Below are positions 1 through 64,000 of a DNA stretch of 64,000 bases, piece after piece; within the stretch, counting starts at the first letter, position 1, and each line of letters begins with the position of its first letter. This DNA comes from Candidatus Kapaibacterium sp. (GTDB lineage: Bacteria > Bacteroidota > Ignavibacteria > Kapaibacteriales > UBA2268), in assembly GCA_023957315.1 (NCBI GenBank), contig JAMLHE010000003.1:124001-188000 (forward strand), written 5' to 3'. A program made the position numbers and the translations under genes. Below the pieces are notes generated by a model, which did no database searches, was not told the origin of the DNA, and worked only from the letters and a program-made list of their open reading frames with translations.

Positions 1-862
1 CTGCAATATTTGTAGTGCCTGCTTCGAACTTTTGTGGCAAATCATTGAAAATCGTCTTTTCAAAACTGACAGATTTAATCATATCACCACCTGTTTGGTA
101 AGGAGGCATGGTATCAAATATTGCTCTTTTGCCGTAAAGCACTCCAATTCCTGTTGGACCATAAACTTTATGACCGGAAAATACAAGAAAATCAGGATTC
201 AATTCTTGAACATTTATTGAAGCATGATGAACCGATTGAGCAGCATCAATCAAAACGACTGCATCAACTGCATGAGCTGCATCAATTATTTCCTTAATCG
301 GATTGATTGTGCCTAAGCTATTAGATATATGAACGATGGAAACGATTTTGGTTTTGTGCGATAATAGTTTGTAAAATTCCTCCATTATCAATTCGCCGTT
401 GTCGTTTATCGGTATTACTTTGAGTACAGCACCGGTTTTTTGACATAAAATTTGCCATGGAACTATATTGGCGTGATGTTCCATGTGCGAAATTAATATT
501 TCATCGTCTTTAGTAAGATTAATCAAACCGTAGGAATATGCAACTAAATTAATTGATTCGGTTGTACCCTTTGTGAAAATAATTTCCTCCGGCTCGGCAG
601 CTTTGATAAAACCCTGAATTGTCTGACGAGATTTTTCATATTTTGATGTCGAAAGCTGACTTAGCTTATGGACTCCACGATGAATATTTGAATTATATTC
701 ACGGTAGAATTTATCCATAGAATCAATCACAGACAAAGGTTTTTGCGTAGTCGCAGCATTATCGAGGTAAACCAAAGGCTTTTTATGTACCGTAACACTC
801 AAAATCGGGAATTGCTTCCTTACCGATTCGACATCTATACTTTTTATAACTTTAGTGTGCAT
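1..862 (-). CDS. sufS: cysteine desulfurase SufS (3' end cut by window edge)
   Basis: Pyridoxal-phosphate cysteine desulfurase that takes sulfur from cysteine and passes it to the SUF scaffold. I translated the minus strand from the ATG at 860-862: 287 codons are open to the window edge. Visible family marks are the N-terminal [11 protein letters not shown] segment, [14 protein letters not shown] with the PLP-stacking His, and the PLP-lysine motif [10 protein letters not shown]. The part holding the active-site Cys loop lies outside the window, so its integrity cannot be judged. It is the last gene of the rrf2-sufBCD-sufS run, starting 32 bases after sufD ends, and is certainly co-transcribed. 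No SufE or SufU partner is visible here. Confidence 0.93.
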
Positions 863-894
863 TATTATTTGGTGCTAATTTGACACCGTTTTTG

Positions 895-2199
895 TTATTG
901 ATTTAGTTTGTTTTCGACTCTTTCGAGTAGATGCAATCGCAATGGCTCGTGCTTGATTAGGTCGATTATATCATCGGCTATTGCATTCAAAATCATTGCT
1001 TCAGCTTTTTTCCTACCAATTCCACGACTCACAAGATAAAATATCGAGAGTTCGTCCAATGCACCGGAAGTTGCTCCGTGACTACATTTGACGTCATCTG
1101 CATAAATTTCGAGCTCAGGTTTTGTAAAAATTGAGGCATTATCAGACAACAAAACATTCTTATTCGATTGATATGCGTTAGTCTTTTGGGCATCTTTTCT
1201 GACAAGGATTTTGCCATTAAAAATTCCTGTCGAGTTTCCATGCAAAATACCCTTATAATTTTCGTTGCTTACGCAATTCGGGAAAGCATGGTCAGCCAAG
1301 GAATGAATGTCGAACAATTCATTTCCGGAAGTAATGAAAACTCCCGAAAGATTAGATTCGATATTTTCGCCGTTGAGCAAAGTGTGAATATTATTTCGGT
1401 TAAATTGCCCGCCGAGCGACACATTTACATTGTGATAATGCGAATCGCTTTCTTGATTGACTTGTGTAAAATCTATAGTATGCGACAATTCGCTGTCGTC
1501 TTGGACTCTGTAGTGTTCCAAGGATGCATTTTTTGAGATGTAATATTCGGAAACTGAGTTCTTCAATGAAGCATACTTGCCAAAACTGTGAACAGATTCG
1601 ATAATAGTTGCTTGCGAACCTTCTTCGGCGATTACGAGTAATCGCGGGTTATTTATGATTGCATTAGTATCGGCAAAATTCAAATAAACGATTTGCAAAG
1701 GAGTTTCGACAACTGTGTTTTTATCAATTTTGATTACAATACAATCTTGTGCAAAAGCAGTATTCAAAGCTATAAAAGGATTATTTTCCAATTTGATGCT
1801 TTGTCCGTAATAATCAGATATCTGAGCTTTTTGAGCATCATCAAAATCTGAAAGTCGCGAAATTGTAACTCCGGCTTGATTTGATTTCAAATTTTGCGAA
1901 GCTGAAAATCCGTTCACAAGAACAATTTTTTCCGCCTCAATTTCATTCAAAGGATGATTTGCAAATTTCTCAGCTACAGAAGAATCCACTTCTGATTTTT
2001 TGATAATATCGAAATTGTGCTTATTCAAGAAAGTCAATCCCGTGTATTTCCAATGCTCATGCTTGAGTGTTGGAATACCGTATGAATCAAATTGCGCCAA
2101 AGCGTCGCGCCTGTTTGATTCGGCGGACAAGCCATTAAGTGAATCAAATTGATTTATAAGTTTTTGTTTAAATTCTGATGTTGAAATATTCGTTGACAT
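895..2199 (-). CDS. sufD: Fe-S cluster assembly protein SufD
   Basis: Scaffold subunit of the cytosolic SufBC2D complex, in which SufD pairs with SufB through their shared beta-helix core and each docks one SufC ATPase. The 434-residue product is typical in length. The conserved C-terminal SUF domain is clear, with KCSHGATSGALDELSIFYLVSRGIGRKKAEAMI-type features (shown here only as landmarks from about residue 370 on) and the PLQIVYLNF strand near residue 165. It follows sufC with a 30-base gap and precedes sufS. The N-terminal 100 residues are poorly conserved in the family, and the first ATG was kept because no better start or Shine-Dalgarno decides it. Confidence 0.93.
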   Translation of the reverse strand: MSTNISTSEFKQKLINQFDSLNGLSAESNRRDALAQFDSYGIPTLKHEHWKYTGLTFLNKHNFDIIKKSEVDSSVAEKFANHPLNEIEAEKIVLVNGFSASQNLKSNQAGVTISRLSDFDDAQKAQISDYYGQSIKLENNPFIALNTAFAQDCIVIKIDKNTVVETPLQIVYLNFADTNAIINNPRLLVIAEEGSQATIIESVHSFGKYASLKNSVSEYYISKNASLEHYRVQDDSELSHTIDFTQVNQESDSHYHNVNVSLGGQFNRNNIHTLLNGENIESNLSGVFITSGNELFDIHSLADHAFPNCVSNENYKGILHGNSTGIFNGKILVRKDAQKTNAYQSNKNVLLSDNASIFTKPELEIYADDVKCSHGATSGALDELSIFYLVSRGIGRKKAEAMILNAIADDIIDLIKHEPLRLHLLERVENKLNQ

Positions 2200-2229
2200 T
2201 TATTTAACCTATTTTCGTAATAATTATAA

Positions 2230-2988
2230 TTATGCGATAGCTTCTGCTTTTACCCAATCGTATCCTCTTTCTTCGAGTTCGTAAGCTAATTCCTTTCCAC
2301 CTGATTTTATGATTCGCCCTTCGGATAATACATGGACATAATCAGGAATGATATAATCAAGCAAACGCTGATAGTGGGTAATAATCAAAAAAGCATTATT
2401 ATCAGTTTTTAATTTGTTCACTCCATTTGCCACAACTTTCATCGCATCTATATCTAGACCCGAGTCAGTTTCGTCGAGTACAGCGAATTTTGGTTCAAGC
2501 ATTGCCATTTGGAAAATCTCGTTCTTTTTCTTTTCACCGCCGGAAAAACCAACATTGACTGAGCGAGAAAGGAATGAAGTCTCGATTTCGACTAATTTGG
2601 CACGTTCTTTCATCATTTGGAGAAAATCCATTGCATCAAGTGGGTCTTGATTGCGAAATTTTCTAATTTCATTAATAGCAGTTTTCAAAAAGTTTGCATT
2701 TGAGACACCCGGAATTTCTACCGGATATTGGAACGCAAGGAAAACACCTGCACGTGCTCGGTCTTCGGGAGACATATCGAGCAAGTCAATGCCATCAAAA
2801 GTAACAGTGCCTTCCGTAACTTCAAACTCTTCTTTACCTGCAAGAACTGAAGCTAATGTGCTTTTTCCGGAACCGTTCGGTCCCATAATTGCATGGATTT
2901 CGCCGGCATTAATAGTTAGATTCAATCCGTGAAGGATTTCATTACCGTAAATATTTGCTTTTAAGTTTTTTATTTCAATTAAAGCCAT
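2230..2988 (-). CDS. sufC: SUF complex ATPase SufC
   Basis: ABC-type ATPase that drives cluster assembly on SufB-SufD; cytosolic, not a transporter. In 252 residues it shows a Walker A motif (GPNGSGKST, near residue 36), the SufC form of the ABC signature (GFSGGEKKKNE, near residue 148), a Walker B-like FAVLDETDSGLD and the switch histidine in LIITHYQR. Length and motif order are those of ordinary SufC. It lies 49 bases downstream of sufB and 30 upstream of sufD in the same operon. Confidence 0.96.
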   Translation of the reverse strand: MALIEIKNLKANIYGNEILHGLNLTINAGEIHAIMGPNGSGKSTLASVLAGKEEFEVTEGTVTFDGIDLLDMSPEDRARAGVFLAFQYPVEIPGVSNANFLKTAINEIRKFRNQDPLDAMDFLQMMKERAKLVEIETSFLSRSVNVGFSGGEKKKNEIFQMAMLEPKFAVLDETDSGLDIDAMKVVANGVNKLKTDNNAFLIITHYQRLLDYIIPDYVHVLSEGRIIKSGGKELAYELEERGYDWVKAEAIA

Positions 2989-3037
2989 TTAGATTACCTA
3001 TATTTTAAATTTTCTTGTTAAATTTCGATTAAAAAAA

Positions 3038-4498
3038 TTATCCGACACTACCTTCGAGACTAATTGCAAGCAACTTTTGCGCTTCGACGGCAAATTCCAT
3101 CGGCAATTGATTCAGCACTTCTTTAGCATAACCGTTAACAATCAATGCAACTGCATCTTCAGTCGAGATACCACGTTGATTAAGATAAAAGATTATGTCT
3201 TCGGAAATTTTTGAAGTTGTAGCCTCATGTTCGACCGTAGCGGACTTATTTTGAATTTCGAGATATGGAAATGTATGAGCTCCGCATTTATCGCCTAATA
3301 GTAGCGAATCGCATTGTGAAAAATTGCGAGATTTGGAAGCATTTTTGGTGATTTTGACTAATCCGCGATAGCTATTTTCGCTAAATCCTGCCGAAATCCC
3401 TTTTGATACAATTCTACTTTTGGTGTTTTTGCCGATATGAATCATCTTTGTACCTGTATCAGCTTGCTGATAGTTATTTGTCATGGCAACCGAGTAGAAT
3501 TCGCCGATTGAATTATCCCCTTTGAGGATACAACTTGGGTATTTCCATGTAATTGATGAGCCGGTCTCGACTTGAGTCCATGAAATTTTGGAATTAGCAC
3601 CCTCGCAAATACCGCGTTTAGTAACAAAATTATAGATACCACCTTTGCCTTCTTTATCTCCGGGATACCAATTCTGGACAGTTGAATACTTGATTTCTGC
3701 ATTTTTGTGAGCAACAAGCTCTACCACTGCGGCGTGCAGCTGATTTTCATCACGCATTGGTGCTGTACATCCTTCCAAATAGCTAACATAACTGCCTTCT
3801 TCGGCAATTATGAGAGTTCTCTCAAATTGTCCTGTATTGGACGCATTTATTCGGAAATAAGTAGATAATTCCATTGGGCAACGTACGCCTTTGGGAATAT
3901 ATACAAATGAACCATCTGAGAAAACTGCCGAGTTTAGTGCTGCAAAAAAGTTGTCTGTGTGCGGAACCACGCTACCGAGATATTTTTCGACTAATTCCGG
4001 GTGGCTATGAACGGCTTCGCTAATCGGACAAAAAATTATCCCCGCTTCGTTGAGTTTATCTTTGAAAGTAGTAGCTACGGAGACACTATCCAAGACAGCG
4101 TCAACAGCTATTCCTTGCAATTTCTTTTGTTCATTGAGCGGAATTCCGAGCTTTTCATATATTGACAGGATATCAGGGTCAACTTCGTTCAAATCTTTTA
4201 GTCCCGGTTTGTCAACCGGAGCCGCATAGTAATATGCGTCTTGATAATCAATTTGAGGGAAATTGACTTTTTGCCATTTCGGTTCTTTCATTTTCAACCA
4301 ATGGCGAAAGGCTTTCAGCCTCCAATTAAGCATAAATTCGGGTTCTTTTTTCTTGAGAGAAATGAATCGAACTATTTCTTCATTTAAGCCTTTGGGTGCA
4401 AATTCTTGTTCTATATCCGAGAAAAATCCATACTTATATTCACTTTTTGCAAGGTTTTCGAGTAACAGTTGGTCGTCATCTTTAACATCTTGGGACAT
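3038..4498 (-). CDS. sufB: Fe-S cluster assembly scaffold SufB
   Basis: Main scaffold of the SUF system, on which sulfur and iron are assembled before transfer to client proteins. The 486-residue product has the usual SufB landmarks: the [30 protein letters not shown] segment around residues 175-205 (named by its ends only), [20 protein letters not shown], and the C-terminal [10 protein letters not shown] followed by FYLNQRGIS. First structural gene after the Rrf2-type regulator, with a 12-base gap. This tight spacing suggests that the regulator and scaffold are made from one transcript. Confidence 0.96.
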
Positions 4499-4510
4499 TA
4501 CGTCACGCTC

Positions 4511-4963
4511 CTAATTAATTCCATTGAGAATTTTGAAATCATTTTTTAAAAATTGACTATTTTGAGTTTCGTTAGCTAAGTCTGCGAGAAAAGTCTGCGA
4601 AAATACTTCATTAACTTTAGATTGTAATACTGACATTGGGTCTTTCAATTCGCATGAGCAACTTCTGACGCAATCGCTGTCCGTCATACATTCAACGATT
4701 CCTACATTTTCACTTACTGCTTGAATGATATCCATCACTGAAATCACATCAGGTGTGCCTACCAAATGATAGCCACCTTTGATTCCTTGTTGGGAATTGA
4801 CAAGCCCGCTTTTCATTAGACTTTGTAAGGATTTTGATAAAAATTCAAAGGATATTCCGAGACTTGTAGCAATCTCCTTTGCTGAAACAGGCTCTCCGCT
4901 TTTTTCAGCGAGATATTGCATTGCAAGTATGGCATATTCAGTTTTTTTCGACAATCGAAACAT
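4511..4963 (-). CDS. Rrf2-family transcriptional regulator of the suf operon (IscR-like)
   Basis: A 150-residue winged-helix Rrf2 regulator. The DNA-binding helix-turn-helix lies in residues 5-65 (TEYAILAMQYLAEKSGEP, then KEIATSLGIS). Cysteines fall at 92, 98, 102 and 104, so the Cys92-X5-Cys98-X5-Cys104 spacing of IscR is kept. The fourth ligand of E. coli IscR, His107, is Lys here, so a cluster would need another ligand (Cys102 is available). It leads the suf operon and probably represses it when Fe-S clusters are plentiful, as IscR or SufR do elsewhere. The palindrome at 5010-5028 is a likely binding site. Cluster type and sensing mode are inference. Confidence 0.9.
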   Translation of the reverse strand: MFRLSKKTEYAILAMQYLAEKSGEPVSAKEIATSLGISFEFLSKSLQSLMKSGLVNSQQGIKGGYHLVGTPDVISVMDIIQAVSENVGIVECMTDSDCVRSCSCELKDPMSVLQSKVNEVFSQTFLADLANETQNSQFLKNDFKILNGIN

Positions 4964-5009
4964 TTTTCATCAAAATAATTTATAATCAATGCAAGTGACG
5001 ATTTGTAAA

Positions 5010-5028
5010 TAGGACTATTGTTATCCTA
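5010..5028. promoter_or_regulatory. imperfect palindrome, candidate Rrf2/IscR-type operator
   Basis: TAGGACTA-TTG-TTATCCTA: two 8-base arms matching at 7 of 8 positions around a 3-base centre, 47 bases before the rrf2 start. The GGACTA half-sites resemble the GACTA/TAGTC halves of IscR type 1 sites. On the minus strand it sits just upstream of a TATAAA-like box near 4978-4984, where a bound repressor would block polymerase. The divergent kinase gene starts at 5116, so it could be affected too. Confidence 0.5.
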
Positions 5029-5115
5029 ATTTAAAAATATATGGAAATTGTTAATGTTTGGCATAGAATTTTGTAATTAACTTTTGTTTTGTATATTTAT
5101 AAATTAATTTTTAAC

Positions 5116-6648
5116 ATGAGTAAAATGAAAATGAAAATTATTGCGACATTAACTATTATAGTGCTGTTCAGCATATTGTCTAACAGACAAGCGTATAGCC
5201 AGCCAATTGATTCGAGTAAAACTGTAGTACTCGAGAACATTTATGTCAATGGGACGCAAATCAGTGATTTTGCCAATGGAGTAACGATAAGCGATACGGA
5301 CTCCATTTCGGTCGAGTACAAGCTAAATACCCCGCAAAGCAGTGACAATACTACTCCATTTTACTTCAGAGTGAAGTTCAGCAACGGAGTAGATTCATCT
5401 ATCCGTACAACGGGTTCTCCATCTGTCTCCTACAAAAATCTGTCTGAAAGAAATTACGTTTTGACTATTGGTGCATTCGATTTGCAGAGGCAATGGAATG
5501 CAGTTGAAACACAGTTAAAAATTATAGTTGACAATGAAAAAGCTGCGATGTATGTCAAAATTGACTCCTTAAATCAACATATTGCCGGTATGGAAGCAAA
5601 ACCTGATACTTTAGTCGCTGAAGAGGTCGTTACTGAATCATCTTTCAATCTTGAGATGATTGTAATTGTTCTGCTCGGGTCACTTGTAATCATATTATTG
5701 CTACTTTACATTTCAAAAGGGAAAAAGAATGACACAGAAAAGCAGGATACAATTATTAGCGAACCAAAAGGTGTTGATTTAGAAAAACATGAAGCAGTTT
5801 TAGAAGAAAATAGCAAACTGAGAGCTGATATATCTGCATTGCGAGGGCAAATTGATGCGGTCTTACTCCGAGCTCAAGAATTAGCAAAACAAAACAGCGA
5901 TTTGCAACATATGGTTCAAAAGCTCTCTAAGAGCAAAATGGAATTGGAAGACCTGCAAAAACAAAAAGATGACCTTTTTGCAGTTATAATCCACGACATC
6001 AAAAATCCGGCTTCACTAATCAAAAGCTTAGTGGAATTGCTGACTTCGTATGATTTGACTGCAAGCGAGCAACAAGAAATCATAAACGATATAGCCCAGA
6101 CAACTTCAAGAATCGTTAATTTATCACAAGAAGTATCAAGAATCATGGCTCTCGAAAGTAGCAGAATGATGATTAATTTTGAGCAAGTAAATATGAATGA
6201 TATAATAAATGATGTCTTTTTACGAAACAAGATAGCAGCAAAGAATAAGTCCATTATTTTTACTACTGCATTGCAATCCGACCTACCTGAATGTATGCTC
6301 GACCCCAACAAAATTGATGAAGTAGTCGAGAATTTAGTCTCGAATTCCATAAAATTCACCCAAAATGGTGGAAGTGTTAAGTTGAAATCGTATTTTGATA
6401 AAGAAAGTGTAGTTTTCGAGATTAGTGACAACGGCTTGGGATTATCACAAGAAGATTTGAAACATACATTTGAGAGAGGTGCCAGACTAAGTGCAAAACC
6501 AACAGGTGGTGAAAATTCTACCGGTTTGGGGCTTTGGATTGTCAAAAAATTAGTGGACGCACATCACGGTAGAGTTTGGGTAAAAAGTACACTTGGAAAA
6601 GGCTCAACTTTTGCATTTTCGATACCTTTGAACCAAGACAATGATTAA
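5116..6648 (+). CDS. membrane-bound sensor histidine kinase with Y_Y_Y-like periplasmic domain
   Basis: Two-component sensor kinase, about 510 residues. The ATG at 5116 was chosen over an upstream TTG at 5089 because it gives a normal signal peptide (MSKMKMKIIATLT...AYSQ). The periplasmic part, about residues 30-150, has the YKNLSERNYVLTIGAFD pattern of Y_Y_Y-type Ig-like domains. A single membrane helix lies near 181-199, then a coiled coil at about 220-285. The H-box is HDIKNP with His293, followed by an N-box (LVSNSIKFT), DNGLGL and TGLGLWIVKK ATPase motifs. No receiver domain and no response regulator next door, so it is an orphan whose partner is encoded elsewhere. Signal unknown. Confidence 0.85.
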   Translation: MSKMKMKIIATLTIIVLFSILSNRQAYSQPIDSSKTVVLENIYVNGTQISDFANGVTISDTDSISVEYKLNTPQSSDNTTPFYFRVKFSNGVDSSIRTTGSPSVSYKNLSERNYVLTIGAFDLQRQWNAVETQLKIIVDNEKAAMYVKIDSLNQHIAGMEAKPDTLVAEEVVTESSFNLEMIVIVLLGSLVIILLLLYISKGKKNDTEKQDTIISEPKGVDLEKHEAVLEENSKLRADISALRGQIDAVLLRAQELAKQNSDLQHMVQKLSKSKMELEDLQKQKDDLFAVIIHDIKNPASLIKSLVELLTSYDLTASEQQEIINDIAQTTSRIVNLSQEVSRIMALESSRMMINFEQVNMNDIINDVFLRNKIAAKNKSIIFTTALQSDLPECMLDPNKIDEVVENLVSNSIKFTQNGGSVKLKSYFDKESVVFEISDNGLGLSQEDLKHTFERGARLSAKPTGGENSTGLGLWIVKKLVDAHHGRVWVKSTLGKGSTFAFSIPLNQDND

Positions 6649-6724
6649 TATATTATATTTGAATTACATGATTGTGCATTTTCGTAAGAAATGTTACATC
6701 ACATAATTCGTATAATATATTAAT

Positions 6725-9229
6725 ATGGCTAAAACTAAAACAACCAAAGCAGAAATTGCTGATAAAATAACTGATGAATCTTCGGTTTCAACTAATGAAA
6801 ATTCTGAAACTGAGATTAATGGTGTTACAGTTCAACGTAAAAAGTCGAATACACGGCGGAAGGCTAAGAGTAGCCCAAAGACTGAAACTGTAGTTGTGGA
6901 CGTAAAGAAGGCACCGGAGCCGATTGCAGAGCAAATATTTGCTGATGAACCTAAAGTTGAATCTGATGACACAAACACAAAGCGAAATTCAAAAACAAGT
7001 TCGCCAAGACGTAAATCAACAAAATCCACACCAAATGTTGATACAAAACCGGAAAATGAAGATTCTGCACCAAAAATTGAATCACTTAATTTCGGTTCGA
7101 TAATAACTTTTGATTCCGACGAGGAGCCTAAAGATGCTGATGATGAGCCAAAAGTTCCAATCAAAAATGTCATCGAAAACATAACTACTCCCCCACAACA
7201 AACAAAACAAAATCCGAATCAGATTAAGCAAAACCCGAATCAGATTAAGCAAAACCCGAATCAACAAAAGCAAAACCCGAATCAGATTAAGCAAAACCCG
7301 AATCAACAAAAGCAAAACCCGAATCAGATTAAGCAAAACCCGAATCAACAAAAGCAAAACCCGAATCAACAAAAGCAAAACCCGAATCAGATTAAGCAAA
7401 ACCCGAATCAACAAAAGCAAAACCCGAATCAACAAAAGCAAAACCCGAATCAACAAAAGCAAAACCCGAATCAACAAAAGCAAAACCCGAATCAGATTAA
7501 GCAAAACCCGAATCAACAAAAGCAAAACCCGAATCAGCAAATACAAGTTGAGCAGGATGAGCCAAATCTAAATCAACAAGCAAGCGTTGTACAGCAAAAG
7601 CAGAGTCCGAATCAACAGAAGCAGAATCCGAATCAACAGAAGCAGAACACGAAACAACAAGATAAAGTTGAAAAGCCTAAACTAAAGCCACAGGCTAAAA
7701 ATTCAAAAGCTAAGAAAGAATCCGATAATCAAGAATTGCAATCAAAACAAGCACCTAAGCCTATCGCTCGTGAAGTTCTTACCTACTCATTGCCTGATGT
7801 GAAGCAGTTAGCACCTCGATTGTTAAAAAATCCGGTAATCAGAAAATTTTTAGCTGCAATAGAAGATTTTCTGAAAACAAGAATTTATATCGAAAAGGGC
7901 TTCAGAATAGTCCTTGCCGTTAGTGGTGGAGTAGATTCGGTAGTCATGTTGGATTGTATGGCTTTAGTAGCCGATAAATTAGGTTTGCAAATATATATTG
8001 CTCATTTCAATCATATGCTTCGCGAGAAGGAATCCGATTTAGATGCAGAATTAGTCAAGAATTTGGCGGAACAATACAATATTCAATTTTTGAATAGTTC
8101 CGGCAATGTGAAAGCGTTTTCACAAAAAAATAATATTAGCATCGAACATGCAGCTCGAAATTTGCGCTACAACTTTTTTGAACGTACAACTCGAAATTTA
8201 GATGCTGATTTGATGGCTACAGCACATACATCCGATGATTCAGTCGAGACATTTATACTTAATTTGTTACGTGGTTCCGGTTTGACGGGTTTGAGTGGAA
8301 TTCCTGAAGTTAGAAAATTTGTAAAAAATGTTCTTATAATCCGCCCCTTACTATCTTTCACTAAAAAAGAGATTAAAAATTATGCAGAACTTCGTAAGCT
8401 GAAATGGCGCGAGGACGAATCCAATCAGTTGTTGAATTACACTCGTAATAAGGTGCGATTAGATTTGATGCCGAAACTCAGAGCTGATTACAATCCGGCG
8501 GTAGATGAAATCATAAGTCGCACTGCAAGGTTAATCTATGGCGCAGATAATTTGATTAGAGAATTGGTCAAAAAGCACATGGTTCCGGTAGTTGTGGATG
8601 TCACTCCTGAGAGATTCAGTCTCAAAGTACCAATTTTGCAAACTCATGAAGAATTCATGCAAGGTGAAATCATTCAAGCTGCATGGCTGAAATATTTCAG
8701 ATTGCAACCTTTGTCTCTTTCTGCGGTGGATAGAATCATGTCAATTTTCGACAAACAAAGTGGCACTCAGGTAGAAATTGGCTCAGGATATTTTGCCTTA
8801 AAAGACAGAAACATTGTAATTATATCCAAATCATCCGTCATTAAGAAAGTAAAAGTATTTGGCTCTTTGCCGAGCGAATATCGTGTAAATGGTTACAAAA
8901 TCGTTTTCACATTGGTTGATAAACGTGCAGTGAAAATTATCGAGAACCCCGAAATTGAATACTTTGATTATGATAAAGTCGGGACTTACGTGGAAATACG
9001 AAATTGGGAACAAGGTGACACTTTCCAACCTCTGGGAGCACCCGGCGAGATGAAAATAAGCGATTTCTTGACAAATGAGAAGGTTTCTTTGCTCGAAAAG
9101 CCTAACATCATCATCGTCAGAAATACATATGAAACTGTTTGGGTTGTTGGGAAGCGAATCGGAGAGAAATTTAAAATTGACAGTGAAACTAAAACTTTCT
9201 TAAAAGCTGAAATTGTTCAGCTAAAGTAG
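6725..9229 (+). CDS. tilS: tRNA(Ile)-lysidine synthase TilS with a long repeat-containing N-terminal extension
   Basis: ATP-dependent enzyme that modifies C34 of the tRNA(Ile) CAU anticodon to lysidine. Of 834 residues, only about 345-834 are the TilS core: PP-loop SGGVDS at residues 400-405, TAHTSDDSVETFILNLLRG-type helix, and the C-terminal domain with EIRNWEQGDTFQPLG. The first 340 residues are Lys/Gln/Asn/Pro/Ser-rich and look disordered. They include 16 near-perfect copies of a KQNPNQ(I/Q) heptad plus a decayed block further on. Usual TilS proteins are about 320-470 residues and lack this. The frame stays open through the repeat and into the enzyme with no stop, so I call one fused protein, although an internal start before the core cannot be excluded. 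Confidence 0.9.
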   Translation: MAKTKTTKAEIADKITDESSVSTNENSETEINGVTVQRKKSNTRRKAKSSPKTETVVVDVKKAPEPIAEQIFADEPKVESDDTNTKRNSKTSSPRRKSTKSTPNVDTKPENEDSAPKIESLNFGSIITFDSDEEPKDADDEPKVPIKNVIENITTPPQQTKQNPNQIKQNPNQIKQNPNQQKQNPNQIKQNPNQQKQNPNQIKQNPNQQKQNPNQQKQNPNQIKQNPNQQKQNPNQQKQNPNQQKQNPNQQKQNPNQIKQNPNQQKQNPNQQIQVEQDEPNLNQQASVVQQKQSPNQQKQNPNQQKQNTKQQDKVEKPKLKPQAKNSKAKKESDNQELQSKQAPKPIAREVLTYSLPDVKQLAPRLLKNPVIRKFLAAIEDFLKTRIYIEKGFRIVLAVSGGVDSVVMLDCMALVADKLGLQIYIAHFNHMLREKESDLDAELVKNLAEQYNIQFLNSSGNVKAFSQKNNISIEHAARNLRYNFFERTTRNLDADLMATAHTSDDSVETFILNLLRGSGLTGLSGIPEVRKFVKNVLIIRPLLSFTKKEIKNYAELRKLKWREDESNQLLNYTRNKVRLDLMPKLRADYNPAVDEIISRTARLIYGADNLIRELVKKHMVPVVVDVTPERFSLKVPILQTHEEFMQGEIIQAAWLKYFRLQPLSLSAVDRIMSIFDKQSGTQVEIGSGYFALKDRNIVIISKSSVIKKVKVFGSLPSEYRVNGYKIVFTLVDKRAVKIIENPEIEYFDYDKVGTYVEIRNWEQGDTFQPLGAPGEMKISDFLTNEKVSLLEKPNIIIVRNTYETVWVVGKRIGEKFKIDSETKTFLKAEIVQLK
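7202..7537 (+). repeat. 21-bp in-frame tandem repeat, 16 copies, in tilS
   Basis: Sixteen consecutive 21-base units each encoding X-K-Q-N-P-N-Q, where X is Thr (first), Ile or Gln. Two DNA unit types alternate irregularly, one with cagatt and one with caacaa at the variable join; otherwise the units are almost identical down to third codon positions (aacccgaat). Only the first differs (aatccg). Such synonymous identity points to recent slippage or unequal exchange. A second, decayed block with different codon use follows at about 7594-7659. Confidence 0.95.
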
Positions 9230-9235
9230 GCAATC

Positions 9236-9775
9236 ATGGATATAATGGAAATAAATGGCGTAAAATTCAAGATTTTGTTCTCTAAAGAACAAATTAATGA
9301 ATCAATGAAAATAATGGCTGCATCAATCGAAAAGGATTATGCAGACTCATCTCCCCTATTTTTAGTAGTGATGAAAGGTGCTATCTTTTTTGCAGCCGAT
9401 TTGATTCGCTGTGTCAATCTCCAATCGCAAATTGAAGTGATTAGTGCCAAAAGTTACGGCTCCGCGATGGAAAGTTCCGGAAATGTAACTCTTAAATCTT
9501 TGGGCGAAAATTTCGGAGGCAAAGATATTATAATCGTCGAGGACATTATTGATACAGGTCATACTTTGAAATCCTTATTGGACTTTGTCAAATCGTTTAA
9601 TCCAAAATCAGTTGAAGTGGCTACTCTATTATCCAAAACTAACTCGAGAAAAGTTGATATTAACGTTAAATATATCGGTATCGAAATTCCTGAGTTGTTT
9701 GTTGTCGGATATGGATTAGACTATGCCGAGTATGGGCGACAATTATTAGACATCTACATCAAAGACGAAGATTAG
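9236..9775 (+). CDS. hpt: hypoxanthine phosphoribosyltransferase
   Basis: Purine salvage enzyme that joins hypoxanthine or guanine to PRPP. The 179-residue product has the PRPP-binding motif VEDIIDTGHT near residue 100, the SAKSYGSAMESSG flexible loop and the C-terminal FVVGYGLDYAEYGRQL segment, all standard. It begins 7 bases after tilS; the tilS-hpt pairing is widespread in bacteria (often followed by ftsH, absent here). An alternative start four codons in (MEINGV) is possible. Its stop overlaps the end of the convergent downstream gene by 4 bases. Confidence 0.93.
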   Translation: MDIMEINGVKFKILFSKEQINESMKIMAASIEKDYADSSPLFLVVMKGAIFFAADLIRCVNLQSQIEVISAKSYGSAMESSGNVTLKSLGENFGGKDIIIVEDIIDTGHTLKSLLDFVKSFNPKSVEVATLLSKTNSRKVDINVKYIGIEIPELFVVGYGLDYAEYGRQLLDIYIKDED

Positions 9776-10578
9776 GGCTTTATTTTCTTGAGTTGATTGC
9801 TCAAATCATATAGTACGAATCCATAATTCGGCTTTATTTTCAAAGCTTCCGCCATATGAAATTTGGCTTCTTCATAGTTTTTCTCCAAAATCTCGAGTTG
9901 TGCCATATATGCATGAAGTTCGGCATCATCAGCCCAATTCAATGCTAAGGAATCGCTTGGCTGATTTTTCTTTTGAATTTCGAAAGCATCACTTAATAGT
10001 CTGCGAGCCTTTTTCTTATCACCTCCGTAAAATGCCGGCAAGTGCATCAAGTGTGTTGCTGCTACAAGATTGATTTTAGTACTTTGCTTTTCAATTTCTG
10101 CAGCATCGTACATCCACGATTTAGCTTTCATCCCCAAGAAAATAGCATTAAGCCCCGAAAGTGATGACCTTTTGCCATATGTAGCCGATAACAAAGCACA
10201 AATTTCCCCGGTACGATTGCTTTTTTCAGCAACATGAAAATTCTCTACTCCTTCAGTGAAAAGCTCGTAGGCGTAGTCCGAATCAATATTATAGTTGATT
10301 TTTCCCAGTATCAGTTTGAGCATTCCTGCATAATAGTTCGCATAATAACCTTTGGGGTGGTGAACAATTTCCGATTCACATTTCTTCAAAATCCTCGTAA
10401 AAGCTGCTGTATCAAATGTGTGATAGTAGTAATCAATACTATCTTTGAGCGATTTCAGCACACTATTTCTCGATTCAAGGTCTTTTTGGGCGATTGCTTG
10501 AGTTGTGTTCAACAAAAAGTAAAAAATGAAAACACAGAAAATCTTTATAAAAAACATTTTTTCTTTGATTAATTTCAT
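9772..10578 (-). CDS. secreted TPR-like protein of unknown function
   Basis: A 268-residue protein starting at the ATG at 10576-10578; an upstream TTG would add three residues. It has a cleavable signal peptide (FFIKIFCVFIFYFLLNTTQAIAQ), then an all-helical body. The C-terminal 70 residues look like one or two tetratricopeptide units (WADDAELHAYMAQLEILEKNYEEAKFHMAEALKIKPNYG). The spacing of Tyr/Ala/Leu throughout supports an alpha-solenoid. I do not recognise a more specific family. It converges on hpt with a 4-base overlap and has its own promoter region shared with the divergent receptor gene at 10684. Probably a periplasmic protein-binding factor. Confidence 0.7.
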   Translation of the reverse strand: MKLIKEKMFFIKIFCVFIFYFLLNTTQAIAQKDLESRNSVLKSLKDSIDYYYHTFDTAAFTRILKKCESEIVHHPKGYYANYYAGMLKLILGKINYNIDSDYAYELFTEGVENFHVAEKSNRTGEICALLSATYGKRSSLSGLNAIFLGMKAKSWMYDAAEIEKQSTKINLVAATHLMHLPAFYGGDKKKARRLLSDAFEIQKKNQPSDSLALNWADDAELHAYMAQLEILEKNYEEAKFHMAEALKIKPNYGFVLYDLSNQLKKIKP

Positions 10579-10683
10579 AATATTCAAATTTAGTCTAAGT
10601 AATTATATGAAAAAAACAATTTTTCTTGTTAATTTGTGGATTGTTTTAAAACCAATAGACGAAAATATTTCGGAGAAGTACCG

Positions 10684-12891
10684 GTGAAATTGACATTTAA
10701 GAGCAAACTCATGATTCTGACTGTCTCGGCAGCATTATCGCCCGTTATTTTGATTTTAATTTTTACAGCACGCTTGCAATTTGAACTGACATCAAGAACG
10801 AAAACCGAACTCGATTCATTATCGAGGGTAAATATCAGTCAAATTTCAAAAGATGCTTATGGAATTATTGAGACGGCGAATGAACTTTTCGTGCAAAAAA
10901 ACAAGGTCGCTTTGAATGTCCTTCGGCAAACGATTAAAAGCGAAGGAGGATTCAATTTCGCTAACCCACTTGTAAAATGGAACGCACTAAATCAATTCAC
11001 CGGAGAAATCACTGAAGTGTCCCTTCCTTCGGTTAACATAGGCTCTAAATGGCTTGGTCAAAACATCTCATTTGACGAGAATACTCATGTGGTAGATATC
11101 GTCACCGAACAGGTTTTGGGAACTGTAACTCTCTTTCAGCGAATTAATGAAAGAGGCGATATGATTCGCGTAGCTACATCTGTCCGAACTCACGATGGCA
11201 AACGCGCCATTGGCACGTTCATTCCGGCTGTCAATCCTGACGGACAAGCAAATCCCGTAATTTCCAAAGTTATGAACGGAGAAGTTTACAATGGTGTTGC
11301 TTTTGTTGTCAACGATTGGTATGTCACAGCATACGAGCCATATTACATAAACGGGCGAATCGAAGGTATGATTTATGTAGGTGAGCGCATTGCCTCAATC
11401 GAATCTATCCGAAAAACAATCATGGATATTAAAGTGGGCAAAACCGGATATGTATTCGTACTCGGGGCGCTCAATCCGCATTACGGAAGATACATAATAT
11501 CCAAAAACGGTGAACGGGATGGCGAAACCATTATAGAGATTACGGACGCAAGTGGAGATAAATTTGTAAAAGACATGGTTGAGAATGCAATGAAACTGAA
11601 TCCGAATGAACTTTTCATTCAAGAGTATGAGTGGCAGGATTTGGGAAGCGATTCGTCGCGTTCGAAGCTTTCGGCTGTATCATATTTTAAACCTTGGGGA
11701 TGGGTTATTGGAGCAGGAGCATTCGAGGATGATTATCACGATTCGCAAAATAGAATCGAAGCTACGATTTCTGATTTGCAAAACATCTATTTGGTGCTGA
11801 TTATTGTGACTTTGCTCATCATATTGATTCTGACAATGTTCTTTGCTAAACGCATGACTCGCCCATTGGGATATATGACTACTTTAGCTTCAAATATAGC
11901 AACAGGCGACATCCACGATGCAAAAATCAATCTGGAAAAACTCAAAAGCACTGCAAAATTTGCTTCCGATAAAAGTAGCAATCTGAAAGATGACATTTAT
12001 AAACTGTACAAATCTTTTGAATCCATGATAAACAATCTTGACTCATTAATCGGTCAAGTACAGCGTTCTGGAATTCAAGTTACCACATCGGCAACTCAAA
12101 TCGCTGCATCGGCTCGGGAACTCGAAGCAACAGTCGCCGAACAAGCTGCATCCACGAAAGAAGTCTCGGCAACAAGCAAGGAAATCACTCAAACTTCATA
12201 TTTATTGGCAAACAAAATCATCAAAGTCAGTACAAATGCAAATGTTACCGCAGATTTGGCTGAAGACGGCAAATCAAGTTTGACAAACATGGAGCAGGCA
12301 ATGAATGATTTGGCAAAAGCTACTAATTCAATCACTTCGAAGCTATCAATAATCAATGATAAAGCAAATAAGATTTCGACAGTTGTTACCACGATTAACA
12401 AAATTTCCGAGCAAACGAATTTACTGTCTTTAAATGCTTCGATTGAAGCCGAAAAAGCAGGTGAATACGGCAAGGGCTTTTCGGTTGTTGCACGAGAAAT
12501 AAGCCGGTTGGCAGACCAAACGGCAGTGTCAACAAAGGATATCGAATACATGGTAAGCGAAATGCAAAGCTCGGTCTCGTCAGGTGTAATGGAAATGGAC
12601 AAATTCGGGCAGGAAGTCAAACGCGGAACAAGTAGCATCGGTGAAATCGGTGAGCAAATGACTTCTATAATCGAAAAAGTGAAGGAATTGATTCCCGAAT
12701 TTGAAAATGTTAGTACCGGAACACAAAATCAATCTAAGAGCGCCGAGCAAATTAGCGAAGCAATGTCCCAATTAAGTATGACAGCTACACAAACTAAGGA
12801 TTCTTTGACAGAATTCAAACGAGCGACAGAAAATTTGAACGATGCAGTAAAAGGCTTGCAAAGTGAAGTATCAAAATTTAAAATAAGTTGA
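10684..12891 (+). CDS. methyl-accepting chemoreceptor with Cache_3-Cache_2-type sensor
   Basis: Transmembrane receptor of the chemosensory cluster, about 735 residues. I start it at the GTG at 10684, which has GGAG eight bases upstream and puts the first membrane helix at residues 8-28; an upstream GTG at 10636 adds 16 residues without a ribosome site. The large periplasmic sensor (about 30-365) has the paired-Cache look, with [11 protein letters not shown] and [19 protein letters not shown]. Second helix near 371-392. The signalling hairpin tip is at about 573-612 ([19 protein letters not shown]...RLADQT). It ends in KFKIS and lacks a CheR-docking pentapeptide. First gene of the Wsp-like cluster, 16 bases before the second receptor. 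Confidence 0.92.
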
Positions 12892-12907
12892 TAAGGATAA
12901 AAGTGGT

Positions 12908-15022
12908 ATGTTTAAAAATCTGAAAATCTGGGTCAAATTGCTCATTAGCACTCTTGTCTTTATATTGCCGATAGCATCGCTCATGTTCTTTGTCTTTTCA
13001 GCTTACGATACTAACATCGAAAAAGTCAAAATGGAAATTTCCGGAAACATTTTATTAGAACCTGTTGTCGAGACCTTAAGTCAACTTAGTGAGCATAGTA
13101 TTCTGACAATGGCAATAAATGATGACTCCTATCTTGAAATATCAAAAGATCTTAACAAACGCCGAGATTCCCTTTCAAACAAAATTGACCAAAATCTGAA
13201 CAAATTGGACTATTTAATCCACGAACAGGCTAATTACAATAAACTTGCTTATAAATTGCTCAATGACGATTTGCACCGCACATATACGCCGAAATCAATA
13301 CATTCTGAATGGCGAAATCTAAGCGAAATTAGTAAGAGTGCACATTTCAATGAAACATCAAAGCTTTACAACACAATATTTGCCCTGATTAATCAACTAA
13401 CACGATTCGTAGGCGATGAATCGGGTTTGATACTCGACCCTGACCTCGATTCTTATTATTTGATGGATATAACTCTTCTTTCATTGCCCAAATTTAAGAC
13501 AGGATTTTCAAATTACGTGGTATCAGCCTCAGAATTCCTGACTGACCCCGATACAGAACATTCAGGCTATTTGCGATATTTGGCTAATTCATTAACTATT
13601 GATACTGAACACATGCTTTCCGCTTTGAACACTTCAATCCAAAATGATAGCAAATATTACGGTACTAACCCGAATTTGTCGAATGTTTTACGACCTAATT
13701 ACTTAGAATTCAGCAGTAATTTTGAAATTTTGCTCAAACATACCGAGCAATACACTGACCAATCTGTGAGCCTTGTAAACAAAGATGATTTCATGGATTT
13801 GGTACTCAAAGTCACCGAATCAAGTTGGGTCTTTTGGAATTCGACAAATGTGGAATTGAACACACTGCTCAAGCAACGTTTAGACTATTTTGTAGAGCGG
13901 AGATTAGTGGCATTTGCAGTTACGGGTTTAGCATTAACAATAGCAATCGTGTTGGTTGTGATGATTTCCCTTCAAATTGCTTTCCATATCAAAGTAGTTA
14001 CTGAAATAACGGAACTCATTGCCAAAGGTGACATTTCTGCCGCTGTGTATGAAATTAATGACCCGAAACGAATCGGAATGTTCAAGAAGTATTTAGAAGA
14101 TAAAGCTGATATCCGTGATGAAATTTTAAAATTATTTCGTGCAATTCGCCAAATGACAATCAATTTGGGCTCATTACTCACGCAAGTTAAAAGTTCAGCT
14201 GATTTAGTGTCTGAATCAACAGGCAACATTACGTCGTCAGCAAAGGAAATTGAAACGATTGTAGCCGAGCAAGCCGCATTGACTAATCAAGTGAGTTCAT
14301 TGAGCAACGAAATTGCCGATGCTTCTGAAAATTTGACAGTTCAAACCGATTATTTGAACAAAATGGCGAAGCAAACTTCTGAATTTGCTGAAGAAGGATT
14401 CGAAAATTTGAACCAATTGAAAACAAATATGTCATCGCTGACCGAATCTTCAACTGATATTTCGGAAAAACTTGAGACAATCAAATCCAGAGCTACAAAC
14501 ATCAGTTCGGTAATCACAACGATTACAAAAGTGGCAAATCAGACAAATTTGGTATCTCTAAATGCCTCGATTGAAGCCGAGCGAGCAGGCGCTTTCGGAA
14601 CCGGGTTTGCCGTTGTAGCACGTGAAATTCGCCGTCTCGCAGACCAAACTGCAATAGCTGCACTCGAAATTGAAGATATGATTACAGAAATGCAAATTGC
14701 CGTCAAAGAAGGTTCCGATTCGATTATCAAATATACTGAACAAACTAAAAGCGGCACTGATAAAGCTACCGAATTGATATCTACATTAGGTGAATTGATT
14801 TCGAGTGCCAATAAATTGCCCGAAGTTATAGCAAATGTGTATGATTCGACTACAAAACAATCACGAAATTCAAAGGAAATCAACTCATCAATGAAAGAAT
14901 TGAACAATGCAGCAAAATTTACGCGAGATTCCATAATGGAATTTAACAACGCAACCGGACAACTGAATCACGCTGTAGTTGGCTTGAACAAAGAATTGAA
15001 AAAATTTACGATTAAAGGGTAA
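12908..15022 (+). CDS. methyl-accepting chemoreceptor with helical-bundle-like sensor
   Basis: Second receptor, 704 residues, start preceded by AAGGAT. Membrane helices lie near residues 12-30 and 333-358. The roughly 300-residue periplasmic part is helical, with no Cache signature, and probably a four-helix or longer bundle as in WspA-like receptors. A short HAMP-like region leads into the coiled coil, whose tip is [17 protein letters not shown]...IRRLADQTA at about 541-580. It ends in KFTIKG with no pentapeptide. The tip sequence matches the first receptor closely, so both probably join the same array. It ends 5 bases before cheW. Confidence 0.92.
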
Positions 15023-15027
15023 TTCTT

Positions 15028-15459
15028 ATGATGATATTGCCTTTCACAATTGATGATTCGAGGTATTGCATCAATATAGACAATGTAGTCGAAGTTATCC
15101 CTTTTGTCAAAATAACCCCTATTCCCAAGTCTTCCGAGCATCTTAAAGGGTTGATTAACTTCAGAGGCTCGCTAATTCCTGTATTCGATTTGGCATATTA
15201 TCTCAAACAGCATTACACAAATATCTACTTGAGCACTCGAATTATCGTCGTAAGAGACACGGAAATCCCTGAAATCGAATTCGGAATAATTTCGGAGGAA
15301 GTTTCGGAAACATTTAGTCTTGATTCTAATTATCAAGAGGAAAAAATCAATAGCTACACTGCTCATCCATTTATTGATGAGGTGTTTTTGATAGATTTTG
15401 AAATGGTGCATTTAGTCAATTTGAAAAAGTTAATTACCACAATTGAAAATTATTTATAA
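15028..15459 (+). CDS. cheW: CheW coupling protein (WspB position)
   Basis: Adaptor linking receptors to the CheA kinase. The 143-residue product is a single CheW domain: FTIDDSRYCINIDNVVEVIP at the start, then the conserved HLKGLINFRGSLIPVFDL strand pair at about residues 43-60. It is slightly short and the C-terminal half is diverged, as is usual for the WspB-type adaptor. It starts 5 bases after the second receptor and precedes cheR, which is the Wsp order. Confidence 0.88.
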   Translation: MMILPFTIDDSRYCINIDNVVEVIPFVKITPIPKSSEHLKGLINFRGSLIPVFDLAYYLKQHYTNIYLSTRIIVVRDTEIPEIEFGIISEEVSETFSLDSNYQEEKINSYTAHPFIDEVFLIDFEMVHLVNLKKLITTIENYL

Positions 15460-15489
15460 TTTTATTTCATTTCAAACGATTTTACAATT

Positions 15490-16731
15490 ATGACTGATTT
15501 CGGCGAAATAATCAAATATATAGAAAGTGAGATGGGCATTGATACCGACTCAATTGGTATCATTTCTGTAGCAAGTGCCATCAACAAACACGTCAGTCAA
15601 GCAGAATTAGACAATCAAAAGTTTGCTCATCTGATGTCGGATAGCAACAGAGTTCAAGATTTAATCAACGACCTAACAGTAGCAGAGACTTGGTTTTTCC
15701 GAGATTCAGAATGTTTCAAATTTCTCAAGCAAGAATTATCTAATCAAAGATTCAAATACACATCATCCAATAAATTGCGAATACTTTCCGCCCCGAGTTC
15801 GACCGGCGAAGAACCCTATTCGATTGCAATGCTATTGATAGACCTTGGCTTCAAAACTACGGAATTTGACATTGTAGCTGTGGACATCAATCCTGTATCG
15901 CTGAATAAAGCAAGAAACGGAATTTATGGCAGAACATCATTCCGGAGCGATTTCGCAAATTTCAAACAAAGGTACTTTGAACCAACGAATGATAATAATT
16001 TTACAATTGATAGTAGAATCAAATCAATTCCTGACTTCAGACAAGCAAATATTGTAAAAAGCAATTTCTTAGCAAACGAAGCAAAATTTGATTATATATT
16101 TTGTAAAAATTTGTTGATATATTTGAATGTCGAAGCTCGTAATGCAGTTTTGCAAAACATCAATAGGTTGCTCCGCAGCGAAGGTGTTTTGTTTGCAGGT
16201 TTGTCTGAAACTGCTTATTTCACGCGTAATCACTTCGAGCATGTCCAACATGACATGGCTTTCGCTTGTAAACAAATCGTTCATTCAAATACTTCCGAGC
16301 CGACTTTATTTACAAAATCCAACATCAAAACTACTGAAAAAGCGACGCCTAAAACAACTAAAATGATTCCGAAAATTTCTGAAAAACAACATCATCAGAG
16401 TCAGGGTGAAAATAAAGACGAGCTTTACGAACAACTCAAAATTTTAGCAAATCAAGGTTCATACATTGATGCCGAGCAAATTTGCAATGAACTGCTAATT
16501 AGCGACAATGGAGACTATCGGGCTTTATATGTGATGGGATTAATTAGCAATGCTTCAGGCAAAATCAGCGAAGCAAAAGATTATTTTCATAAAGTGCTAT
16601 ATTTGCATCCTGACCATTACGAGTCCTTAGTTCATACGAGCTTGATTTACGAAAGCAGTGGCGAACACGAACTAGCAAATATTTATAGAGAGCGGGCTGA
16701 ACGCGTATTTATAAAACAAAGTAATTCTTAG
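15490..16731 (+). CDS. cheR: CheR-type receptor methyltransferase with C-terminal TPR (WspC-like)
   Basis: SAM-dependent methyltransferase that methylates glutamates on the receptors. In 413 residues it has the CheR N-terminal helical part, the SAM-binding LRILSAPSSTGEEPYSIAML motif around residues 95-120, and FDYIFCKNLLIYL near 205. A low-complexity Lys/Thr linker at about 275-305 joins a C-terminal TPR section (about 310-410; ALYVMGLISNASGKISEAKDYF). CheR fused to TPRs is the WspC architecture and suits receptors that lack a tethering pentapeptide, as here. Starts 30 bases after cheW and ends 2 bases before the next gene. Confidence 0.92.
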   Translation: MTDFGEIIKYIESEMGIDTDSIGIISVASAINKHVSQAELDNQKFAHLMSDSNRVQDLINDLTVAETWFFRDSECFKFLKQELSNQRFKYTSSNKLRILSAPSSTGEEPYSIAMLLIDLGFKTTEFDIVAVDINPVSLNKARNGIYGRTSFRSDFANFKQRYFEPTNDNNFTIDSRIKSIPDFRQANIVKSNFLANEAKFDYIFCKNLLIYLNVEARNAVLQNINRLLRSEGVLFAGLSETAYFTRNHFEHVQHDMAFACKQIVHSNTSEPTLFTKSNIKTTEKATPKTTKMIPKISEKQHHQSQGENKDELYEQLKILANQGSYIDAEQICNELLISDNGDYRALYVMGLISNASGKISEAKDYFHKVLYLHPDHYESLVHTSLIYESSGEHELANIYRERAERVFIKQSNS

Positions 16732-16733
16732 TG

Positions 16734-17420
16734 ATGGCAAATTTAGAAAAAATAATTTCGGACAAGGGACCAAAATGCTGGAACAGAATCGGTATTTACG
16801 GAGATAATTCGTGTGATTTGCTAGCAAATTATGACCATTGCAAAAACTGCCTCGTTTATACAGAGGGTGGTAGAAAGCTGTTTAAGCGTGAAATACCAGA
16901 AGAATTGATTGACGAATGGACAGAACAAATCAGCTCGCCTAAGGAAATCGAGTCTGAATCGAAGGAATCATTGATAGTGTTCAGAATTGCAGATGAATGG
17001 CTCGCCGTAAAAACAGTTTGTTTCAAAGAGGCAGTGGATTCTAAATTTGTTCATTACGTTCCGGGAAGAACGAACGATTACCTTTTGGGATTGACTAACG
17101 TAAACGGTGAACTACTCTTGTGCATCTCATTATCTGCGTTTTTGAGTCTGAATCGAGTTAAACCTTTAGAAAACGGTGATTCCAAAAAATATAAATTGCT
17201 TTTGGTCTTAGAAACTTCCGGAGATAGCTTTGTGATTCCGGTTGACGAACATTACGGGGTATTCAAATCCGATACACAGCACTACACAAAGGCACCCGCA
17301 ACAATCACAAAATCGGAAACAACTTTGACATCAAATACATTTGAAATTGAGGATAAAACCGTCAGTATTATTGATACAAACAGATTGTATGATATGATTA
17401 ATTCAAAATTGAAATGGTGA
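16734..17420 (+). CDS. cheW: CheW-like protein with N-terminal Cys motif (WspD-like)
   Basis: Second adaptor, 228 residues, ATG 2 bases after the cheR stop. The C-terminal 150 residues are a CheW domain (FRIADEWLAVKTVCFKEAVDS, then YLLGLTNVNGELLLCISLSAFL). The first 40 residues carry CWNRIGIYGDNSC and HCKNC, that is Cys15, Cys27, His35, Cys36 and Cys39. From family knowledge this CW-x-RIG-x2-GD-x-SC...HC-x-NC pattern marks WspD-type CheW proteins; its role (metal or redox) is not established as far as I know. Its place between CheR-TPR and CheA-REC is also that of wspD. Confidence 0.88.
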   Translation: MANLEKIISDKGPKCWNRIGIYGDNSCDLLANYDHCKNCLVYTEGGRKLFKREIPEELIDEWTEQISSPKEIESESKESLIVFRIADEWLAVKTVCFKEAVDSKFVHYVPGRTNDYLLGLTNVNGELLLCISLSAFLSLNRVKPLENGDSKKYKLLLVLETSGDSFVIPVDEHYGVFKSDTQHYTKAPATITKSETTLTSNTFEIEDKTVSIIDTNRLYDMINSKLKW

Positions 17421-17426
17421 TGACAA

Positions 17427-19772
17427 ATGTCAAATGAAATAGACATGGAAATGCTGGATTTGTTCCGGCTTGAGTTGGAATCCCATACCAAAACTTTGGA
17501 AATTGGATTAATCAATCTCGAAAAGAACAGTTCGCCGCAAAACGTAGAACCACTGATGCGCGCAGCACACTCAATCAAAGGTGCAGCACGAATTGTCGGT
17601 TTGGATAAAGCTGTTGATTTGGCGCATTCGATGGAGGACATCCTCGATGCAGTGATGAAAAAGAAGCGTGTGATTGATTCCGCCGATATTGAAGTCCTTT
17701 TGGAATGCAATGATTTTTATACATCACTTCTAAATTATGAAATTGCCGAAATTCCTAATGTTTTGAATAATTCAACGAACAAAATCAAAAGCCTGATTGA
17801 TAGTTTAAATGCCTTGCCTGTAAAAGAATTTGGTAGCGAAAAGCCCAAAACAAACGGTTCTCATAAAGCGCACGATAGCATCGCACCTACAAACGGCTCA
17901 AATAAAATTGAACCAAAAGAAGCAATTGAAATAGTCGAAAATAAAAGCATCGAAGTTGTTCAAACACAGAGCGAGGAAATTGAAGCTGCCGCCGCGAAGG
18001 ATGAACAGATTGACGCAAATGCCAAAAAGACTGACGATAGATTCGTGCGGGTTTTGTCTGATAGGTTGAACAAAATACTTGGTCTGACAGGCGAAATATT
18101 GGTCCAAACAAAATTGCTCCGCCCATTCGGAAATGAGCTTCAAATATTGAAAAACGGAATTATTGAGTTGAATACGCTGAAGGAATCAATTTATCAAGAA
18201 CTTCAACCATATAATATTTCCGAAGAGATTAACGAAAATTTCCGTGACGCTTCAAAACGAATGGATATGTTGTTGAGTGAATTGCGTGATTATATTGATG
18301 ATTTCGACCAATTTTCTCGCCGATTGGAAATTCTCACAGACAGGCTTTATAATGAAGCGATAGACACTCGAATGAAGCCTTTTTCCGAAGGACTTGCAGG
18401 ATTTCCGAGACTTGTGCGGGATATTTCCAAAAAGCTTGGTAAAAAAGTAGAATTTAAAATTCGAGGCGAAAGCACCAGAGTTGACCGCGATATTCTCGAG
18501 AAACTCGAAGCTCCGCTCAATCACCTAATCCGAAATGCTATAGACCATGGTATTGAAATGCCGGATGAAAGAGCATCAAAATCTAAAAATGAAACGGGGA
18601 CAATTACGCTGGAAGCAAGGCATTTGTCGGGTATGTTGATGGTCTTTATCGAAGACGATGGCAAAGGCATGGACCCCGAGTATATCCGCAAAAAAATTGT
18701 TGACAAAGGATTTACAACAGCTGAAATGGCTCAGTTCATGACAAAATCCGAATTATTCGACTTCTTGTTTTTGCCCGGATTTTCAACTGCTACTGAAGTT
18801 ACCGAAATTTCAGGACGCGGTGTCGGGCTCGATGTTGTGTTTTCGATGGTTCATGAAGTTGGCGGCATGATTCGCGTTGATTCGGAGCCAAACAAAGGAA
18901 CCATTTTCCAACTCCAATTGCCTTTGACATTGTCGGTTTTGAGGTCATTATTGGTGGAAATTTCAGGTGAACCTTATGCTATCCCGCTTTCAAGAATCGA
19001 ACGAATAGTGCATCTTTCAACATCTGAACTGAAAAAAGCGGAAAATCATTATTATTGCGAACTTGAAGGTGAAAACATCGGGATTGTTGATGCTTCGCAA
19101 ATTTTCGGAATACAAAGAGTCAAAACCGAAAGAATTAAATATCCAATTGTTGTTGTAAGCGATAGATTGAGCAAATTCGGGATGTCTGTGGATAGATTCA
19201 TAAGCCAGACAGATTTAGTGGTTATTCCAATCAACAAAAAGTTAGGGCGAATCCAAAACATCAGTTCAGGAGCAATCTTAGAGGACGGAACTCCTGTTTT
19301 GATTACGGATGTTGATGATTTGGTCAGGTCTATAGATGTAATTATCAAATCCGGGAAATTGGAAAAAGCCGACATCAATCCCCAAAAAGGCGACAAGAAA
19401 CTAAAGCATATTCTCGTGGTAGATGATTCGATAACAGTTCGTGAAGTTGAGCGCAAACTTCTCGAGAACAAAGGCTTTAAAGTTACTGTTGCCGTTGATG
19501 GCATTGATGGTTGGAATACTTTGCATCGCGATAACTACGACTTGGTGATTTCGGACATTGATATGCCGCGGATGAATGGAATCGAAATGGTCAAAAGAAT
19601 CAAAAACGATATTAAATATCGCGATTTGCCAATTATGATTGTATCATACAAAGACCGAGAAGATGATAAAAAAGCCGGGCTTTCTGCGGGAGCTTCATAT
19701 TATTTGACCAAAAGCAGTTTTCATGATAACACTTTACTTAATGCCGTTTACGATTTGATAGGGACACCTTAA
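17427..19772 (+). CDS. cheA: hybrid CheA kinase with C-terminal receiver (WspE-like)
   Basis: Histidine kinase of the array, 781 residues. Domains in order: Hpt with phospho-His48 (AAHSIKGAAR), a variable acidic linker at about 135-205, dimerisation helices, the ATPase domain (NHLIRNAIDHGIE, DDGKGM, GRGVGLDVV), a CheW-like domain, and a receiver at about 655-781 with acceptor Asp710 in SDIDMPRMNG. CheA fused to a receiver is the WspE form. All catalytic motifs look intact. It starts 6 bases after the WspD-like gene. Likely phosphorylates its own receiver, used as a sink or modulator, and the REC-PP2C output protein. Confidence 0.94.
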   Translation: MSNEIDMEMLDLFRLELESHTKTLEIGLINLEKNSSPQNVEPLMRAAHSIKGAARIVGLDKAVDLAHSMEDILDAVMKKKRVIDSADIEVLLECNDFYTSLLNYEIAEIPNVLNNSTNKIKSLIDSLNALPVKEFGSEKPKTNGSHKAHDSIAPTNGSNKIEPKEAIEIVENKSIEVVQTQSEEIEAAAAKDEQIDANAKKTDDRFVRVLSDRLNKILGLTGEILVQTKLLRPFGNELQILKNGIIELNTLKESIYQELQPYNISEEINENFRDASKRMDMLLSELRDYIDDFDQFSRRLEILTDRLYNEAIDTRMKPFSEGLAGFPRLVRDISKKLGKKVEFKIRGESTRVDRDILEKLEAPLNHLIRNAIDHGIEMPDERASKSKNETGTITLEARHLSGMLMVFIEDDGKGMDPEYIRKKIVDKGFTTAEMAQFMTKSELFDFLFLPGFSTATEVTEISGRGVGLDVVFSMVHEVGGMIRVDSEPNKGTIFQLQLPLTLSVLRSLLVEISGEPYAIPLSRIERIVHLSTSELKKAENHYYCELEGENIGIVDASQIFGIQRVKTERIKYPIVVVSDRLSKFGMSVDRFISQTDLVVIPINKKLGRIQNISSGAILEDGTPVLITDVDDLVRSIDVIIKSGKLEKADINPQKGDKKLKHILVVDDSITVREVERKLLENKGFKVTVAVDGIDGWNTLHRDNYDLVISDIDMPRMNGIEMVKRIKNDIKYRDLPIMIVSYKDREDDKKAGLSAGASYYLTKSSFHDNTLLNAVYDLIGTP

Positions 19773-19775
19773 GAA

Positions 19776-20777
19776 ATGAGAATAGCCATTGTCAATGACT
19801 TATTGATTGAAATTGAAATACTCCGAAAAGTTATAAAATCCATAGACGCTACTGAAATTGTTTGGACTGCCACCAATGGAGCCGAAGCAATTGAAAAACT
19901 CAATGCCGACAAACCGGATTTGATTTTGATGAATCTCATGATGCCGGTAATGGATGGTGCGACTGCAACTAAAATCATTATGGAAAGCAATCCATGTTCG
20001 ATTATGATTGTGACTACCTCGCTGAATACTAATCGCACTAAAGTTTTCGATGCGATGGGTTACGGTGCTTTAGATGTTGTTGCAACTCCTGTATTGGATG
20101 AAGCAGGTAATCTGATTGGTGGAGATAATTTAGTAAAAAAAATCAAAACAATCAGGAAATTAATCAGCTATACTTCGCAATTTGAGAAAAAGCAAAGTGC
20201 AAGCTATTCCGGTAATAAAGTAAATATGGTTGCTATCGGCTCATCAACAGGCGGTCCGAAAGCTCTGACAGGGATTTTGTCCAATTTACCGGCAAATTTA
20301 AACGCAGCAATCGTTATCGTTCAACATGTGGATAGCAAATTTGCTGACGGATTAGCCGAATGGTTGAATAAATATTCAGAATTGCCTGTCGAAATCGCCG
20401 TTGCTAAAACAAAGCCAATCAATGGGCGCGTTTACATAGCAGGAACAAACGACCATTTGATTATTGACCCGTTGGGATATTTCGAATACACACCCGAGCC
20501 GATAAATTACCATTACAGACCCTCAGTTGACCGCTTTTTCGAATCCATCAATGATAATTGGGTTGGAACAGGAATTGCTGTGGTATTGACCGGAATGGGC
20601 AATGATGGTGCCAAGGGATTGCTAAAATTGAAAAAAGCCGGTTGGCTGACAATCGCTCAAGATGAGTCAAGTTCGGTCGTTTATGGTATGCCGAAAGTCG
20701 CTGCTGAATTAGATGCTGCAATGGAAATTTTAAATCCGGCTGAAATCGCCGACAAAATAAAGAGAACTATTATATAA
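19776..20777 (+). CDS. cheB: CheB-type receptor methylesterase (WspF-like) lacking the phospho-acceptor Asp
   Basis: Removes methyl groups from receptor glutamates and resets sensitivity. The 333-residue protein has a receiver domain (1-120) that begins MRIAIVND as WspF does, then the esterase domain with Ser157 (GSSTGG), His184 (VQHVD) and Asp277 (GMGNDG), so the catalytic triad is complete. The receiver is unusual: the expected LMDLxMPVMDG reads LMNLMMPVMDG, placing Asn53 (codon AAT at 19932-19934) where the phosphate-accepting Asp should be. The esterase may therefore not be controlled by phosphorylation. Starts 3 bases after cheA. Confidence 0.93.
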   Translation: MRIAIVNDLLIEIEILRKVIKSIDATEIVWTATNGAEAIEKLNADKPDLILMNLMMPVMDGATATKIIMESNPCSIMIVTTSLNTNRTKVFDAMGYGALDVVATPVLDEAGNLIGGDNLVKKIKTIRKLISYTSQFEKKQSASYSGNKVNMVAIGSSTGGPKALTGILSNLPANLNAAIVIVQHVDSKFADGLAEWLNKYSELPVEIAVAKTKPINGRVYIAGTNDHLIIDPLGYFEYTPEPINYHYRPSVDRFFESINDNWVGTGIAVVLTGMGNDGAKGLLKLKKAGWLTIAQDESSSVVYGMPKVAAELDAAMEILNPAEIADKIKRTII

Positions 20778-20789
20778 TAAGGATAAATT

Positions 20790-21983
20790 ATGCAAAATGA
20801 GAACCCGTTAAAAATCACACCTAAGGAATATAAAATCAAGGTGCTTTTGGTTGACGACCAATTGATAGTCGGAGAGCAAGTTCGCCGAATGCTATCACAA
20901 TTCGATGATATCGAATACCATTTTTGTCAAGACCCTGCAAAAGCACTGCCAACAGCAAAGGAAATCAAACCAACTTTGATATTGCAAGATTTGATAATGC
21001 CTGATATTGATGGGCTGACTTTGGTTAAATTTTATCGCGCTTCCCAAGAATTAAAAGATGTGCCGATTATAGTTTTATCATCTAAAGAAGAAGCCACGAC
21101 AAAGGCTGAGATGTTTGAAGCCGGTGCAAACGATTACATTGTAAAGTTGCCTGATAAAATCGAATTGTTAGCCCGTATTCGCTACCATTCCAAAGCATAT
21201 ATAAATTTATTGCAAAGAAATGAAGCGTACGAATCCTTAGAGAAAAGCCAAAAAGCCTTAGCTTCAGAATTGAATAAAGCGGGCGAATATGTGATTTCTA
21301 TGCTTCCTGAAGCAATCAGTAAAGACGGTATTTCGACATTTTGGAGATTTATCCCTTCTGCTCAATTAGGTGGAGATTCATTCGGATACCATTGGTTAGA
21401 TGACAATCACTTTGCAATCTATCTGCTTGATGTTTGCGGTCATGGGGTAGGTCCAGCATTATTATCAGTTTCGGCTATGAATTTCTTAAAAAGCAATGCC
21501 TTGTCAACGCTCAATTTTCATGACCCTGCAGTAGTAGCAATAGCTTTAAATAAAGCTTTCCAGATGTCAGACCATAACGGACTCTATTTCACAATTTGGT
21601 ATGGAGTTTATAATAAATCGGAAAGAACTATTGATTACATCAGTGCCGGGCACCCTCCTGCCCTATTAATTGATAGACAAGGCAATATGAGCAAACTTAT
21701 GAATGATAATTTTATAATTGGAGGTTTGCCTGATTTCCCGTTTAAAGCAACAAAAGTCAATGTTCCCGAAGGTTCACTTCTTTATGTCTATTCCGATGGT
21801 GTTTACGAAATCGAACTTCATGACGGCTCTATTTGGGAACTTGACGAAATGGCAGATTTTATAAATGAAACCAAAAACGATAATGCCGATGAAATAGACG
21901 GATTGCTCAACAAAGTAAAGATTCTTGGGAGCAAGGAAATTTTAGACGATGACTTTTCGATGTTGAAAATAAAATTTGATTAA
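20790..21983 (+). CDS. response regulator with WspR-like receiver and PP2C/SpoIIE phosphatase output
   Basis: Likely output of the chemosensory cluster, 397 residues, preceded by AAGGAT. The receiver (about 15-140) has acceptor Asp67 in LILQDLIMPDIDG and the DYIVKLPDKIELLARIRYHS helix, which I recognise as very close to the WspR receiver. After a short coiled coil (about 140-170) comes a SpoIIE/RsbU-type PP2C phosphatase: GGDSFGYHW, DVCGHGVGPALLS, YISAGHPPALLI and YSDGVYE, which carry the metal-binding acidic residues. No GGDEF motif exists. Such phosphatases usually dephosphorylate anti-sigma antagonists; none is encoded in the window, so the target is unknown. Confidence 0.93.
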   Translation: MQNENPLKITPKEYKIKVLLVDDQLIVGEQVRRMLSQFDDIEYHFCQDPAKALPTAKEIKPTLILQDLIMPDIDGLTLVKFYRASQELKDVPIIVLSSKEEATTKAEMFEAGANDYIVKLPDKIELLARIRYHSKAYINLLQRNEAYESLEKSQKALASELNKAGEYVISMLPEAISKDGISTFWRFIPSAQLGGDSFGYHWLDDNHFAIYLLDVCGHGVGPALLSVSAMNFLKSNALSTLNFHDPAVVAIALNKAFQMSDHNGLYFTIWYGVYNKSERTIDYISAGHPPALLIDRQGNMSKLMNDNFIIGGLPDFPFKATKVNVPEGSLLYVYSDGVYEIELHDGSIWELDEMADFINETKNDNADEIDGLLNKVKILGSKEILDDDFSMLKIKFD

Positions 21984-21985
21984 GA

Positions 21986-22846
21986 CTAATCAAATTCCAT
22001 ATGAATATCAACGGCTTTGGCACTATGAGTCAGAGCCCCGATTGATATAGCATTGATTCCGGTTGTGAAATAATTTTCAATATTTGTTAGATTGATACCA
22101 CCTGATGATTCGATAAAAATATCATTGCCATTAGGGTGATTTCGGATAATTTGAACGGCTTGAATAGTCGTTTCTCTATTCATATTATCTAACAAAAATC
22201 CATCGGGTGGATTCAATAAGGCTTCCTTGATTTGTTCGATTGTGTCCACTTCAAGCTCTATTGGCTTTCCGGCAGCAGTGTTTTTTGCCATAATCAGCGC
22301 ATTTGTAACCGATTGTGCTGCGGAAATATGATTATCCTTGATTAAAATTCCTTCCGATAAATTAAGTCTGTGGTTGAATCCGCCACCACAAGTCACGGCA
22401 TATTTTTCAAATAGTCGTAAACCCGGAGTGGTCTTTCTGGTGTCTAAAATTTTAACACCATATGGCTTTGCCAAATCTGCGTATTTTGCAGTATCGGTAG
22501 CTATTCCACACAAACGCTGTAGCAAATTCAGAATAATGCGTTCGTAAATCAAAATTTCCCGTGCTAAACCTTCGATTCTTGCTATCACTGTACCTGCACG
22601 TATTTTATCGCCGTCCTTAACTTTGAGTTCAAGCCCGTATGATTCCTCAAACATATGCTTTAATATTTCAGCTCCTGCAAAAACGATGTCTGATTTTGTA
22701 GCAACATAAGCATTGATTCTTTTATCGCTCGGGACTGTCGAAATCGTTGTAATATCGCCTTCCGGGACATCTTCGGCAATGAATTCGCGAATTTTATTAT
22801 CCACGTATGATTTGGGCAAGGTCTTGTATTGTGGGTATTCGAGCAT
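21986..22846 (-). CDS. nadC: nicotinate-nucleotide pyrophosphorylase (carboxylating)
   Basis: Third step of de novo NAD synthesis: quinolinate plus PRPP to nicotinate mononucleotide with loss of CO2. The 286-residue protein shows EDVPEGDITT near the start, ILNLLQRLCGIAT, the DTRKTTPGLR signature near residue 135, and ESSGGINLTNI near the end, all typical. It follows nadA by 6 bases. Its stop lies 2 bases from that of the convergent REC-PP2C gene, with no terminator between. Confidence 0.96.
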   Translation of the reverse strand: MLEYPQYKTLPKSYVDNKIREFIAEDVPEGDITTISTVPSDKRINAYVATKSDIVFAGAEILKHMFEESYGLELKVKDGDKIRAGTVIARIEGLAREILIYERIILNLLQRLCGIATDTAKYADLAKPYGVKILDTRKTTPGLRLFEKYAVTCGGGFNHRLNLSEGILIKDNHISAAQSVTNALIMAKNTAAGKPIELEVDTIEQIKEALLNPPDGFLLDNMNRETTIQAVQIIRNHPNGNDIFIESSGGINLTNIENYFTTGINAISIGALTHSAKAVDIHMEFD

Positions 22847-22852
22847 AATATT

Positions 22853-23773
22853 TTAACTTAGTTCCAACATTCTTTCTAAGGGACGAAGGGCACGCAAACG
22901 TAGAGATTCGTCCATGATTATTTCCGGTTGTAGTGTTTCGAGTGCAGAAACCATTTTAGCTATCGTATTCAATTTCATATACGGGCACTCATTGCAAGCA
23001 CAGCCCTCCAAACTTGGAACAGGTATATAATTTTTATGCGGTGCAATTTTTTGAAGCTGATGAATTATTCCCGATTCGGTCAATACTATGATGTCATTAT
23101 GCACTGAAGTTGTTGCCTCTTTGATAATTGCCGTTGTAGAGCCAATAAAATCGGCATAATCAAGGATATTTTCAGGGCATTCGGGGTGAGCCAAGACAGC
23201 CGCATCGGGATAGCGATTCATCAAATTTATGACTTCAGATTCGGAGAAAATTTCGTGTACCTGGCATGAGCCATCCCAAAGTACCATTTCACGACCTAAT
23301 TTTTTGGAAAGATAATGTCCGAGATATTTATCGGGAGCAAAACAAATCGGAGTGTCGAGAGGCACTGAATTAAGGATTTTGTGAGCATTGGATGATGTGC
23401 AAATTATATCAGACATTGCTTTTACATCAGCCGAACAATTAATATATGAAATCACCACATGGTCATGGTGCTCATCCACCCATTTGCGGAATAAATCCGG
23501 TGGAGCACTGTCTGCGAGAGAGCATCCGGCATCCATATCCGGCACGAGTACGGTTTTAGTCGGATTCAAAATCTTTGCTGTTTCAGCCATGAAATGCACG
23601 CCGCAAAACAAAATGACATCAGCTGAGACCTTCTTCGCTTCTTGAGCCAAAGCAAGTGAATCACCCATGAAATCAGCAACATCCTGAATTTCGGCATTTT
23701 GATAGTAATGCGCCAAAATTACTGCATTTCGTTCTTTTTTTAATCTATTCAATTTTTCTATTAATTCGCTCAT
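22853..23773 (-). CDS. nadA: quinolinate synthase A
   Basis: [4Fe-4S] enzyme that condenses iminoaspartate with dihydroxyacetone phosphate to quinolinate. In 306 residues the three domain repeats are visible, with the probable cluster cysteines in LFCGVHFMAETAKIL, INCSADVKAMSDIICTSSNA and CACNECPYMKLN. HYYQNAEIQDVADFMGDSL at the start is the usual substrate segment. It is the second gene of a crcB-nadA-nadC run. nadB is not in the window. As an Fe-S enzyme it depends on the SUF system encoded at 1-4963, but that is the only link. Confidence 0.96.
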   Translation of the reverse strand: MSELIEKLNRLKKERNAVILAHYYQNAEIQDVADFMGDSLALAQEAKKVSADVILFCGVHFMAETAKILNPTKTVLVPDMDAGCSLADSAPPDLFRKWVDEHHDHVVISYINCSADVKAMSDIICTSSNAHKILNSVPLDTPICFAPDKYLGHYLSKKLGREMVLWDGSCQVHEIFSESEVINLMNRYPDAAVLAHPECPENILDYADFIGSTTAIIKEATTSVHNDIIVLTESGIIHQLQKIAPHKNYIPVPSLEGCACNECPYMKLNTIAKMVSALETLQPEIIMDESLRLRALRPLERMLELS

Positions 23774-23787
23774 TTTGTTTACCCAAA

Positions 23788-24171
23788 TCAGTTAAAAATT
23801 AGTTGTATAGTTTTGAAACCTACTGCCACCGCAATAATACCAATAACAACCGATAATAAAACATTCAACATAGCATGAAGCAATAAGCCGCTGGTAATCA
23901 AGTTCATAGTGTCATGGGAAAATGTTGAAAATGTAGTAAAACTACCTAACAAACCAACGAAAAGCAATAATTTGATTTCTTCAGAAATCAGAGTTGTGCT
24001 TTCTGCCAAACCGGCTAACATTCCGATTATCAGACATCCGACCAGATTGACTACTAAAATACCAATAGGAAACGAAAACACTTCTGAATGTCCTTCAAAA
24101 TAAGAACCTATCCAATACCTTGAAACTGCTCCGACAAAACCACCCAACCCAACTAAAAGTATTTTTATCAT
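23788..24171 (-). CDS. crcB: fluoride channel CrcB/Fluc
   Basis: Small inner-membrane channel that exports fluoride. The family start MIKILLVGLGGFVGAVSRYW is at 24171; an in-frame ATG at 24204 would add 11 residues. From 24171 the protein has 127 residues, the usual size, with four membrane helices and the conserved VNLVGCLIIGML and GLLGSFTTFSTF segments, the latter carrying the Phe-box and the central Na+ site. It is 14 bases upstream of nadA. No fluoride riboswitch was recognised in the 65-98 bases before it. Confidence 0.9.
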   Translation of the reverse strand: MIKILLVGLGGFVGAVSRYWIGSYFEGHSEVFSFPIGILVVNLVGCLIIGMLAGLAESTTLISEEIKLLLFVGLLGSFTTFSTFSHDTMNLITSGLLLHAMLNVLLSVVIGIIAVAVGFKTIQLIFN

Positions 24172-24231
24172 TTCAAAAATTAATTTATTGTCATAATCAC
24201 ACATTTATCTTATTGATTAATCATTTTTGTT

Positions 24232-24239
24232 TAATTTTG
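24232..24239 (+). promoter_or_regulatory. candidate -7 box TAATTTTG (TAnnTTTG type)
   Basis: Matches the Bacteroidota housekeeping -7 consensus TAnnTTTG exactly, 30 bases before the S9 peptidase start. No TTTG at the normal 19-21 base distance upstream, so only half of the promoter is supported. Confidence 0.35.
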
Positions 24240-24269
24240 TTTTTATGTTAATTTCAATCAAACAAAATT

Positions 24270-26240
24270 ATGAAAAAACCATATATACTGACGATTTTGA
24301 TACTCGTGTCGTGTTTTATGTCATGCGAAAGACCGGAAAGTGAAAAAGCAAAATCTAATGAAAATCTTATTCATTTCCAAGATAGAATAATTGACCTTGC
24401 ACCATATTTGGAAGGCTTCCCATTTTCTTCTATCAATATTGATTACGAATCAGGCATATTATTTTTCTTTAAAGATGGGGCAAGCAAACAACTTCAATAT
24501 CTTGATTTCGTTGAAGAAGTTGACTTCTGGGCAGGTAAAACTATATCTGATGTTGATTTTTCTAAACGTAACGTTTTTGATTTAAGCTACAACAAAGTAG
24601 ATTCTTGCTTTTATTGGAACGGTGATGAGCGTAATGATGAGGTGCTAAATATATATAGAATGCACATAAACACGGGAAAAATTGAAAAACTAACCGATGT
24701 ACCTTATATATTCGGCTTCAATTACGACCACACAAAAACGAAAATAATATATGTAGCAAGGCTCGGAACAAAGGACGACAGGTTGAGTGAAGTAAGAATA
24801 CTTGATTTGAAAACAGGCAATGAAAAAATACTCTTCAGAGATAATCCCGAGATGCTCTTCACATGGGGAAAGCCTTTGCAAAGTAAAGATGGGAAAACAT
24901 TGATTGTTACCGCTAACAAAAACGGTGACCGTGCATATGGCAATCTTTTATTGTTAGATATGGAGAAGCGGACATCGAAAGTTATAACAAACCAAACTAT
25001 GAAACGCAAAACTCCTGTAATTTTCCCAAAATGGTACAGCGACAATGAATTTCTTTATACTTCCAACGAAACTGACATAAACAACATTTTCAAATATAAT
25101 ATTCTGACAAACGAAACGATTCAGCTGACTAATCTTGATGCTAATGTGTCCTCCTTTGAATATGTCGAAGTAGCTGATAAAAAATTACTTGCTCTCACCT
25201 CTTCAAACCCGATTAACACAAACATTATGCTGATTAATCCTAAAGACGGGCAAATTTTGAACAAGCAAGTGACTGATTTAAATCATGTAATAATTGATTC
25301 CAAAGCTAATAAAATCATGTCCACAGGTTCATCGGCTACTACAAAATTTATCATGTCCGAAATTACGGTAAGCGAGGATAATTTTCAATTCGATGTCAAG
25401 TATGATTTGCCAAATGAATTGAAGGAAAAAATTTACCACGCTGAGATAGAAAAAATTGACTATCCTACTTTTGACATAGATGAAAAAACCGGTGAACAAA
25501 GATTAATACATGCATATTTATACAAACCAAAAAATCCCTTGCCCAAAGACAAGCAAATTGTTTTGATTCAATCCTTTTATGGTGGCTATAACAATTTCGT
25601 TTTTAGAAATCATTTACTTGCTGAAGCGGGAATTACAGTTCTAAGTCCAGCTCCGCGAGGTTCTGATGGTTGGGGTTTTGATTTCAAGGCAATGAACGAC
25701 AAAGATTTGGGCGGAAATGAAATTTTGGATGTCATTTATGCCGCAAAGTATGTAAATGAAACTATGGGAATACCGCCGAACAGAATCGGAACTTTCGGAG
25801 GTTCGCATGGTGGTTATGCAGTCATGAGACTATTGACCTTCCCCGGTGAAATAAATGGTTACAAAGCAAATTTTGATTGGGGATTTGGGATGTCTAATGC
25901 AGGTTTTTCAGATATTATTCATTTCTATAAGACTTGCAATATACCGGATTGGGTGTTGCTCGAAGCCGGCGACCCCGCAACTGAAGAAGAAAAGTTAAAG
26001 GATAGGTCACCATTATATCATGCTGACAAGTTACGCGGGAAATTGTTACTGACCCACGGTGAAAATGACAGCCGTGTGCCTACCGAAGGTAGTATTTGGA
26101 TGGCAGACAGTTTGAAAAAATACGGTAAAGATTTTGAATTGGTCTTGTTCGAGGGTCAGGGGCATGATATCAAAGGTCTCGAGAACAATATCACTTACTA
26201 TCAAACTTGGTTCAATTTTTTGAATAAGATTGGCGATTAG
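24270..26240 (+). CDS. S9-family (prolyl oligopeptidase-like) peptidase, lipoprotein
   Basis: Serine peptidase anchored in an outer or inner membrane leaflet by lipid. The first 20 residues form a lipoprotein signal with two candidate lipoboxes, LVSC (Cys15) and FMSC (Cys19). A beta-propeller of WD/TolB-like blades fills about 40-390, and the alpha/beta-hydrolase domain about 400-656. The nucleophile Ser512 is in GGSHGGY; the Asp is in LLTHGENDSRVP and the His in GQGHDIKG, so the triad is complete. 656 residues is normal for an S9 dipeptidyl-peptidase-like enzyme. It stands alone between divergent crcB and the flagellar block. Confidence 0.88.
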   Translation: MKKPYILTILILVSCFMSCERPESEKAKSNENLIHFQDRIIDLAPYLEGFPFSSINIDYESGILFFFKDGASKQLQYLDFVEEVDFWAGKTISDVDFSKRNVFDLSYNKVDSCFYWNGDERNDEVLNIYRMHINTGKIEKLTDVPYIFGFNYDHTKTKIIYVARLGTKDDRLSEVRILDLKTGNEKILFRDNPEMLFTWGKPLQSKDGKTLIVTANKNGDRAYGNLLLLDMEKRTSKVITNQTMKRKTPVIFPKWYSDNEFLYTSNETDINNIFKYNILTNETIQLTNLDANVSSFEYVEVADKKLLALTSSNPINTNIMLINPKDGQILNKQVTDLNHVIIDSKANKIMSTGSSATTKFIMSEITVSEDNFQFDVKYDLPNELKEKIYHAEIEKIDYPTFDIDEKTGEQRLIHAYLYKPKNPLPKDKQIVLIQSFYGGYNNFVFRNHLLAEAGITVLSPAPRGSDGWGFDFKAMNDKDLGGNEILDVIYAAKYVNETMGIPPNRIGTFGGSHGGYAVMRLLTFPGEINGYKANFDWGFGMSNAGFSDIIHFYKTCNIPDWVLLEAGDPATEEEKLKDRSPLYHADKLRGKLLLTHGENDSRVPTEGSIWMADSLKKYGKDFELVLFEGQGHDIKGLENNITYYQTWFNFLNKIGD

Positions 26241-26448
26241 CAAATTTTCAAATTTATCGTTTTGCTTCATTCAAAATCATAAAAACCTCTACCAAATTTT
26301 GGGGTCATGACAATATTGTCCAATGGTGAATATTCATCATGAAATTATGCATATATTCTGAACGAAAATATGTGTTAACAATTTATACCGCACTTCACAT
26401 CGGCATTACAAGGCATCCTTTTAGATTTGAGCTTTTCGCCAAATGAAA

Positions 26449-26464
26449 TGGCACAAGGCTTGAT
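26449..26464 (+). promoter_or_regulatory. candidate sigma-54 promoter upstream of flgF
   Basis: TGGCAC-AAGGC-TTGAT fits the sigma-54 consensus TGGCAC-N5-TTGCW except that the C of the -12 GC is A. It lies 28 bases before the flgF start, a sensible distance, and late flagellar genes are often sigma-54 dependent. One match in a region this size can occur by chance, and no rpoN gene or enhancer-binding regulator is in view. Confidence 0.35.
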
Positions 26465-26491
26465 GAGCTAATATAAAAATCTGGAGCATGG

Positions 26492-27271
26492 ATGCTAAAA
26501 GAATTATTTACGGCTTCATTAGGGATGATGAATAGCCAGACAAGGTTAGAAGTAAGTGCCAACAACTTGGCAAATGCTTCTACGACCGGTTTCAAAAGAG
26601 CCGAAGTCTTCGAGCGAAACTTGATAGACGCTCGGGCTAATCTTTACAACGTCAAAGGCGACGTCGAACAAAACGACCCTCCAATCGGTTCATACTACGA
26701 TTTCTCAAACGGTGCAATGGAGCAAACAAGCAATCCATTGGATATTGCGATTGAAGGAAAGGGATTTTTCGTGGTTCAAGATGTCGAAGGCAAAGAATTT
26801 CTGACAAGAGCCGGAAGTTTTACTCTTTCGGAAACCGGAGAAATCATCACAAACGACGGCAAAAAACTGATGGGCGAAAACGGCGTGATTGCTATCAACA
26901 AAGAATTCATGTCCAACCCACAGATTTCCACCGATTCGAGAAGTGCTAATTTGAGGATTTCCGAAACGGGCGAAGTCTTTTTCAACGAATATGAAGTAGG
27001 GAAAATTTTGCTGATGCTCCCCGACGACACAAACACATTACAGCGAATTTCAAATCAAGATTTCATAGCTACTTGGGAATCTGACGGAATGAAACTCGAA
27101 GATGGCGAATTTGTAATCCGCCAAGGATGGCTCGAAAGTTCAAATGTCAATATTGTTCAAGAAATGGTGAAGATGATTGAATTGCAACGTGCTTTCGAAG
27201 CCGGAAGCAAAGTGATTCAAACAAACGACAGCACTCTTGAAAAATCTATTGCTATGAGCAGATTTTATTAA
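26492..27271 (+). CDS. flgF: flagellar basal-body rod protein FlgF
   Basis: Proximal rod subunit, exported through the flagellar type III system to the periplasm. The 259-residue protein opens with the rod/hook motif SANNLANASTTGFKR (residues 23-37), continues with NPLDIAIEGKGFFVV and TRAGSFTLSETGEI, and ends with ESSNVNIVQEMVKMIELQRAFEAGSKVIQT, the conserved coiled coil that packs the axial filament. GGAG five bases upstream supports this ATG. First gene of the flagellar operon; flgG follows 29 bases later. Confidence 0.93.
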   Translation: MLKELFTASLGMMNSQTRLEVSANNLANASTTGFKRAEVFERNLIDARANLYNVKGDVEQNDPPIGSYYDFSNGAMEQTSNPLDIAIEGKGFFVVQDVEGKEFLTRAGSFTLSETGEIITNDGKKLMGENGVIAINKEFMSNPQISTDSRSANLRISETGEVFFNEYEVGKILLMLPDDTNTLQRISNQDFIATWESDGMKLEDGEFVIRQGWLESSNVNIVQEMVKMIELQRAFEAGSKVIQTNDSTLEKSIAMSRFY

Positions 27272-27300
27272 AATTTGAAAATAATATAAAAGGATAAATA

Positions 27301-28089
27301 ATGGATAAAACGTTAAGAACAGCAGCTACGGGCTTGACAGCCCAGCAGAGATATGTAGAAATCATCTCGAACAACTTATCGAATGTCAACACAACGGGTT
27401 ACAAGAAAGTTAGACCCGAATTCCAAGATTTGTTGTACGAAACACTCAGACCAGCCGGTAATGTAGCTCGTTCAGGAGTTGAACCTCTGAATGAAGTCCA
27501 AATTGGCTCGGGTACCGAACTCGTTGCAACGAAAAAGATTTTCAGACAAGGAGATATTTCACAGACTAATAATCCACTCGATTTGGCTATTAGCGGTGAG
27601 GGATTTTTCATAATTCGCAAGCCCGACAGCACCTATAGCTTTACACGCGACGGTTCGTTTCAGCTAAATCGTAACGGCGAAATCACAACAAGTCAAGGTT
27701 ATCTTTTAGAGCCGGGTTTTTCGATTCCGAATGACGCACTCGAAATAATGATTTCACGTGATGGTGTTGTGAGTATGCTGCTTGAGGGCGCTACTGATGA
27801 ACAAGTTTTGGGACAATTAGAGCTTGCACGATTTATTAATCCGGGTGGTTTGCGTTCGATGGGTAATAATCTTTACGCTGAAACTCCTGCCTCAGGTGCT
27901 GCTATTTTTGAGCAACCTGCTTCCATTAATACAGGTGAAATTATTCAATCTCATCTTGAAGCATCGAATGTGGACATAGTTGAAGAAATGGTAAATATGA
28001 TAAATGCTCAAAGAGCATATGAATTGAATTCGAAATCAGTGCGCACTGCCGATGAAATTCTTGCAACTGCAGTTAATTTGAAGAGATAA
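27301..28089 (+). CDS. flgG: flagellar distal rod protein FlgG
   Basis: Distal rod subunit that connects the rod to the hook, and the best-conserved axial protein. 262 residues, exactly the usual length. Start MDKTLRTAATGLTAQQRYVEIISNNLSNVNTTGYKK (residues 1-36 cited by ends), the GSGTELVATKKIFRQGDISQTNNPLDLAISGEGFF-type block, and the C-terminal EASNVDIVEEMVNMINAQRAYELNSKSV are all canonical. AAAGGAT precedes the ATG. flgA begins one base after its stop. Confidence 0.97.
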   Translation: MDKTLRTAATGLTAQQRYVEIISNNLSNVNTTGYKKVRPEFQDLLYETLRPAGNVARSGVEPLNEVQIGSGTELVATKKIFRQGDISQTNNPLDLAISGEGFFIIRKPDSTYSFTRDGSFQLNRNGEITTSQGYLLEPGFSIPNDALEIMISRDGVVSMLLEGATDEQVLGQLELARFINPGGLRSMGNNLYAETPASGAAIFEQPASINTGEIIQSHLEASNVDIVEEMVNMINAQRAYELNSKSVRTADEILATAVNLKR

Positions 28090-28090
28090 A

Positions 28091-28792
28091 ATGAGTAGAA
28101 TTATATATATAATATTATTAATTATCGCAACGAATATAAATACATATTCGCAATCAAGCTTTTCGGCTGAACGATTGAAAGAGGCAATTATTAATCATAT
28201 TATGACATCAAATACAGCAATTGCCGAAGTTGATATCCTTCAAAATATCAGCGATATTTCTTTCCCCGAAACCGGAATTCATGCAGAATTAAATGCTGAT
28301 ATTCAAGATTGCGGATTGAATCGCGTTATGATAAAATTCAGAAATGATGATAGAATAGTAAAATTTTTGGATTATTCCGTTCGGATTAAATATGAAATAA
28401 ATGCTTTAGTAGCCGATAAAACAATTCCGGTGGGGCAAACATTTTCAGAATCTGATTTTACATATAAAACAATAATTTCCGATAATAATTGTTCCGTAAA
28501 TATTACAGATATTAAGCAATTAATTGGCAAACAAGCTTCGAGAAATATCTCAAAAGGTACTATAATTAATAATACATTATTGGCAGCAGAAACTATTATT
28601 AAACGAAGTGAAAAAGTTAATATAATTGTTAATTCGGGTGCAGTTAGAATTAGAACTATGGGGACAGCATTACAAGACGGAATTGTGGGACAACAAATAC
28701 GAATAAAAAGAGACAGTGGCGGCACATTAACAGGGATTGTAGGCGATGACGGAAATGTTTATTTAGATGCCAACAGTTTATCAAAAAGGTGA
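28091..28792 (+). CDS. flgA: flagellar P-ring assembly chaperone FlgA
   Basis: Periplasmic chaperone needed to assemble FlgI into the P ring. The 233-residue protein has a signal peptide (IIYIILLIIATNINTYSQ), a diverged N-terminal domain, then the SAF/ChapFlgA domain: DKTIPVGQTFSESDFTYK, LIGKQASRNISKGTIIN, and the closing segment with VNIIVNSGAVRIRTMGTALQDGIVGQQIRIK. Its stop is close to the flgH start, so translation is probably coupled. Base composition is more AT-rich than flgF and flgG, mostly through Ile/Asn codons. Confidence 0.9.
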   Translation: MSRIIYIILLIIATNINTYSQSSFSAERLKEAIINHIMTSNTAIAEVDILQNISDISFPETGIHAELNADIQDCGLNRVMIKFRNDDRIVKFLDYSVRIKYEINALVADKTIPVGQTFSESDFTYKTIISDNNCSVNITDIKQLIGKQASRNISKGTIINNTLLAAETIIKRSEKVNIIVNSGAVRIRTMGTALQDGIVGQQIRIKRDSGGTLTGIVGDDGNVYLDANSLSKR

Positions 28793-28797
28793 TTAAA

Positions 28798-29370
28798 ATG
28801 AAAAAGATTTTATATTTTGTAATTATTTTATTAGCGTTCAATGTGAATGCTTATAGTCAATTTATTCAAAACAGTTCTCGCTCATTATTTTCGGATGTGA
28901 AAGCATTCCGTGAAGGTGACGCGATTATGGTGCTGATTATCGAAGATACTCAGGCGGATAACTCAGCGAAAACACAAAACGACCGCTCCACGAGCGTAAA
29001 TGCCAATTTAGGATATAACACAGGCTCGGGAAATAATACCATGGGTGGTTCATTTGGCACCGGCACAGGTCATCAAGGACGTGGGCAAACTTCGCGAAAT
29101 GAAAAAATCAGGTCACGTTTGAGCGCTAAAGTGGTTGAAGTAGTCGAAAACGGTAATTTACGAATAGAAGGAACTCGCACCACAAAAGTAAACGGCGAGA
29201 CGCAAACTGTTGTAATTAAAGGAATTGTTCGACCCGTAGATGTTCGTCCTGATAATTCGGTTTTTTCCTATTCAATTCTCGAACTGACTTTACTAATCGA
29301 AGGTGATGGTAGCGTTTCTGAAATTCAAGAACCCGGACTTTTAACCAAATTTTTAAGAATATTATTCTAA
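28798..29370 (+). CDS. flgH: flagellar L-ring protein FlgH without a lipobox
   Basis: Forms the outer-membrane L ring. I use the ATG at 28798 (190 residues) rather than the GTG at 28789 that overlaps flgA. The family parts are clear: AFREGDAIMVLIIEDTQADNSA, RLSAKVVEVVENGNLRIEGTR and GIVRPVDVRPDNSVFSYSI. FlgH is normally a lipoprotein, but this signal peptide (MKKILYFVIILLAFNVNAYSQ) ends in an SPI-type site and has no cysteine, so the ring subunit is probably not acylated. Confidence 0.92.
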   Translation: MKKILYFVIILLAFNVNAYSQFIQNSSRSLFSDVKAFREGDAIMVLIIEDTQADNSAKTQNDRSTSVNANLGYNTGSGNNTMGGSFGTGTGHQGRGQTSRNEKIRSRLSAKVVEVVENGNLRIEGTRTTKVNGETQTVVIKGIVRPVDVRPDNSVFSYSILELTLLIEGDGSVSEIQEPGLLTKFLRILF

Positions 29371-29376
29371 AATAAA

Positions 29377-30474
29377 ATGTTAAAAATAAATATAATAATA
29401 ATATTCTTTTTAATTGCAACGAATTTATTTGGTGCAAGAATTAAAGATATTGCAGTAATCGAAGGTGTAAGTGGTGTGCAAGTAGTCGGTTATGGCTTAG
29501 TTTCGGGATTGAACCAAAGCGGCGATAATCAACAAACTACATATACCGTGCAATCAGTTTCAAATATGCTGAAACGATTTGGATTGACAGTTCCCGAAAG
29601 AAACCCAAGAATTAGAAATGTAGCGGCTGTGATGGTGACGGCAACAATTCCCGCATTTATGAAAGCAGGCAGCAAAGTTGACGTAGTTGTGTCATCAATT
29701 GGCGATGCGAATTCATTGCAAGGTGGAGTTTTGCTGATGACTCCCCTATCTACTGCCGACGGCACGATTGTCGGGATGGCTCAAGGTTCGCTCTCAGTTG
29801 GTGGATACGATTTCAACGCTCTGGGCTCGAGATTAGGAAAAAATATCTCGACAACAGGACGCGTTCCAAACGGATTATTTCTGGAAATTAGTTTTAATCG
29901 TGAAATAATTATTGATAATAAAATAAGAATTAGTTTACGTGAGCCGGATTTCACGACTGCATCACGAATTTCGCAAGCTGTTAATTCTGTGGCAGGGCTC
30001 GCTAATTCGGCACAAATTTTTGATGCCGGAACTGTGGAAGTCACCTTACCCGCAGGAACTAACAATAATCAGGCAATGGAATTAATTGCTCAAATTGAAG
30101 TAATTAATGTAATTAGCGACCCAATTGCAAGAGTTGTAATAAATGAAAGAACAGGCACAGTCGTTGTCGGTGGAAATGTTGAATTACTCCCCGCTGTGAT
30201 TGCTCATGCAGGGCTCGAAATTTCAATACAAAAACAAGTTATAGTTCCTCAACCTGCACCATTTACGATTAGACCACCGCAAATTGCCGAAACAGCGGAA
30301 ATTACCACACGCGAAGAACTTAGAGAATCTCGCACTTTAGTCGTGCAAGGTCCTACTGTTCAAGATATTGCTAATGCTTTGAATTTATTGCAAGTTAATC
30401 CACGCGATTTAATATCAATTTTTCAAGCTCTGAAAGAATCAGGTTCCTTACAAGGAGAATTAATTATTCAATAA
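29377..30474 (+). CDS. flgI: flagellar P-ring protein FlgI
   Basis: Builds the periplasmic P ring around the rod. 365 residues, the usual length, with signal peptide (IIIIFFLIATNLFG) and the hallmark RIKDIAVIEGVSGVQVVGYGLV at the mature start. VSSIGDANSLQGGVLLMTPL and VVINERTGTVVVGGNVEL are also standard. Starts 6 bases after flgH and ends one base before flgJ. The presence of both L and P rings confirms a two-membrane cell. Confidence 0.96.
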   Translation: MLKINIIIIFFLIATNLFGARIKDIAVIEGVSGVQVVGYGLVSGLNQSGDNQQTTYTVQSVSNMLKRFGLTVPERNPRIRNVAAVMVTATIPAFMKAGSKVDVVVSSIGDANSLQGGVLLMTPLSTADGTIVGMAQGSLSVGGYDFNALGSRLGKNISTTGRVPNGLFLEISFNREIIIDNKIRISLREPDFTTASRISQAVNSVAGLANSAQIFDAGTVEVTLPAGTNNNQAMELIAQIEVINVISDPIARVVINERTGTVVVGGNVELLPAVIAHAGLEISIQKQVIVPQPAPFTIRPPQIAETAEITTREELRESRTLVVQGPTVQDIANALNLLQVNPRDLISIFQALKESGSLQGELIIQ

Positions 30475-30475
30475 T

Positions 30476-31345
30476 ATGGAAGATTTCAAATTAAATATTG
30501 ATAAAGTTGACCCAAGCAAGATTTACGAAAGTCAAATTAATGAGTTGAAAAATCGTGTGCGTTCTTCGGCAAAAATAATTTTAACCGAATCTGACAAGCT
30601 TGGTCTGGAAAAAGCCGCCCGCGGTTTTGAAGCCATATTTATGAATATGATGTTTAAAGAAATCCGCAATGCTCAACTTGATGACGAAAGCGATGATGGT
30701 TTTGGCAGCGATATTTTGATGGATTATTCCTATTTGATGCTGACTGATAAAGTATCTTCGACGGGCAAAGGAATCGGTATCGCAGAGCAAGTTTACAAAT
30801 TTTTTACAAACGAAGAAATTCCAACTAAAAATATTATTGAACAATCAGTTCCGGCTGAACTAAATCAAATTAATTCGGTAAATGTGACTATACCACTTAG
30901 TTCTAAAGCAGTTGAGACAACTAATGAAATTGGCGGAAGCTTTTTAAATCGAGTAAAACAAAGATTAAATCAATTCGATGAAATTATCAATAATGCTTCA
31001 GATAAGTTCAATCTTGATAAAAGCTTGATTAAATCTGTCATTACTGCTGAATCCGCCGGACAGGTAAATGCAAAATCTCATGTCGGAGCAAAAGGACTTA
31101 TGCAATTGATGGATGGAACCGCTCGGGATTTGGGCGTGTCGAATTCCTACGACCCTGAAGAAAATATTATGGGTGGTGCACGGTATTTGCGACAAATGTT
31201 AGATAAATTCAATAATGACACAAATCTGGCTTTAGCTGCTTACAATGCCGGACCCGGAAATGTAGAAAAATACAATGGCATACCTCCTTTCAAGGAAACT
31301 GAAAATTACATACGAAAAGTGAATAAATACTTAAAACAATTTTAG
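30476..31345 (+). CDS. flgJ: FlgJ-type rod-binding protein fused to a lytic transglycosylase (SLT) domain
   Basis: Rod cap and cell-wall-opening enzyme, 289 residues. The N-terminal FlgJ rod-binding domain covers about 40-110 (LEKAARGFEAIFMNMMFKEIR and GIGIAEQVYKFF). A Ser/Asn-rich linker leads to an SLT domain at about 175-289: ESAGQVNAKSHVGAKGLMQLM with the catalytic Glu, then AAYNAGPGNVEKY. E. coli FlgJ instead carries a glucosaminidase (GH73) domain, so the muralytic module differs in type while the job is presumably the same. No signal peptide, consistent with export by the flagellar apparatus. Confidence 0.9.
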   Translation: MEDFKLNIDKVDPSKIYESQINELKNRVRSSAKIILTESDKLGLEKAARGFEAIFMNMMFKEIRNAQLDDESDDGFGSDILMDYSYLMLTDKVSSTGKGIGIAEQVYKFFTNEEIPTKNIIEQSVPAELNQINSVNVTIPLSSKAVETTNEIGGSFLNRVKQRLNQFDEIINNASDKFNLDKSLIKSVITAESAGQVNAKSHVGAKGLMQLMDGTARDLGVSNSYDPEENIMGGARYLRQMLDKFNNDTNLALAAYNAGPGNVEKYNGIPPFKETENYIRKVNKYLKQF

Positions 31346-31354
31346 GCAACAATT

Positions 31355-31792
31355 ATGCTTTCAAAATTAATCACTTATCTTAAATACGAGGAACAACTCC
31401 TCAAGGATTTGTTCAATTTAGCTGAACGGCAGCAAAACGCCTTAGTAAAAATGAAGCTCGAAGATATAAATGACATCACTTCACTTCAGGATGAAATTTC
31501 GGGAAATTTGCGAAAAGCGGAAGACAATCGTTTGACGATTATCGCCAATTGGCTAAAAATAACCAAACAGAAAGCTGCCCAAATAAAGCTAAGTGAACTT
31601 GCTAAGATGTGCAACAAAAACGAAGCCCAAGAAATTGAGAACCTTAAAGATAGCATGGATTTACTAATTGCTGAATTACATTCAATCAACACAAGCAACC
31701 GTGTGCTGACCAATCGTGCAAGGCATTCTGTGAAGGAAATGATTGATATACTCACAAATGGCACAAATAATGTATGTAATGTCAGAGTATAA
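31355..31792 (+). CDS. flgN: FlgN-like flagellar chaperone
   Basis: Cytosolic chaperone for the hook-filament junction proteins FlgK and FlgL. The 145-residue product is all helical, with the FlgN layout: YEEQLLKDLFNLAERQQNALVKMKLEDINDITSLQDEI-type N-terminal helix pair and a C-terminal LHSINTSNRVLTNRARHSVKEMI amphipathic helix that binds clients. Sequence is diverged; position before flgK and flgL is the strongest support. It starts 9 bases after flgJ. Confidence 0.78.
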   Translation: MLSKLITYLKYEEQLLKDLFNLAERQQNALVKMKLEDINDITSLQDEISGNLRKAEDNRLTIIANWLKITKQKAAQIKLSELAKMCNKNEAQEIENLKDSMDLLIAELHSINTSNRVLTNRARHSVKEMIDILTNGTNNVCNVRV

Positions 31793-31802
31793 TTTTTTTA
31801 TT

Positions 31803-32162
31803 ATGGATATGGATATGAGTGTAAGTCAAGGTTTAAACAGAAGTATGATTGAAAAAGCATACGATTTGAAGCAACAAATCGAGTCTATCATATTTTCGAT
31901 GCCCGATTGCGAACTGTACCAGCTACAAACGCGAATGGGTAAAATAATTGAAGTACTGCCCGAACAAATGGCTTTGAGCTTTGAAAAAGAGACTAAAATC
32001 GCCAAGATTCGCGGTTTTATCGAAATAGTTGGCAATTTGCAGGAATGCAAGGACTATCTTGAATTACTGCAAAAAATCAAATATGCCGACTATTCCGAAG
32101 CGATAAGCAAAATTGACAATATTACTGAAAGTCTGATGGTAAACAGCGGAAGCCTTAATTAA
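31803..32162 (+). CDS. small helical protein of unknown function between flgN and flgK
   Basis: A 119-residue protein if started at the ATG at 31803 (MDMDMSVSQG); the frame stays open upstream into flgN but that would overlap by 50 bases. It is predicted helical throughout (EKAYDLKQQIESIIF, LEMALSFEKETKIAKIRGFIEIV-like segments), with no signal peptide or membrane helix. I do not recognise the family. Its stop overlaps the flgK start by one base, so it is translationally coupled to a secreted substrate gene. By size and place it could be a second export chaperone, comparable with FliT, but that is inference only. Confidence 0.6.
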   Translation: MDMDMSVSQGLNRSMIEKAYDLKQQIESIIFSMPDCELYQLQTRMGKIIEVLPEQMALSFEKETKIAKIRGFIEIVGNLQECKDYLELLQKIKYADYSEAISKIDNITESLMVNSGSLN

Positions 32163-33601
32163 TGAGTTTTTCTTCCCTCGAAATTGGCAAACGGGCTTTA
32201 TTAGCCCAACGCCTGGGGCTTGATGTAACAAGCAATAATATTGCGAATGTTAACACTCCGGGCTATTCTCGTCGTGCCGCCATTTTGAAGGAAACAAACC
32301 CGCTCAAAATCAACGGAAACTATCTCGGTACCGGTGTTTTGTTCGACAAATTGCAGTCTTTTCGCGAATCTTACTACGACCGTGAAGTGCGTAACTCTAT
32401 GGCTCGACTCACTAACTACGGCACCCAAGCAAGTTTTTACAGGCGTGTCGAAACCGTTTTGGCTGAACCCGGCGATAATGGCGTTGCCGATTTGATTACA
32501 AATTTCTTCAAAACTTTCGATGAAATGGCTCTCAAACCCGAGAACATTTCTTTACGCAGCTACCTGACTACGCAGTCTCAGACTTTGACGGACAGGATTA
32601 ATAGAATCGCTTACGGAATGCAAGATTTGCGAAACGAAGCATTATCAAAGGTCAATTCCAATCTTACCGAAATCAATCGTCTGACGACACAAATCACCGA
32701 AATCAACAAACAAATCGCCGGGAGTGGCACTGATTCTGCTAATTCGGCTTTGACGTATATTGACACGAGAGAGAATTTGCTCGAGGAATTATCCAAATAT
32801 ATTGATATAAATGTTGGCAAAAATGAGGACGGGACGGTCAATGTCTTTGTCAATGGGATAGATTTGGTGACTTCCACAAGCAGCAAAGAGCTCCGAGCTT
32901 CGATAGTTGTTAATGATGTCACTGGCGAACAAACTGTAAGATTATTCAAATTTGATAATGAGAAAAATCTCGAAACCGACATTACTCCTCAAGGCGGCGA
33001 AATTAACGCTAACTTGCAGATTTATAATGTCAAAATGAATGATAAATATAGCGGAAATGAATTTTCGGAAGCAAAAGATTTTCATGCTTTCGTTCGGGTA
33101 TTTGCCCAAAAAGTGAACGATATGATGATGGGCGGTTATGGCTTGGATGATGCAAGTGGTGCTCCGCCAATGCGCCGATTTTTTGACCCGGGCGATATGG
33201 AATTAACCGCATTTAATATTCGAATTTCCGATGATATTAAAAATAATCCCCGTGACATTCCACTATCAGATAGTGCGGGTGAGCCGGGCAATTCGTCGAT
33301 TGCACAAGCAATTGCGCGCTTGGCACAATCCCCTGATTTTTTCAACAATGCTAATCCGATTGAATATTTCAACGGGTTTTTGGGTAAAATCGGACAAATG
33401 GCTCGCGAAGCCGAAAATGGTTACCAAACAATGGGATTAATTAATGACCAATTAAATTCGCAACGTGAATCAATTATGGGCGTAAATCTCGATGAAGAAG
33501 CAATTAGTTTAATTAAATATCAAAAAGCATTCGAAGCCTCATCGCGAATTGTTTCGGTTACAAATGAATTACTTGCCACAATTGTTAATTTAGGAAGGTA
33601 A
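32162..33601 (+). CDS. flgK: flagellar hook-filament junction protein FlgK
   Basis: First hook-associated protein, exported and placed at the hook tip. 479 residues, within family range. The N-terminal axial motif is LDVTSNNIANVNTPGYSRRA (about 20-39) and the C-terminal one is GVNLDEEAISLIKYQKAFEASSRIVSVTNEL, both essential for stacking in the axial structure. The central part is variable, as expected for exposed domains. Start overlaps the preceding stop by one base; flgL follows after 2 bases. Confidence 0.94.
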   Translation: MSFSSLEIGKRALLAQRLGLDVTSNNIANVNTPGYSRRAAILKETNPLKINGNYLGTGVLFDKLQSFRESYYDREVRNSMARLTNYGTQASFYRRVETVLAEPGDNGVADLITNFFKTFDEMALKPENISLRSYLTTQSQTLTDRINRIAYGMQDLRNEALSKVNSNLTEINRLTTQITEINKQIAGSGTDSANSALTYIDTRENLLEELSKYIDINVGKNEDGTVNVFVNGIDLVTSTSSKELRASIVVNDVTGEQTVRLFKFDNEKNLETDITPQGGEINANLQIYNVKMNDKYSGNEFSEAKDFHAFVRVFAQKVNDMMMGGYGLDDASGAPPMRRFFDPGDMELTAFNIRISDDIKNNPRDIPLSDSAGEPGNSSIAQAIARLAQSPDFFNNANPIEYFNGFLGKIGQMAREAENGYQTMGLINDQLNSQRESIMGVNLDEEAISLIKYQKAFEASSRIVSVTNELLATIVNLGR

Positions 33602-33603
33602 AA

Positions 33604-34593
33604 ATGCGCGTAACACATAAATCAACATTTATACCCTATCAACGAAATTTGGACGAGATTCAGAACCGAAAATTCAAAGAGGAAATTAGACTTTCGACCG
33701 GAAAAGATATAACGTCGCTTTCGGATAATCCAACAAATTTTGTTGATGCGAAAATGTTTTCTTCAAAAATAGCACAAAATGATAATTATTTTAATATTAT
33801 TCATGATTCATTAAGTGAATTAAGAGCAGTCGAAGAAAACTTGGAATTTATTTCCGATAATGTACGCAAAATCAGAGAATTAGCTATGGACGCCACTCAA
33901 ATAGGAAACTCCGGCAACGCACATTCGCTCTCGGTTTTCATCAAAGGAATAATGCAAGATATTGTTAAACAAAGCAATATTGATTTTAACGGCAAATATT
34001 TATTTTCGGGGACAAAAACAACACCCGAATCATTAGCAGAAGCACCGGAAAATAATAAAGTACCATTTGAATTAAAAAGTGTTCCGCCAACTGCCGAGAA
34101 TCCATCGGGTATGGAACTCGTTTTTCATGGCAATTTTAAAGATAGAATAATTAATAAAGACGGAAAAACTACCGAAATAATTAATACAAAAGCAAATGAT
34201 ATTTTTGGCGAAGATTTTGAATTATTCGACTCAATTCTCGAGCTTTATAATCTGTTGGCATTCAAGGCTGATGGCACTCCGCGTCAAGAATTCGATAATA
34301 TTAATACTGATGATTTCGATAAATTAAATATTTTGCAAAAAAAATTAGCAGACTATACTGAAAAAATTGACAAAGCAAATGGCGAAAATGGCGCTAAAAT
34401 TAACAGACTCGAATTAATTGCTGACCAAACTACTTCGGAGACAATTAGATTGAAAGAATATCGCTCAATCAAGGAAGATACTGACGTAGCCCGTACTGCC
34501 ATCAATTTGCAGATGGAAGAAATTGCATTGAGATACTCGCTCCAAGTGGGAAGTTCGATTATGCGAAATTCTTTATTTGATTTTCTCAGATAG
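33604..34593 (+). CDS. flgL: flagellar hook-filament junction protein FlgL
   Basis: Second hook-associated protein, joining FlgK to the flagellin filament. 329 residues with the flagellin-like N-terminus (QRNLDEIQNRKFKEEIRLSTGKDITSLSDNP) and C-terminus (VARTAINLQMEEIALRYSLQVGSSIMRNSLFDFL), cited here by their conserved ends. The middle, with DFNGKYLFSGTKT, is the typical FlgL signature. Starts 2 bases after flgK. The next gene, motA, follows 18 bases later. Confidence 0.92.
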   Translation: MRVTHKSTFIPYQRNLDEIQNRKFKEEIRLSTGKDITSLSDNPTNFVDAKMFSSKIAQNDNYFNIIHDSLSELRAVEENLEFISDNVRKIRELAMDATQIGNSGNAHSLSVFIKGIMQDIVKQSNIDFNGKYLFSGTKTTPESLAEAPENNKVPFELKSVPPTAENPSGMELVFHGNFKDRIINKDGKTTEIINTKANDIFGEDFELFDSILELYNLLAFKADGTPRQEFDNINTDDFDKLNILQKKLADYTEKIDKANGENGAKINRLELIADQTTSETIRLKEYRSIKEDTDVARTAINLQMEEIALRYSLQVGSSIMRNSLFDFLR

Positions 34594-34611
34594 AATGATT
34601 ACATTAGATTT

Positions 34612-35466
34612 ATGAAAGGTAGCACTTTATTTGGAATTCTGCTCGGTTTGGCAGCGATATTGGGTTCATTCTTCTTCGAAGGTGGCACCCCAGATATGCT
34701 GTTCCTGATTCCGGGTATGACCATAGTCATCGTCGGGACCTTAGCCGCAGGCATTGCCGGGCATGATTTTGCGATGATAAAAAGATTGCCCAGATTATTT
34801 AAAATCGCTTTCAATCCACCCGTATATGATTTCAAAGAAATTTTAGAGCAAATCATCCAATATGCAGCAATAGCACGGCGAGACGGGATATTAGCATTAG
34901 AAGGAAAATTGAAAAATGCAAAACATCCGTACCTGAAAAAATTCTTCGAAATATGTATAGACGGTGCGACGCCCGACACTTTCAACCGAATAGCCAACAA
35001 CGAAATCCATAACATTTCCGAACGCCACATGGTCAATATCGGATTTTTCAATAAATTAGGCGGCTACTCCCCTACTATGGGCATCATCGGGACTGTGATG
35101 GGACTCATCCTGTCTTTCGCATCAGTCGGCTCGGACCCGAATCTTTTGATTCGCCACATTGGGACAGCGTTCATAGCTACTTTGTGGGGGATTTTAATGG
35201 CAAACATAGTCTGGTTGCCTTTGGGTGACAAGCTGCGGACGATTCACGATAATGAAATTAACCTTTTGCAAATGATGATGGACGGCGTTGAAGCTGTTCA
35301 ATCCGGCGAAACTCCCACAGTTATTCGTGCCAGACTGATTTCTGCATTCCCACTCGAAGAGCAGGAGCAGATTTACAAAGGACGCAAAATCTACAACATT
35401 CCTCCGCCTGACAAAGTCACAGACACAGGCAATTCAATCGTTGATAATACGATTAAAAAGCAGTAA
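34612..35466 (+). CDS. motA: flagellar motor stator protein MotA
   Basis: Inner-membrane stator subunit that couples ion flow to rotation. 284 residues with four membrane helices, two near the N-terminus (TLFGILLGLAAILGSFFFEGG, then MLFLIPGMTIVIVGTL) and two near 150-205, including GGYSPTMGIIGTVMGLILSF, the conserved MotA signature. The cytoplasmic loop lies between them. The MotB partner is not encoded next to it, which is unusual, and must be elsewhere if this is a functional stator. Ion type (H+ or Na+) cannot be told from this subunit. The 145 bases after it hold no recognisable feature. Confidence 0.9.
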   Translation: MKGSTLFGILLGLAAILGSFFFEGGTPDMLFLIPGMTIVIVGTLAAGIAGHDFAMIKRLPRLFKIAFNPPVYDFKEILEQIIQYAAIARRDGILALEGKLKNAKHPYLKKFFEICIDGATPDTFNRIANNEIHNISERHMVNIGFFNKLGGYSPTMGIIGTVMGLILSFASVGSDPNLLIRHIGTAFIATLWGILMANIVWLPLGDKLRTIHDNEINLLQMMMDGVEAVQSGETPTVIRARLISAFPLEEQEQIYKGRKIYNIPPPDKVTDTGNSIVDNTIKKQ

Positions 35467-35611
35467 TAAGAATTTCACTCTCTCAATCTATGCTCTGGGA
35501 ATCATCCATTTAAATAATGAATGAAGTTTAGTCGTGATGGTGCAGAGATAAAAGGAATAAAATCACAAGATAAACGTTTTCATTTAATTGTATTGAAAAA
35601 GAATGAGTTGA

Positions 35612-36907
35612 ATGAAAGTAGCGTTACATACATTAGGTTGCAAAGTCAATTATGCCGAAACAGCGGCTATCAAAGATAAGTTTGAGCAGTTGGGCTATTC
35701 GTTAACCGAATTTGGCACCACTGCCGACATAATCTTGATAAACACCTGTTCGGTGACTAATAATGCCGATGTCGAAGCGCGAAAGCTCATTCGCCGCGCC
35801 AAACGACAATCGCCGAATGCTTTTTTGGGTGTGATGGGCTGTTATGCTCAGCTAAAGCCCGAAGAAGTATCGCAAATCGAAGGTGTGGACGCAGTCTTCG
35901 GTCAACGGGAGAAATTCCGTGTGCCCTCGCTCGTGCATCAGCTAATCGGCAAAGAACAAACTCAGGTAAACGTTTCGTGTATCGAGGATTTGCCCTTCGA
36001 CGTCGCACTCACAACCGATAATGAGCTACGAACTCGTGCTTTTTTGAAGCTTCAGGATGGTTGCGATTATTTTTGCACTTTCTGCACGATTCCCTATGCG
36101 CGCGGTAGTTCGAGAAGTATTCCATTTGCTTTGATACCTGAGCAAATTAATAAAATTGTGGCTTCCGGCTATAAGGAAGTGGTGATTTCGGGGATTAATC
36201 TTGGGGATTACAGCACTCCGGACGGCAAAACTTTTGCAGACGTAGTGGAATTGATGGATTCGATGAAGCCGGATTTGAGAATTAGGATTTCGTCAATTGA
36301 GCCGAATTTGCTCAATGACAGAATTTTGCGCGCTGTAGCGGCTTCCGACGTATTTTGTCCGCATTTTCATATTCCATTGCAAAGCGGTTCGCAGGAGATT
36401 CTGAAGAATATGAAGCGCCGCTACAAAGCATCCTTTTACAAAGATTTGATTTACAAAATTAAAGAAAACATCCCCCATTGCGGACTTGGAATTGATGTCA
36501 TAGTCGGCTTTCCGGGTGAAACAGATGAACATTTCCGCGAAACTTATGATTTGTTGGATGAGCTTCCTGCGAGCTATTTTCACGTTTTCACCTATTCCGA
36601 ACGAGATAATACACCTGCAGCAAGTTTCGAGGGTGTCGTTCCTATTCATATCCGAAAAGAACGCACCAATCTACTTCGCGAGCTATCACAAGCCAAGCAG
36701 CGCTCATTTTATGCAAGCAGAGTCGGGAAAATTGCGACAGTAATCCCCGAATCCTACGATAAAAGCACGAGAACATGGAAAAGTTGGTCGGAAAACTACG
36801 TCCGAGTCAAATTTGAAGGTGACGAAAACTTAGCAAAAAGTTTTGTCAAAGTTATGGTCGAATCAGTCCACGGAGATTACGCTTTCGGGAGTGTAATCAA
36901 CGATTAG
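35612..36907 (+). CDS. mtaB: tRNA methylthiotransferase MtaB
   Basis: Radical-SAM enzyme that adds a methylthio group to t6A37 of tRNAs reading ANN codons. 431 residues: N-terminal UPF0004 domain with cluster cysteines in HTLGCKVN, INTCSVT and GVMGCYAQ, radical-SAM domain with CDYFCTFC (CX3CX2C) near residue 153, and a TRAM-like end. The TLGCKVNYAE start separates MtaB from MiaB and RimO. It ends in a 4-base overlap with the convergent UmuD-like gene. Confidence 0.95.
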   Translation: MKVALHTLGCKVNYAETAAIKDKFEQLGYSLTEFGTTADIILINTCSVTNNADVEARKLIRRAKRQSPNAFLGVMGCYAQLKPEEVSQIEGVDAVFGQREKFRVPSLVHQLIGKEQTQVNVSCIEDLPFDVALTTDNELRTRAFLKLQDGCDYFCTFCTIPYARGSSRSIPFALIPEQINKIVASGYKEVVISGINLGDYSTPDGKTFADVVELMDSMKPDLRIRISSIEPNLLNDRILRAVAASDVFCPHFHIPLQSGSQEILKNMKRRYKASFYKDLIYKIKENIPHCGLGIDVIVGFPGETDEHFRETYDLLDELPASYFHVFTYSERDNTPAASFEGVVPIHIRKERTNLLRELSQAKQRSFYASRVGKIATVIPESYDKSTRTWKSWSENYVRVKFEGDENLAKSFVKVMVESVHGDYAFGSVIND

Positions 36908-37323
36908 ACAGCATGAATCACGTGCTTGACGACTCCCTGAATCTCAAATTCCCAAAATGGTTTAATTTCAATCGGTAAAAATTTATCGTTCGCCGAAAAA
37001 AGGTAAATTACACCGCCGATGTCGCGGTACGTTTTGACAGCCATTTCACCGTTCAATGAGGCGATGACCACCTTCCCGTCCACGGGCCTGTCCTTTTTAT
37101 TTACAACGAGAATATCGCCATCGTAAATTCCTTCGTTTATCATACTTTCGCCCGAAACCTTGACTAAATAAGTCTCTCCGGGGAAAGGTGCCAAATAGCT
37201 GTTCAAATCCAGCTTGTTTTTCAGTTCGGCAGATTGAGAAGTGCCTGCTTTGCCATGTGCATCAAAAACAGGCGCTTCAAAACTGTACTGCGTTTTCAAT
37301 TCTACTATTTTGTTTACTTTCAT
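36904..37323 (-). CDS. UmuD-like S24 self-cleaving protein, catalytic residues intact
   Basis: A 139-residue S24 peptidase without a DNA-binding domain. I start it at the ATG at 37323; an upstream ATG would add 13 unrelated residues. The dyad falls exactly at E. coli UmuD numbering: Ser60 in VSGESMINEGIYDGD and Lys97 in GEMAVKTYR. A possible Ala26-Gly27 cleavage site lies upstream, as in UmuD and LexA. LDLNSYLAPFPGETYLVKV is the UmuD-type segment. No umuC or dnaE2 is nearby. It follows a paralogue by 57 bases. Likely an SOS-type or stress factor; target polymerase unknown. Confidence 0.85.
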   Translation of the reverse strand: MKVNKIVELKTQYSFEAPVFDAHGKAGTSQSAELKNKLDLNSYLAPFPGETYLVKVSGESMINEGIYDGDILVVNKKDRPVDGKVVIASLNGEMAVKTYRDIGGVIYLFSANDKFLPIEIKPFWEFEIQGVVKHVIHAV

Positions 37324-37380
37324 TCGTACAAACCATAAATACTTCGGTAATCGAAGCATCAAAATTGAAAAATATTTTGC

Positions 37381-37812
37381 TTATAAAGAGTGTATGATTT
37401 TTGTCACGACGCCAATGATTTTGAACTCCAGATAGGGTTCCATCATTACAGGTAAAAACTGATGATTTTGCGATTCAAGAAAGATTTCGCCATCAATTTC
37501 GCGAAAAATCTTTACTGTCAACGAGCTATTGATAGTGACAAGCACAATCTTCTGCTCCGCAGGCTCGATAGAAGTATCCACAACTAAAATATCCCCATCG
37601 CGGATGCCTTGCGTTACCATGTTCAATCCGCGAACTTTCGCAAAAAATGTAGATGCAGGATGGTCAACGAGGTATTCGTTGAGGTCAATTTCGACACAAC
37701 TGTCGCTTTCAATCGGATTCGGCAACCCAGCCGCAACCGATGTTTCAAAGAATGGCAACATGATTCTTTGCTTTTCTTTCAATTTGAAACCAAAAATTTC
37801 AATCACTTCCAT
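37381..37812 (-). CDS. UmuD-like S24 paralogue with catalytic Ser replaced by Asn
   Basis: A 143-residue UmuD-like protein with a strong GAGGAG ribosome site before its ATG. It is the closer UmuD relative of the pair: FETSVAAGLPNPI with an Ala28-Gly29 cleavage-type site, EIDLNEYLVDHPASTFFAKV, and DGDILVVD. The nucleophile position reads RGLNM instead of the expected xGxSM, giving Asn64 (codon at 37621-37623); Lys101 is kept at the correct distance of 37 residues. It should be unable to cleave itself but could be cut by, or pair with, the intact neighbour. Divergent from rnhA. Confidence 0.85.
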   Translation of the reverse strand: MEVIEIFGFKLKEKQRIMLPFFETSVAAGLPNPIESDSCVEIDLNEYLVDHPASTFFAKVRGLNMVTQGIRDGDILVVDTSIEPAEQKIVLVTINSSLTVKIFREIDGEIFLESQNHQFLPVMMEPYLEFKIIGVVTKIIHSL

Positions 37813-37929
37813 ATTCTCCTCTTTATGCTATTCAAAAAAAGAATGTTCAAAATATTAAATTCCCCCAAGACTAATATAATCTTTCTTGCCGAAATTACAA
37901 ACAAATTTCTTAATTTCGCATAAGAAAAT

Positions 37930-38568
37930 ATGGAAAATGTAATAATATATACAGATGGGTCGAGTTTAGGCAATCCGGGTCCGGGTGGATATGCTGCTAT
38001 TTTGATTCACAAGAACCGCCGCAAGGAAGTCAGCGGAGGATTTCGCCTTACGACCAACAACCGGATGGAGCTGAAGGCTACGATTGAAGCTCTGAAAGCG
38101 GTGAAGAACGACCCGAAATATATCATAACGATTCATACGGATTCCAAACTGATTTGCGATGCTTTCAATAAGAGATGGCTTCAGGCGTGGATTAAAAAGG
38201 GTTGGCGGAAAAGCGACAACAAGGAAGTGCTCAATCAGGACTTGTGGAAAGAACTGCTCGAAGCAGTTAAAGGGCGAAACGTGAAGTTTGAATGGGTCAA
38301 AGGTCACGCAGGACAAGCCGAGAACGAAAGATGCGACGAACTTTGCAAAGCGGAGGCTTCGATGCCAAATTTGCCACCGGATTACGCTTATGAGGGAATC
38401 AAACCACCTAAAGTTACAACGAAAGCTAAATCGAAAAATGAAGATGAAATCAAAGTTATATCTTTAGATGACAATTTCGTCATTAAGAAGAGTGGCATTG
38501 AGATAGTTTTGGACAGAAAAGAAGTTAAAAAATTGAATGAACAATTAAAATTGATTATAAATGAATGA
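37930..38568 (+). CDS. rnhA: ribonuclease HI with C-terminal extension
   Basis: Cleaves the RNA strand of RNA-DNA hybrids. Residues 1-145 are a full RNase HI domain: Asp9 in YTDGSSLGNPGPGGY, Glu47 in NRMEL, Asp71 in HTDSK, and His126/Asp136 in KGHAGQAENERCDEL, matching E. coli D10, E48, D70, H124 and D134. The further 65 residues (PPDYAYEGIKPP, then a Lys-rich linker and a short helix-rich end) have no family I recognise; usual RNase HI is about 155 residues. Its last 8 bases overlap the next gene. Confidence 0.93.
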   Translation: MENVIIYTDGSSLGNPGPGGYAAILIHKNRRKEVSGGFRLTTNNRMELKATIEALKAVKNDPKYIITIHTDSKLICDAFNKRWLQAWIKKGWRKSDNKEVLNQDLWKELLEAVKGRNVKFEWVKGHAGQAENERCDELCKAEASMPNLPPDYAYEGIKPPKVTTKAKSKNEDEIKVISLDDNFVIKKSGIEIVLDRKEVKKLNEQLKLIINE

Positions 38569-39445
38569 GATAAATACACGACGGGGTTTTATAAAATCAA
38601 TATTGGGTGCGTCTGCACTCATGTTGGTGGGCAATCGTTTTCCCCTTTTTGCAAATCAAGATTACTCGGTAATCGGCGTCGAAAAACTCTGGAATTTAGC
38701 CGGTGAATTTGAAAATCAAACAAATATTCCGATTAATGAATTGATGTTCAAAATTGCAAACCACTTCATCGGTACTCCTTACGTGGGGAATACGCTCGAA
38801 GGCGGTGATGGAGAATTATGCAGGATTAATTTTGAGGGGCTTGATTGTGTCACATTTTACGAACTTGTGCTTTGTCTGGCGCGTTCATTCAAAAAAGGGA
38901 ATTATGACATCCAAAGTTTAGTGAACGAAATGACTTTTGTCAGGTATCGCGGTGGTATTCTTGACGGCTATGAATCACGTTTGCATTATACTTCGGATTG
39001 GATTCATGATAATGTCAAGAAAAATGTTGTCACAGATATTACCAAGTCATTGGGCGGTATTAAGTTTGAACCAAAAGTCGGCTTTATGTCAGCAAATCCC
39101 GATAAATATGCAGCTTTGAAAAATAATCCTAAATTAGTTAAAATAATTAAGAAATTCGAGGATGAAATTAATTCTCGCAAACATTATTTTATTCCGAAAG
39201 ATAATGTTAATTTGATTGAAAATGAATTACAAAATTCAGATATTATTTGCATTGTAACTTCGATAAAAGGCTTGGATTATTCGCATACAGGGATTATCAG
39301 CAAAGCCGAAAATGGCGATGCGCATTTATTCCATGCGTCCACAAATCAAAAGAAAGTAATTATTGATGCTCCAATTTCCGAATATCTCAAAAAGAGTAAA
39401 AGTGCTACAGGAATTACAATTGTTCGACCATTAGAAATTAATTAA
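38561..39445 (+). CDS. DUF1460 (amidase-like, NlpC/P60-fold) protein with Tat signal
   Basis: Exported protein of the DUF1460 family, whose solved members have an NlpC/P60-like fold and probably cut cell-wall peptides. 294 residues. The N-terminus reads TRRGFIKSILGASALMLVG, a fair twin-arginine signal ((S/T)RRxFxK), so it is likely folded and loaded before export. The probable catalytic Cys is in FEGLDCVTFYE near residue 97, and the His in DYSHTGIIS near residue 247. It overlaps rnhA by 8 bases, so the two are translationally coupled, though no shared function is evident. Confidence 0.8.
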   Translation: MNEINTRRGFIKSILGASALMLVGNRFPLFANQDYSVIGVEKLWNLAGEFENQTNIPINELMFKIANHFIGTPYVGNTLEGGDGELCRINFEGLDCVTFYELVLCLARSFKKGNYDIQSLVNEMTFVRYRGGILDGYESRLHYTSDWIHDNVKKNVVTDITKSLGGIKFEPKVGFMSANPDKYAALKNNPKLVKIIKKFEDEINSRKHYFIPKDNVNLIENELQNSDIICIVTSIKGLDYSHTGIISKAENGDAHLFHASTNQKKVIIDAPISEYLKKSKSATGITIVRPLEIN

Positions 39446-39455
39446 TAAATTGCCG

Positions 39456-40871
39456 ATGCAAAATATTTTTACTCAAATTCGCAGTTTTAGCAAAGAATTT
39501 TGGTTGCTTAATTTAATTCAAATGATTGAGCGACTTGCATATTCGGCATTAGTTTTGCAAATGGCAGTTTATATTTCCCAAAAAGATATTGTCGGCGGAT
39601 TGCATTGGGAACACACAACGAAGGGTATGATTTTTTTCGTGTGGGCATTAGTGCAGAATTTAATACCGGTTCTGACGGGTGGTTTGGCAGATAAGTTTGG
39701 CAGAAAAAATATGATATTTATATCAATATTTTTTGCAATAATAGGCTTTTATTTATTTGCATTTCAACGCGAATTTACCGGAGTTATGACTGCAGCAGTT
39801 TTTGTAGGAATCGGGTTGGGTAGCTTCAAACCTGCTTTGCAAGGATTAATTTCCAATTCGATGCGCGATAAATTCACATCAATCGGCTGGGGATTAAATA
39901 TTATGCTGATTAATGTTGCATTCTTTTTTGCTCCTGCCCTATCGAAATATTTAGAAGAAATATCGTGGCAAATTTTCTTTATCGTGACAGGCTCAATTTT
40001 AATAATTATTATTCCATTATTATTTTTTATTAAAGATGATAAAGACAAAATTCAAAACGAGCCTTCAATCACAATTAAGGAAATTTTAATCGGTGTTTTA
40101 CGCCCTCAAATTTTGAGTTTTGTGATAATTATGGGTGGTTTTGCGATTATTTATATGCAGTTTTACGAAACATTGCCCAATTTTATCTATGATTGGGTGG
40201 ACACTTCGCAAGTGGCAATAGCATTAAATTTGCCGGATTATATGCTCATGACGACATCACTCGGGACTATGATTGATTTCAAATGGCTTTATACGCTCAA
40301 TTCGAGTTTTATCGTACTTGGAGTTGTGACGGTTTCATGGCTGATGTCCGGTGTGAAACTTAGATATGCGATTATGTTTGGAATAACGACCGCTAGTCTT
40401 GGGCTATTTGTGTCGGGAGCGACTCAAGTTGGTTCGATGGCAGTGCTTGGGATGCTGATTTATACTTTGGGCGAAATGATTACAAATCCGCGATACCTTG
40501 AATATATGGCATCGCTCGGCACCAAATCACGTCGCTCGGTATATTTGGGCTATCTCAACATCTCTTTTGCGATTGGTCTTGCGGGTGGCTCCTTGCTTGG
40601 AGGCTATCTATATAATGAGTATAGCGAGAAAAGCTCGCTTGCAATGCGGTATTTGGAGTCTCAACAAGTGGATATGACCGAAATCACACATTCCAATGCT
40701 ATGGATAAGGTGGTTATGTTGACCAAAACTTCGATTCAAGAGTCAACTTCAATGCTTTGGGACTTATATTCGCCCAACAAAATTTGGTACATTTTCTTAG
40801 GTATCGGAATCTTTTCCACATTGCTAATTTATTTGCATTCAAGAATTTACCAAAATCAACCGTTAAGATAA
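39456..40871 (+). CDS. MFS transporter, substrate unknown
   Basis: Inner-membrane major-facilitator protein, 471 residues from the ATG at 39456 (an upstream TTG at 39450 adds two residues). About 12 hydrophobic helices. The loop between helices 2 and 3 is LADKFGRKNMIF, the MFS motif A (G-x3-D-x-x-G-R-K). The first helix, EFWLLNLIQMIERLAYSALVLQMAVY, has the ExxxY-like look of POT-related porters, but POT motifs are incomplete, so the substrate cannot be named. A longer loop with alternating charge sits near 205-215. Starts 10 bases after the DUF1460 gene. Confidence 0.85.
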   Translation: MQNIFTQIRSFSKEFWLLNLIQMIERLAYSALVLQMAVYISQKDIVGGLHWEHTTKGMIFFVWALVQNLIPVLTGGLADKFGRKNMIFISIFFAIIGFYLFAFQREFTGVMTAAVFVGIGLGSFKPALQGLISNSMRDKFTSIGWGLNIMLINVAFFFAPALSKYLEEISWQIFFIVTGSILIIIIPLLFFIKDDKDKIQNEPSITIKEILIGVLRPQILSFVIIMGGFAIIYMQFYETLPNFIYDWVDTSQVAIALNLPDYMLMTTSLGTMIDFKWLYTLNSSFIVLGVVTVSWLMSGVKLRYAIMFGITTASLGLFVSGATQVGSMAVLGMLIYTLGEMITNPRYLEYMASLGTKSRRSVYLGYLNISFAIGLAGGSLLGGYLYNEYSEKSSLAMRYLESQQVDMTEITHSNAMDKVVMLTKTSIQESTSMLWDLYSPNKIWYIFLGIGIFSTLLIYLHSRIYQNQPLR

Positions 40872-40946
40872 GCTGATTCAGGTCATAAATTTCCTCATTT
40901 TCTTTTTCAAATCATTTGTTTAATAACTCCAATGTAGTTAATTTAA

Positions 40947-40954
40947 TATTTTTG
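40947..40954 (+). promoter_or_regulatory. candidate -7 box TATTTTTG
   Basis: Exact TAnnTTTG match 50 bases before the OPT transporter start. A TTTG lies at 40915-40918, but the 28-base spacing is longer than the normal 19-21, so the upstream half is doubtful. Confidence 0.3.
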
Positions 40955-41004
40955 TAATGAACAATATTGATAAATTAATTTTTTGTTAGAAATGAAGGAG
41001 TTTT

Positions 41005-43032
41005 ATGGAACATGTTAACACCGGTAAAAGCGAACTACCTGAAAACGCTTACCGTGAGCTAAATCCCGGCGAAGAGTACAAACCTGTAATGCCTGCGGGA
41101 CAAGTTTTCCCCGAAGTCACTGCGTATTCTGTCGGTATGGGTTTGTTGATGGCTGTAATCTTTTCTGCTGCTGCTGCATTCTCGGGCTTGAAAATCGGAC
41201 AAGTTTTCGAAGCCGCAATTCCAATCTCAATTATTGCCGTCGGGGCATCATCTTTTTTCAAGAAGAAGGGAGCTCTTGGGCAAAACGTTATCATTCAATC
41301 AATCGGTGCAAGCTCCGGTGTGATTGTGGCGGGTGCTATCTTCACGATTCCCGCTTTGTATATTTTGCAATATAAATATCCCGAAATTGAAGTAAATTTC
41401 TTCCAAATATTTTTCTCGTCGCTATTTGGCGGCTTCCTCGGAATACTATTTCTGATTCCGTTCCGAAAATACTTTGTCAAAGACATGCACGGCAAATTTC
41501 CATTCCCTGAAGCAAAAGCTACAACCGAAATCCTAATGACGGGCGAATCCGGTGGCAAACAAGCCGGTATCTTGATTGTCAGCGGGCTTATCGGTGGACT
41601 TTTTGATTTCATGTTCCATTCAGTCAAGCTATGGTCAGAAGTTGTGACATCGAAAATTTTACCGATTGGCGCCTCTTTGGCAGACAACGCAAAAATAGTA
41701 ATGAAACTCAACGTGTCGGCGCTTATATTCAGTTTTGGGTATCTTGTTGGGCTCAAATTTGCGACAATTATCGTCGTTGGTTCTTTACTTTCATGGTTGG
41801 TTTTGATTCCTCTAATGAATGCAATGGGCAATATTATTGCAGGTCCCGAAGGTGTCGGCTTTTTCTCGGCAATGTCCGCTGAAGATATTTTCAGATTATA
41901 TGTCCGCCCGATTGGTATCGGTGCAATTGCAATGGCAGGCGTTATCGGTATAATTAAATCGTCGGGCGTAATCGGCAGTGCTTTCAAATTAGCCGTTGTT
42001 GGGCTATTTGGTGGCAAAGACGGCAAAGAAGAAGCTGTTCTCAGGACTCAAAAAGATATTAAAATGACATTTGTAATATTTTTAGCATTGTTTACAATTA
42101 TTGCAATTTTCATTTTCTTAATGTTGGGCACATCTGTCACTATGACCCAAGCATTGATTGCTTTGGCTACATTAGTGATTATCGCCTTCTTATTCACAAC
42201 CGTTGCAGCTAATGCAATCGCGATTGTTGGTACGAATCCAGTTTCGGGTATGACGCTGATGACATTAATTGTCTCTTCGATAGTGTTGGCTCAAGCTGGT
42301 TTGCAAGGACCTCAAGGCATGGTTAGTGCACTGATTATCGGCGGTATCGTTTGTACAGCACTTTCAATGGCGGGTGGTTTTATCACAGACTTGAAAATAG
42401 GCTATTGGTTGGGTTCCACTCCGGCTAAGCAGGAATCATGGAAATTCTTGGGAACTCTTGTTTCAGCGGCGACTGTAGGCGTGGTAATTTACATTTTGAG
42501 CCAAGCATATGGCTTTGTAAAGACTGACGTTTTCACAGACCCATTAGTCGCACCGCAAGCAAATGCTATGGCGGCAGTGATTGAGCCATTGATGTTGCAA
42601 GGCGCCGAAATTCATTGGATGCTATTTGTCGTAGGTGCTATTATAGCAGTTCTTGTGAATTGGCTCAAAATCTCGCCTCTCGCCTTTGCATTGGGTATGT
42701 TTATTCCATTAGATTTGAACACACCGCTAATAGTCGGCGGTTTGTTGGCTCACTACATCGGTAAGAGTAGCAAGGACGAAAAACTCGCTACCGCACGTAG
42801 CCAACGCGGCACATTGATTGCATCGGGCTTTATAGCAGGTGCAGCACTATTTGGCGTTTTAGGAGCATTGATACTATTCATGAACAACATTGGCTGGATT
42901 AATCTCAGCCTGAACTCCAAACTATGGTCTGAAGGAGCGATTGGTTCCGAAGTTCTCGGTTTGGTGATGTTCATTTTGTTAGTCGTCTATTTCGTTTGGG
43001 AGACGATGCGCGCAAAGCCGGATAACGATTAA
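41005..43032 (+). CDS. OPT-family oligopeptide transporter
   Basis: Proton-coupled inner-membrane carrier of the oligopeptide transporter family, 675 residues with about 15-16 membrane helices. AAGGAG eight bases before the ATG supports the start. Typical segments include the short N-terminal tail (YRELNPGEEYKPVMPAGQ), AFSGLKIGQVFEAAIPISI, FPFPEAKATTEILMTGESGG (the bacterial OPT signature), and GSTPAKQESWKFLGTLVSA. Substrate may be peptides or metal chelates. It stands alone and is closed by the hairpin terminator at 43062. Confidence 0.93.
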   Translation: MEHVNTGKSELPENAYRELNPGEEYKPVMPAGQVFPEVTAYSVGMGLLMAVIFSAAAAFSGLKIGQVFEAAIPISIIAVGASSFFKKKGALGQNVIIQSIGASSGVIVAGAIFTIPALYILQYKYPEIEVNFFQIFFSSLFGGFLGILFLIPFRKYFVKDMHGKFPFPEAKATTEILMTGESGGKQAGILIVSGLIGGLFDFMFHSVKLWSEVVTSKILPIGASLADNAKIVMKLNVSALIFSFGYLVGLKFATIIVVGSLLSWLVLIPLMNAMGNIIAGPEGVGFFSAMSAEDIFRLYVRPIGIGAIAMAGVIGIIKSSGVIGSAFKLAVVGLFGGKDGKEEAVLRTQKDIKMTFVIFLALFTIIAIFIFLMLGTSVTMTQALIALATLVIIAFLFTTVAANAIAIVGTNPVSGMTLMTLIVSSIVLAQAGLQGPQGMVSALIIGGIVCTALSMAGGFITDLKIGYWLGSTPAKQESWKFLGTLVSAATVGVVIYILSQAYGFVKTDVFTDPLVAPQANAMAAVIEPLMLQGAEIHWMLFVVGAIIAVLVNWLKISPLAFALGMFIPLDLNTPLIVGGLLAHYIGKSSKDEKLATARSQRGTLIASGFIAGAALFGVLGALILFMNNIGWINLSLNSKLWSEGAIGSEVLGLVMFILLVVYFVWETMRAKPDND

Positions 43033-43057
43033 TTTCCGGCATAGCTTCCGCTAATGA

Positions 43058-43091
43058 TAAAAAGCTGTCTCAAATGAGGCAGCTTTTTTTT
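43058..43091. terminator. bidirectional intrinsic terminator
   Basis: Stem AAGCTGTCTC / GAGGCAGCTT (one G-U pair) with an AAAT loop at 43062-43085, followed by eight T on the plus strand and preceded by five A, giving a T-run on the minus strand too. It separates the convergent OPT transporter and T9SS cargo gene. Near-identical to the terminator at 50946-50981. Confidence 0.9.
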
Positions 43092-43140
43092 GTGGTGTGT
43101 ACATATTTAGTTATTTTGTAAAATCCTATTCATCCCTTCC

Positions 43141-45585
43141 CTACTCAGTTTTTACAAACAAGTATGAGACCATATTAGTAGTATTTGTGAGGACTAAGTT
43201 GTATGTGCCTCTGGGAAGAGTTGAAATATCAATCCGATAGTCCTGGAGACGCTTGGTCACGAGAGTTCTACCAGGTAAATCGTGTATGGAATACTGTGAG
43301 TAACGTTTTGTGAGTGATTCGGGCAATTCGATATAAGAATATGCCGGGTTAGGATAAATGTATGGTTTGTCTTTGGGGGAATCTTCGACTGTGGTTAGGG
43401 TATTGACAATTTTTAGAACAAACATATTTTCATATTCTTCAGAAGTTCGATAAAATATGTTAGCATCATTTGTCATAAATAAATCAAAGGAATTTGTCAC
43501 TCCAACAATCGTAACAACAGAATCTTGTACATCTATATGACCGGATGCATCTAAATAACTTCCACCATAAACAGTAGAATACAATATTTTTGTCAAATCT
43601 GAACTAATTTTTGTTATTCCTATGTCTGGAAAATAATTTTCTCCTGTTTGCACGGCTTTATAGCTTTTTTCATTTACAAGAGGATATTTTGAAGAGTATA
43701 AATATGGAACTTCAGAAACTAAATAAATATTATCTTGCTTGTCTAATGTTGCGGCTGAACCACCATTGGGAGGTAAATAATGAGGACCAATAATATTAAA
43801 AAAATCATTTATTGCATCTCCGGGCATAATTCCTGAACGTAAATAATTCAAATCTTTATCAATCATCATAAAGCCGGCACGTGAGAAATCCCATGTTTCA
43901 TTTTCTTGGTTAATACAATCTTCATGTATTTTGAAATAATCTCTATATCCGGAATGAACATTTCCTATTAATATTAAATCGTCATTAGAATTTATTAAAC
44001 AATGAGCTGTTAAAGAAAATATTATCGCAGTTGATTTGATAAAATTAAAATCTTTATCAAATTTATGAACTGATGTTATAATATTCGAAGAATTTATCCC
44101 AACTTTCTTAGAATATATTTCACCTATTATATTATCATAATTATCAATAAAATGGTCATTAACTCTTCCAATAATATAAATATTATCTTTGGAATCAATT
44201 AGTAAGCCCGGATCAATAACATCATAAGCAATTAATTTATTTGAATAGGGAATAAGTGTAGAGTATAAAATTGAATCCATCTTTTCGTTTATAACAGCGA
44301 AATGAGGGTACTTACAATCTTTACTATATGCTGAATCGCAACCACTATAAAAAGCATTTTCTGTTAACACATCGTCACCATTTTGATAACCATAAGTTAA
44401 AACGATACGATTCTTTGAATCTATCACCATTTTTATAGGAAAACGATTTAGTGCTATGCCATTATCAATTGTCCTATTTTTATAATTAATTTTTAAAATA
44501 CATAATTCAGTATCGAAAACTTTGTTTACAGAATGAAAACTTTGAGCTTCACGACTTAATCCGGTAAAGTAAAATAAATAATCATCTTTAAAAACTAATG
44601 AGCTAAGATAATTATTCCCTGTAAATATTAACCTCTTTATCTTATTTAAATCTTGATTGTAAACTAAAATATTTCCATAATTATTAATTTCATAATTAAT
44701 CATATTATGATATAGTGTATCAGTATAATCATAAAGATTTTGCTTCTGATAAAGATAATCATTAGGAACCAACCAATATTCGCCTTCATGATTCACAAAA
44801 TCATAATTAGAATAATTAGCATCTAATTTAATTGGATTATAAACATACGATGCATAAACAAGAGGGTCAATAGTGATTTTATCTTCTTTATTATATTGAG
44901 CTAAATCAAATTGAATTTCTCCTGTTTTATTCATTTTTATAGACGTAGGGATTTCTTCACCATTTGAATTAATAAATGTTTTGATTTTTCCATTTCGGAT
45001 TTCACCAAGTTTTGTTTTGATAATTAATTCATTGTCAATTATTTCACTACTCTGGGCGCCCTGCACTAACATTTTTATTTCATTCGAGTTAGCTGATGCT
45101 CCAAGTTCGAAATCGTAACGAATATTATTGCTCTCGTAATAAAATTTCATAGAAATATCGGGATAAATATCAGAAATCACTATTTCTTCGTAGCAAGGCA
45201 CATCCCAATACCAATCACTATTCGGACCATAATTCCAAAATTCTGCTGTAATACTTGATAATTTACCTGATATTATATTCTCCATGATATTATCTTCAAT
45301 ATTTGAACTAACAAAATTGAGTCGTATATTATCACTACTAAATAATACTTCATTTATTTTATTTCCAAATTCATCTTGATTTTCTTCGGCTTTGTTAACT
45401 TGTTGATGATTAATGTATATACCGCTTCTGGCGATAACTATCTTGTAACCTTCACCACTTCCCGAATACATTATGTCACAATCCCATTGCCCAACATTTT
45501 TGATGAAGAGTTGCTGAGCTGAAAGTGATGCAGGAATGAGAATCAACATCACGATGAAAATTTTCAAAAGTGCTTTGCTAAACAT
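43141..45585 (-). CDS. large secreted protein with T9SS type A sorting domain
   Basis: Probable cell-surface or secreted protein exported by type IX secretion. 814 residues with a signal peptide (FIVMLILIPASLSAQ), then the FIKNVGQWDCDIMYSG opening typical of a family of long T9SS cargo with SBBP/propeller-like repeats (DUF7948-type start). The middle has repeated Asp/Asn/Tyr-rich beta segments such as DSKNRIVLTYG, DSKDNIYIIGRV and DKQDNIYLVSEV, resembling propeller blades. The last 80 residues are a type A sorting domain: PYIYPNPAYSYIELPE, then RIDISTLPRGTYNLVL. AT-richer than its neighbours. GGAGGA lies before the ATG. Its upstream region holds a 7-bp tandem repeat. Confidence 0.87.
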   Translation of the reverse strand: MFSKALLKIFIVMLILIPASLSAQQLFIKNVGQWDCDIMYSGSGEGYKIVIARSGIYINHQQVNKAEENQDEFGNKINEVLFSSDNIRLNFVSSNIEDNIMENIISGKLSSITAEFWNYGPNSDWYWDVPCYEEIVISDIYPDISMKFYYESNNIRYDFELGASANSNEIKMLVQGAQSSEIIDNELIIKTKLGEIRNGKIKTFINSNGEEIPTSIKMNKTGEIQFDLAQYNKEDKITIDPLVYASYVYNPIKLDANYSNYDFVNHEGEYWLVPNDYLYQKQNLYDYTDTLYHNMINYEINNYGNILVYNQDLNKIKRLIFTGNNYLSSLVFKDDYLFYFTGLSREAQSFHSVNKVFDTELCILKINYKNRTIDNGIALNRFPIKMVIDSKNRIVLTYGYQNGDDVLTENAFYSGCDSAYSKDCKYPHFAVINEKMDSILYSTLIPYSNKLIAYDVIDPGLLIDSKDNIYIIGRVNDHFIDNYDNIIGEIYSKKVGINSSNIITSVHKFDKDFNFIKSTAIIFSLTAHCLINSNDDLILIGNVHSGYRDYFKIHEDCINQENETWDFSRAGFMMIDKDLNYLRSGIMPGDAINDFFNIIGPHYLPPNGGSAATLDKQDNIYLVSEVPYLYSSKYPLVNEKSYKAVQTGENYFPDIGITKISSDLTKILYSTVYGGSYLDASGHIDVQDSVVTIVGVTNSFDLFMTNDANIFYRTSEEYENMFVLKIVNTLTTVEDSPKDKPYIYPNPAYSYIELPESLTKRYSQYSIHDLPGRTLVTKRLQDYRIDISTLPRGTYNLVLTNTTNMVSYLFVKTE

Positions 45586-45625
45586 GAGTCCTCCGGAGTG
45601 ATTTACTTTTAGGTTTAAAATTTTA

Positions 45626-45695
45626 TGTCTGCTGTCTGCTGTCTGCTGTCTGCTGTCTGCTGTCTGCTGTCTGCTGTCTGCTGTCTGCTGTCTGC
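45626..45695. repeat. 7-bp tandem repeat (TGTCTGC)x10
   Basis: Ten perfect head-to-tail copies of TGTCTGC, followed by a partial copy, in the 345-base space between the divergent T9SS cargo gene (start 45585) and the beta-barrel gene (start 45931). The array begins 41 bases upstream of the cargo ATG, just beyond an AT-rich TAAAATTTTAAA stretch that could be a -10 region, so copy number would change promoter spacing. The rest of the gap (45700-45930) holds a short TGGCA-N5-TGCCA inverted repeat at 45715-45729 and AT-rich promoter-like DNA; no gene was found there. Confidence 0.96.
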
Positions 45696-45930
45696 TGTTT
45701 CAATAGGCAAAGTTTGGCATGGAGTGCCATAGTTAAATCCAAATTCAGTCAAAGTTTTCATCTTTATTACCGATGCAAGTTAAACATAGCTTAAAATACT
45801 AAAAATTTTCCAAACAAGCAAATTCTTTTACCCCAAAAATAACTAAACCCAAAATAAACTTTTGTTAAACTTTTTTTCATTTTCGATTGTCTAATATTAG
45901 TTGTGAGACTTAAACTTAAATAAATTGAAA

Positions 45931-48750
45931 ATGAAATTTACCATAAAAATTGTATTAGTGTTTCTATTTTGTCAATTGTCACTCTTCTCGCAAGAAGGGA
46001 GTTTGACGGGCAAAGTGGTCGATTCCGAATCATCAAAAGCTATTCGAGATGCGACAGTAAGCATTATAACTATACCCGATTCGAGCAGAAGCACTCAATC
46101 AACTAGTCAAAGTGGCGATTTCAGCTTCGACGAAGTCAAGCGTGGCAAGTATCTCATCCGAATTACTCATGTCGCATATATGCCGATAGAGAGGATTTTC
46201 GATTTCGACGGCAAATCACTCGATATGGGCAATCTTTTCTTGCTCCCCGCAAGCTCGATGACTGATGAAGTTACAGTTACGGGACAATCCGTTACTGCGG
46301 AATTGATGGGCGATACTACCCAATTCAACGCTTCTGCATTCAAAACAACTCAAGATGCAAGTGCGGAAGATTTGGTGAGGAAAATGCCGGGAGTAATCGT
46401 TGAGGACGGTCAGACCAAAACTCAAGGCGAAACTATTAAAGAGGTGTTGGTTGACGGGCGTCCTTTTATGGGAGACGACCCAACTGCCGCACTGAAAAAT
46501 TTACCCGCTGAAATGATTGATAAAATCCAAGTTTTCGACCGACGTAGCGACCAAGCCGCCTTCACTGGAAACGATGATGGCGAAACTTCTAAGACTTTGA
46601 ATATAATCACAAGAGCAGACATGCGAAATGCTTCCTTCGGCAAGGTATATGCGGGCTATGGGACTGACGACCGCTATAATGCAGGTGGTATAGTGAATTT
46701 TTTTAGTGGTGATTCGCGTTTTGCGATTTTATTCCAAACAAATAATTTGAATAACCAAAATTTTGCTTCTGAAGATTTATTAGGCGTGATGGGAGCATCT
46801 TCAGGTAGAGGTTTGCCTCCGGGTGCCAGACCCGGTGGTCGTCGTCCCGGGGGTGGTGGCTCCTTAAGACGTGGTGGAGCTGACATCAACGATTTCATGG
46901 TCTCTCAACAATCCGGTATTGTCACTACAAATGCTTTTGGTATCAATTATTCGGATAATTGGACTGAAAACTTTGAAGTGACTGGCTCCTACTTTTTGAA
47001 TCATACCGAAAATGACCGTCGTGAAGATATTTTACGCGAATACATTTTGAATACCCCTGAATCGCAAAGGTCTGAAGAAATTTCCGAGAGTTTATCCTAT
47101 AACTGGAATCATCGTTTCAATATGCGAATAAAGTACAATATTGATTCGTCAAATTATATGATAATCAGACCCCGCATGTCCTTCCAATCTAACGATGGAG
47201 TGTCTCTGACAAATACAGGACTGCAGATTGACAATCAATTAGCAAATAATACTCAAACTGATTTTGATTCGCAACTGAAGGGAATGAATTTATCCAATGA
47301 CCTGTTTTACGGACATAGATTTGCTAAAAAAGGACGCGTATTTTCAGTTCAACTTTCAACTTCCTACAATGAGAACAGCGGAGACAATAGACAAAAGTCA
47401 ATTTTTGAAGAATATTACGATTCCGACTTTTTTTCAGATTCACTTAGCCAATTCGGCGAACTTGATAAAAACGGTTATGAAATAGAAACCGAACTCGAAT
47501 ATACAGAACCTTTGTTTGAATTTTTATCGATACAATTTGAATATGAAAACACTATGCGACGAGATAAATCCGACAAATTGACATATATTGAAAGTAATGA
47601 CCCCGAAACTCTGTTAATGCCTGTCGTAAGCCCAACATTGTCAAGTATGTACGAATCGGATTTGATGACTCACGTTGCAGGTGTTTCGCTTAGATACAAC
47701 AATGCCGGACTGATGGCATCACTGCGAATGAATAATGAATGGAATACTTTGGAGAATGCCTCGCAATATCCGAATAGTTTTGACGAAAAGCGACAGTACA
47801 ACAATATCCTACCGCGATTTTTCATGCGATACGAATTCGACAAGGAATCAAATCTGAGGATGTTTTATCGTAACCGAGTAAGTTTGCCTTCGATAGACCA
47901 ATTGCAAGTAGTCTTGAATAATAGTAATCCTATGAATTTATCAACCGGTAATACAAATTTAAACGAAAGCAGCCGACACGATTTGATGATTCGATATTCT
48001 AAAGTAAATCAACAAAATTCAGACATGTTTTTTGCGATGATGGCATTTGGCAAATCCGACAGCTACATTTCTAAAAATACCTTCATTGCGGCTCGCGATA
48101 CGATGCTTTACGAAGGTATAAACTTGCCTGCAGGCGGTCAATTTACTTTCCCTATAAATATTGACGGCTTCAATTCAATGCGTTCATTTTTGAGTTACGG
48201 GAAATATGTGGGCTTGCTAAAATCCAATGTGAATTTGACGGGTTCGTTCGATTTCAGCCAGATTCCAAGCATAATAAATGAACAACGCAACGTTGCCGAA
48301 TCCAAGAATATTTCACTAAACGCAGTCGTTAGCTCAAACATAAGCACAGAACTCGATTTCACGGTTTCGACAACTTCAATGTTAAATTATGTGACAAATT
48401 CGCTCGTTAAAGATTTGAACTCGGATTACTTTATACAAAAATCTTCACTAAGATTGAATTGGATATTTTTGGGGGGATTTGTAGTCGAATCAAATTTCGA
48501 GCATCAGTATTACAAAGGGCTTTCTGAAGCTATCAATCCAAATGTTTACCTATGGAATCTGAGTTTTGGTAGAAAATTCCTCAAGGACAATAGAGCCGAG
48601 TTGCGTATAACCGCTTTTGACGTGCTTAAGCAAAATAATGCCATTACGCGGAACATTTCCGATTCTTACATTGATGACGTCCGCTCGAACGTGTTGCAGC
48701 AATACTTCTTGCTGAATTTCACTTATAATCTGAGAATTTATAATTTATAG
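45931..48750 (+). CDS. outer-membrane beta-barrel protein, TonB-receptor-like (CarboxypepD_reg-like N-terminus)
   Basis: Outer-membrane protein of 939 residues from the ATG at 45931; an upstream TTG adds two residues. It has a signal peptide (FTIKIVLVFLFCQLSLFSQ), a carboxypeptidase-regulatory-like domain (GSLTGKVVDSESSKAIRDATVSI, about 22-105), a plug-like domain (DLVRKMPGVIVEDGQ and VDGRPFMGDDPTAALKNLPAEMIDKIQVF) and a beta-barrel to the end, closing with QYFLLNFTYNLRIYNL. A Gly/Pro/Arg-rich loop lies near 290-315. It resembles the Bacteroidota outer-membrane beta-barrel (OMP_b-brl_3-like) family. No TonB box is obvious and no SusD partner is adjacent, so a ligand cannot be proposed. Confidence 0.85.
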   Translation: MKFTIKIVLVFLFCQLSLFSQEGSLTGKVVDSESSKAIRDATVSIITIPDSSRSTQSTSQSGDFSFDEVKRGKYLIRITHVAYMPIERIFDFDGKSLDMGNLFLLPASSMTDEVTVTGQSVTAELMGDTTQFNASAFKTTQDASAEDLVRKMPGVIVEDGQTKTQGETIKEVLVDGRPFMGDDPTAALKNLPAEMIDKIQVFDRRSDQAAFTGNDDGETSKTLNIITRADMRNASFGKVYAGYGTDDRYNAGGIVNFFSGDSRFAILFQTNNLNNQNFASEDLLGVMGASSGRGLPPGARPGGRRPGGGGSLRRGGADINDFMVSQQSGIVTTNAFGINYSDNWTENFEVTGSYFLNHTENDRREDILREYILNTPESQRSEEISESLSYNWNHRFNMRIKYNIDSSNYMIIRPRMSFQSNDGVSLTNTGLQIDNQLANNTQTDFDSQLKGMNLSNDLFYGHRFAKKGRVFSVQLSTSYNENSGDNRQKSIFEEYYDSDFFSDSLSQFGELDKNGYEIETELEYTEPLFEFLSIQFEYENTMRRDKSDKLTYIESNDPETLLMPVVSPTLSSMYESDLMTHVAGVSLRYNNAGLMASLRMNNEWNTLENASQYPNSFDEKRQYNNILPRFFMRYEFDKESNLRMFYRNRVSLPSIDQLQVVLNNSNPMNLSTGNTNLNESSRHDLMIRYSKVNQQNSDMFFAMMAFGKSDSYISKNTFIAARDTMLYEGINLPAGGQFTFPINIDGFNSMRSFLSYGKYVGLLKSNVNLTGSFDFSQIPSIINEQRNVAESKNISLNAVVSSNISTELDFTVSTTSMLNYVTNSLVKDLNSDYFIQKSSLRLNWIFLGGFVVESNFEHQYYKGLSEAINPNVYLWNLSFGRKFLKDNRAELRITAFDVLKQNNAITRNISDSYIDDVRSNVLQQYFLLNFTYNLRIYNL

Positions 48751-48873
48751 GAAATCGCAGCAAGTCCTCTTGTTATTCCACCTATTTCAAATTAACAATC
48801 TGAATTTGAGATTCCAATTGAGATTCAAGATTTGATATGTCATATTACATCAATTCAATCCAAAACGAAACTT

Positions 48874-48881
48874 TATATTTG
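48874..48881 (+). promoter_or_regulatory. candidate -7 box TATATTTG
   Basis: Exact TAnnTTTG match 54 bases before the sppA start at 48936. No TTTG at the expected upstream distance. The same octamer occurs at 59717 before the C1 peptidase gene. Confidence 0.4.
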
Positions 48882-48935
48882 CAATAAACGTATATGCAAT
48901 GTAAAGTTTTTACAAATATTTCCGGAGTTAAAAAA

Positions 48936-50922
48936 ATGAGTCTAAATAATGAAGAAAGTGGAACAAGACCAAATCAACCGTCTATGCCACCATATCCTCC
49001 CCCGCCATATCAAAGAAAGCGTAGTTCAGGTTGGGTAATCCCACTCGTAGTAATCGGTGCTTTAATAGTAGTTTTCTTTATTTTTATTGCAATTATGTTT
49101 GCTTCTTTAGGTTCAATGTTCGAATCTAAGCAAATCACAGTGAAAGAAAATTCTGTTCTTTATTTGACATTTGATGACGGATTACAAGAATACAGCAAAC
49201 AAAGCCCCTTTAGTATATTCACAGGCAATAAAGGTGGCGCTTCATTCTTGCAAACATTGCGCGCTATTGAAAATGCCAAAACCGATGATAATATAAAAGG
49301 GATATATATAAAACCCGGCTTGACCGGAATTGGTTGGGCAAAAGCAATAGAAATGCAAGACGCTCTCGAAGATTTCAAATCCTCAGGTAAATTTATTTAT
49401 GCCTTTATGGAAATGGGCGGCGAAGGTCAATATTTCCACACTTTGCCTGCTGATACCATTTTCGTGCCGAGCGAAGGCTTAGTCGAAATGAACGGTTTTG
49501 CAGTGACATCTATGTTCTTTACCGGTTTGTTCGAGAAACTCGGGATTAAATATCAGCAGAGTATTTGAAGAAGATTTAAGTCAGTTGGGCGATATGTTTT
49601 CAAAGAAAAAATATACAGATTCTGCTCGTCACCAAATTGAAGTGATAATCAAGCAAAGAATGGATAATTTTGTCAATGCCATAGCAAAGTACCGGAATTT
49701 GGATAAGGAATTCATCATTCAATCATTAAATACAGGCTACTACACCGCCGACAGTCTCAAAGCATTAGGATTTATTGATGTTATGGCTCAAGAGATGAGT
49801 GTGCTCGAATTTATCAAATACAGAGCAAATGGCGACGAATACAATTTCCCATTGAATGTTCATGAATCAGCCGATTCTTACACAGATATAGATTATGAAG
49901 GGAAACTCAGATTTATTTCACCATCGGCTTATATTTCGACTATAAAATCAAATAAGGATGATATTCATGACGAAAATATTCATATCGCAATTATCAATGG
50001 CGTAGGTGGAATCAATTCCGGTCGTGATAATTCTTTCAGCGATGATTATTCGATTCGTTCCGGTGATTATGTTCGCCAACTCCGCAAAGCCAGGGAAGAC
50101 GAAAATGTGAAAGCGATTATCCTTCGCATTGATAGTCCCGGCGGCTCTGTAATAGGTTCAGATGAAATTTGGGAAGAAATCATCAAAACTCGTAAGGTGA
50201 AACCTGTTTACGCTTCGATGAGTGATGTAGCTGCATCCGGCGGATATTACATGGCTATGGCTTGCGATACAATCATTGCACATCCTGCAACAATAACAGG
50301 GTCAATCGGTGTAGTTCTCGCTATTCCAAATTTTACAGGCACAATGGATAAACTCGGTATCACAACAGACACAATAGCATCCAACAAATCAGCACAATTC
50401 TTAAATACACTTTATCCATTCGATGATGCTTCAAAGCAAAAATTATATACAATTTCAAAAGCAATGTATGACCGCTTTTTGAACAAAGTCGCACAAAGCC
50501 GCAACATGACTTATGATGAAGTACGCTCATTGGCTCGTGGCAGAGTTTGGACAGGCGAAGATGCAATGAAACACAATCTCATAGATGCTCTCGGTGGATT
50601 GGATGATGCAATTGACATGGTGAAAAATAGATTGGGAATTCCACTTGATAAAAAAGTTTATGTCAGGTCATTCCCCGAAGCCGAAGATGAAATGGTCGCA
50701 TTTTTAAGATTATTAGGTTTGGGAGATGATAACGATAGCGATTTAAAATATAAGTCAAATTTTGTTGAAGCTCTCGGATTCAGCCAAAACCAATACACAT
50801 CAGTAATGGAAATGATGCCAAAAGCAATCCAACCACATTTGAAACATGCTTTAGATATGTACCAAATGTCAGAAAAAGAAAACGTATTAATGTCAATGCC
50901 TTATTTGATTGAAATCAAATAG
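48936..50922 (+). pseudogene. sppA: signal peptide peptidase SppA (67K type), frameshifted
   Basis: Membrane peptidase that clears cleaved signal peptides. The reading frame starts at the ATG at 48936 (GGAG eight bases upstream), has a membrane helix (WVIPLVVIGALIVVFFIFIAIMF), runs to a TGA at 49566-49568, and continues in the +1 frame from about 49555 to 50922. The second half has SPGGSVIGSDEIWEE and SDVAASGGYYMAMACDT with the nucleophile Ser. The break lies where the family has the GxYKSAxEPF segment with the catalytic Lys, and I cannot find that segment in any frame, though remnants of SAxE read in a third frame. Either a real lesion removing the Lys or a sequence error; about 660 residues if joined. 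Confidence 0.8.
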
Positions 50923-50945
50923 AGTTACGATATTCACTTGAAGTT

Positions 50946-50981
50946 AAAAAAGCTGTCTCAGAAATGAGGCAGCTTTTTTTT
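50946..50981. terminator. bidirectional intrinsic terminator
   Basis: Stem AAGCTGTCTCA / TGAGGCAGCTT (one G-U pair) with a GAAA loop at 50950-50975, eight T on the plus side and six A in front. It serves the convergent sppA and DsrE-like genes, and is a near copy of the one at 43058-43091. Confidence 0.92.
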
Positions 50982-51031
50982 GTAGTTAGCAATAAACGTC
51001 AAAAAATTGGTTAATTCAATGTACACGAATT

Positions 51032-51391
51032 TTAAAATGTTAATACTTTGCTGCAATCAACAGTCCATTGGGCAAATTCTTTCATATTGCTTAATTTCAC
51101 GCCTTCAATGAATGAAATTTTATCAATCCCACGAGCTTCGGAACATCCTCCACAACTCTTGACTTCTCCTCCTTTTTGGATTACAGATTTTATCATCCTT
51201 TCAATATTATAATAACCATTTGGAGTGTTCTGATTAGGAAGACCACATAAAACAGCATCCGCCAATAGGAAAATTTTAATTTCTACTTTCTCGCTATGTT
51301 CTTTTTGCAAAGTCATAGCCATTCTTAAAGCATTGTATGCTTTTTCAGTCCCATAAGGGGCGTCATTGATGATAATCAAAATTTTTTGCAT
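51032..51391 (-). CDS. DsrE/F-like small sulfur-relay-type protein
   Basis: A 119-residue cytosolic protein of the DsrE-like fold. ILIIINDAPYGTEKAYNALRMAMTL at the start and VEIKIFLLADAVLCGLPNQ with Cys near residue 49 are the family pattern; GGEVKSCGGCSEARGI supplies the Cys pair near 80-83 typical of DsrE-like proteins in which one Cys carries persulfide sulfur. The ribosome site GAGGAGA is strong. It stands alone: no dsr, tus or sox genes are near. Exact role unknown. The 205 bases upstream contain only the rocD terminator. Confidence 0.85.
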   Translation of the reverse strand: MQKILIIINDAPYGTEKAYNALRMAMTLQKEHSEKVEIKIFLLADAVLCGLPNQNTPNGYYNIERMIKSVIQKGGEVKSCGGCSEARGIDKISFIEGVKLSNMKEFAQWTVDCSKVLTF

Positions 51392-51543
51392 GTTCTCCTC
51401 TTTTTATATTTATTTAAATTTCAGCACTGTGTCATTCTAAATGGATGGCACTATTAATTTTTCTCTTACAAATATTCCTATTCACAAACATAAGGCTTTT
51501 ATTTAAATTTGCAATAAGTGTCATAATGTTCAATAGTATTCAT

Positions 51544-51573
51544 ACAAAAAAACTCCGCTTTGAGGGCGGAGTT
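51544..51573 (-). terminator. intrinsic terminator of the argF-arcC-pyrB-rocD operon
   Basis: Perfect 8-bp stem AACTCCGC / GCGGAGTT at 51551-51573 with a 7-base loop. Read on the minus strand it is followed by seven T (51546-51552 as A on plus), 24 bases after the rocD stop. Confidence 0.92.
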
Positions 51574-51596
51574 TCTTAGAAATTGTTGAAATACTA

Positions 51597-52796
51597 TTAA
51601 TCGAAGCTTTTGACAACTTTTTCGATTTTTGCAACTGCCCAATCTATTTCATCTTTAGTGATGACGAGTGGTGGTGCAAAACGAATGATATTGACGTGAG
51701 TTTCCTTACATAATAACCCTTCTTCTTTGAGCTTTTCGCAATATGGACGAGCCTTTGTTTTGAGTACAAAGCCTATCCATAGTCCACGTCCGCGTACATT
51801 TTCAATCATCGGACTGTCAATGGCGCGAAGTTTATCCATGAAATAGTTGCCCAATTCATTTGAACGTTCAATCAATTTTTCGTCAACCATTACTTCAAGA
51901 GCCTTCACAGCAACTGCTGCTCCGAGGGGATTACCGCCGAAAGTAGAGCCATGTTCTCCGGGATGAATGACGAGCATTACTTTTTTGTCTGCAAGTACTG
52001 CCGAAACAGGATAGAAACCACCCGAAAGAGCTTTCCCGATGATTACCATATCGGGGCGAACATTTTCGTATTGGTGTGCGAATAATTTGCCGCTTCTGCC
52101 CAATCCTGATTGGATTTCGTCACAAATGAAAAGCACATTGTTTTCGCGACAAATTTGTTCGACTGCTTTCAAATAGCCGTCCGGAGGAATTACGATACCG
52201 CCTTCGCCTTGAATTGGTTCAATCATAACGGCTGCTGTGTTTGGAGTGATTTTGCTTTTCAAATCTTCGGCATTGCCGTATTCATGCATTGGGAAAGCTT
52301 TAGTGCAATATGGTCCGAAACCTTTGTTGGAACTTGGGTCGTCCGAGAAGCCTACAATTGTAGTTGTACGACCATGGAAGTTGCCCGTAGCTACGATGAT
52401 TTCAGCCTTATTTTCAGCAACGCCTTTCACATCATAAGCCCAACGACGAGCTAATTTAATAGCTGATTCGACTGCTTCTGCACCAGAATTCATTGGCAAT
52501 GACATTTCATAGCCTGTAAGTTCGTTCAATTTTTTGTACAATCTCGGCAATTGGTCATTTCTGAAGGCGCGGCTTGTGAGAGTCACTTTTTTTGCCTGTT
52601 CCATGAATGTTTCCATGATTGCCGGATGGCAATGACCTTGGTTTACTGCTGAATATGCAGCGAGACAATCGAGAAAGCGTTTGCCTTCGACATCAACGAC
52701 CCAGCAACCTTCTGCTTCGTGAATCACCACATCGAGCGGATGATAATTATGGGCGCCGAGTTCATTTTCGATATTGATATAATCTTGAGTTTTCAT
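51597..52796 (-). CDS. rocD: ornithine aminotransferase
   Basis: PLP enzyme converting ornithine and 2-oxoglutarate to glutamate semialdehyde and glutamate. 399 residues. NYHPLDVVIHEAEG at the start is diagnostic of ornithine--oxo-acid aminotransferase. SGAEAVESAIKLARRW, FICDEIQSGLGRSG, the PLP lysine in IIGKALSGGFYPVSA, and EHGSTFGGNPLG are all standard for class III aminotransferases. Last gene of the operon, 23 bases after pyrB and followed by a strong terminator. It would drain ornithine released by the argF product. Confidence 0.96.
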   Translation of the reverse strand: MKTQDYINIENELGAHNYHPLDVVIHEAEGCWVVDVEGKRFLDCLAAYSAVNQGHCHPAIMETFMEQAKKVTLTSRAFRNDQLPRLYKKLNELTGYEMSLPMNSGAEAVESAIKLARRWAYDVKGVAENKAEIIVATGNFHGRTTTIVGFSDDPSSNKGFGPYCTKAFPMHEYGNAEDLKSKITPNTAAVMIEPIQGEGGIVIPPDGYLKAVEQICRENNVLFICDEIQSGLGRSGKLFAHQYENVRPDMVIIGKALSGGFYPVSAVLADKKVMLVIHPGEHGSTFGGNPLGAAVAVKALEVMVDEKLIERSNELGNYFMDKLRAIDSPMIENVRGRGLWIGFVLKTKARPYCEKLKEEGLLCKETHVNIIRFAPPLVITKDEIDWAVAKIEKVVKSFD

Positions 52797-52819
52797 ATAT
52801 TTAATTCCTTATAATATTA

Positions 52820-53734
52820 TTAATTGTCAAATAGCATAGTTAGAAGTGCCATCCGAACATAGATACCGTTTTCGGATTGGCGGAAGTATTTGGCGCGATG
52901 GTCTGAATCAACCTCATGGCTGATTTCGACTGAACGCGGTAATGGGTGCATGATTATGGCGTCGTTTTTCATTACTTTCAAAACATCGGAATCAATATTA
53001 TAAACCGATAAATCAATCTTTTTGGATTTCAGTCTATCTTGGTTGATTCTTGTTTGGTAAATTACATCAACTTTATTTACAATACCTTTTGTTGTATTTG
53101 CCAATTCGTAGCTTACATTACGTTTATCGAGATATTCCAAAATGTCGGGTTTGATTTGCATTTCATCGGGAGCTATAAAATAAAGCTTGGTTCTGTCATA
53201 TTTCGATAATAAATATGCCAATGAGCGAACCGTTCTGCCGGTATCCAAAGCACCGATAAAAGCGACAGACATACCTTCGAGTGTGTTGCATTCACTGTAA
53301 ATGGTGTATAAGTCCAGAAGTGCTTGAGTTGGGTGCTGTCCACCGGAGCCGTCACCTGCATTGATAATCGGAACTGTTGACACAGATGCGGCACGCTCTG
53401 CCCCACCTTCTTCGCTGTGACGAAGAACAATAACATCCGAATAGTGAGCGATAATTCGAATTGTATCTTCGAGCTTTTCGCCTTCAACTTCAGAAGAAAA
53501 TTCTCCGGCTTGCTCAGTTGTCAGAACTTTACCACCAAGTCGGTACATTGCCGATGCAAATGAAAATCGAGTTCTTGTAGAAGGTCTGTAGAACAAATTT
53601 GCCATAATTTTATTCTCATAATCCTTTGTTCCACCACGAGCAACGATTTTTTTCATCAGCTCGGTGCGTTCAAACAATTCCTTTATCTTTGGCAAAGTAA
53701 ACTGTTGAGATTCGATTACATGATTTAGATTCAT
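52820..53734 (-). CDS. pyrB: PyrB-family carbamoyltransferase with Glu at the Lys84 position
   Basis: Member of the aspartate carbamoyltransferase family, 304 residues. Carbamoyl-phosphate motif FYRPSTRTR near residue 50, GDGSGGQHPTQALLD near 127, and HPLPRSVEISHEVD near 265 say ATCase. However, the 80s loop that normally reads S-x-x-K-G-E reads SSEVEGEKLEDT, putting Glu84 (codon at 53483-53485) where the essential Lys84 of E. coli sits. The GDG segment also has one extra Gly. So aspartate may not be the true substrate, or the loop is remodelled. It lies between arcC and rocD in an ornithine operon, not a pyrimidine one. Confidence 0.85.
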   Translation of the reverse strand: MNLNHVIESQQFTLPKIKELFERTELMKKIVARGGTKDYENKIMANLFYRPSTRTRFSFASAMYRLGGKVLTTEQAGEFSSEVEGEKLEDTIRIIAHYSDVIVLRHSEEGGAERAASVSTVPIINAGDGSGGQHPTQALLDLYTIYSECNTLEGMSVAFIGALDTGRTVRSLAYLLSKYDRTKLYFIAPDEMQIKPDILEYLDKRNVSYELANTTKGIVNKVDVIYQTRINQDRLKSKKIDLSVYNIDSDVLKVMKNDAIIMHPLPRSVEISHEVDSDHRAKYFRQSENGIYVRMALLTMLFDN

Positions 53735-53786
53735 TTTTTGTTTCTCTTAATTATTTAATTAATTTCAATTCATTAAAAATGGCAAA

Positions 53787-54728
53787 TTACATTTTTACGT
53801 GTGTTCCGGCATTACCTTCTAATGCATCCATCAAATGTTCGTAAGATGTAATAATAGCATGGCGTCCACCGTTGCGAATATATTTTACAACAGATTCGAC
53901 TTTCGGACCCATACTTCCCGCAGGAAATTGTCCGGCATTGTGGTATTCCATGAGTTGGTCGCTAGTGACTTCACGTAAACCCTTTTGAGTTTTTTTCTTG
54001 AAGTCAAGATAGACTTGGTCAGCGTCAGTCGAAATTATGAACAAATCAACGTCGAGTTTGTTTGCTAATAATGATGAGGACCTGTCCTTATCAATCACGG
54101 CTTCACTCCCTACGATTACGCCTTTACCTTTGTCAATAACGGGAATACCGCCACCACCAAGAGCAATAACTACAGCGCCGAATTCAATAACTTTATTTAT
54201 AATTTCAAGTTGAAGCACTTTTTTCGGTTCGGGGGAAGCAACTACTCGTCTGTAACCACGCGCCGCATCTTCTACAACGTCCCAACCAAGATTTCGCTTC
54301 TTTTCCATTGCCACTTCTTTTGTATAAAATGGACCAATTGGCTTAGTTGGATTTTTGAACGCAGCATCTTCGGGGTCAACCGCTACCATAGTCGGTATAG
54401 TGGTCACAATATGGTCGAGTCCGTTTTGACGTAGCTCAAACTCTAAGGCACGATGCATAATATATCCGATTTCGCTTTGAGTTGTTGCGACGCACATATC
54501 CAAAGTATGAGTGTAAACTTCGCTTGCTGCACGTTCCGACCTGAGCAATGCAGAACCGGCTTGTGGTCCATTACCATGAGTAACAACAACGTGCCAACCT
54601 GATTTAATCATCTTCACGATGCTTTTAGCAGTTTGGTGAGCGTTGTAATATTGTTCTTCGATTGTACCGCGTTCGCCGGCTTTGATTAAGGAATTGCCGC
54701 CTACAGCTATTAGTGCTTTCTTGTGCAT
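53787..54728 (-). CDS. arcC: carbamate kinase
   Basis: Carbamoyl phosphate plus ADP to ATP, ammonia and CO2. 313 residues from the ATG at 54728, one base after the argF stop; a GTG at 54737 overlapping argF is possible. KALIAVGGNSLIKAG, VVVTHGNGPQAGSALL, VIALGGGGIPVI, and STDADQVYLDF are textbook carbamate kinase motifs. With OTC upstream it can turn citrulline phosphorolysis into ATP, as in the arginine deiminase pathway, but no arginine deiminase (arcA) is in the window. Confidence 0.95.
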   Translation of the reverse strand: MHKKALIAVGGNSLIKAGERGTIEEQYYNAHQTAKSIVKMIKSGWHVVVTHGNGPQAGSALLRSERAASEVYTHTLDMCVATTQSEIGYIMHRALEFELRQNGLDHIVTTIPTMVAVDPEDAAFKNPTKPIGPFYTKEVAMEKKRNLGWDVVEDAARGYRRVVASPEPKKVLQLEIINKVIEFGAVVIALGGGGIPVIDKGKGVIVGSEAVIDKDRSSSLLANKLDVDLFIISTDADQVYLDFKKKTQKGLREVTSDQLMEYHNAGQFPAGSMGPKVESVVKYIRNGGRHAIITSYEHLMDALEGNAGTHVKM

Positions 54729-54729
54729 T

Positions 54730-55650
54730 TTAGTCACGCTTCATGAGTTGATACATAATTGCTTTTTGGGCATGAAGCCTGTTTTCAGCTTGGGGGAATA
54801 CAACTGAATTTGGAGCATCAATTACGCCGTCAGTTACTTCCCAACCGCGATGTGCAGGCAAGCAGTGCATGAAAATTGCATCCGATTTTGCTTTAGACAT
54901 CAAATCTTCGTTCACTTGATAAGGCATAAAGATTGCTTTACGCAAATCAGTTTCAGATTCTTGTCCCATCGAAGCCCATACATCAGTATAAACGGCATCT
55001 GCATTTGCAACAGCTTTTGCAGGGTCGTGCTCGACAACAATTTTTGCACCTGTTTCTTTAGCATCTTCAACAGCTTGTTGATATGCCATCAAGTTTGGTT
55101 CATATCCTCTGGGGCAACCGATTGTAACGTCAACACCAAGTCTTGCACCTGCATCCATCAACGAATGAGCCACATTATTGCCATCACCCATGTAGGTAAG
55201 TTTCAAACCTTTGAAGCTGCCTTTGTATTCTTTGATTGTCAAAAAATCTGCCATAGCTTGACAAGGATGTGAATAATCGGTCAAACCGTTGATAATCGGA
55301 ATAGAAGCATACTTAGACATATTTTCAACTATATCGTGCCCGAAAGTACGAATCATGATGCCTTGCACCATGCGTTCGAGATTTTTCGCTACGTCGTAAA
55401 CTGATTCGCGCTTTCCGAGATTGATTTCAGCCGGAGATAAGTATAATGAATATCCGCCAAGTTGTTGGATTCCAACGTCAAAAGTTGTGCGAGTTCTGAG
55501 AGATGGCTTTTCGAATATCATAGCCAATGTTTCGCCTTGTAGCGCTGTTGCGTATTTTTTTCTGTCTTTTTTCATTTCGAGAGCAATCTCGAAAGTTTCG
55601 TGAATTTCCGGGTTCGTAAAGTCACGAACCATTAAAAAATCTTTAGTCAT
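54730..55650 (-). CDS. argF: ornithine carbamoyltransferase
   Basis: Interconverts ornithine plus carbamoyl phosphate with citrulline plus phosphate. 306 residues. The phosphate-binding loop is FEKPSLRTRTTF (Ser-Leu variant of STRTR), followed by LGKRESVYDVAKNLERMVQGIMIRT, LTDYSHPCQAMADF, and the ornithine-specific HCLPAHRGWEVTDGV near residue 265. First gene of argF-arcC-pyrB-rocD. Direction (biosynthetic or catabolic) cannot be decided from sequence; the arcC and rocD neighbours favour breakdown of citrulline and ornithine. Confidence 0.94.
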   Translation of the reverse strand: MTKDFLMVRDFTNPEIHETFEIALEMKKDRKKYATALQGETLAMIFEKPSLRTRTTFDVGIQQLGGYSLYLSPAEINLGKRESVYDVAKNLERMVQGIMIRTFGHDIVENMSKYASIPIINGLTDYSHPCQAMADFLTIKEYKGSFKGLKLTYMGDGNNVAHSLMDAGARLGVDVTIGCPRGYEPNLMAYQQAVEDAKETGAKIVVEHDPAKAVANADAVYTDVWASMGQESETDLRKAIFMPYQVNEDLMSKAKSDAIFMHCLPAHRGWEVTDGVIDAPNSVVFPQAENRLHAQKAIMYQLMKRD

Positions 55651-55971
55651 AATGATACCTTTTGAATATTATTTATTAAAATTTTAAAATATTTAGAAGC
55701 AAAGTCTTGAATAGGTATGATGCTACGCTAAACCGGCGCATCAGTTGTATAGTGTTTGAATTGGTTTATTTTCCAAGCTCTATTTTTAGGACGCTCGAAT
55801 CCAAGATGCTTCTCGAGCGTGATTTTGGCACTATAATAATATTTATTTAAACTTATTTTCATAAACTTGTCATGTTACTGTATTACAAAATTATGAAAAT
55901 TCGGTGACATTAACTAAAAAAAAGGGATTCATAATTGAATCCCTCCGATATAAATTAATACTGTAAAGGAT
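55651..55971. other. 321-base intergenic region with two hairpins and a terminator
   Basis: Leader and promoter region of the argF operon (minus strand). No open frame worth calling. It holds an inverted repeat TGATGC...GCATCA at 55718-55743, a second, perfect 8-bp one ACGCTCGA...TCGAGCGT at 55791-55820, neither followed by a T-run, and the terminator of the DUF5684 gene at 55914-55944. The hairpins may be leader structures of argF or simply small repeats. Confidence 0.5.
55914..55944 (-). terminator. intrinsic terminator of the GPP34-YkvA-DUF5684 genes
   Basis: Perfect 9-bp stem AGGGATTCA / TGAATCCCT with a TAAT loop at 55923-55944. On the minus strand it runs into eight T (plus-strand A at 55916-55923), 28 bases after the DUF5684 stop. 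Confidence 0.92.
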
Positions 55972-56367
55972 TTAGAACTGAGTTTTCGTTCCTACATATT
56001 CCGAACTGTCGAATGCCAAAATCGGTAAGAAAATAAACCCTAGTAGGATAAGTCCAACAGCAAAGCCTGTGCTTTTATTGTAGGCTTTAGCTAAGTCCAA
56101 GTACAGGATAATACCAAAAATAATGTTTACAAATGGAATCAATAAGAGAACTATCCACCAAATAGGGCGACCCACAATCTTAAGCATAATGATTATGTTG
56201 TAAATGGGTATCAGAGCAGCCCAACCAGGTTCTCCGGCTTTCTCAAAAATTTTCCATAAACTGATTATTACAATAAGAAGCAAAATCACCCAAATCACCA
56301 TAGAGCCGGCTAAAATGGCTAACAATCCGCCAGTTACTTCGGGGGACATATTGTCTGAATAATCCAT
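55972..56367 (-). CDS. DUF5684 small membrane protein
   Basis: A 131-residue inner-membrane protein with three or four helices. The segment KAGEPGWAALIPIYNIIIMLKIVGRPIWWIVLLLIPFVN is the DUF5684 hallmark (Gly-Trp-Ala-x-x-x-Pro-x-Tyr-Asn; cited here by ends). Function unknown in the family; it often accompanies signal peptidase or stress genes. AGGAGTG before the ATG. Lies 55 bases downstream of the YkvA-like gene and is followed by a strong terminator. Confidence 0.82.
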   Translation of the reverse strand: MDYSDNMSPEVTGGLLAILAGSMVIWVILLLIVIISLWKIFEKAGEPGWAALIPIYNIIIMLKIVGRPIWWIVLLLIPFVNIIFGIILYLDLAKAYNKSTGFAVGLILLGFIFLPILAFDSSEYVGTKTQF

Positions 56368-56422
56368 AAGACACTCCTGAATTAATGATACTTACAAAAA
56401 AATGAGAAAGATTCTCAAATAT

Positions 56423-56788
56423 TTAGTCTTTGAAAAACATTTTCAATGATTGCTTAGAGAGTTCGACATGTTTGGGCTTAATATGAGACAATACTATAGA
56501 TACAGCGGCTACGAGAGCACCAAGGTCATCGCTGTAACCTATAATAGGAATTATATCCGGAATTGCATCGAGCGGTAAAATGAAATAACCCAAAGCTCCG
56601 TATATTACTGTTTTCGCCCATGTTGGGGTATCTTCATCTCGCACGACGTGATATAGAACAAAGACTTTTGATAAAATTTTATAGCTCCATTTTCCGGCAT
56701 TCATCTTAATCTTAGACCAAAAGGATTTCTCGTCATAATTACGAGCCATTTCCGGATTTAGCAATATGTCTTTTTCTATATTTTTCAT
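56423..56788 (-). CDS. YkvA/DUF1232 family membrane protein
   Basis: A 121-residue protein of the DUF1232 family. TWAKTVIYGALGYFILPLDAIPDIIPIIGYSDDLGAL-type core (about 55-90; DAIPDxxPxxGxxDD) is definitive. Function unknown; members are small membrane-associated proteins. Its ATG overlaps the GPP34 stop by one base (TGATG), so the two are translationally coupled. Confidence 0.88.
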   Translation of the reverse strand: MKNIEKDILLNPEMARNYDEKSFWSKIKMNAGKWSYKILSKVFVLYHVVRDEDTPTWAKTVIYGALGYFILPLDAIPDIIPIIGYSDDLGALVAAVSIVLSHIKPKHVELSKQSLKMFFKD

Positions 56789-57468
56789 CAGAAGTTCCCT
56801 ACCACACTTGCAGCTGCTACTGAGCCGGCTACAGATGATGCAATAATTGCTGTTACTTCGTTATTAATATCGGCAACAACTTTGCCTATTTTTTCATTTT
56901 TGATGTAATCTTCGATTATATTCGCGGCTTGGCGACGTTCCTCTTTAAGGAAAAGCTCATCTATCAAATTTGATGCTTTTATCAAACTCAATAACGCCAA
57001 AGTACGGTTGTCAGGCTCTTCATTTTCTAAAACGATGCGTCTGATGGCGATTCGGCTCAATACCTCGGGCATTGGGTCTTGGGTGGGGAATCTTTCTACG
57101 GGAATCAACCAAAGAATCTTCTTCTCTTCACGCTTCAAAACACCTCTGTCAACAAGTCCTGTTATGATTTTTTCGGTCAGATCATCAATTGACGAATTGA
57201 AATTCTTTATCCAAAATGAAGTATTTTCAGGTTCTACTTTCACTTGAATCAGTCCATGTGCTTCATCAAGTAATTTATTGCCCGTAGGTGATGAACTAAT
57301 TGAGTAAATTTTCTCGTTACGAATCTCGATTTTTTTAGCTATAAATAGGTCTAATAATAAGGCTCCTGCTAATCCAAATGGCAGTGCGGTTGATACTGAC
57401 AAAAGTATTTCACCGGTTTTGTCATCCATGCCAAGCAAAAGCAATTCTTCAGCAAGTGTCAATTCCAT
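56788..57468 (-). CDS. GPP34 (GOLPH3/Vps74-like) family protein
   Basis: A 226-residue bacterial relative of eukaryotic GOLPH3, a phosphoinositide-binding membrane adaptor. LTLAEELLLLGMDDKTGEIL at the start, ALPFGLAGALLLDLFIAKKIEI, and RIAIRRIVLENEEPDNRTLALLSLIKASNLID (ends cited) are the GPP34 core. In eukaryotes the basic pocket binds PI4P; the ligand in bacteria is not established. The last 25 residues (IASSVAGSVAAASVVGNF) are hydrophobic and could touch the membrane. First gene of a three-gene unit with YkvA and DUF5684 proteins, both membrane-linked. Confidence 0.87.
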   Translation of the reverse strand: MELTLAEELLLLGMDDKTGEILLSVSTALPFGLAGALLLDLFIAKKIEIRNEKIYSISSSPTGNKLLDEAHGLIQVKVEPENTSFWIKNFNSSIDDLTEKIITGLVDRGVLKREEKKILWLIPVERFPTQDPMPEVLSRIAIRRIVLENEEPDNRTLALLSLIKASNLIDELFLKEERRQAANIIEDYIKNEKIGKVVADINNEVTAIIASSVAGSVAAASVVGNF

Positions 57469-57538
57469 AGAATATAATTTTTAATGTTAAAAAATTCAAA
57501 CACAATATAATCACTATCATCAAAAAAAACAAGTGATT

Positions 57539-59584
57539 TTAATCTTCAACCGGTGTTTCGATAATAATTTGTACTGTACGGCAGTAAAATCTACCTTCGG
57601 GGGTGTCATTGCTATAAAGCAACATATCTTCGCCAATGCCTTCGACGATTGCGTTTTTGAGTTTGAGCCTGTCAGCTACAGATTTCGCTCTACGTTCGGA
57701 TAATCGCTTATTCACATCGTCATCGCCCATCGCATCTGTATAACCACGAACATAAATTTGCGATTTTGCAGTTGCCCGTTCTTTGATGAAGTCCAATACT
57801 TTTCTGTGCTCTGAATGCAATTCATGCTTACCGAAATCAAACAGAATTAAGCTGTAATACTCAAATTCCTTATCTTGAATTCGCTCGAGTCGCTTACGGT
57901 CTATTGTTAATTGCTCAATAGGCAATCTGTTTTTGGGCGATTCCAAAGTCTGACCCAAACTATCTGTAACTTGGATTGAATAGAAAATATTTCCTGCAGT
58001 ACGCGGATAATACGGTGTTTTGTCGTTCAATTCCCAATCGAGTTCCTTCTTGGGATTGCCCGAACCTTTGAAATTAACTAATTCATTTCCATCAAAGCTG
58101 GCATTTACTTTCCAATCCTTGATGCCAACGGCAGATTTCGTTTCTGTGATAAATCTCAAATCATAATCGCTTATTATTCGCAAAGTATCAATAGTTACAA
58201 CAGGCTCAGTGATTCGCCAATCATCTGAAGTTATTTCTACACGACGGTTTTCTTCCGAACCTCCGGGTTCGTCATCACGAGTTGCTTTTGACGGCAAATT
58301 ACGCATATTAATTGGCATACGTGTACCTTCAATTCCCCAAACATCGCGTAAATAATCACGAACTGTTACGGCTCTATCTCTCGACAAATCCTTGTTGTTG
58401 CGTTCTTCACCGATGTTGGAGTTGCAGCCTGTTATTTTTATCGTTGCCTCAGGATAATCCCTCAGCCTTCTCCCGACTATATTCAATACATGATAATATG
58501 TTTCGAGTGCATCTAAATTTTGCAAATCCTTATTTGTATAAGATTCTGTTTGATTCGGTCTGAGCCTTTTATATCTGCTCGGAATGTCCGATGACAAAGA
58601 ATCAAAGAAAACATATGTCAAAAGTGGACGCAAATTGAGCGACACAAAATCTTCAATTTTAATATTGAAATTTTTATCTACATTTCCCACAGAATCAACT
58701 TTTACAATCAGTATTGACGCATCCAATGCCGGTGGTGCTATAGGCAGTTCCGGTTCCGGAAACGGTGGCGATGGCGGTGGTGGCGGTGGCGGTGGCGGTG
58801 GTGGTGGTTCCCTATATTTGACCGAAACTCCGCCGTTTATCGAATGAGCATTCCAGCTTACCCCTTTTACAATCGGAGTCGCATTAAATGTAAAGAACAC
58901 TTCAGGTGATAAAATCAATGATTTGTCCTTATTCATCGGGAAATGATATCCCGCTCCGATTTTGATACCAAATTGAATGTCCGAAACATCGGGAATATCG
59001 CCAAAAGACAAATTCCGTTCTCGTGTGCCATCATTATATGTGCCTCTATCTGAAGGCGAGATAATTTTTTCAGTTTGAATATAATGAGCATTGGCTAAAT
59101 ATCCGATTCGAAATCCGGCGTATGCAATCAAATCAGGCATGAAATAATATCCTGCCATAGGTTCTATTCCGATTGTGCCGTAGTTGGCTTGAATGCTATG
59201 TTCGAAAATTCCGATTTGAGACACTCCATCAATAATGATAGTTCTTGGTTCATCTTCGGACAAAGTTCCGTCATAGCTTGAATAGCCCAAACGTATAGTA
59301 AGATGCAATTTCTCATCCCAAGGATATTCGAACAAACCACCGAATTCAAACCCGGTGCCTGTCCCGAAGCTATAATTGGGGCAGCACCCTGCTACATTCG
59401 GTAATTTGGCGAAATTTGCTGTGTGGAGATTAAACGAAAAATGACCATAAAGCCCAAATCGAGGTTTAAGTTCATAGTTTACGCTGTCCGCTGACGAATC
59501 TGTAGCTGTATCACCGTTATCGGCATGGCTGCTGAAAGTGAACAACAAAAGGAATATTATTGAAAGGCTTATGTGCTTTAACAT
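57539..59584 (-). CDS. outer-membrane beta-barrel protein with two OmpA-like domains
   Basis: About 681 residues from the ATG at 59584, which gives a clean signal peptide (MLKHISLSIIFLLLFTFSSHA); an ATG at 59611 adds nine residues. N-terminal barrel (about 35-255), then a run of 12 prolines with Ser/Glu/Pro, an OmpA-like domain (KITGCNSNIGEERNNKDLSRDRA), a beta-rich spacer, and a second OmpA-like domain at the C-terminus (FDFGKHELHSEHRK, VRGYTDAMGDDDVNKRLSERRA). OmpA domains bind peptidoglycan; two in one chain with a barrel suggests a strong wall anchor. Stands alone. Confidence 0.86.
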   Translation of the reverse strand: MLKHISLSIIFLLLFTFSSHADNGDTATDSSADSVNYELKPRFGLYGHFSFNLHTANFAKLPNVAGCCPNYSFGTGTGFEFGGLFEYPWDEKLHLTIRLGYSSYDGTLSEDEPRTIIIDGVSQIGIFEHSIQANYGTIGIEPMAGYYFMPDLIAYAGFRIGYLANAHYIQTEKIISPSDRGTYNDGTRERNLSFGDIPDVSDIQFGIKIGAGYHFPMNKDKSLILSPEVFFTFNATPIVKGVSWNAHSINGGVSVKYREPPPPPPPPPPPPSPPFPEPELPIAPPALDASILIVKVDSVGNVDKNFNIKIEDFVSLNLRPLLTYVFFDSLSSDIPSRYKRLRPNQTESYTNKDLQNLDALETYYHVLNIVGRRLRDYPEATIKITGCNSNIGEERNNKDLSRDRAVTVRDYLRDVWGIEGTRMPINMRNLPSKATRDDEPGGSEENRRVEITSDDWRITEPVVTIDTLRIISDYDLRFITETKSAVGIKDWKVNASFDGNELVNFKGSGNPKKELDWELNDKTPYYPRTAGNIFYSIQVTDSLGQTLESPKNRLPIEQLTIDRKRLERIQDKEFEYYSLILFDFGKHELHSEHRKVLDFIKERATAKSQIYVRGYTDAMGDDDVNKRLSERRAKSVADRLKLKNAIVEGIGEDMLLYSNDTPEGRFYCRTVQIIIETPVED
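58763..58806. repeat. GGT/GGC-rich microsatellite encoding polyproline
   Basis: Near-perfect run of GGT and GGC triplets (read on the plus strand) that encodes 12 consecutive prolines in the OmpA-like protein. Mixed codons make slippage less likely than with a pure repeat. Confidence 0.85.
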
Positions 59585-59716
59585 GTATAAAATTTTATTT
59601 TCCTGCTTCATTCTGCAAAATATCAATTTTGATTACTAAATCATGCAAATATAATCAATAAAAATTTTTGAATTGCATAATCATGTCTTGATTTTTTTCA
59701 TAATTTTAAAAATAAT

Positions 59717-59724
59717 TATATTTG
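59717..59724 (+). promoter_or_regulatory. candidate -7 box TATATTTG
   Basis: Exact TAnnTTTG match 28 bases before the C1 peptidase start. The -33 TTTG is not at the normal distance. Confidence 0.4.
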
Positions 59725-59752
59725 AAAAGTCAAATTTCTATTCAGGTAACAA

Positions 59753-60994
59753 ATGAAAAAGTATATTTTAATAGTTCTCGTAGTAATAATTGGCTCGCAA
59801 GCCGCATTCAATCAGCAACCACGAATTGACAAAGGTGTGATGATTGAACACAAGAACGAAACTTGGGACAGTATGAAAGTCCATATTGAAAAATTCGAGA
59901 AAAAAGAGAAGCCCAAGAAAAAACGTTTCATGCTCGATTTTTCAAATATCAAAGTTCCCGATAATCTCGACGGATTCAAAAGCGTGTGGCATCATGAACC
60001 GGTAAAGCAAGCCTCCACAGGTACTTGCTGGTGTTTTGCAGCGACTTCGTTTTTTGAATCAGAACTGAAACGCATTCACAACAAGGAAATCAAGCTTTCG
60101 GAAATGCACACCGTTTGGTATCAGTACGTCGAAAAAGCTCGGCGATTCATTACCGAACGCGGAGATTCGGAATTTGGTGAAGGTTCGCAAACCAATGCTG
60201 TAATGGCAATGTGGAAGGAATACGGTTGTGTGCCTAACGAAATTTATAACGGAATGCTGCCCGGACAAGAATATCACAACCACAGCAAGATGTTTGGCGA
60301 AATGAAATCCTATCTCGAATTTTGCAAAACGAATAACATTTGGAACGAACAACAAGTTTTGGACAATATCAAATCCATTTTGAACAAATATATGGGCGAG
60401 CCACCAACCGAATTCACTTGGAACGGGAAAAAATATACACCAAAGACATTCCGCGATGAAGTTGTGAAGCTGAATCCGGACGATTATGTTGATATGATGT
60501 CGCTATATGAGCAAGGCTTCGGGAAGAAAACAATATATGATGTGCCGGATAATTGGTGGAAATCGCATGATTACTACAATGTCGCGGTCAGCGATTTCAT
60601 GTCGGGGCTCAGAAGTGCCATTCGCAACGGCTATTCAATGACATTGAGCGGCGATGTGTCCGAAGCTGGAATTTATTCCTATGCCGATGCTGCCGTAGTA
60701 CCGAGTTTTGACATACCGGCAGCCTATATTGATGACAATGCGCGTCAATTCCGGTTCAGCAATGGCAGCACAGGCGACGACCACGCCATTCACCTTTGCG
60801 GCTGGTTCGAAAATGAAAGCGGTACTTGGTATTTGATAAAAGATTCGGGAAGTGGCGCCAATAACGGCAAGTTCAAAGGCTATTACTTATTTCACGAAGA
60901 TTACATCAAGCTCAAAATGACTTGCTTCCTCGTTCATAAAGATGCTATCAAAGACATTCTGAAAAATTTCGATTCACAAAGCAGGTTTGAGTAG
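59753..60994 (+). CDS. secreted C1-family (bleomycin hydrolase-like) cysteine peptidase
   Basis: Exported papain-type peptidase, 413 residues, with a signal peptide (YILIVLVVIIGSQAAFNQ). QASTGTCWCFAATSFFESEL holds the oxyanion Gln and catalytic Cys92. DDHAIHLCGW gives the catalytic His344. The third residue, usually Asn in an NSWG-type motif, is Asp364 in IKDSGSG. The family (C1B/aminopeptidase C-like) is usually cytosolic in E. coli relatives, but secreted forms occur in Bacteroidota. No T9SS domain, so it is probably periplasmic or released. Confidence 0.86.
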   Translation: MKKYILIVLVVIIGSQAAFNQQPRIDKGVMIEHKNETWDSMKVHIEKFEKKEKPKKKRFMLDFSNIKVPDNLDGFKSVWHHEPVKQASTGTCWCFAATSFFESELKRIHNKEIKLSEMHTVWYQYVEKARRFITERGDSEFGEGSQTNAVMAMWKEYGCVPNEIYNGMLPGQEYHNHSKMFGEMKSYLEFCKTNNIWNEQQVLDNIKSILNKYMGEPPTEFTWNGKKYTPKTFRDEVVKLNPDDYVDMMSLYEQGFGKKTIYDVPDNWWKSHDYYNVAVSDFMSGLRSAIRNGYSMTLSGDVSEAGIYSYADAAVVPSFDIPAAYIDDNARQFRFSNGSTGDDHAIHLCGWFENESGTWYLIKDSGSGANNGKFKGYYLFHEDYIKLKMTCFLVHKDAIKDILKNFDSQSRFE

Positions 60995-61043
60995 AGACAG
61001 AAACATAGACTGAGAGCGTGTCTTACTCCCTCTCCTTTGGTGA

Positions 61044-61060
61044 GGGTCGGGGTGAGGTGA
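61044..61060 (-). repeat. small dispersed repeat, left copy
   Basis: On the minus strand TCACCTCACCCCGACCC. It matches 62398-62414 on the plus strand at 16 of 17 bases, so the propeller gene 61067-62287 is bracketed by an inverted pair. The larger block 61028-61060 (CCCTC...GAGGG, then CGGGGTGAGG) looks like a common dispersed intergenic element. Confidence 0.6.
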
Positions 61061-61066
61061 TTGGTT

Positions 61067-62287
61067 TCAATTCACCACCCAAAATCTACCAACATACTCC
61101 TTGTCACCATCCTTTAAATGTAAAAAGTATGTACCGCTGAGCAACTCAAGTGGGATGGGAAGGTTGCATGTTGGTTTGTTAAATTCCAATTCACGAATGA
61201 TTTTGCCGTTTAAATCTGCGATTTGACCGGTTATTTGTAAAGATTTAAAATTTGGATTATTGATGTGCAACGTTTTATCTTTGTATTCAAAAGTAAACGG
61301 GGCCAAGTTTTCGGTATCTATACTTGCACCTATAAAGATTTTTTCAAAATCAAAGCAATGTATTTTTTCATTTAGCAAAACCATTGAATTATTAGTTTCG
61401 TTATGTTCGGGATATCCTGAAAATTTTTTCTTGGTATATATAATCTCGTTATTACCCAATTTGACTATTTTCAAAAATTGAGGTTTTAAAGTCGCACCCA
61501 CTATTGTAATAAAATCATTAGTGAAAAAACCAAAACCAAAAACTGAATCATAATACTTGTGTAGTGTTAATTTTTCTATATTATATACATGTAAATGATC
61601 TCCATTCAAACCAAATCCTACAAATCTCGAATCCGGCGAAAATTTGATTGAGTTGACTTCTTTATCAGCATCTATTGTTGCTAAATTTTTAATTGGTTTC
61701 CCTGTCAGCGCATCGCATAGCATAAGTATTGTCTTATTTTCTTCTCCAGTTTTGTAAATGAAACCTCCAATTGCTAAAAATTTGCCATCAGGTGAAATAG
61801 TAAAATTCCAAATGCCTATTTCATAATTGATAGTAAAATATTTCACTGTGTCGTCAATATAATTATAAAGACAAAATTGACTTGCTGGGTCAGAAAAAAG
61901 GGAGGTTTTAATCAATAAGTTCTTATTGTCGGGCAAGAAATCCATTAGGTTTGTAATAGGAATGTCAAGTTCTTTAGCTATTTCGCCCGTCTCGTAATCA
62001 ATTAGAATCAATCCATCAATACCACCTGCCAGATACTTACCGTCCTTACTCAAAGCATAAAACTCAAAATAGAATGGAAATTCACGGATGATCTCACCTG
62101 TAGTTCCGTTTAATTCATAAACTTCTAATCCCTTGGAGGCAATAATATTGCCATTGGGGTGTATAACAAAACTGTCATAAGAATTCTCTGTCTTCCAAAT
62201 CAAGTTTGGGTCCGGCTCAGGCTCTTGTGCCAGTGTAAAGTTGCAATACAGCATTGCAAAAGCGAGAAATAAAAATGCTCTTTTCAT
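61067..62287 (-). CDS. secreted beta-propeller protein with T9SS type A sorting domain
   Basis: A 406-residue exported protein. Signal peptide (AFLFLAFAMLYCNFTLAQ), then six or so WD40/YVTN-like blades (SPDGKFLAIGGF, SPDSRFVGFGL, SKDGKYLAGGIDG). The C-terminal 75 residues are a T9SS sorting domain: QITGQIADLNGKIIRELEF and LLSGTYFLHLKDGDKEYVGRFWVVN-type end (ends cited). Cys residues are few. It has AGGGAG before the ATG. Flanked by short repeats and hairpins on both sides. Binding partner unknown. Confidence 0.85.
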   Translation of the reverse strand: MKRAFLFLAFAMLYCNFTLAQEPEPDPNLIWKTENSYDSFVIHPNGNIIASKGLEVYELNGTTGEIIREFPFYFEFYALSKDGKYLAGGIDGLILIDYETGEIAKELDIPITNLMDFLPDNKNLLIKTSLFSDPASQFCLYNYIDDTVKYFTINYEIGIWNFTISPDGKFLAIGGFIYKTGEENKTILMLCDALTGKPIKNLATIDADKEVNSIKFSPDSRFVGFGLNGDHLHVYNIEKLTLHKYYDSVFGFGFFTNDFITIVGATLKPQFLKIVKLGNNEIIYTKKKFSGYPEHNETNNSMVLLNEKIHCFDFEKIFIGASIDTENLAPFTFEYKDKTLHINNPNFKSLQITGQIADLNGKIIRELEFNKPTCNLPIPLELLSGTYFLHLKDGDKEYVGRFWVVN

Positions 62288-62397
62288 AAAAATTCTCCCT
62301 GAAATACATGTTCCGTATATATTCTATGACACATGAAAGCGTAATTTATCTCAAAAGTAGGGGAAAAAAATTGGGAAATGTGAAAAAAATAATTAAA

Positions 62398-62414
62398 TCA
62401 CCTCACTCCGACCC
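62398..62414 (+). repeat. small dispersed repeat, right copy
   Basis: TCACCTCACTCCGACCC; inverted partner of 61044-61060 with one mismatch. Confidence 0.6.
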
Positions 62415-62424
62415 AATATTGTAG

Positions 62425-62525
62425 GGATAGAACAGCGTTCTGTCCAATAAATACAGATGTGGCACACCTGGGCAGGTGTGCACATCTACAACATCAATTT
62501 TCCTACCCACGGTTGAAACCGTGGG
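62425..62525. repeat. cluster of three strong hairpins (REP-like)
   Basis: Three palindromes in 101 bases: GGATAGAAC-AGC-GTTCTGTCC at 62425-62445 (one G-U); a 14-pair stem with one bulged G at 62455-62487 (arms AGATGTG, CACACCT); and CCCACGGTT-GA-AACCGTGGG at 62506-62525, a perfect 9-bp stem. None ends in a T-run. Similar CCCACGGTT/AACCGTGGG elements are seen as dispersed intergenic REP-type repeats; no REP transposase is in the window. Confidence 0.75.
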
Positions 62526-62560
62526 CTATGTTTGTCAACTTATTTTAGTTCTACATAATC

Positions 62561-63961
62561 TTATATATTCACTGCTTCGCCGTATGCTTGGGCTGCCGCT
62601 TCCATGACTGCTTCGCTCAAAGTCGGGTGAGCGTGAATAGTCTTGTAGATGGTTTCGGCAGTAGCTCCGAGTGAGCGTGCCAATCCCATTTCTGCAATCA
62701 TTTCTGTTACGTCGGGACCAATCATGTGTGCACCGAGTAATTCGCCATATTTGGCATCGAATACCAATTTGACAAAACCTTTGGCTTCGCCGATTCCGTG
62801 TGCTTTGCCGCTTGCAGTAAAGGGGAATTTGCCGATTTTAACATCATAGCCTTCGGCTTTCGCTTTTTCCTCAGTCAAACCAACGCTTGCCACTTGCGGA
62901 TTGCAATATGTACAGCCCGGGATATTGTTGTAATCTATGCCTTCGCCACCGTGACCCGCCAAATATTCAGCCAATGCCACAGCTTCTGCAGATGCTTTAT
63001 GCGCCAGCCAAGGAGCTCCGGCAACGTCGCCGATTGCATAAATGCCCTCAACGTTTGTCTTGCAATATTTGTCAACTTTGATAAAGCCTTTTTCAGTATG
63101 AACGCCGACGTCTTCCAAGCCGATATTTTCTGTGTTAGCTTGGATTCCGATAGCGTTCAAAGCCATATCGGCAGTGAGGACTTCGGTTTTGCCGTCTTTT
63201 TCGACTGTTACCTCTACCCCATCACCCTTGGCAATGGCAGATTTGACCATATTTTTAGTTTTAAGCTCAATTCCCGATTTGCGGAAATGGCGTTCCAATT
63301 CTTTTGAAATATCGACATCTTCGATTGGCAAAATTCTGTCCATATACTCAACTATAGTCACTTTTGCACCAAAAGCGTTGAAGAAATACGCAAATTCGAC
63401 ACCAATCGCTCCTGCACCCATCACGATGATAGATTTTGGCAAAGTGGTTCCGAGCAATGCTTGAGTAGAAGTGATGATTTTTTTGCGGTCAACTTCGATT
63501 CCCGGAAAAATTCTGGGTCGTGCACCGGTCGCAATTATTATATGTTTTGCTTTGATTGTATCAGTCGCTTTGCCTTCAGGGTCGCTGACTTCGACAGTAT
63601 TTTTCGATACGATTTTGCCATGACCGACAACGGTATTGACTTTATATTTTTTGAAAAGAGATTGGACGCCACGAGACATTTGTCCTGCCACTTTGCGGGA
63701 GCGTTCAATAACTTTAGGGTAATCAACATTGATATTTTCAATTCCGAAGCCGAAATCTGAGGCATGGGAAAGGAAGTGCATATATTCAGCGCTTTTGAGC
63801 AATGCTTTGGTAGGGATACAGCCGATATTCAAACACACTCCGCCGATATCGCCTTTTTCGACACAAATCGCTTTCAATCCTAATTGTGAAGCTCTGATTG
63901 CAGCTACATAACCGCCGGGACCTGAGCCGATAACTAAAACGTCGCATTCGTGATTATTCAT
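62561..63961 (-). CDS. lpdA: dihydrolipoyl dehydrogenase
   Basis: FAD enzyme (E3) that reoxidises the lipoyl arm of 2-oxoacid dehydrogenase and glycine cleavage complexes with NAD+. 466 residues with dinucleotide-binding VLVIGSGPGGYVAA at the start, redox disulfide Cys43/Cys48 in GGVCLNIGCIPTK, NAD-binding VMGAGAIGVEFA near 180, and the C-terminal HAHPTLSEAVMEA with the catalytic His-Glu pair. The gene is complete. No lipoylated partner gene is in the window. Confidence 0.96.
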   Translation of the reverse strand: MNNHECDVLVIGSGPGGYVAAIRASQLGLKAICVEKGDIGGVCLNIGCIPTKALLKSAEYMHFLSHASDFGFGIENINVDYPKVIERSRKVAGQMSRGVQSLFKKYKVNTVVGHGKIVSKNTVEVSDPEGKATDTIKAKHIIIATGARPRIFPGIEVDRKKIITSTQALLGTTLPKSIIVMGAGAIGVEFAYFFNAFGAKVTIVEYMDRILPIEDVDISKELERHFRKSGIELKTKNMVKSAIAKGDGVEVTVEKDGKTEVLTADMALNAIGIQANTENIGLEDVGVHTEKGFIKVDKYCKTNVEGIYAIGDVAGAPWLAHKASAEAVALAEYLAGHGGEGIDYNNIPGCTYCNPQVASVGLTEEKAKAEGYDVKIGKFPFTASGKAHGIGEAKGFVKLVFDAKYGELLGAHMIGPDVTEMIAEMGLARSLGATAETIYKTIHAHPTLSEAVMEAAAQAYGEAVNI

Positions 63962-64000
63962 AATTCTAAACCTCTTTTAAGTCTTATATAAAATAAAATT

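Follow-up and report, generated by a model that had tools for sequence, protein, structure and literature searches.

The Wsp system is the textbook surface sensor of bacteria, and its output is taken to be cyclic-di-GMP. In Candidatus Kapaibacterium sp., a flagellated relative of the Ignavibacteriae, a gene set with the appearance of a Wsp array ends in a gene for a PP2C phosphatase, which raises two questions: is the machinery of this array truly Wsp-type, and what could it control through such an output? The window, that is, the whole stretch of DNA analysed here, comprises 64,000 nucleotides and comes from a genome of 3.55 Mb (28 contigs, 98% complete); statements on the entire source genome are based on family searches.

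Organization of the Operon

The open reading frames of the window and their Pfam domains place a single operon at positions 10684-21983. All eight collinear genes of the original prediction were found, on the forward strand and tightly spaced, with intervals ranging from an overlap up to 30 bp. The features are as follows.

10684-12891, + strand: methyl-accepting receptor 1, WspA-like, with a 40H-type hairpin, periplasmic Cache_3-Cache_2 and MCPsignal (Pfam, hairpin comparison)
12908-15022, + strand: methyl-accepting receptor 2, MCPsignal, hairpin class as in receptor 1 (Pfam, hairpin comparison)
15028-15459, + strand: CheW coupling protein in the WspB position (Pfam)
15490-16731, + strand: CheR methyltransferase with C-terminal TPR in the WspC position (Pfam)
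16731-17420, + strand: second CheW with an N-terminal four-Cys module (Cys 16, 28, 37 and 40), corresponding to WspD
17427-19772, + strand: CheA with a C-terminal receiver, corresponding to WspE; Hpt, HATPase, CheW and REC (Pfam, identity, tree)
19776-20777, + strand: CheB methylesterase in the WspF position; REC and CheB (Pfam)
20790-21263, + strand: output protein, residues 1-158, WspR-type receiver and linker helix (PDB match, model, identity)
21264-21983, + strand: output protein, residues 159-397, PP2C phosphatase domain of the SpoIIE/SiaA/RsbU type (Pfam, ligands, model)

The output gene as a whole spans 20790-21983 (REC and SpoIIE(PP2C) by Pfam). The gene of receptor 1 starts with a GTG at 10684, its open reading frame having a further GTG upstream at 10636, and its Cache_3-Cache_2 and MCPsignal domains account for the additional Cache-type receptor that had been proposed; in receptor 2, Pfam recognised no sensor domain. 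A scan for consensus promoters and terminators gave no clear excess over shuffled sequence.

On the 3' side of the array, the opposite strand carries nadC, nadA and crcB, followed by a peptidase gene. Positions 26492-35466 hold flgF, flgG, flgA, flgH, flgI, flgJ, flgK, flgL and a motA-like gene, most of the flg names being assigned by inspection. Elsewhere in the window, tilS has a 5' extension (7201-7659) in which a 21-bp repeat coding for N/Q-rich heptads occurs about 19 times.

Two sister species keep the array gene set, and so do seven other genomes from this family and class, of which one is fragmentary (G024) and two are without a detected CheR in the fetched stretch (G168, G271). Such recurrence in sister species and relatives argues against a chance assembly.

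Wsp-Type Machinery of the Array

Several comparisons support the assignment of this machinery to the Wsp type. The order receptor-CheW-CheR-CheW-CheA-CheB-response regulator is the one expected for Wsp and, as had been claimed, matches known wsp operons: annotated plasmid operons of Azoarcus and Mesorhizobium showed the identical order, with REC-GGDEF encoded by the last gene. Among 72,556 plasmid records, 20 matched in a search for the Cys-motif CheW, and all six regions that were opened proved to be operons of the Wsp type; the output was REC-GGDEF in five of them and a REC-kinase in the sixth, from Burkholderia. Over its full length, CheA shares 41% identity with the WspE of Azoarcus and Mesorhizobium, and Pfam confirmed the receiver at its C-terminus.

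In a combined tree, CheA and CheB joined the GGDEF-type Wsp arrays (100/100), apart from flagellar-type CheA; the outgroups were five flagellar-type or other CheA, including those of E. coli, Phaeobacter and Azospirillum as well as the second, flagellar-type CheA of the relatives G034 and G020. An origin of the set in flagellar (F-class) chemotaxis, which had been named as the outcome that would overturn the original prediction, is not what we observed: CheA lies outside the flagellar CheA, and the output is a multidomain protein and not a single-domain CheY. The combination of a CheR-TPR cluster with a multidomain response regulator agrees with the ACF class as defined in PMC3447774. The TPR_1 match in CheR is weak (20.5 bits versus a cut-off of 27.8; E 4e-4), and a second search returned TPR-family matches on the same C-terminal region, in agreement with the proposed fusion.

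The receptors end in ...KFKIS and ...KFTIKG and are free of an NWETF-type docking pentapeptide, as had been stated. Compared with E. coli Tar, their hairpins carry an insertion of about 14 residues per arm, as in WspA, and their length equals that of the WspA hairpin.

The Cys motif of the second CheW reads CWNRIGIYGDNSC...HCKNC. All 92 WspD sequences compared, from many phyla, retain the four cysteines; within the N-terminal module, C16, C28, C37 and C40 plus G21 are invariant (n = 92). No Pfam family matched this four-Cys module of the gene at 16731-17420, which looks like a metal-binding module. The separate roles of WspB and WspD have been described as unresolved (PMC9600634).

A WspR-Type Receiver Joined to PP2C

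The final gene had been read as a WspR-like receiver with a PP2C domain, and both halves were recovered. Residues 11-158 matched WspR in the PDB (3BRE, E about 1e-52 to 9.5e-52; 3I5A, 7e-51), whereas the best receiver other than WspR or RssB reached E 4e-15. With the WspR receivers of Azoarcus and Mesorhizobium the receiver shares 59-61% identity, compared with 34% for the receiver of the other REC-PP2C of the genome. In an AlphaFold model of the protein (mean pLDDT 89), residues 15-167, comprising the receiver and linker helix, could be superposed on WspR to within 1.1-1.6 A, at an identity of 55-56%. The modelled PP2C half (residues 150-397) superposed on three PP2C domains: that of SiaA with Z 25.0, the RsbU domain of Rv1364c with Z 24.8 and that of RssB with Z 24.1. 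P. aeruginosa RssB (3EQ2) is the closest full-length solved structure (Z 29.7, ~24% identity).

The PP2C metal ligands D196, D214, D336 and D387 are all present and, together with the phosphorylation residues of the receiver, are conserved in 15/15 Wsp REC-PP2Cs from several phyla; D386 is not conserved in the planctomycete and acidobacterial proteins. Both the fold and the metal-binding aspartates are those of SpoIIE/RsbU/SiaA-type PP2Cs, and at the sequence level the predicted active site is intact. These comparisons make the output protein a chimera: a WspR receiver and linker followed by PP2C instead of GGDEF.

Output Domains of Wsp Arrays across Phyla

We scanned 84,980 species genomes with a profile of the Cys-CheW, which yielded 445 loci, and fetched the best 80 of these. 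The tabulation of output domains suggested with the original prediction gave, among these best 80 of the 445 loci, four kinds of output: GGDEF, kinase, nucleotide cyclase and PP2C. Within the same 80, a GGDEF output stood beside the array in most Proteobacteria and in Pseudanabaena, and a histidine kinase output in Verrucomicrobia, Burkholderia and some cyanobacteria; REC-PP2C was found in the window's family, in further families belonging to that class and in Planctomycetota, and also in one Acidobacteria bin and one gammaproteobacterial bin.

In seven genera the operon ends with the REC-PP2C gene (partial in G024); in the planctomycete operons this gene is first or divergent, not last. In a sample of the phylum, 7 of 395 genomes had a full-length Cys-CheW, and PP2C was the output in 7/7.

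Some individual loci deserve mention. In one cyanobacterial Wsp array (L088, 14925-16127), a WspR-type receiver and a class III nucleotide cyclase form one protein. In eight Burkholderia Wsp operons (L131, L146, L149, L150, L158, L159, L161 and L076), a receiver-histidine kinase gene comes first, as checked by Pfam in L131 only, and no REC-GGDEF gene was present within the fetched stretch. The titles of L083 (Desulfobulbaceae) and L119 (Bacteroidales) do not match the relatives of their arrays, which are the window's genus and planctomycetes, respectively; these are probably mislabelled or mixed MAGs, or cases of transfer.

History of the PP2C Output

The original wording, a phosphatase "in place of" the diguanylate cyclase, holds insofar as PP2C occupies the place of GGDEF; the recent swap that it implies does not, the PP2C branch being common to several phyla. 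In a PP2C tree, the domains of Wsp arrays from all of these phyla formed a single 100/100 group, with family-specific PP2Cs (among them the SiaC-linked one and the other REC-PP2C of the genome) falling inside or beside it. Constraining the Wsp PP2Cs to one clade was not rejected (p-AU 0.20), and the branching of the group resembles that of CheA.

It is rather doubtful that Wsp arrays of different phyla gained the PP2C output several times independently. The outgroup-rooted CheA+CheB tree, whose outgroups are long-branched, would require three changes of the PP2C label, none of its bootstrap trees has the PP2C arrays as one clade, and the operon position of the gene varies (first in planctomycetes, last in the window); against this stand the single PP2C group with its CheA-like branching, the constraint test, and an unrooted Wsp-only CheA+CheB tree in which a single branch separates the PP2C arrays from the rest, albeit with weak support (38/0). 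Because the branches of the flagellar CheA outgroup are very long, they fix neither the position of the root nor the direction of output change, and flagellar CheA was dropped as the root of the Wsp tree.

It can safely be stated that PP2C is an old output with few changes, and not a local swap. More tentatively, PP2C might be the ancestral output of Wsp, in the form of a system leading from receptor to dephosphorylation (partner-switch), with the GGDEF, kinase and cyclase outputs derived. Planctomycetota, Acidobacteriota and Ignavibacteriae-like lineages would then have retained the ancestral state, and the last of these groups is nearly devoid of GGDEF proteins.

Relation of the Array to Flagella

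All three CheW domains of the source genome belong to the array operon, FliM and FliN are present, the array lies upstream of the flgF-flgL/motA genes, and HsbR is a precedent for a REC-PP2C governing flagellar genes (PMC5812489). These observations would suit an array that chiefly controls the flagellum, motility control having been taken over via gene expression (HsbR-HsbA-FlgM style) or otherwise, yet we regard this as unlikely. The sister species G002 has cleanly lost both fliLMNO (L280 versus L277) and the flgF-motA block (L285 and L044 versus the window) but keeps all eight array genes, with 91-97% protein identity and a dN/dS of 0.03-0.11, like neighbouring genes; the array genes of this flagella-less species are under purifying selection. 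FliM and FliN are also absent from two more genomes with a Wsp array and a PP2C output (hereafter Wsp-PP2C genomes), and in other genera the flg genes do not adjoin the array.

Since G002 keeps the array without flagellar genes, the flagellum cannot be the only target, and the same species weakens the idea that replacement of flagellar chemotaxis is the main job of the array. The array has a role without flagella, and extra flagellar control may exist where there are flagella.

Judged by CheW domains, this is the only chemosensory array in the window's genus, while other Wsp-PP2C genomes have 5-10 CheW domains and hence further chemosensory genes. An 878-residue open frame on C8, apparently a second CheB, gave weak CheR/CheB matches; no CheW lies near it, as all three genomic CheW domains are in the window.

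GGDEF Proteins and Cyclic-di-GMP

A second outcome that would have spoken against the prediction was a GGDEF-bearing WspR gene just outside the array, but the surroundings of the array contained no REC-GGDEF gene, either in the source genome or in close relatives. By Pfam, PP2C takes the place of a GGDEF diguanylate cyclase domain in the output protein, and the only GGDEF-like domain detected in the source genome by family search is missing the motif. Ten of 11 Wsp-PP2C genomes have one clear GGDEF-like domain each, without the GG(D/E)EF motif; G015 has an intact GGDEF motif. The motif-less protein (L023, G000 contig 7; L266-L274) occurs once in nearly all Wsp-PP2C genomes, and this state may be a trait of the lineage rather than a result of the PP2C output.

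It is highly improbable that REC-PP2C is an accidental neighbour and that the array really acts through a GGDEF protein encoded elsewhere or through a stand-alone CheY. Output receivers may be encoded apart from their arrays, and in G034 and G020 the array is preceded, at a distance of a few kb, by a GGDEF-like gene. However, this upstream protein shows neither a receiver nor a GGDEF motif, the receiver of the output protein is WspR-type, and its gene recurs at the operon end across genera and, in other phyla, within the Wsp operon or next to it.

Proposed Mechanism and Candidate Substrates

We consider it likely that the locus encodes a Wsp-type array whose WspR receiver and linker, fused to PP2C, feed a STAS-fold partner-switch. 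For the stimulus, phosphotransfer, mode of activation and substrate, we infer the following chain. The receptors would detect an envelope or surface cue, with CheW, the WspD-like CheW and CheA-REC (WspE) building the array. WspE would phosphorylate Asp67 in the output receiver, upon which the linker helix would alter the oligomer and switch PP2C on. The phosphatase would then dephosphorylate a Ser/Thr-phosphorylated STAS-fold partner, either an RsbV-type anti-sigma antagonist or a SiaC-like protein, and the partner-switch would lead to changed gene expression or surface behaviour. Receptor methylation would be set by CheR-TPR and CheB.

By analogy, a STAS-fold phosphoprotein is the most likely substrate. 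RsbU acts on RsbV, and SpoIIE acts on SpoIIAA. SiaA dephosphorylates SiaC, which resembles an anti-sigma antagonist, at T68 (PMC7647112), and HsbR acts on HsbA (PMC5812489). STAS proteins were present in 11/11 genomes tested; candidates in the source genome are ten STAS-domain matches, two RsbW/STAS pairs and a SiaB-like/SiaC/PP2C locus. In two class members, an RsbW-STAS module lies ~2-6 kb downstream of REC-PP2C on the same strand, where the order of genes is otherwise conserved.

In the source genome, neither a STAS nor a SiaC gene was found within or beside the operon, nor was one noticed beside REC-PP2C in the loci examined from other phyla, as seen from gene lists without a domain scan. 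An operon-linked STAS target was discarded, only the two class members having an RsbW-STAS module at some 2-6 kb, and so was SiaC as a universal target, which is absent from 5/11 Wsp-PP2C genomes.

The source genome has 17 PP2C matches. About eight SpoIIE/PP2C domains stand in tandem within 17 kb on G000 contig 18 (48206-65677). A further cluster (L059, 8498-12424; G000 contig 22) encodes a TPR-PP2C, a SiaB-like DUF6272 protein, SiaC and a second PP2C; this is a Sia-like threonine phosphorylation module, with no intact GGDEF partner detected in the genome.

CheB (19776-20777) departs from WspF in one respect. Phosphorylation of WspF serves to reset WspA in Pseudomonas (PMC5812489), whereas here the phospho-acceptor Asp of the CheB receiver is replaced by Asn53 (LILMNLMMP), which does not fit a WspF-type enzyme regulated by receiver phosphorylation. 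Asn or Ser occupies this site in the four readable genera of the window's family; among the best 80 of the 445 loci, 70 keep the Asp. Because the acceptor is missing, adaptation through demethylation is probably not kinase-driven in this family.

Comparison with Known Systems and Significance

The locus shares with the Pseudomonas Wsp system (WspA-B-C-D-E-F-R) the collinear genes, CheR-TPR, Cys-motif CheW, CheA-REC and CheB, as well as an output receiver and linker 55-61% identical to WspR. It differs in having PP2C and not GGDEF, an additional Cache receptor and a CheB that has lost its acceptor, and in the lack of a detected intact GGDEF protein in the genome. CheR-TPR clusters with GGDEF, kinase or phosphatase response regulators were tabulated in 2012 (PMC3447774), so output diversity is not new in principle; relative to those ACF-class clusters, which share CheR-TPR and the multidomain response regulator, the present array is specifically Wsp-type, and its PP2C branch has been followed through several phyla and to a receiver of the WspR type. 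The presence of Wsp genes in planctomycetes has been noted before (PMC6461901). In a literature search that was not exhaustive, we found no paper tying a Wsp array and a WspR-type receiver to PP2C, or tracing this branch.

The REC-PP2C architecture is also that of P. aeruginosa RssB and HsbR, but HsbR takes its input from the phosphotransfer protein HptB rather than from an array of receptors, and carries an additional kinase domain (PMC5812489). Likeness to the SiaA-SiaB-SiaC-SiaD pathway lies in the PP2C fold, which fits SiaA, and in the SiaB-like/SiaC/PP2C locus of the source genome (PP2C 45% identical); in contrast, SiaC is missing in several array genomes, and SiaA is not known to act as a response regulator fed by an array.

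One array and receiver driving PP2C where GGDEF proteins are nearly absent would mean that the sensing machine is separable from its messenger, and suggests that partner-switch regulation can be coupled to the sensing of a surface or of the envelope. The natural receiver-output chimeras with GGDEF, PP2C, histidine kinase and nucleotide cyclase may help to explain how the WspR receiver and linker activate their partners, and the flagella-less sister species, together with a CheB without its acceptor, makes the role and adaptation of the array directly testable.
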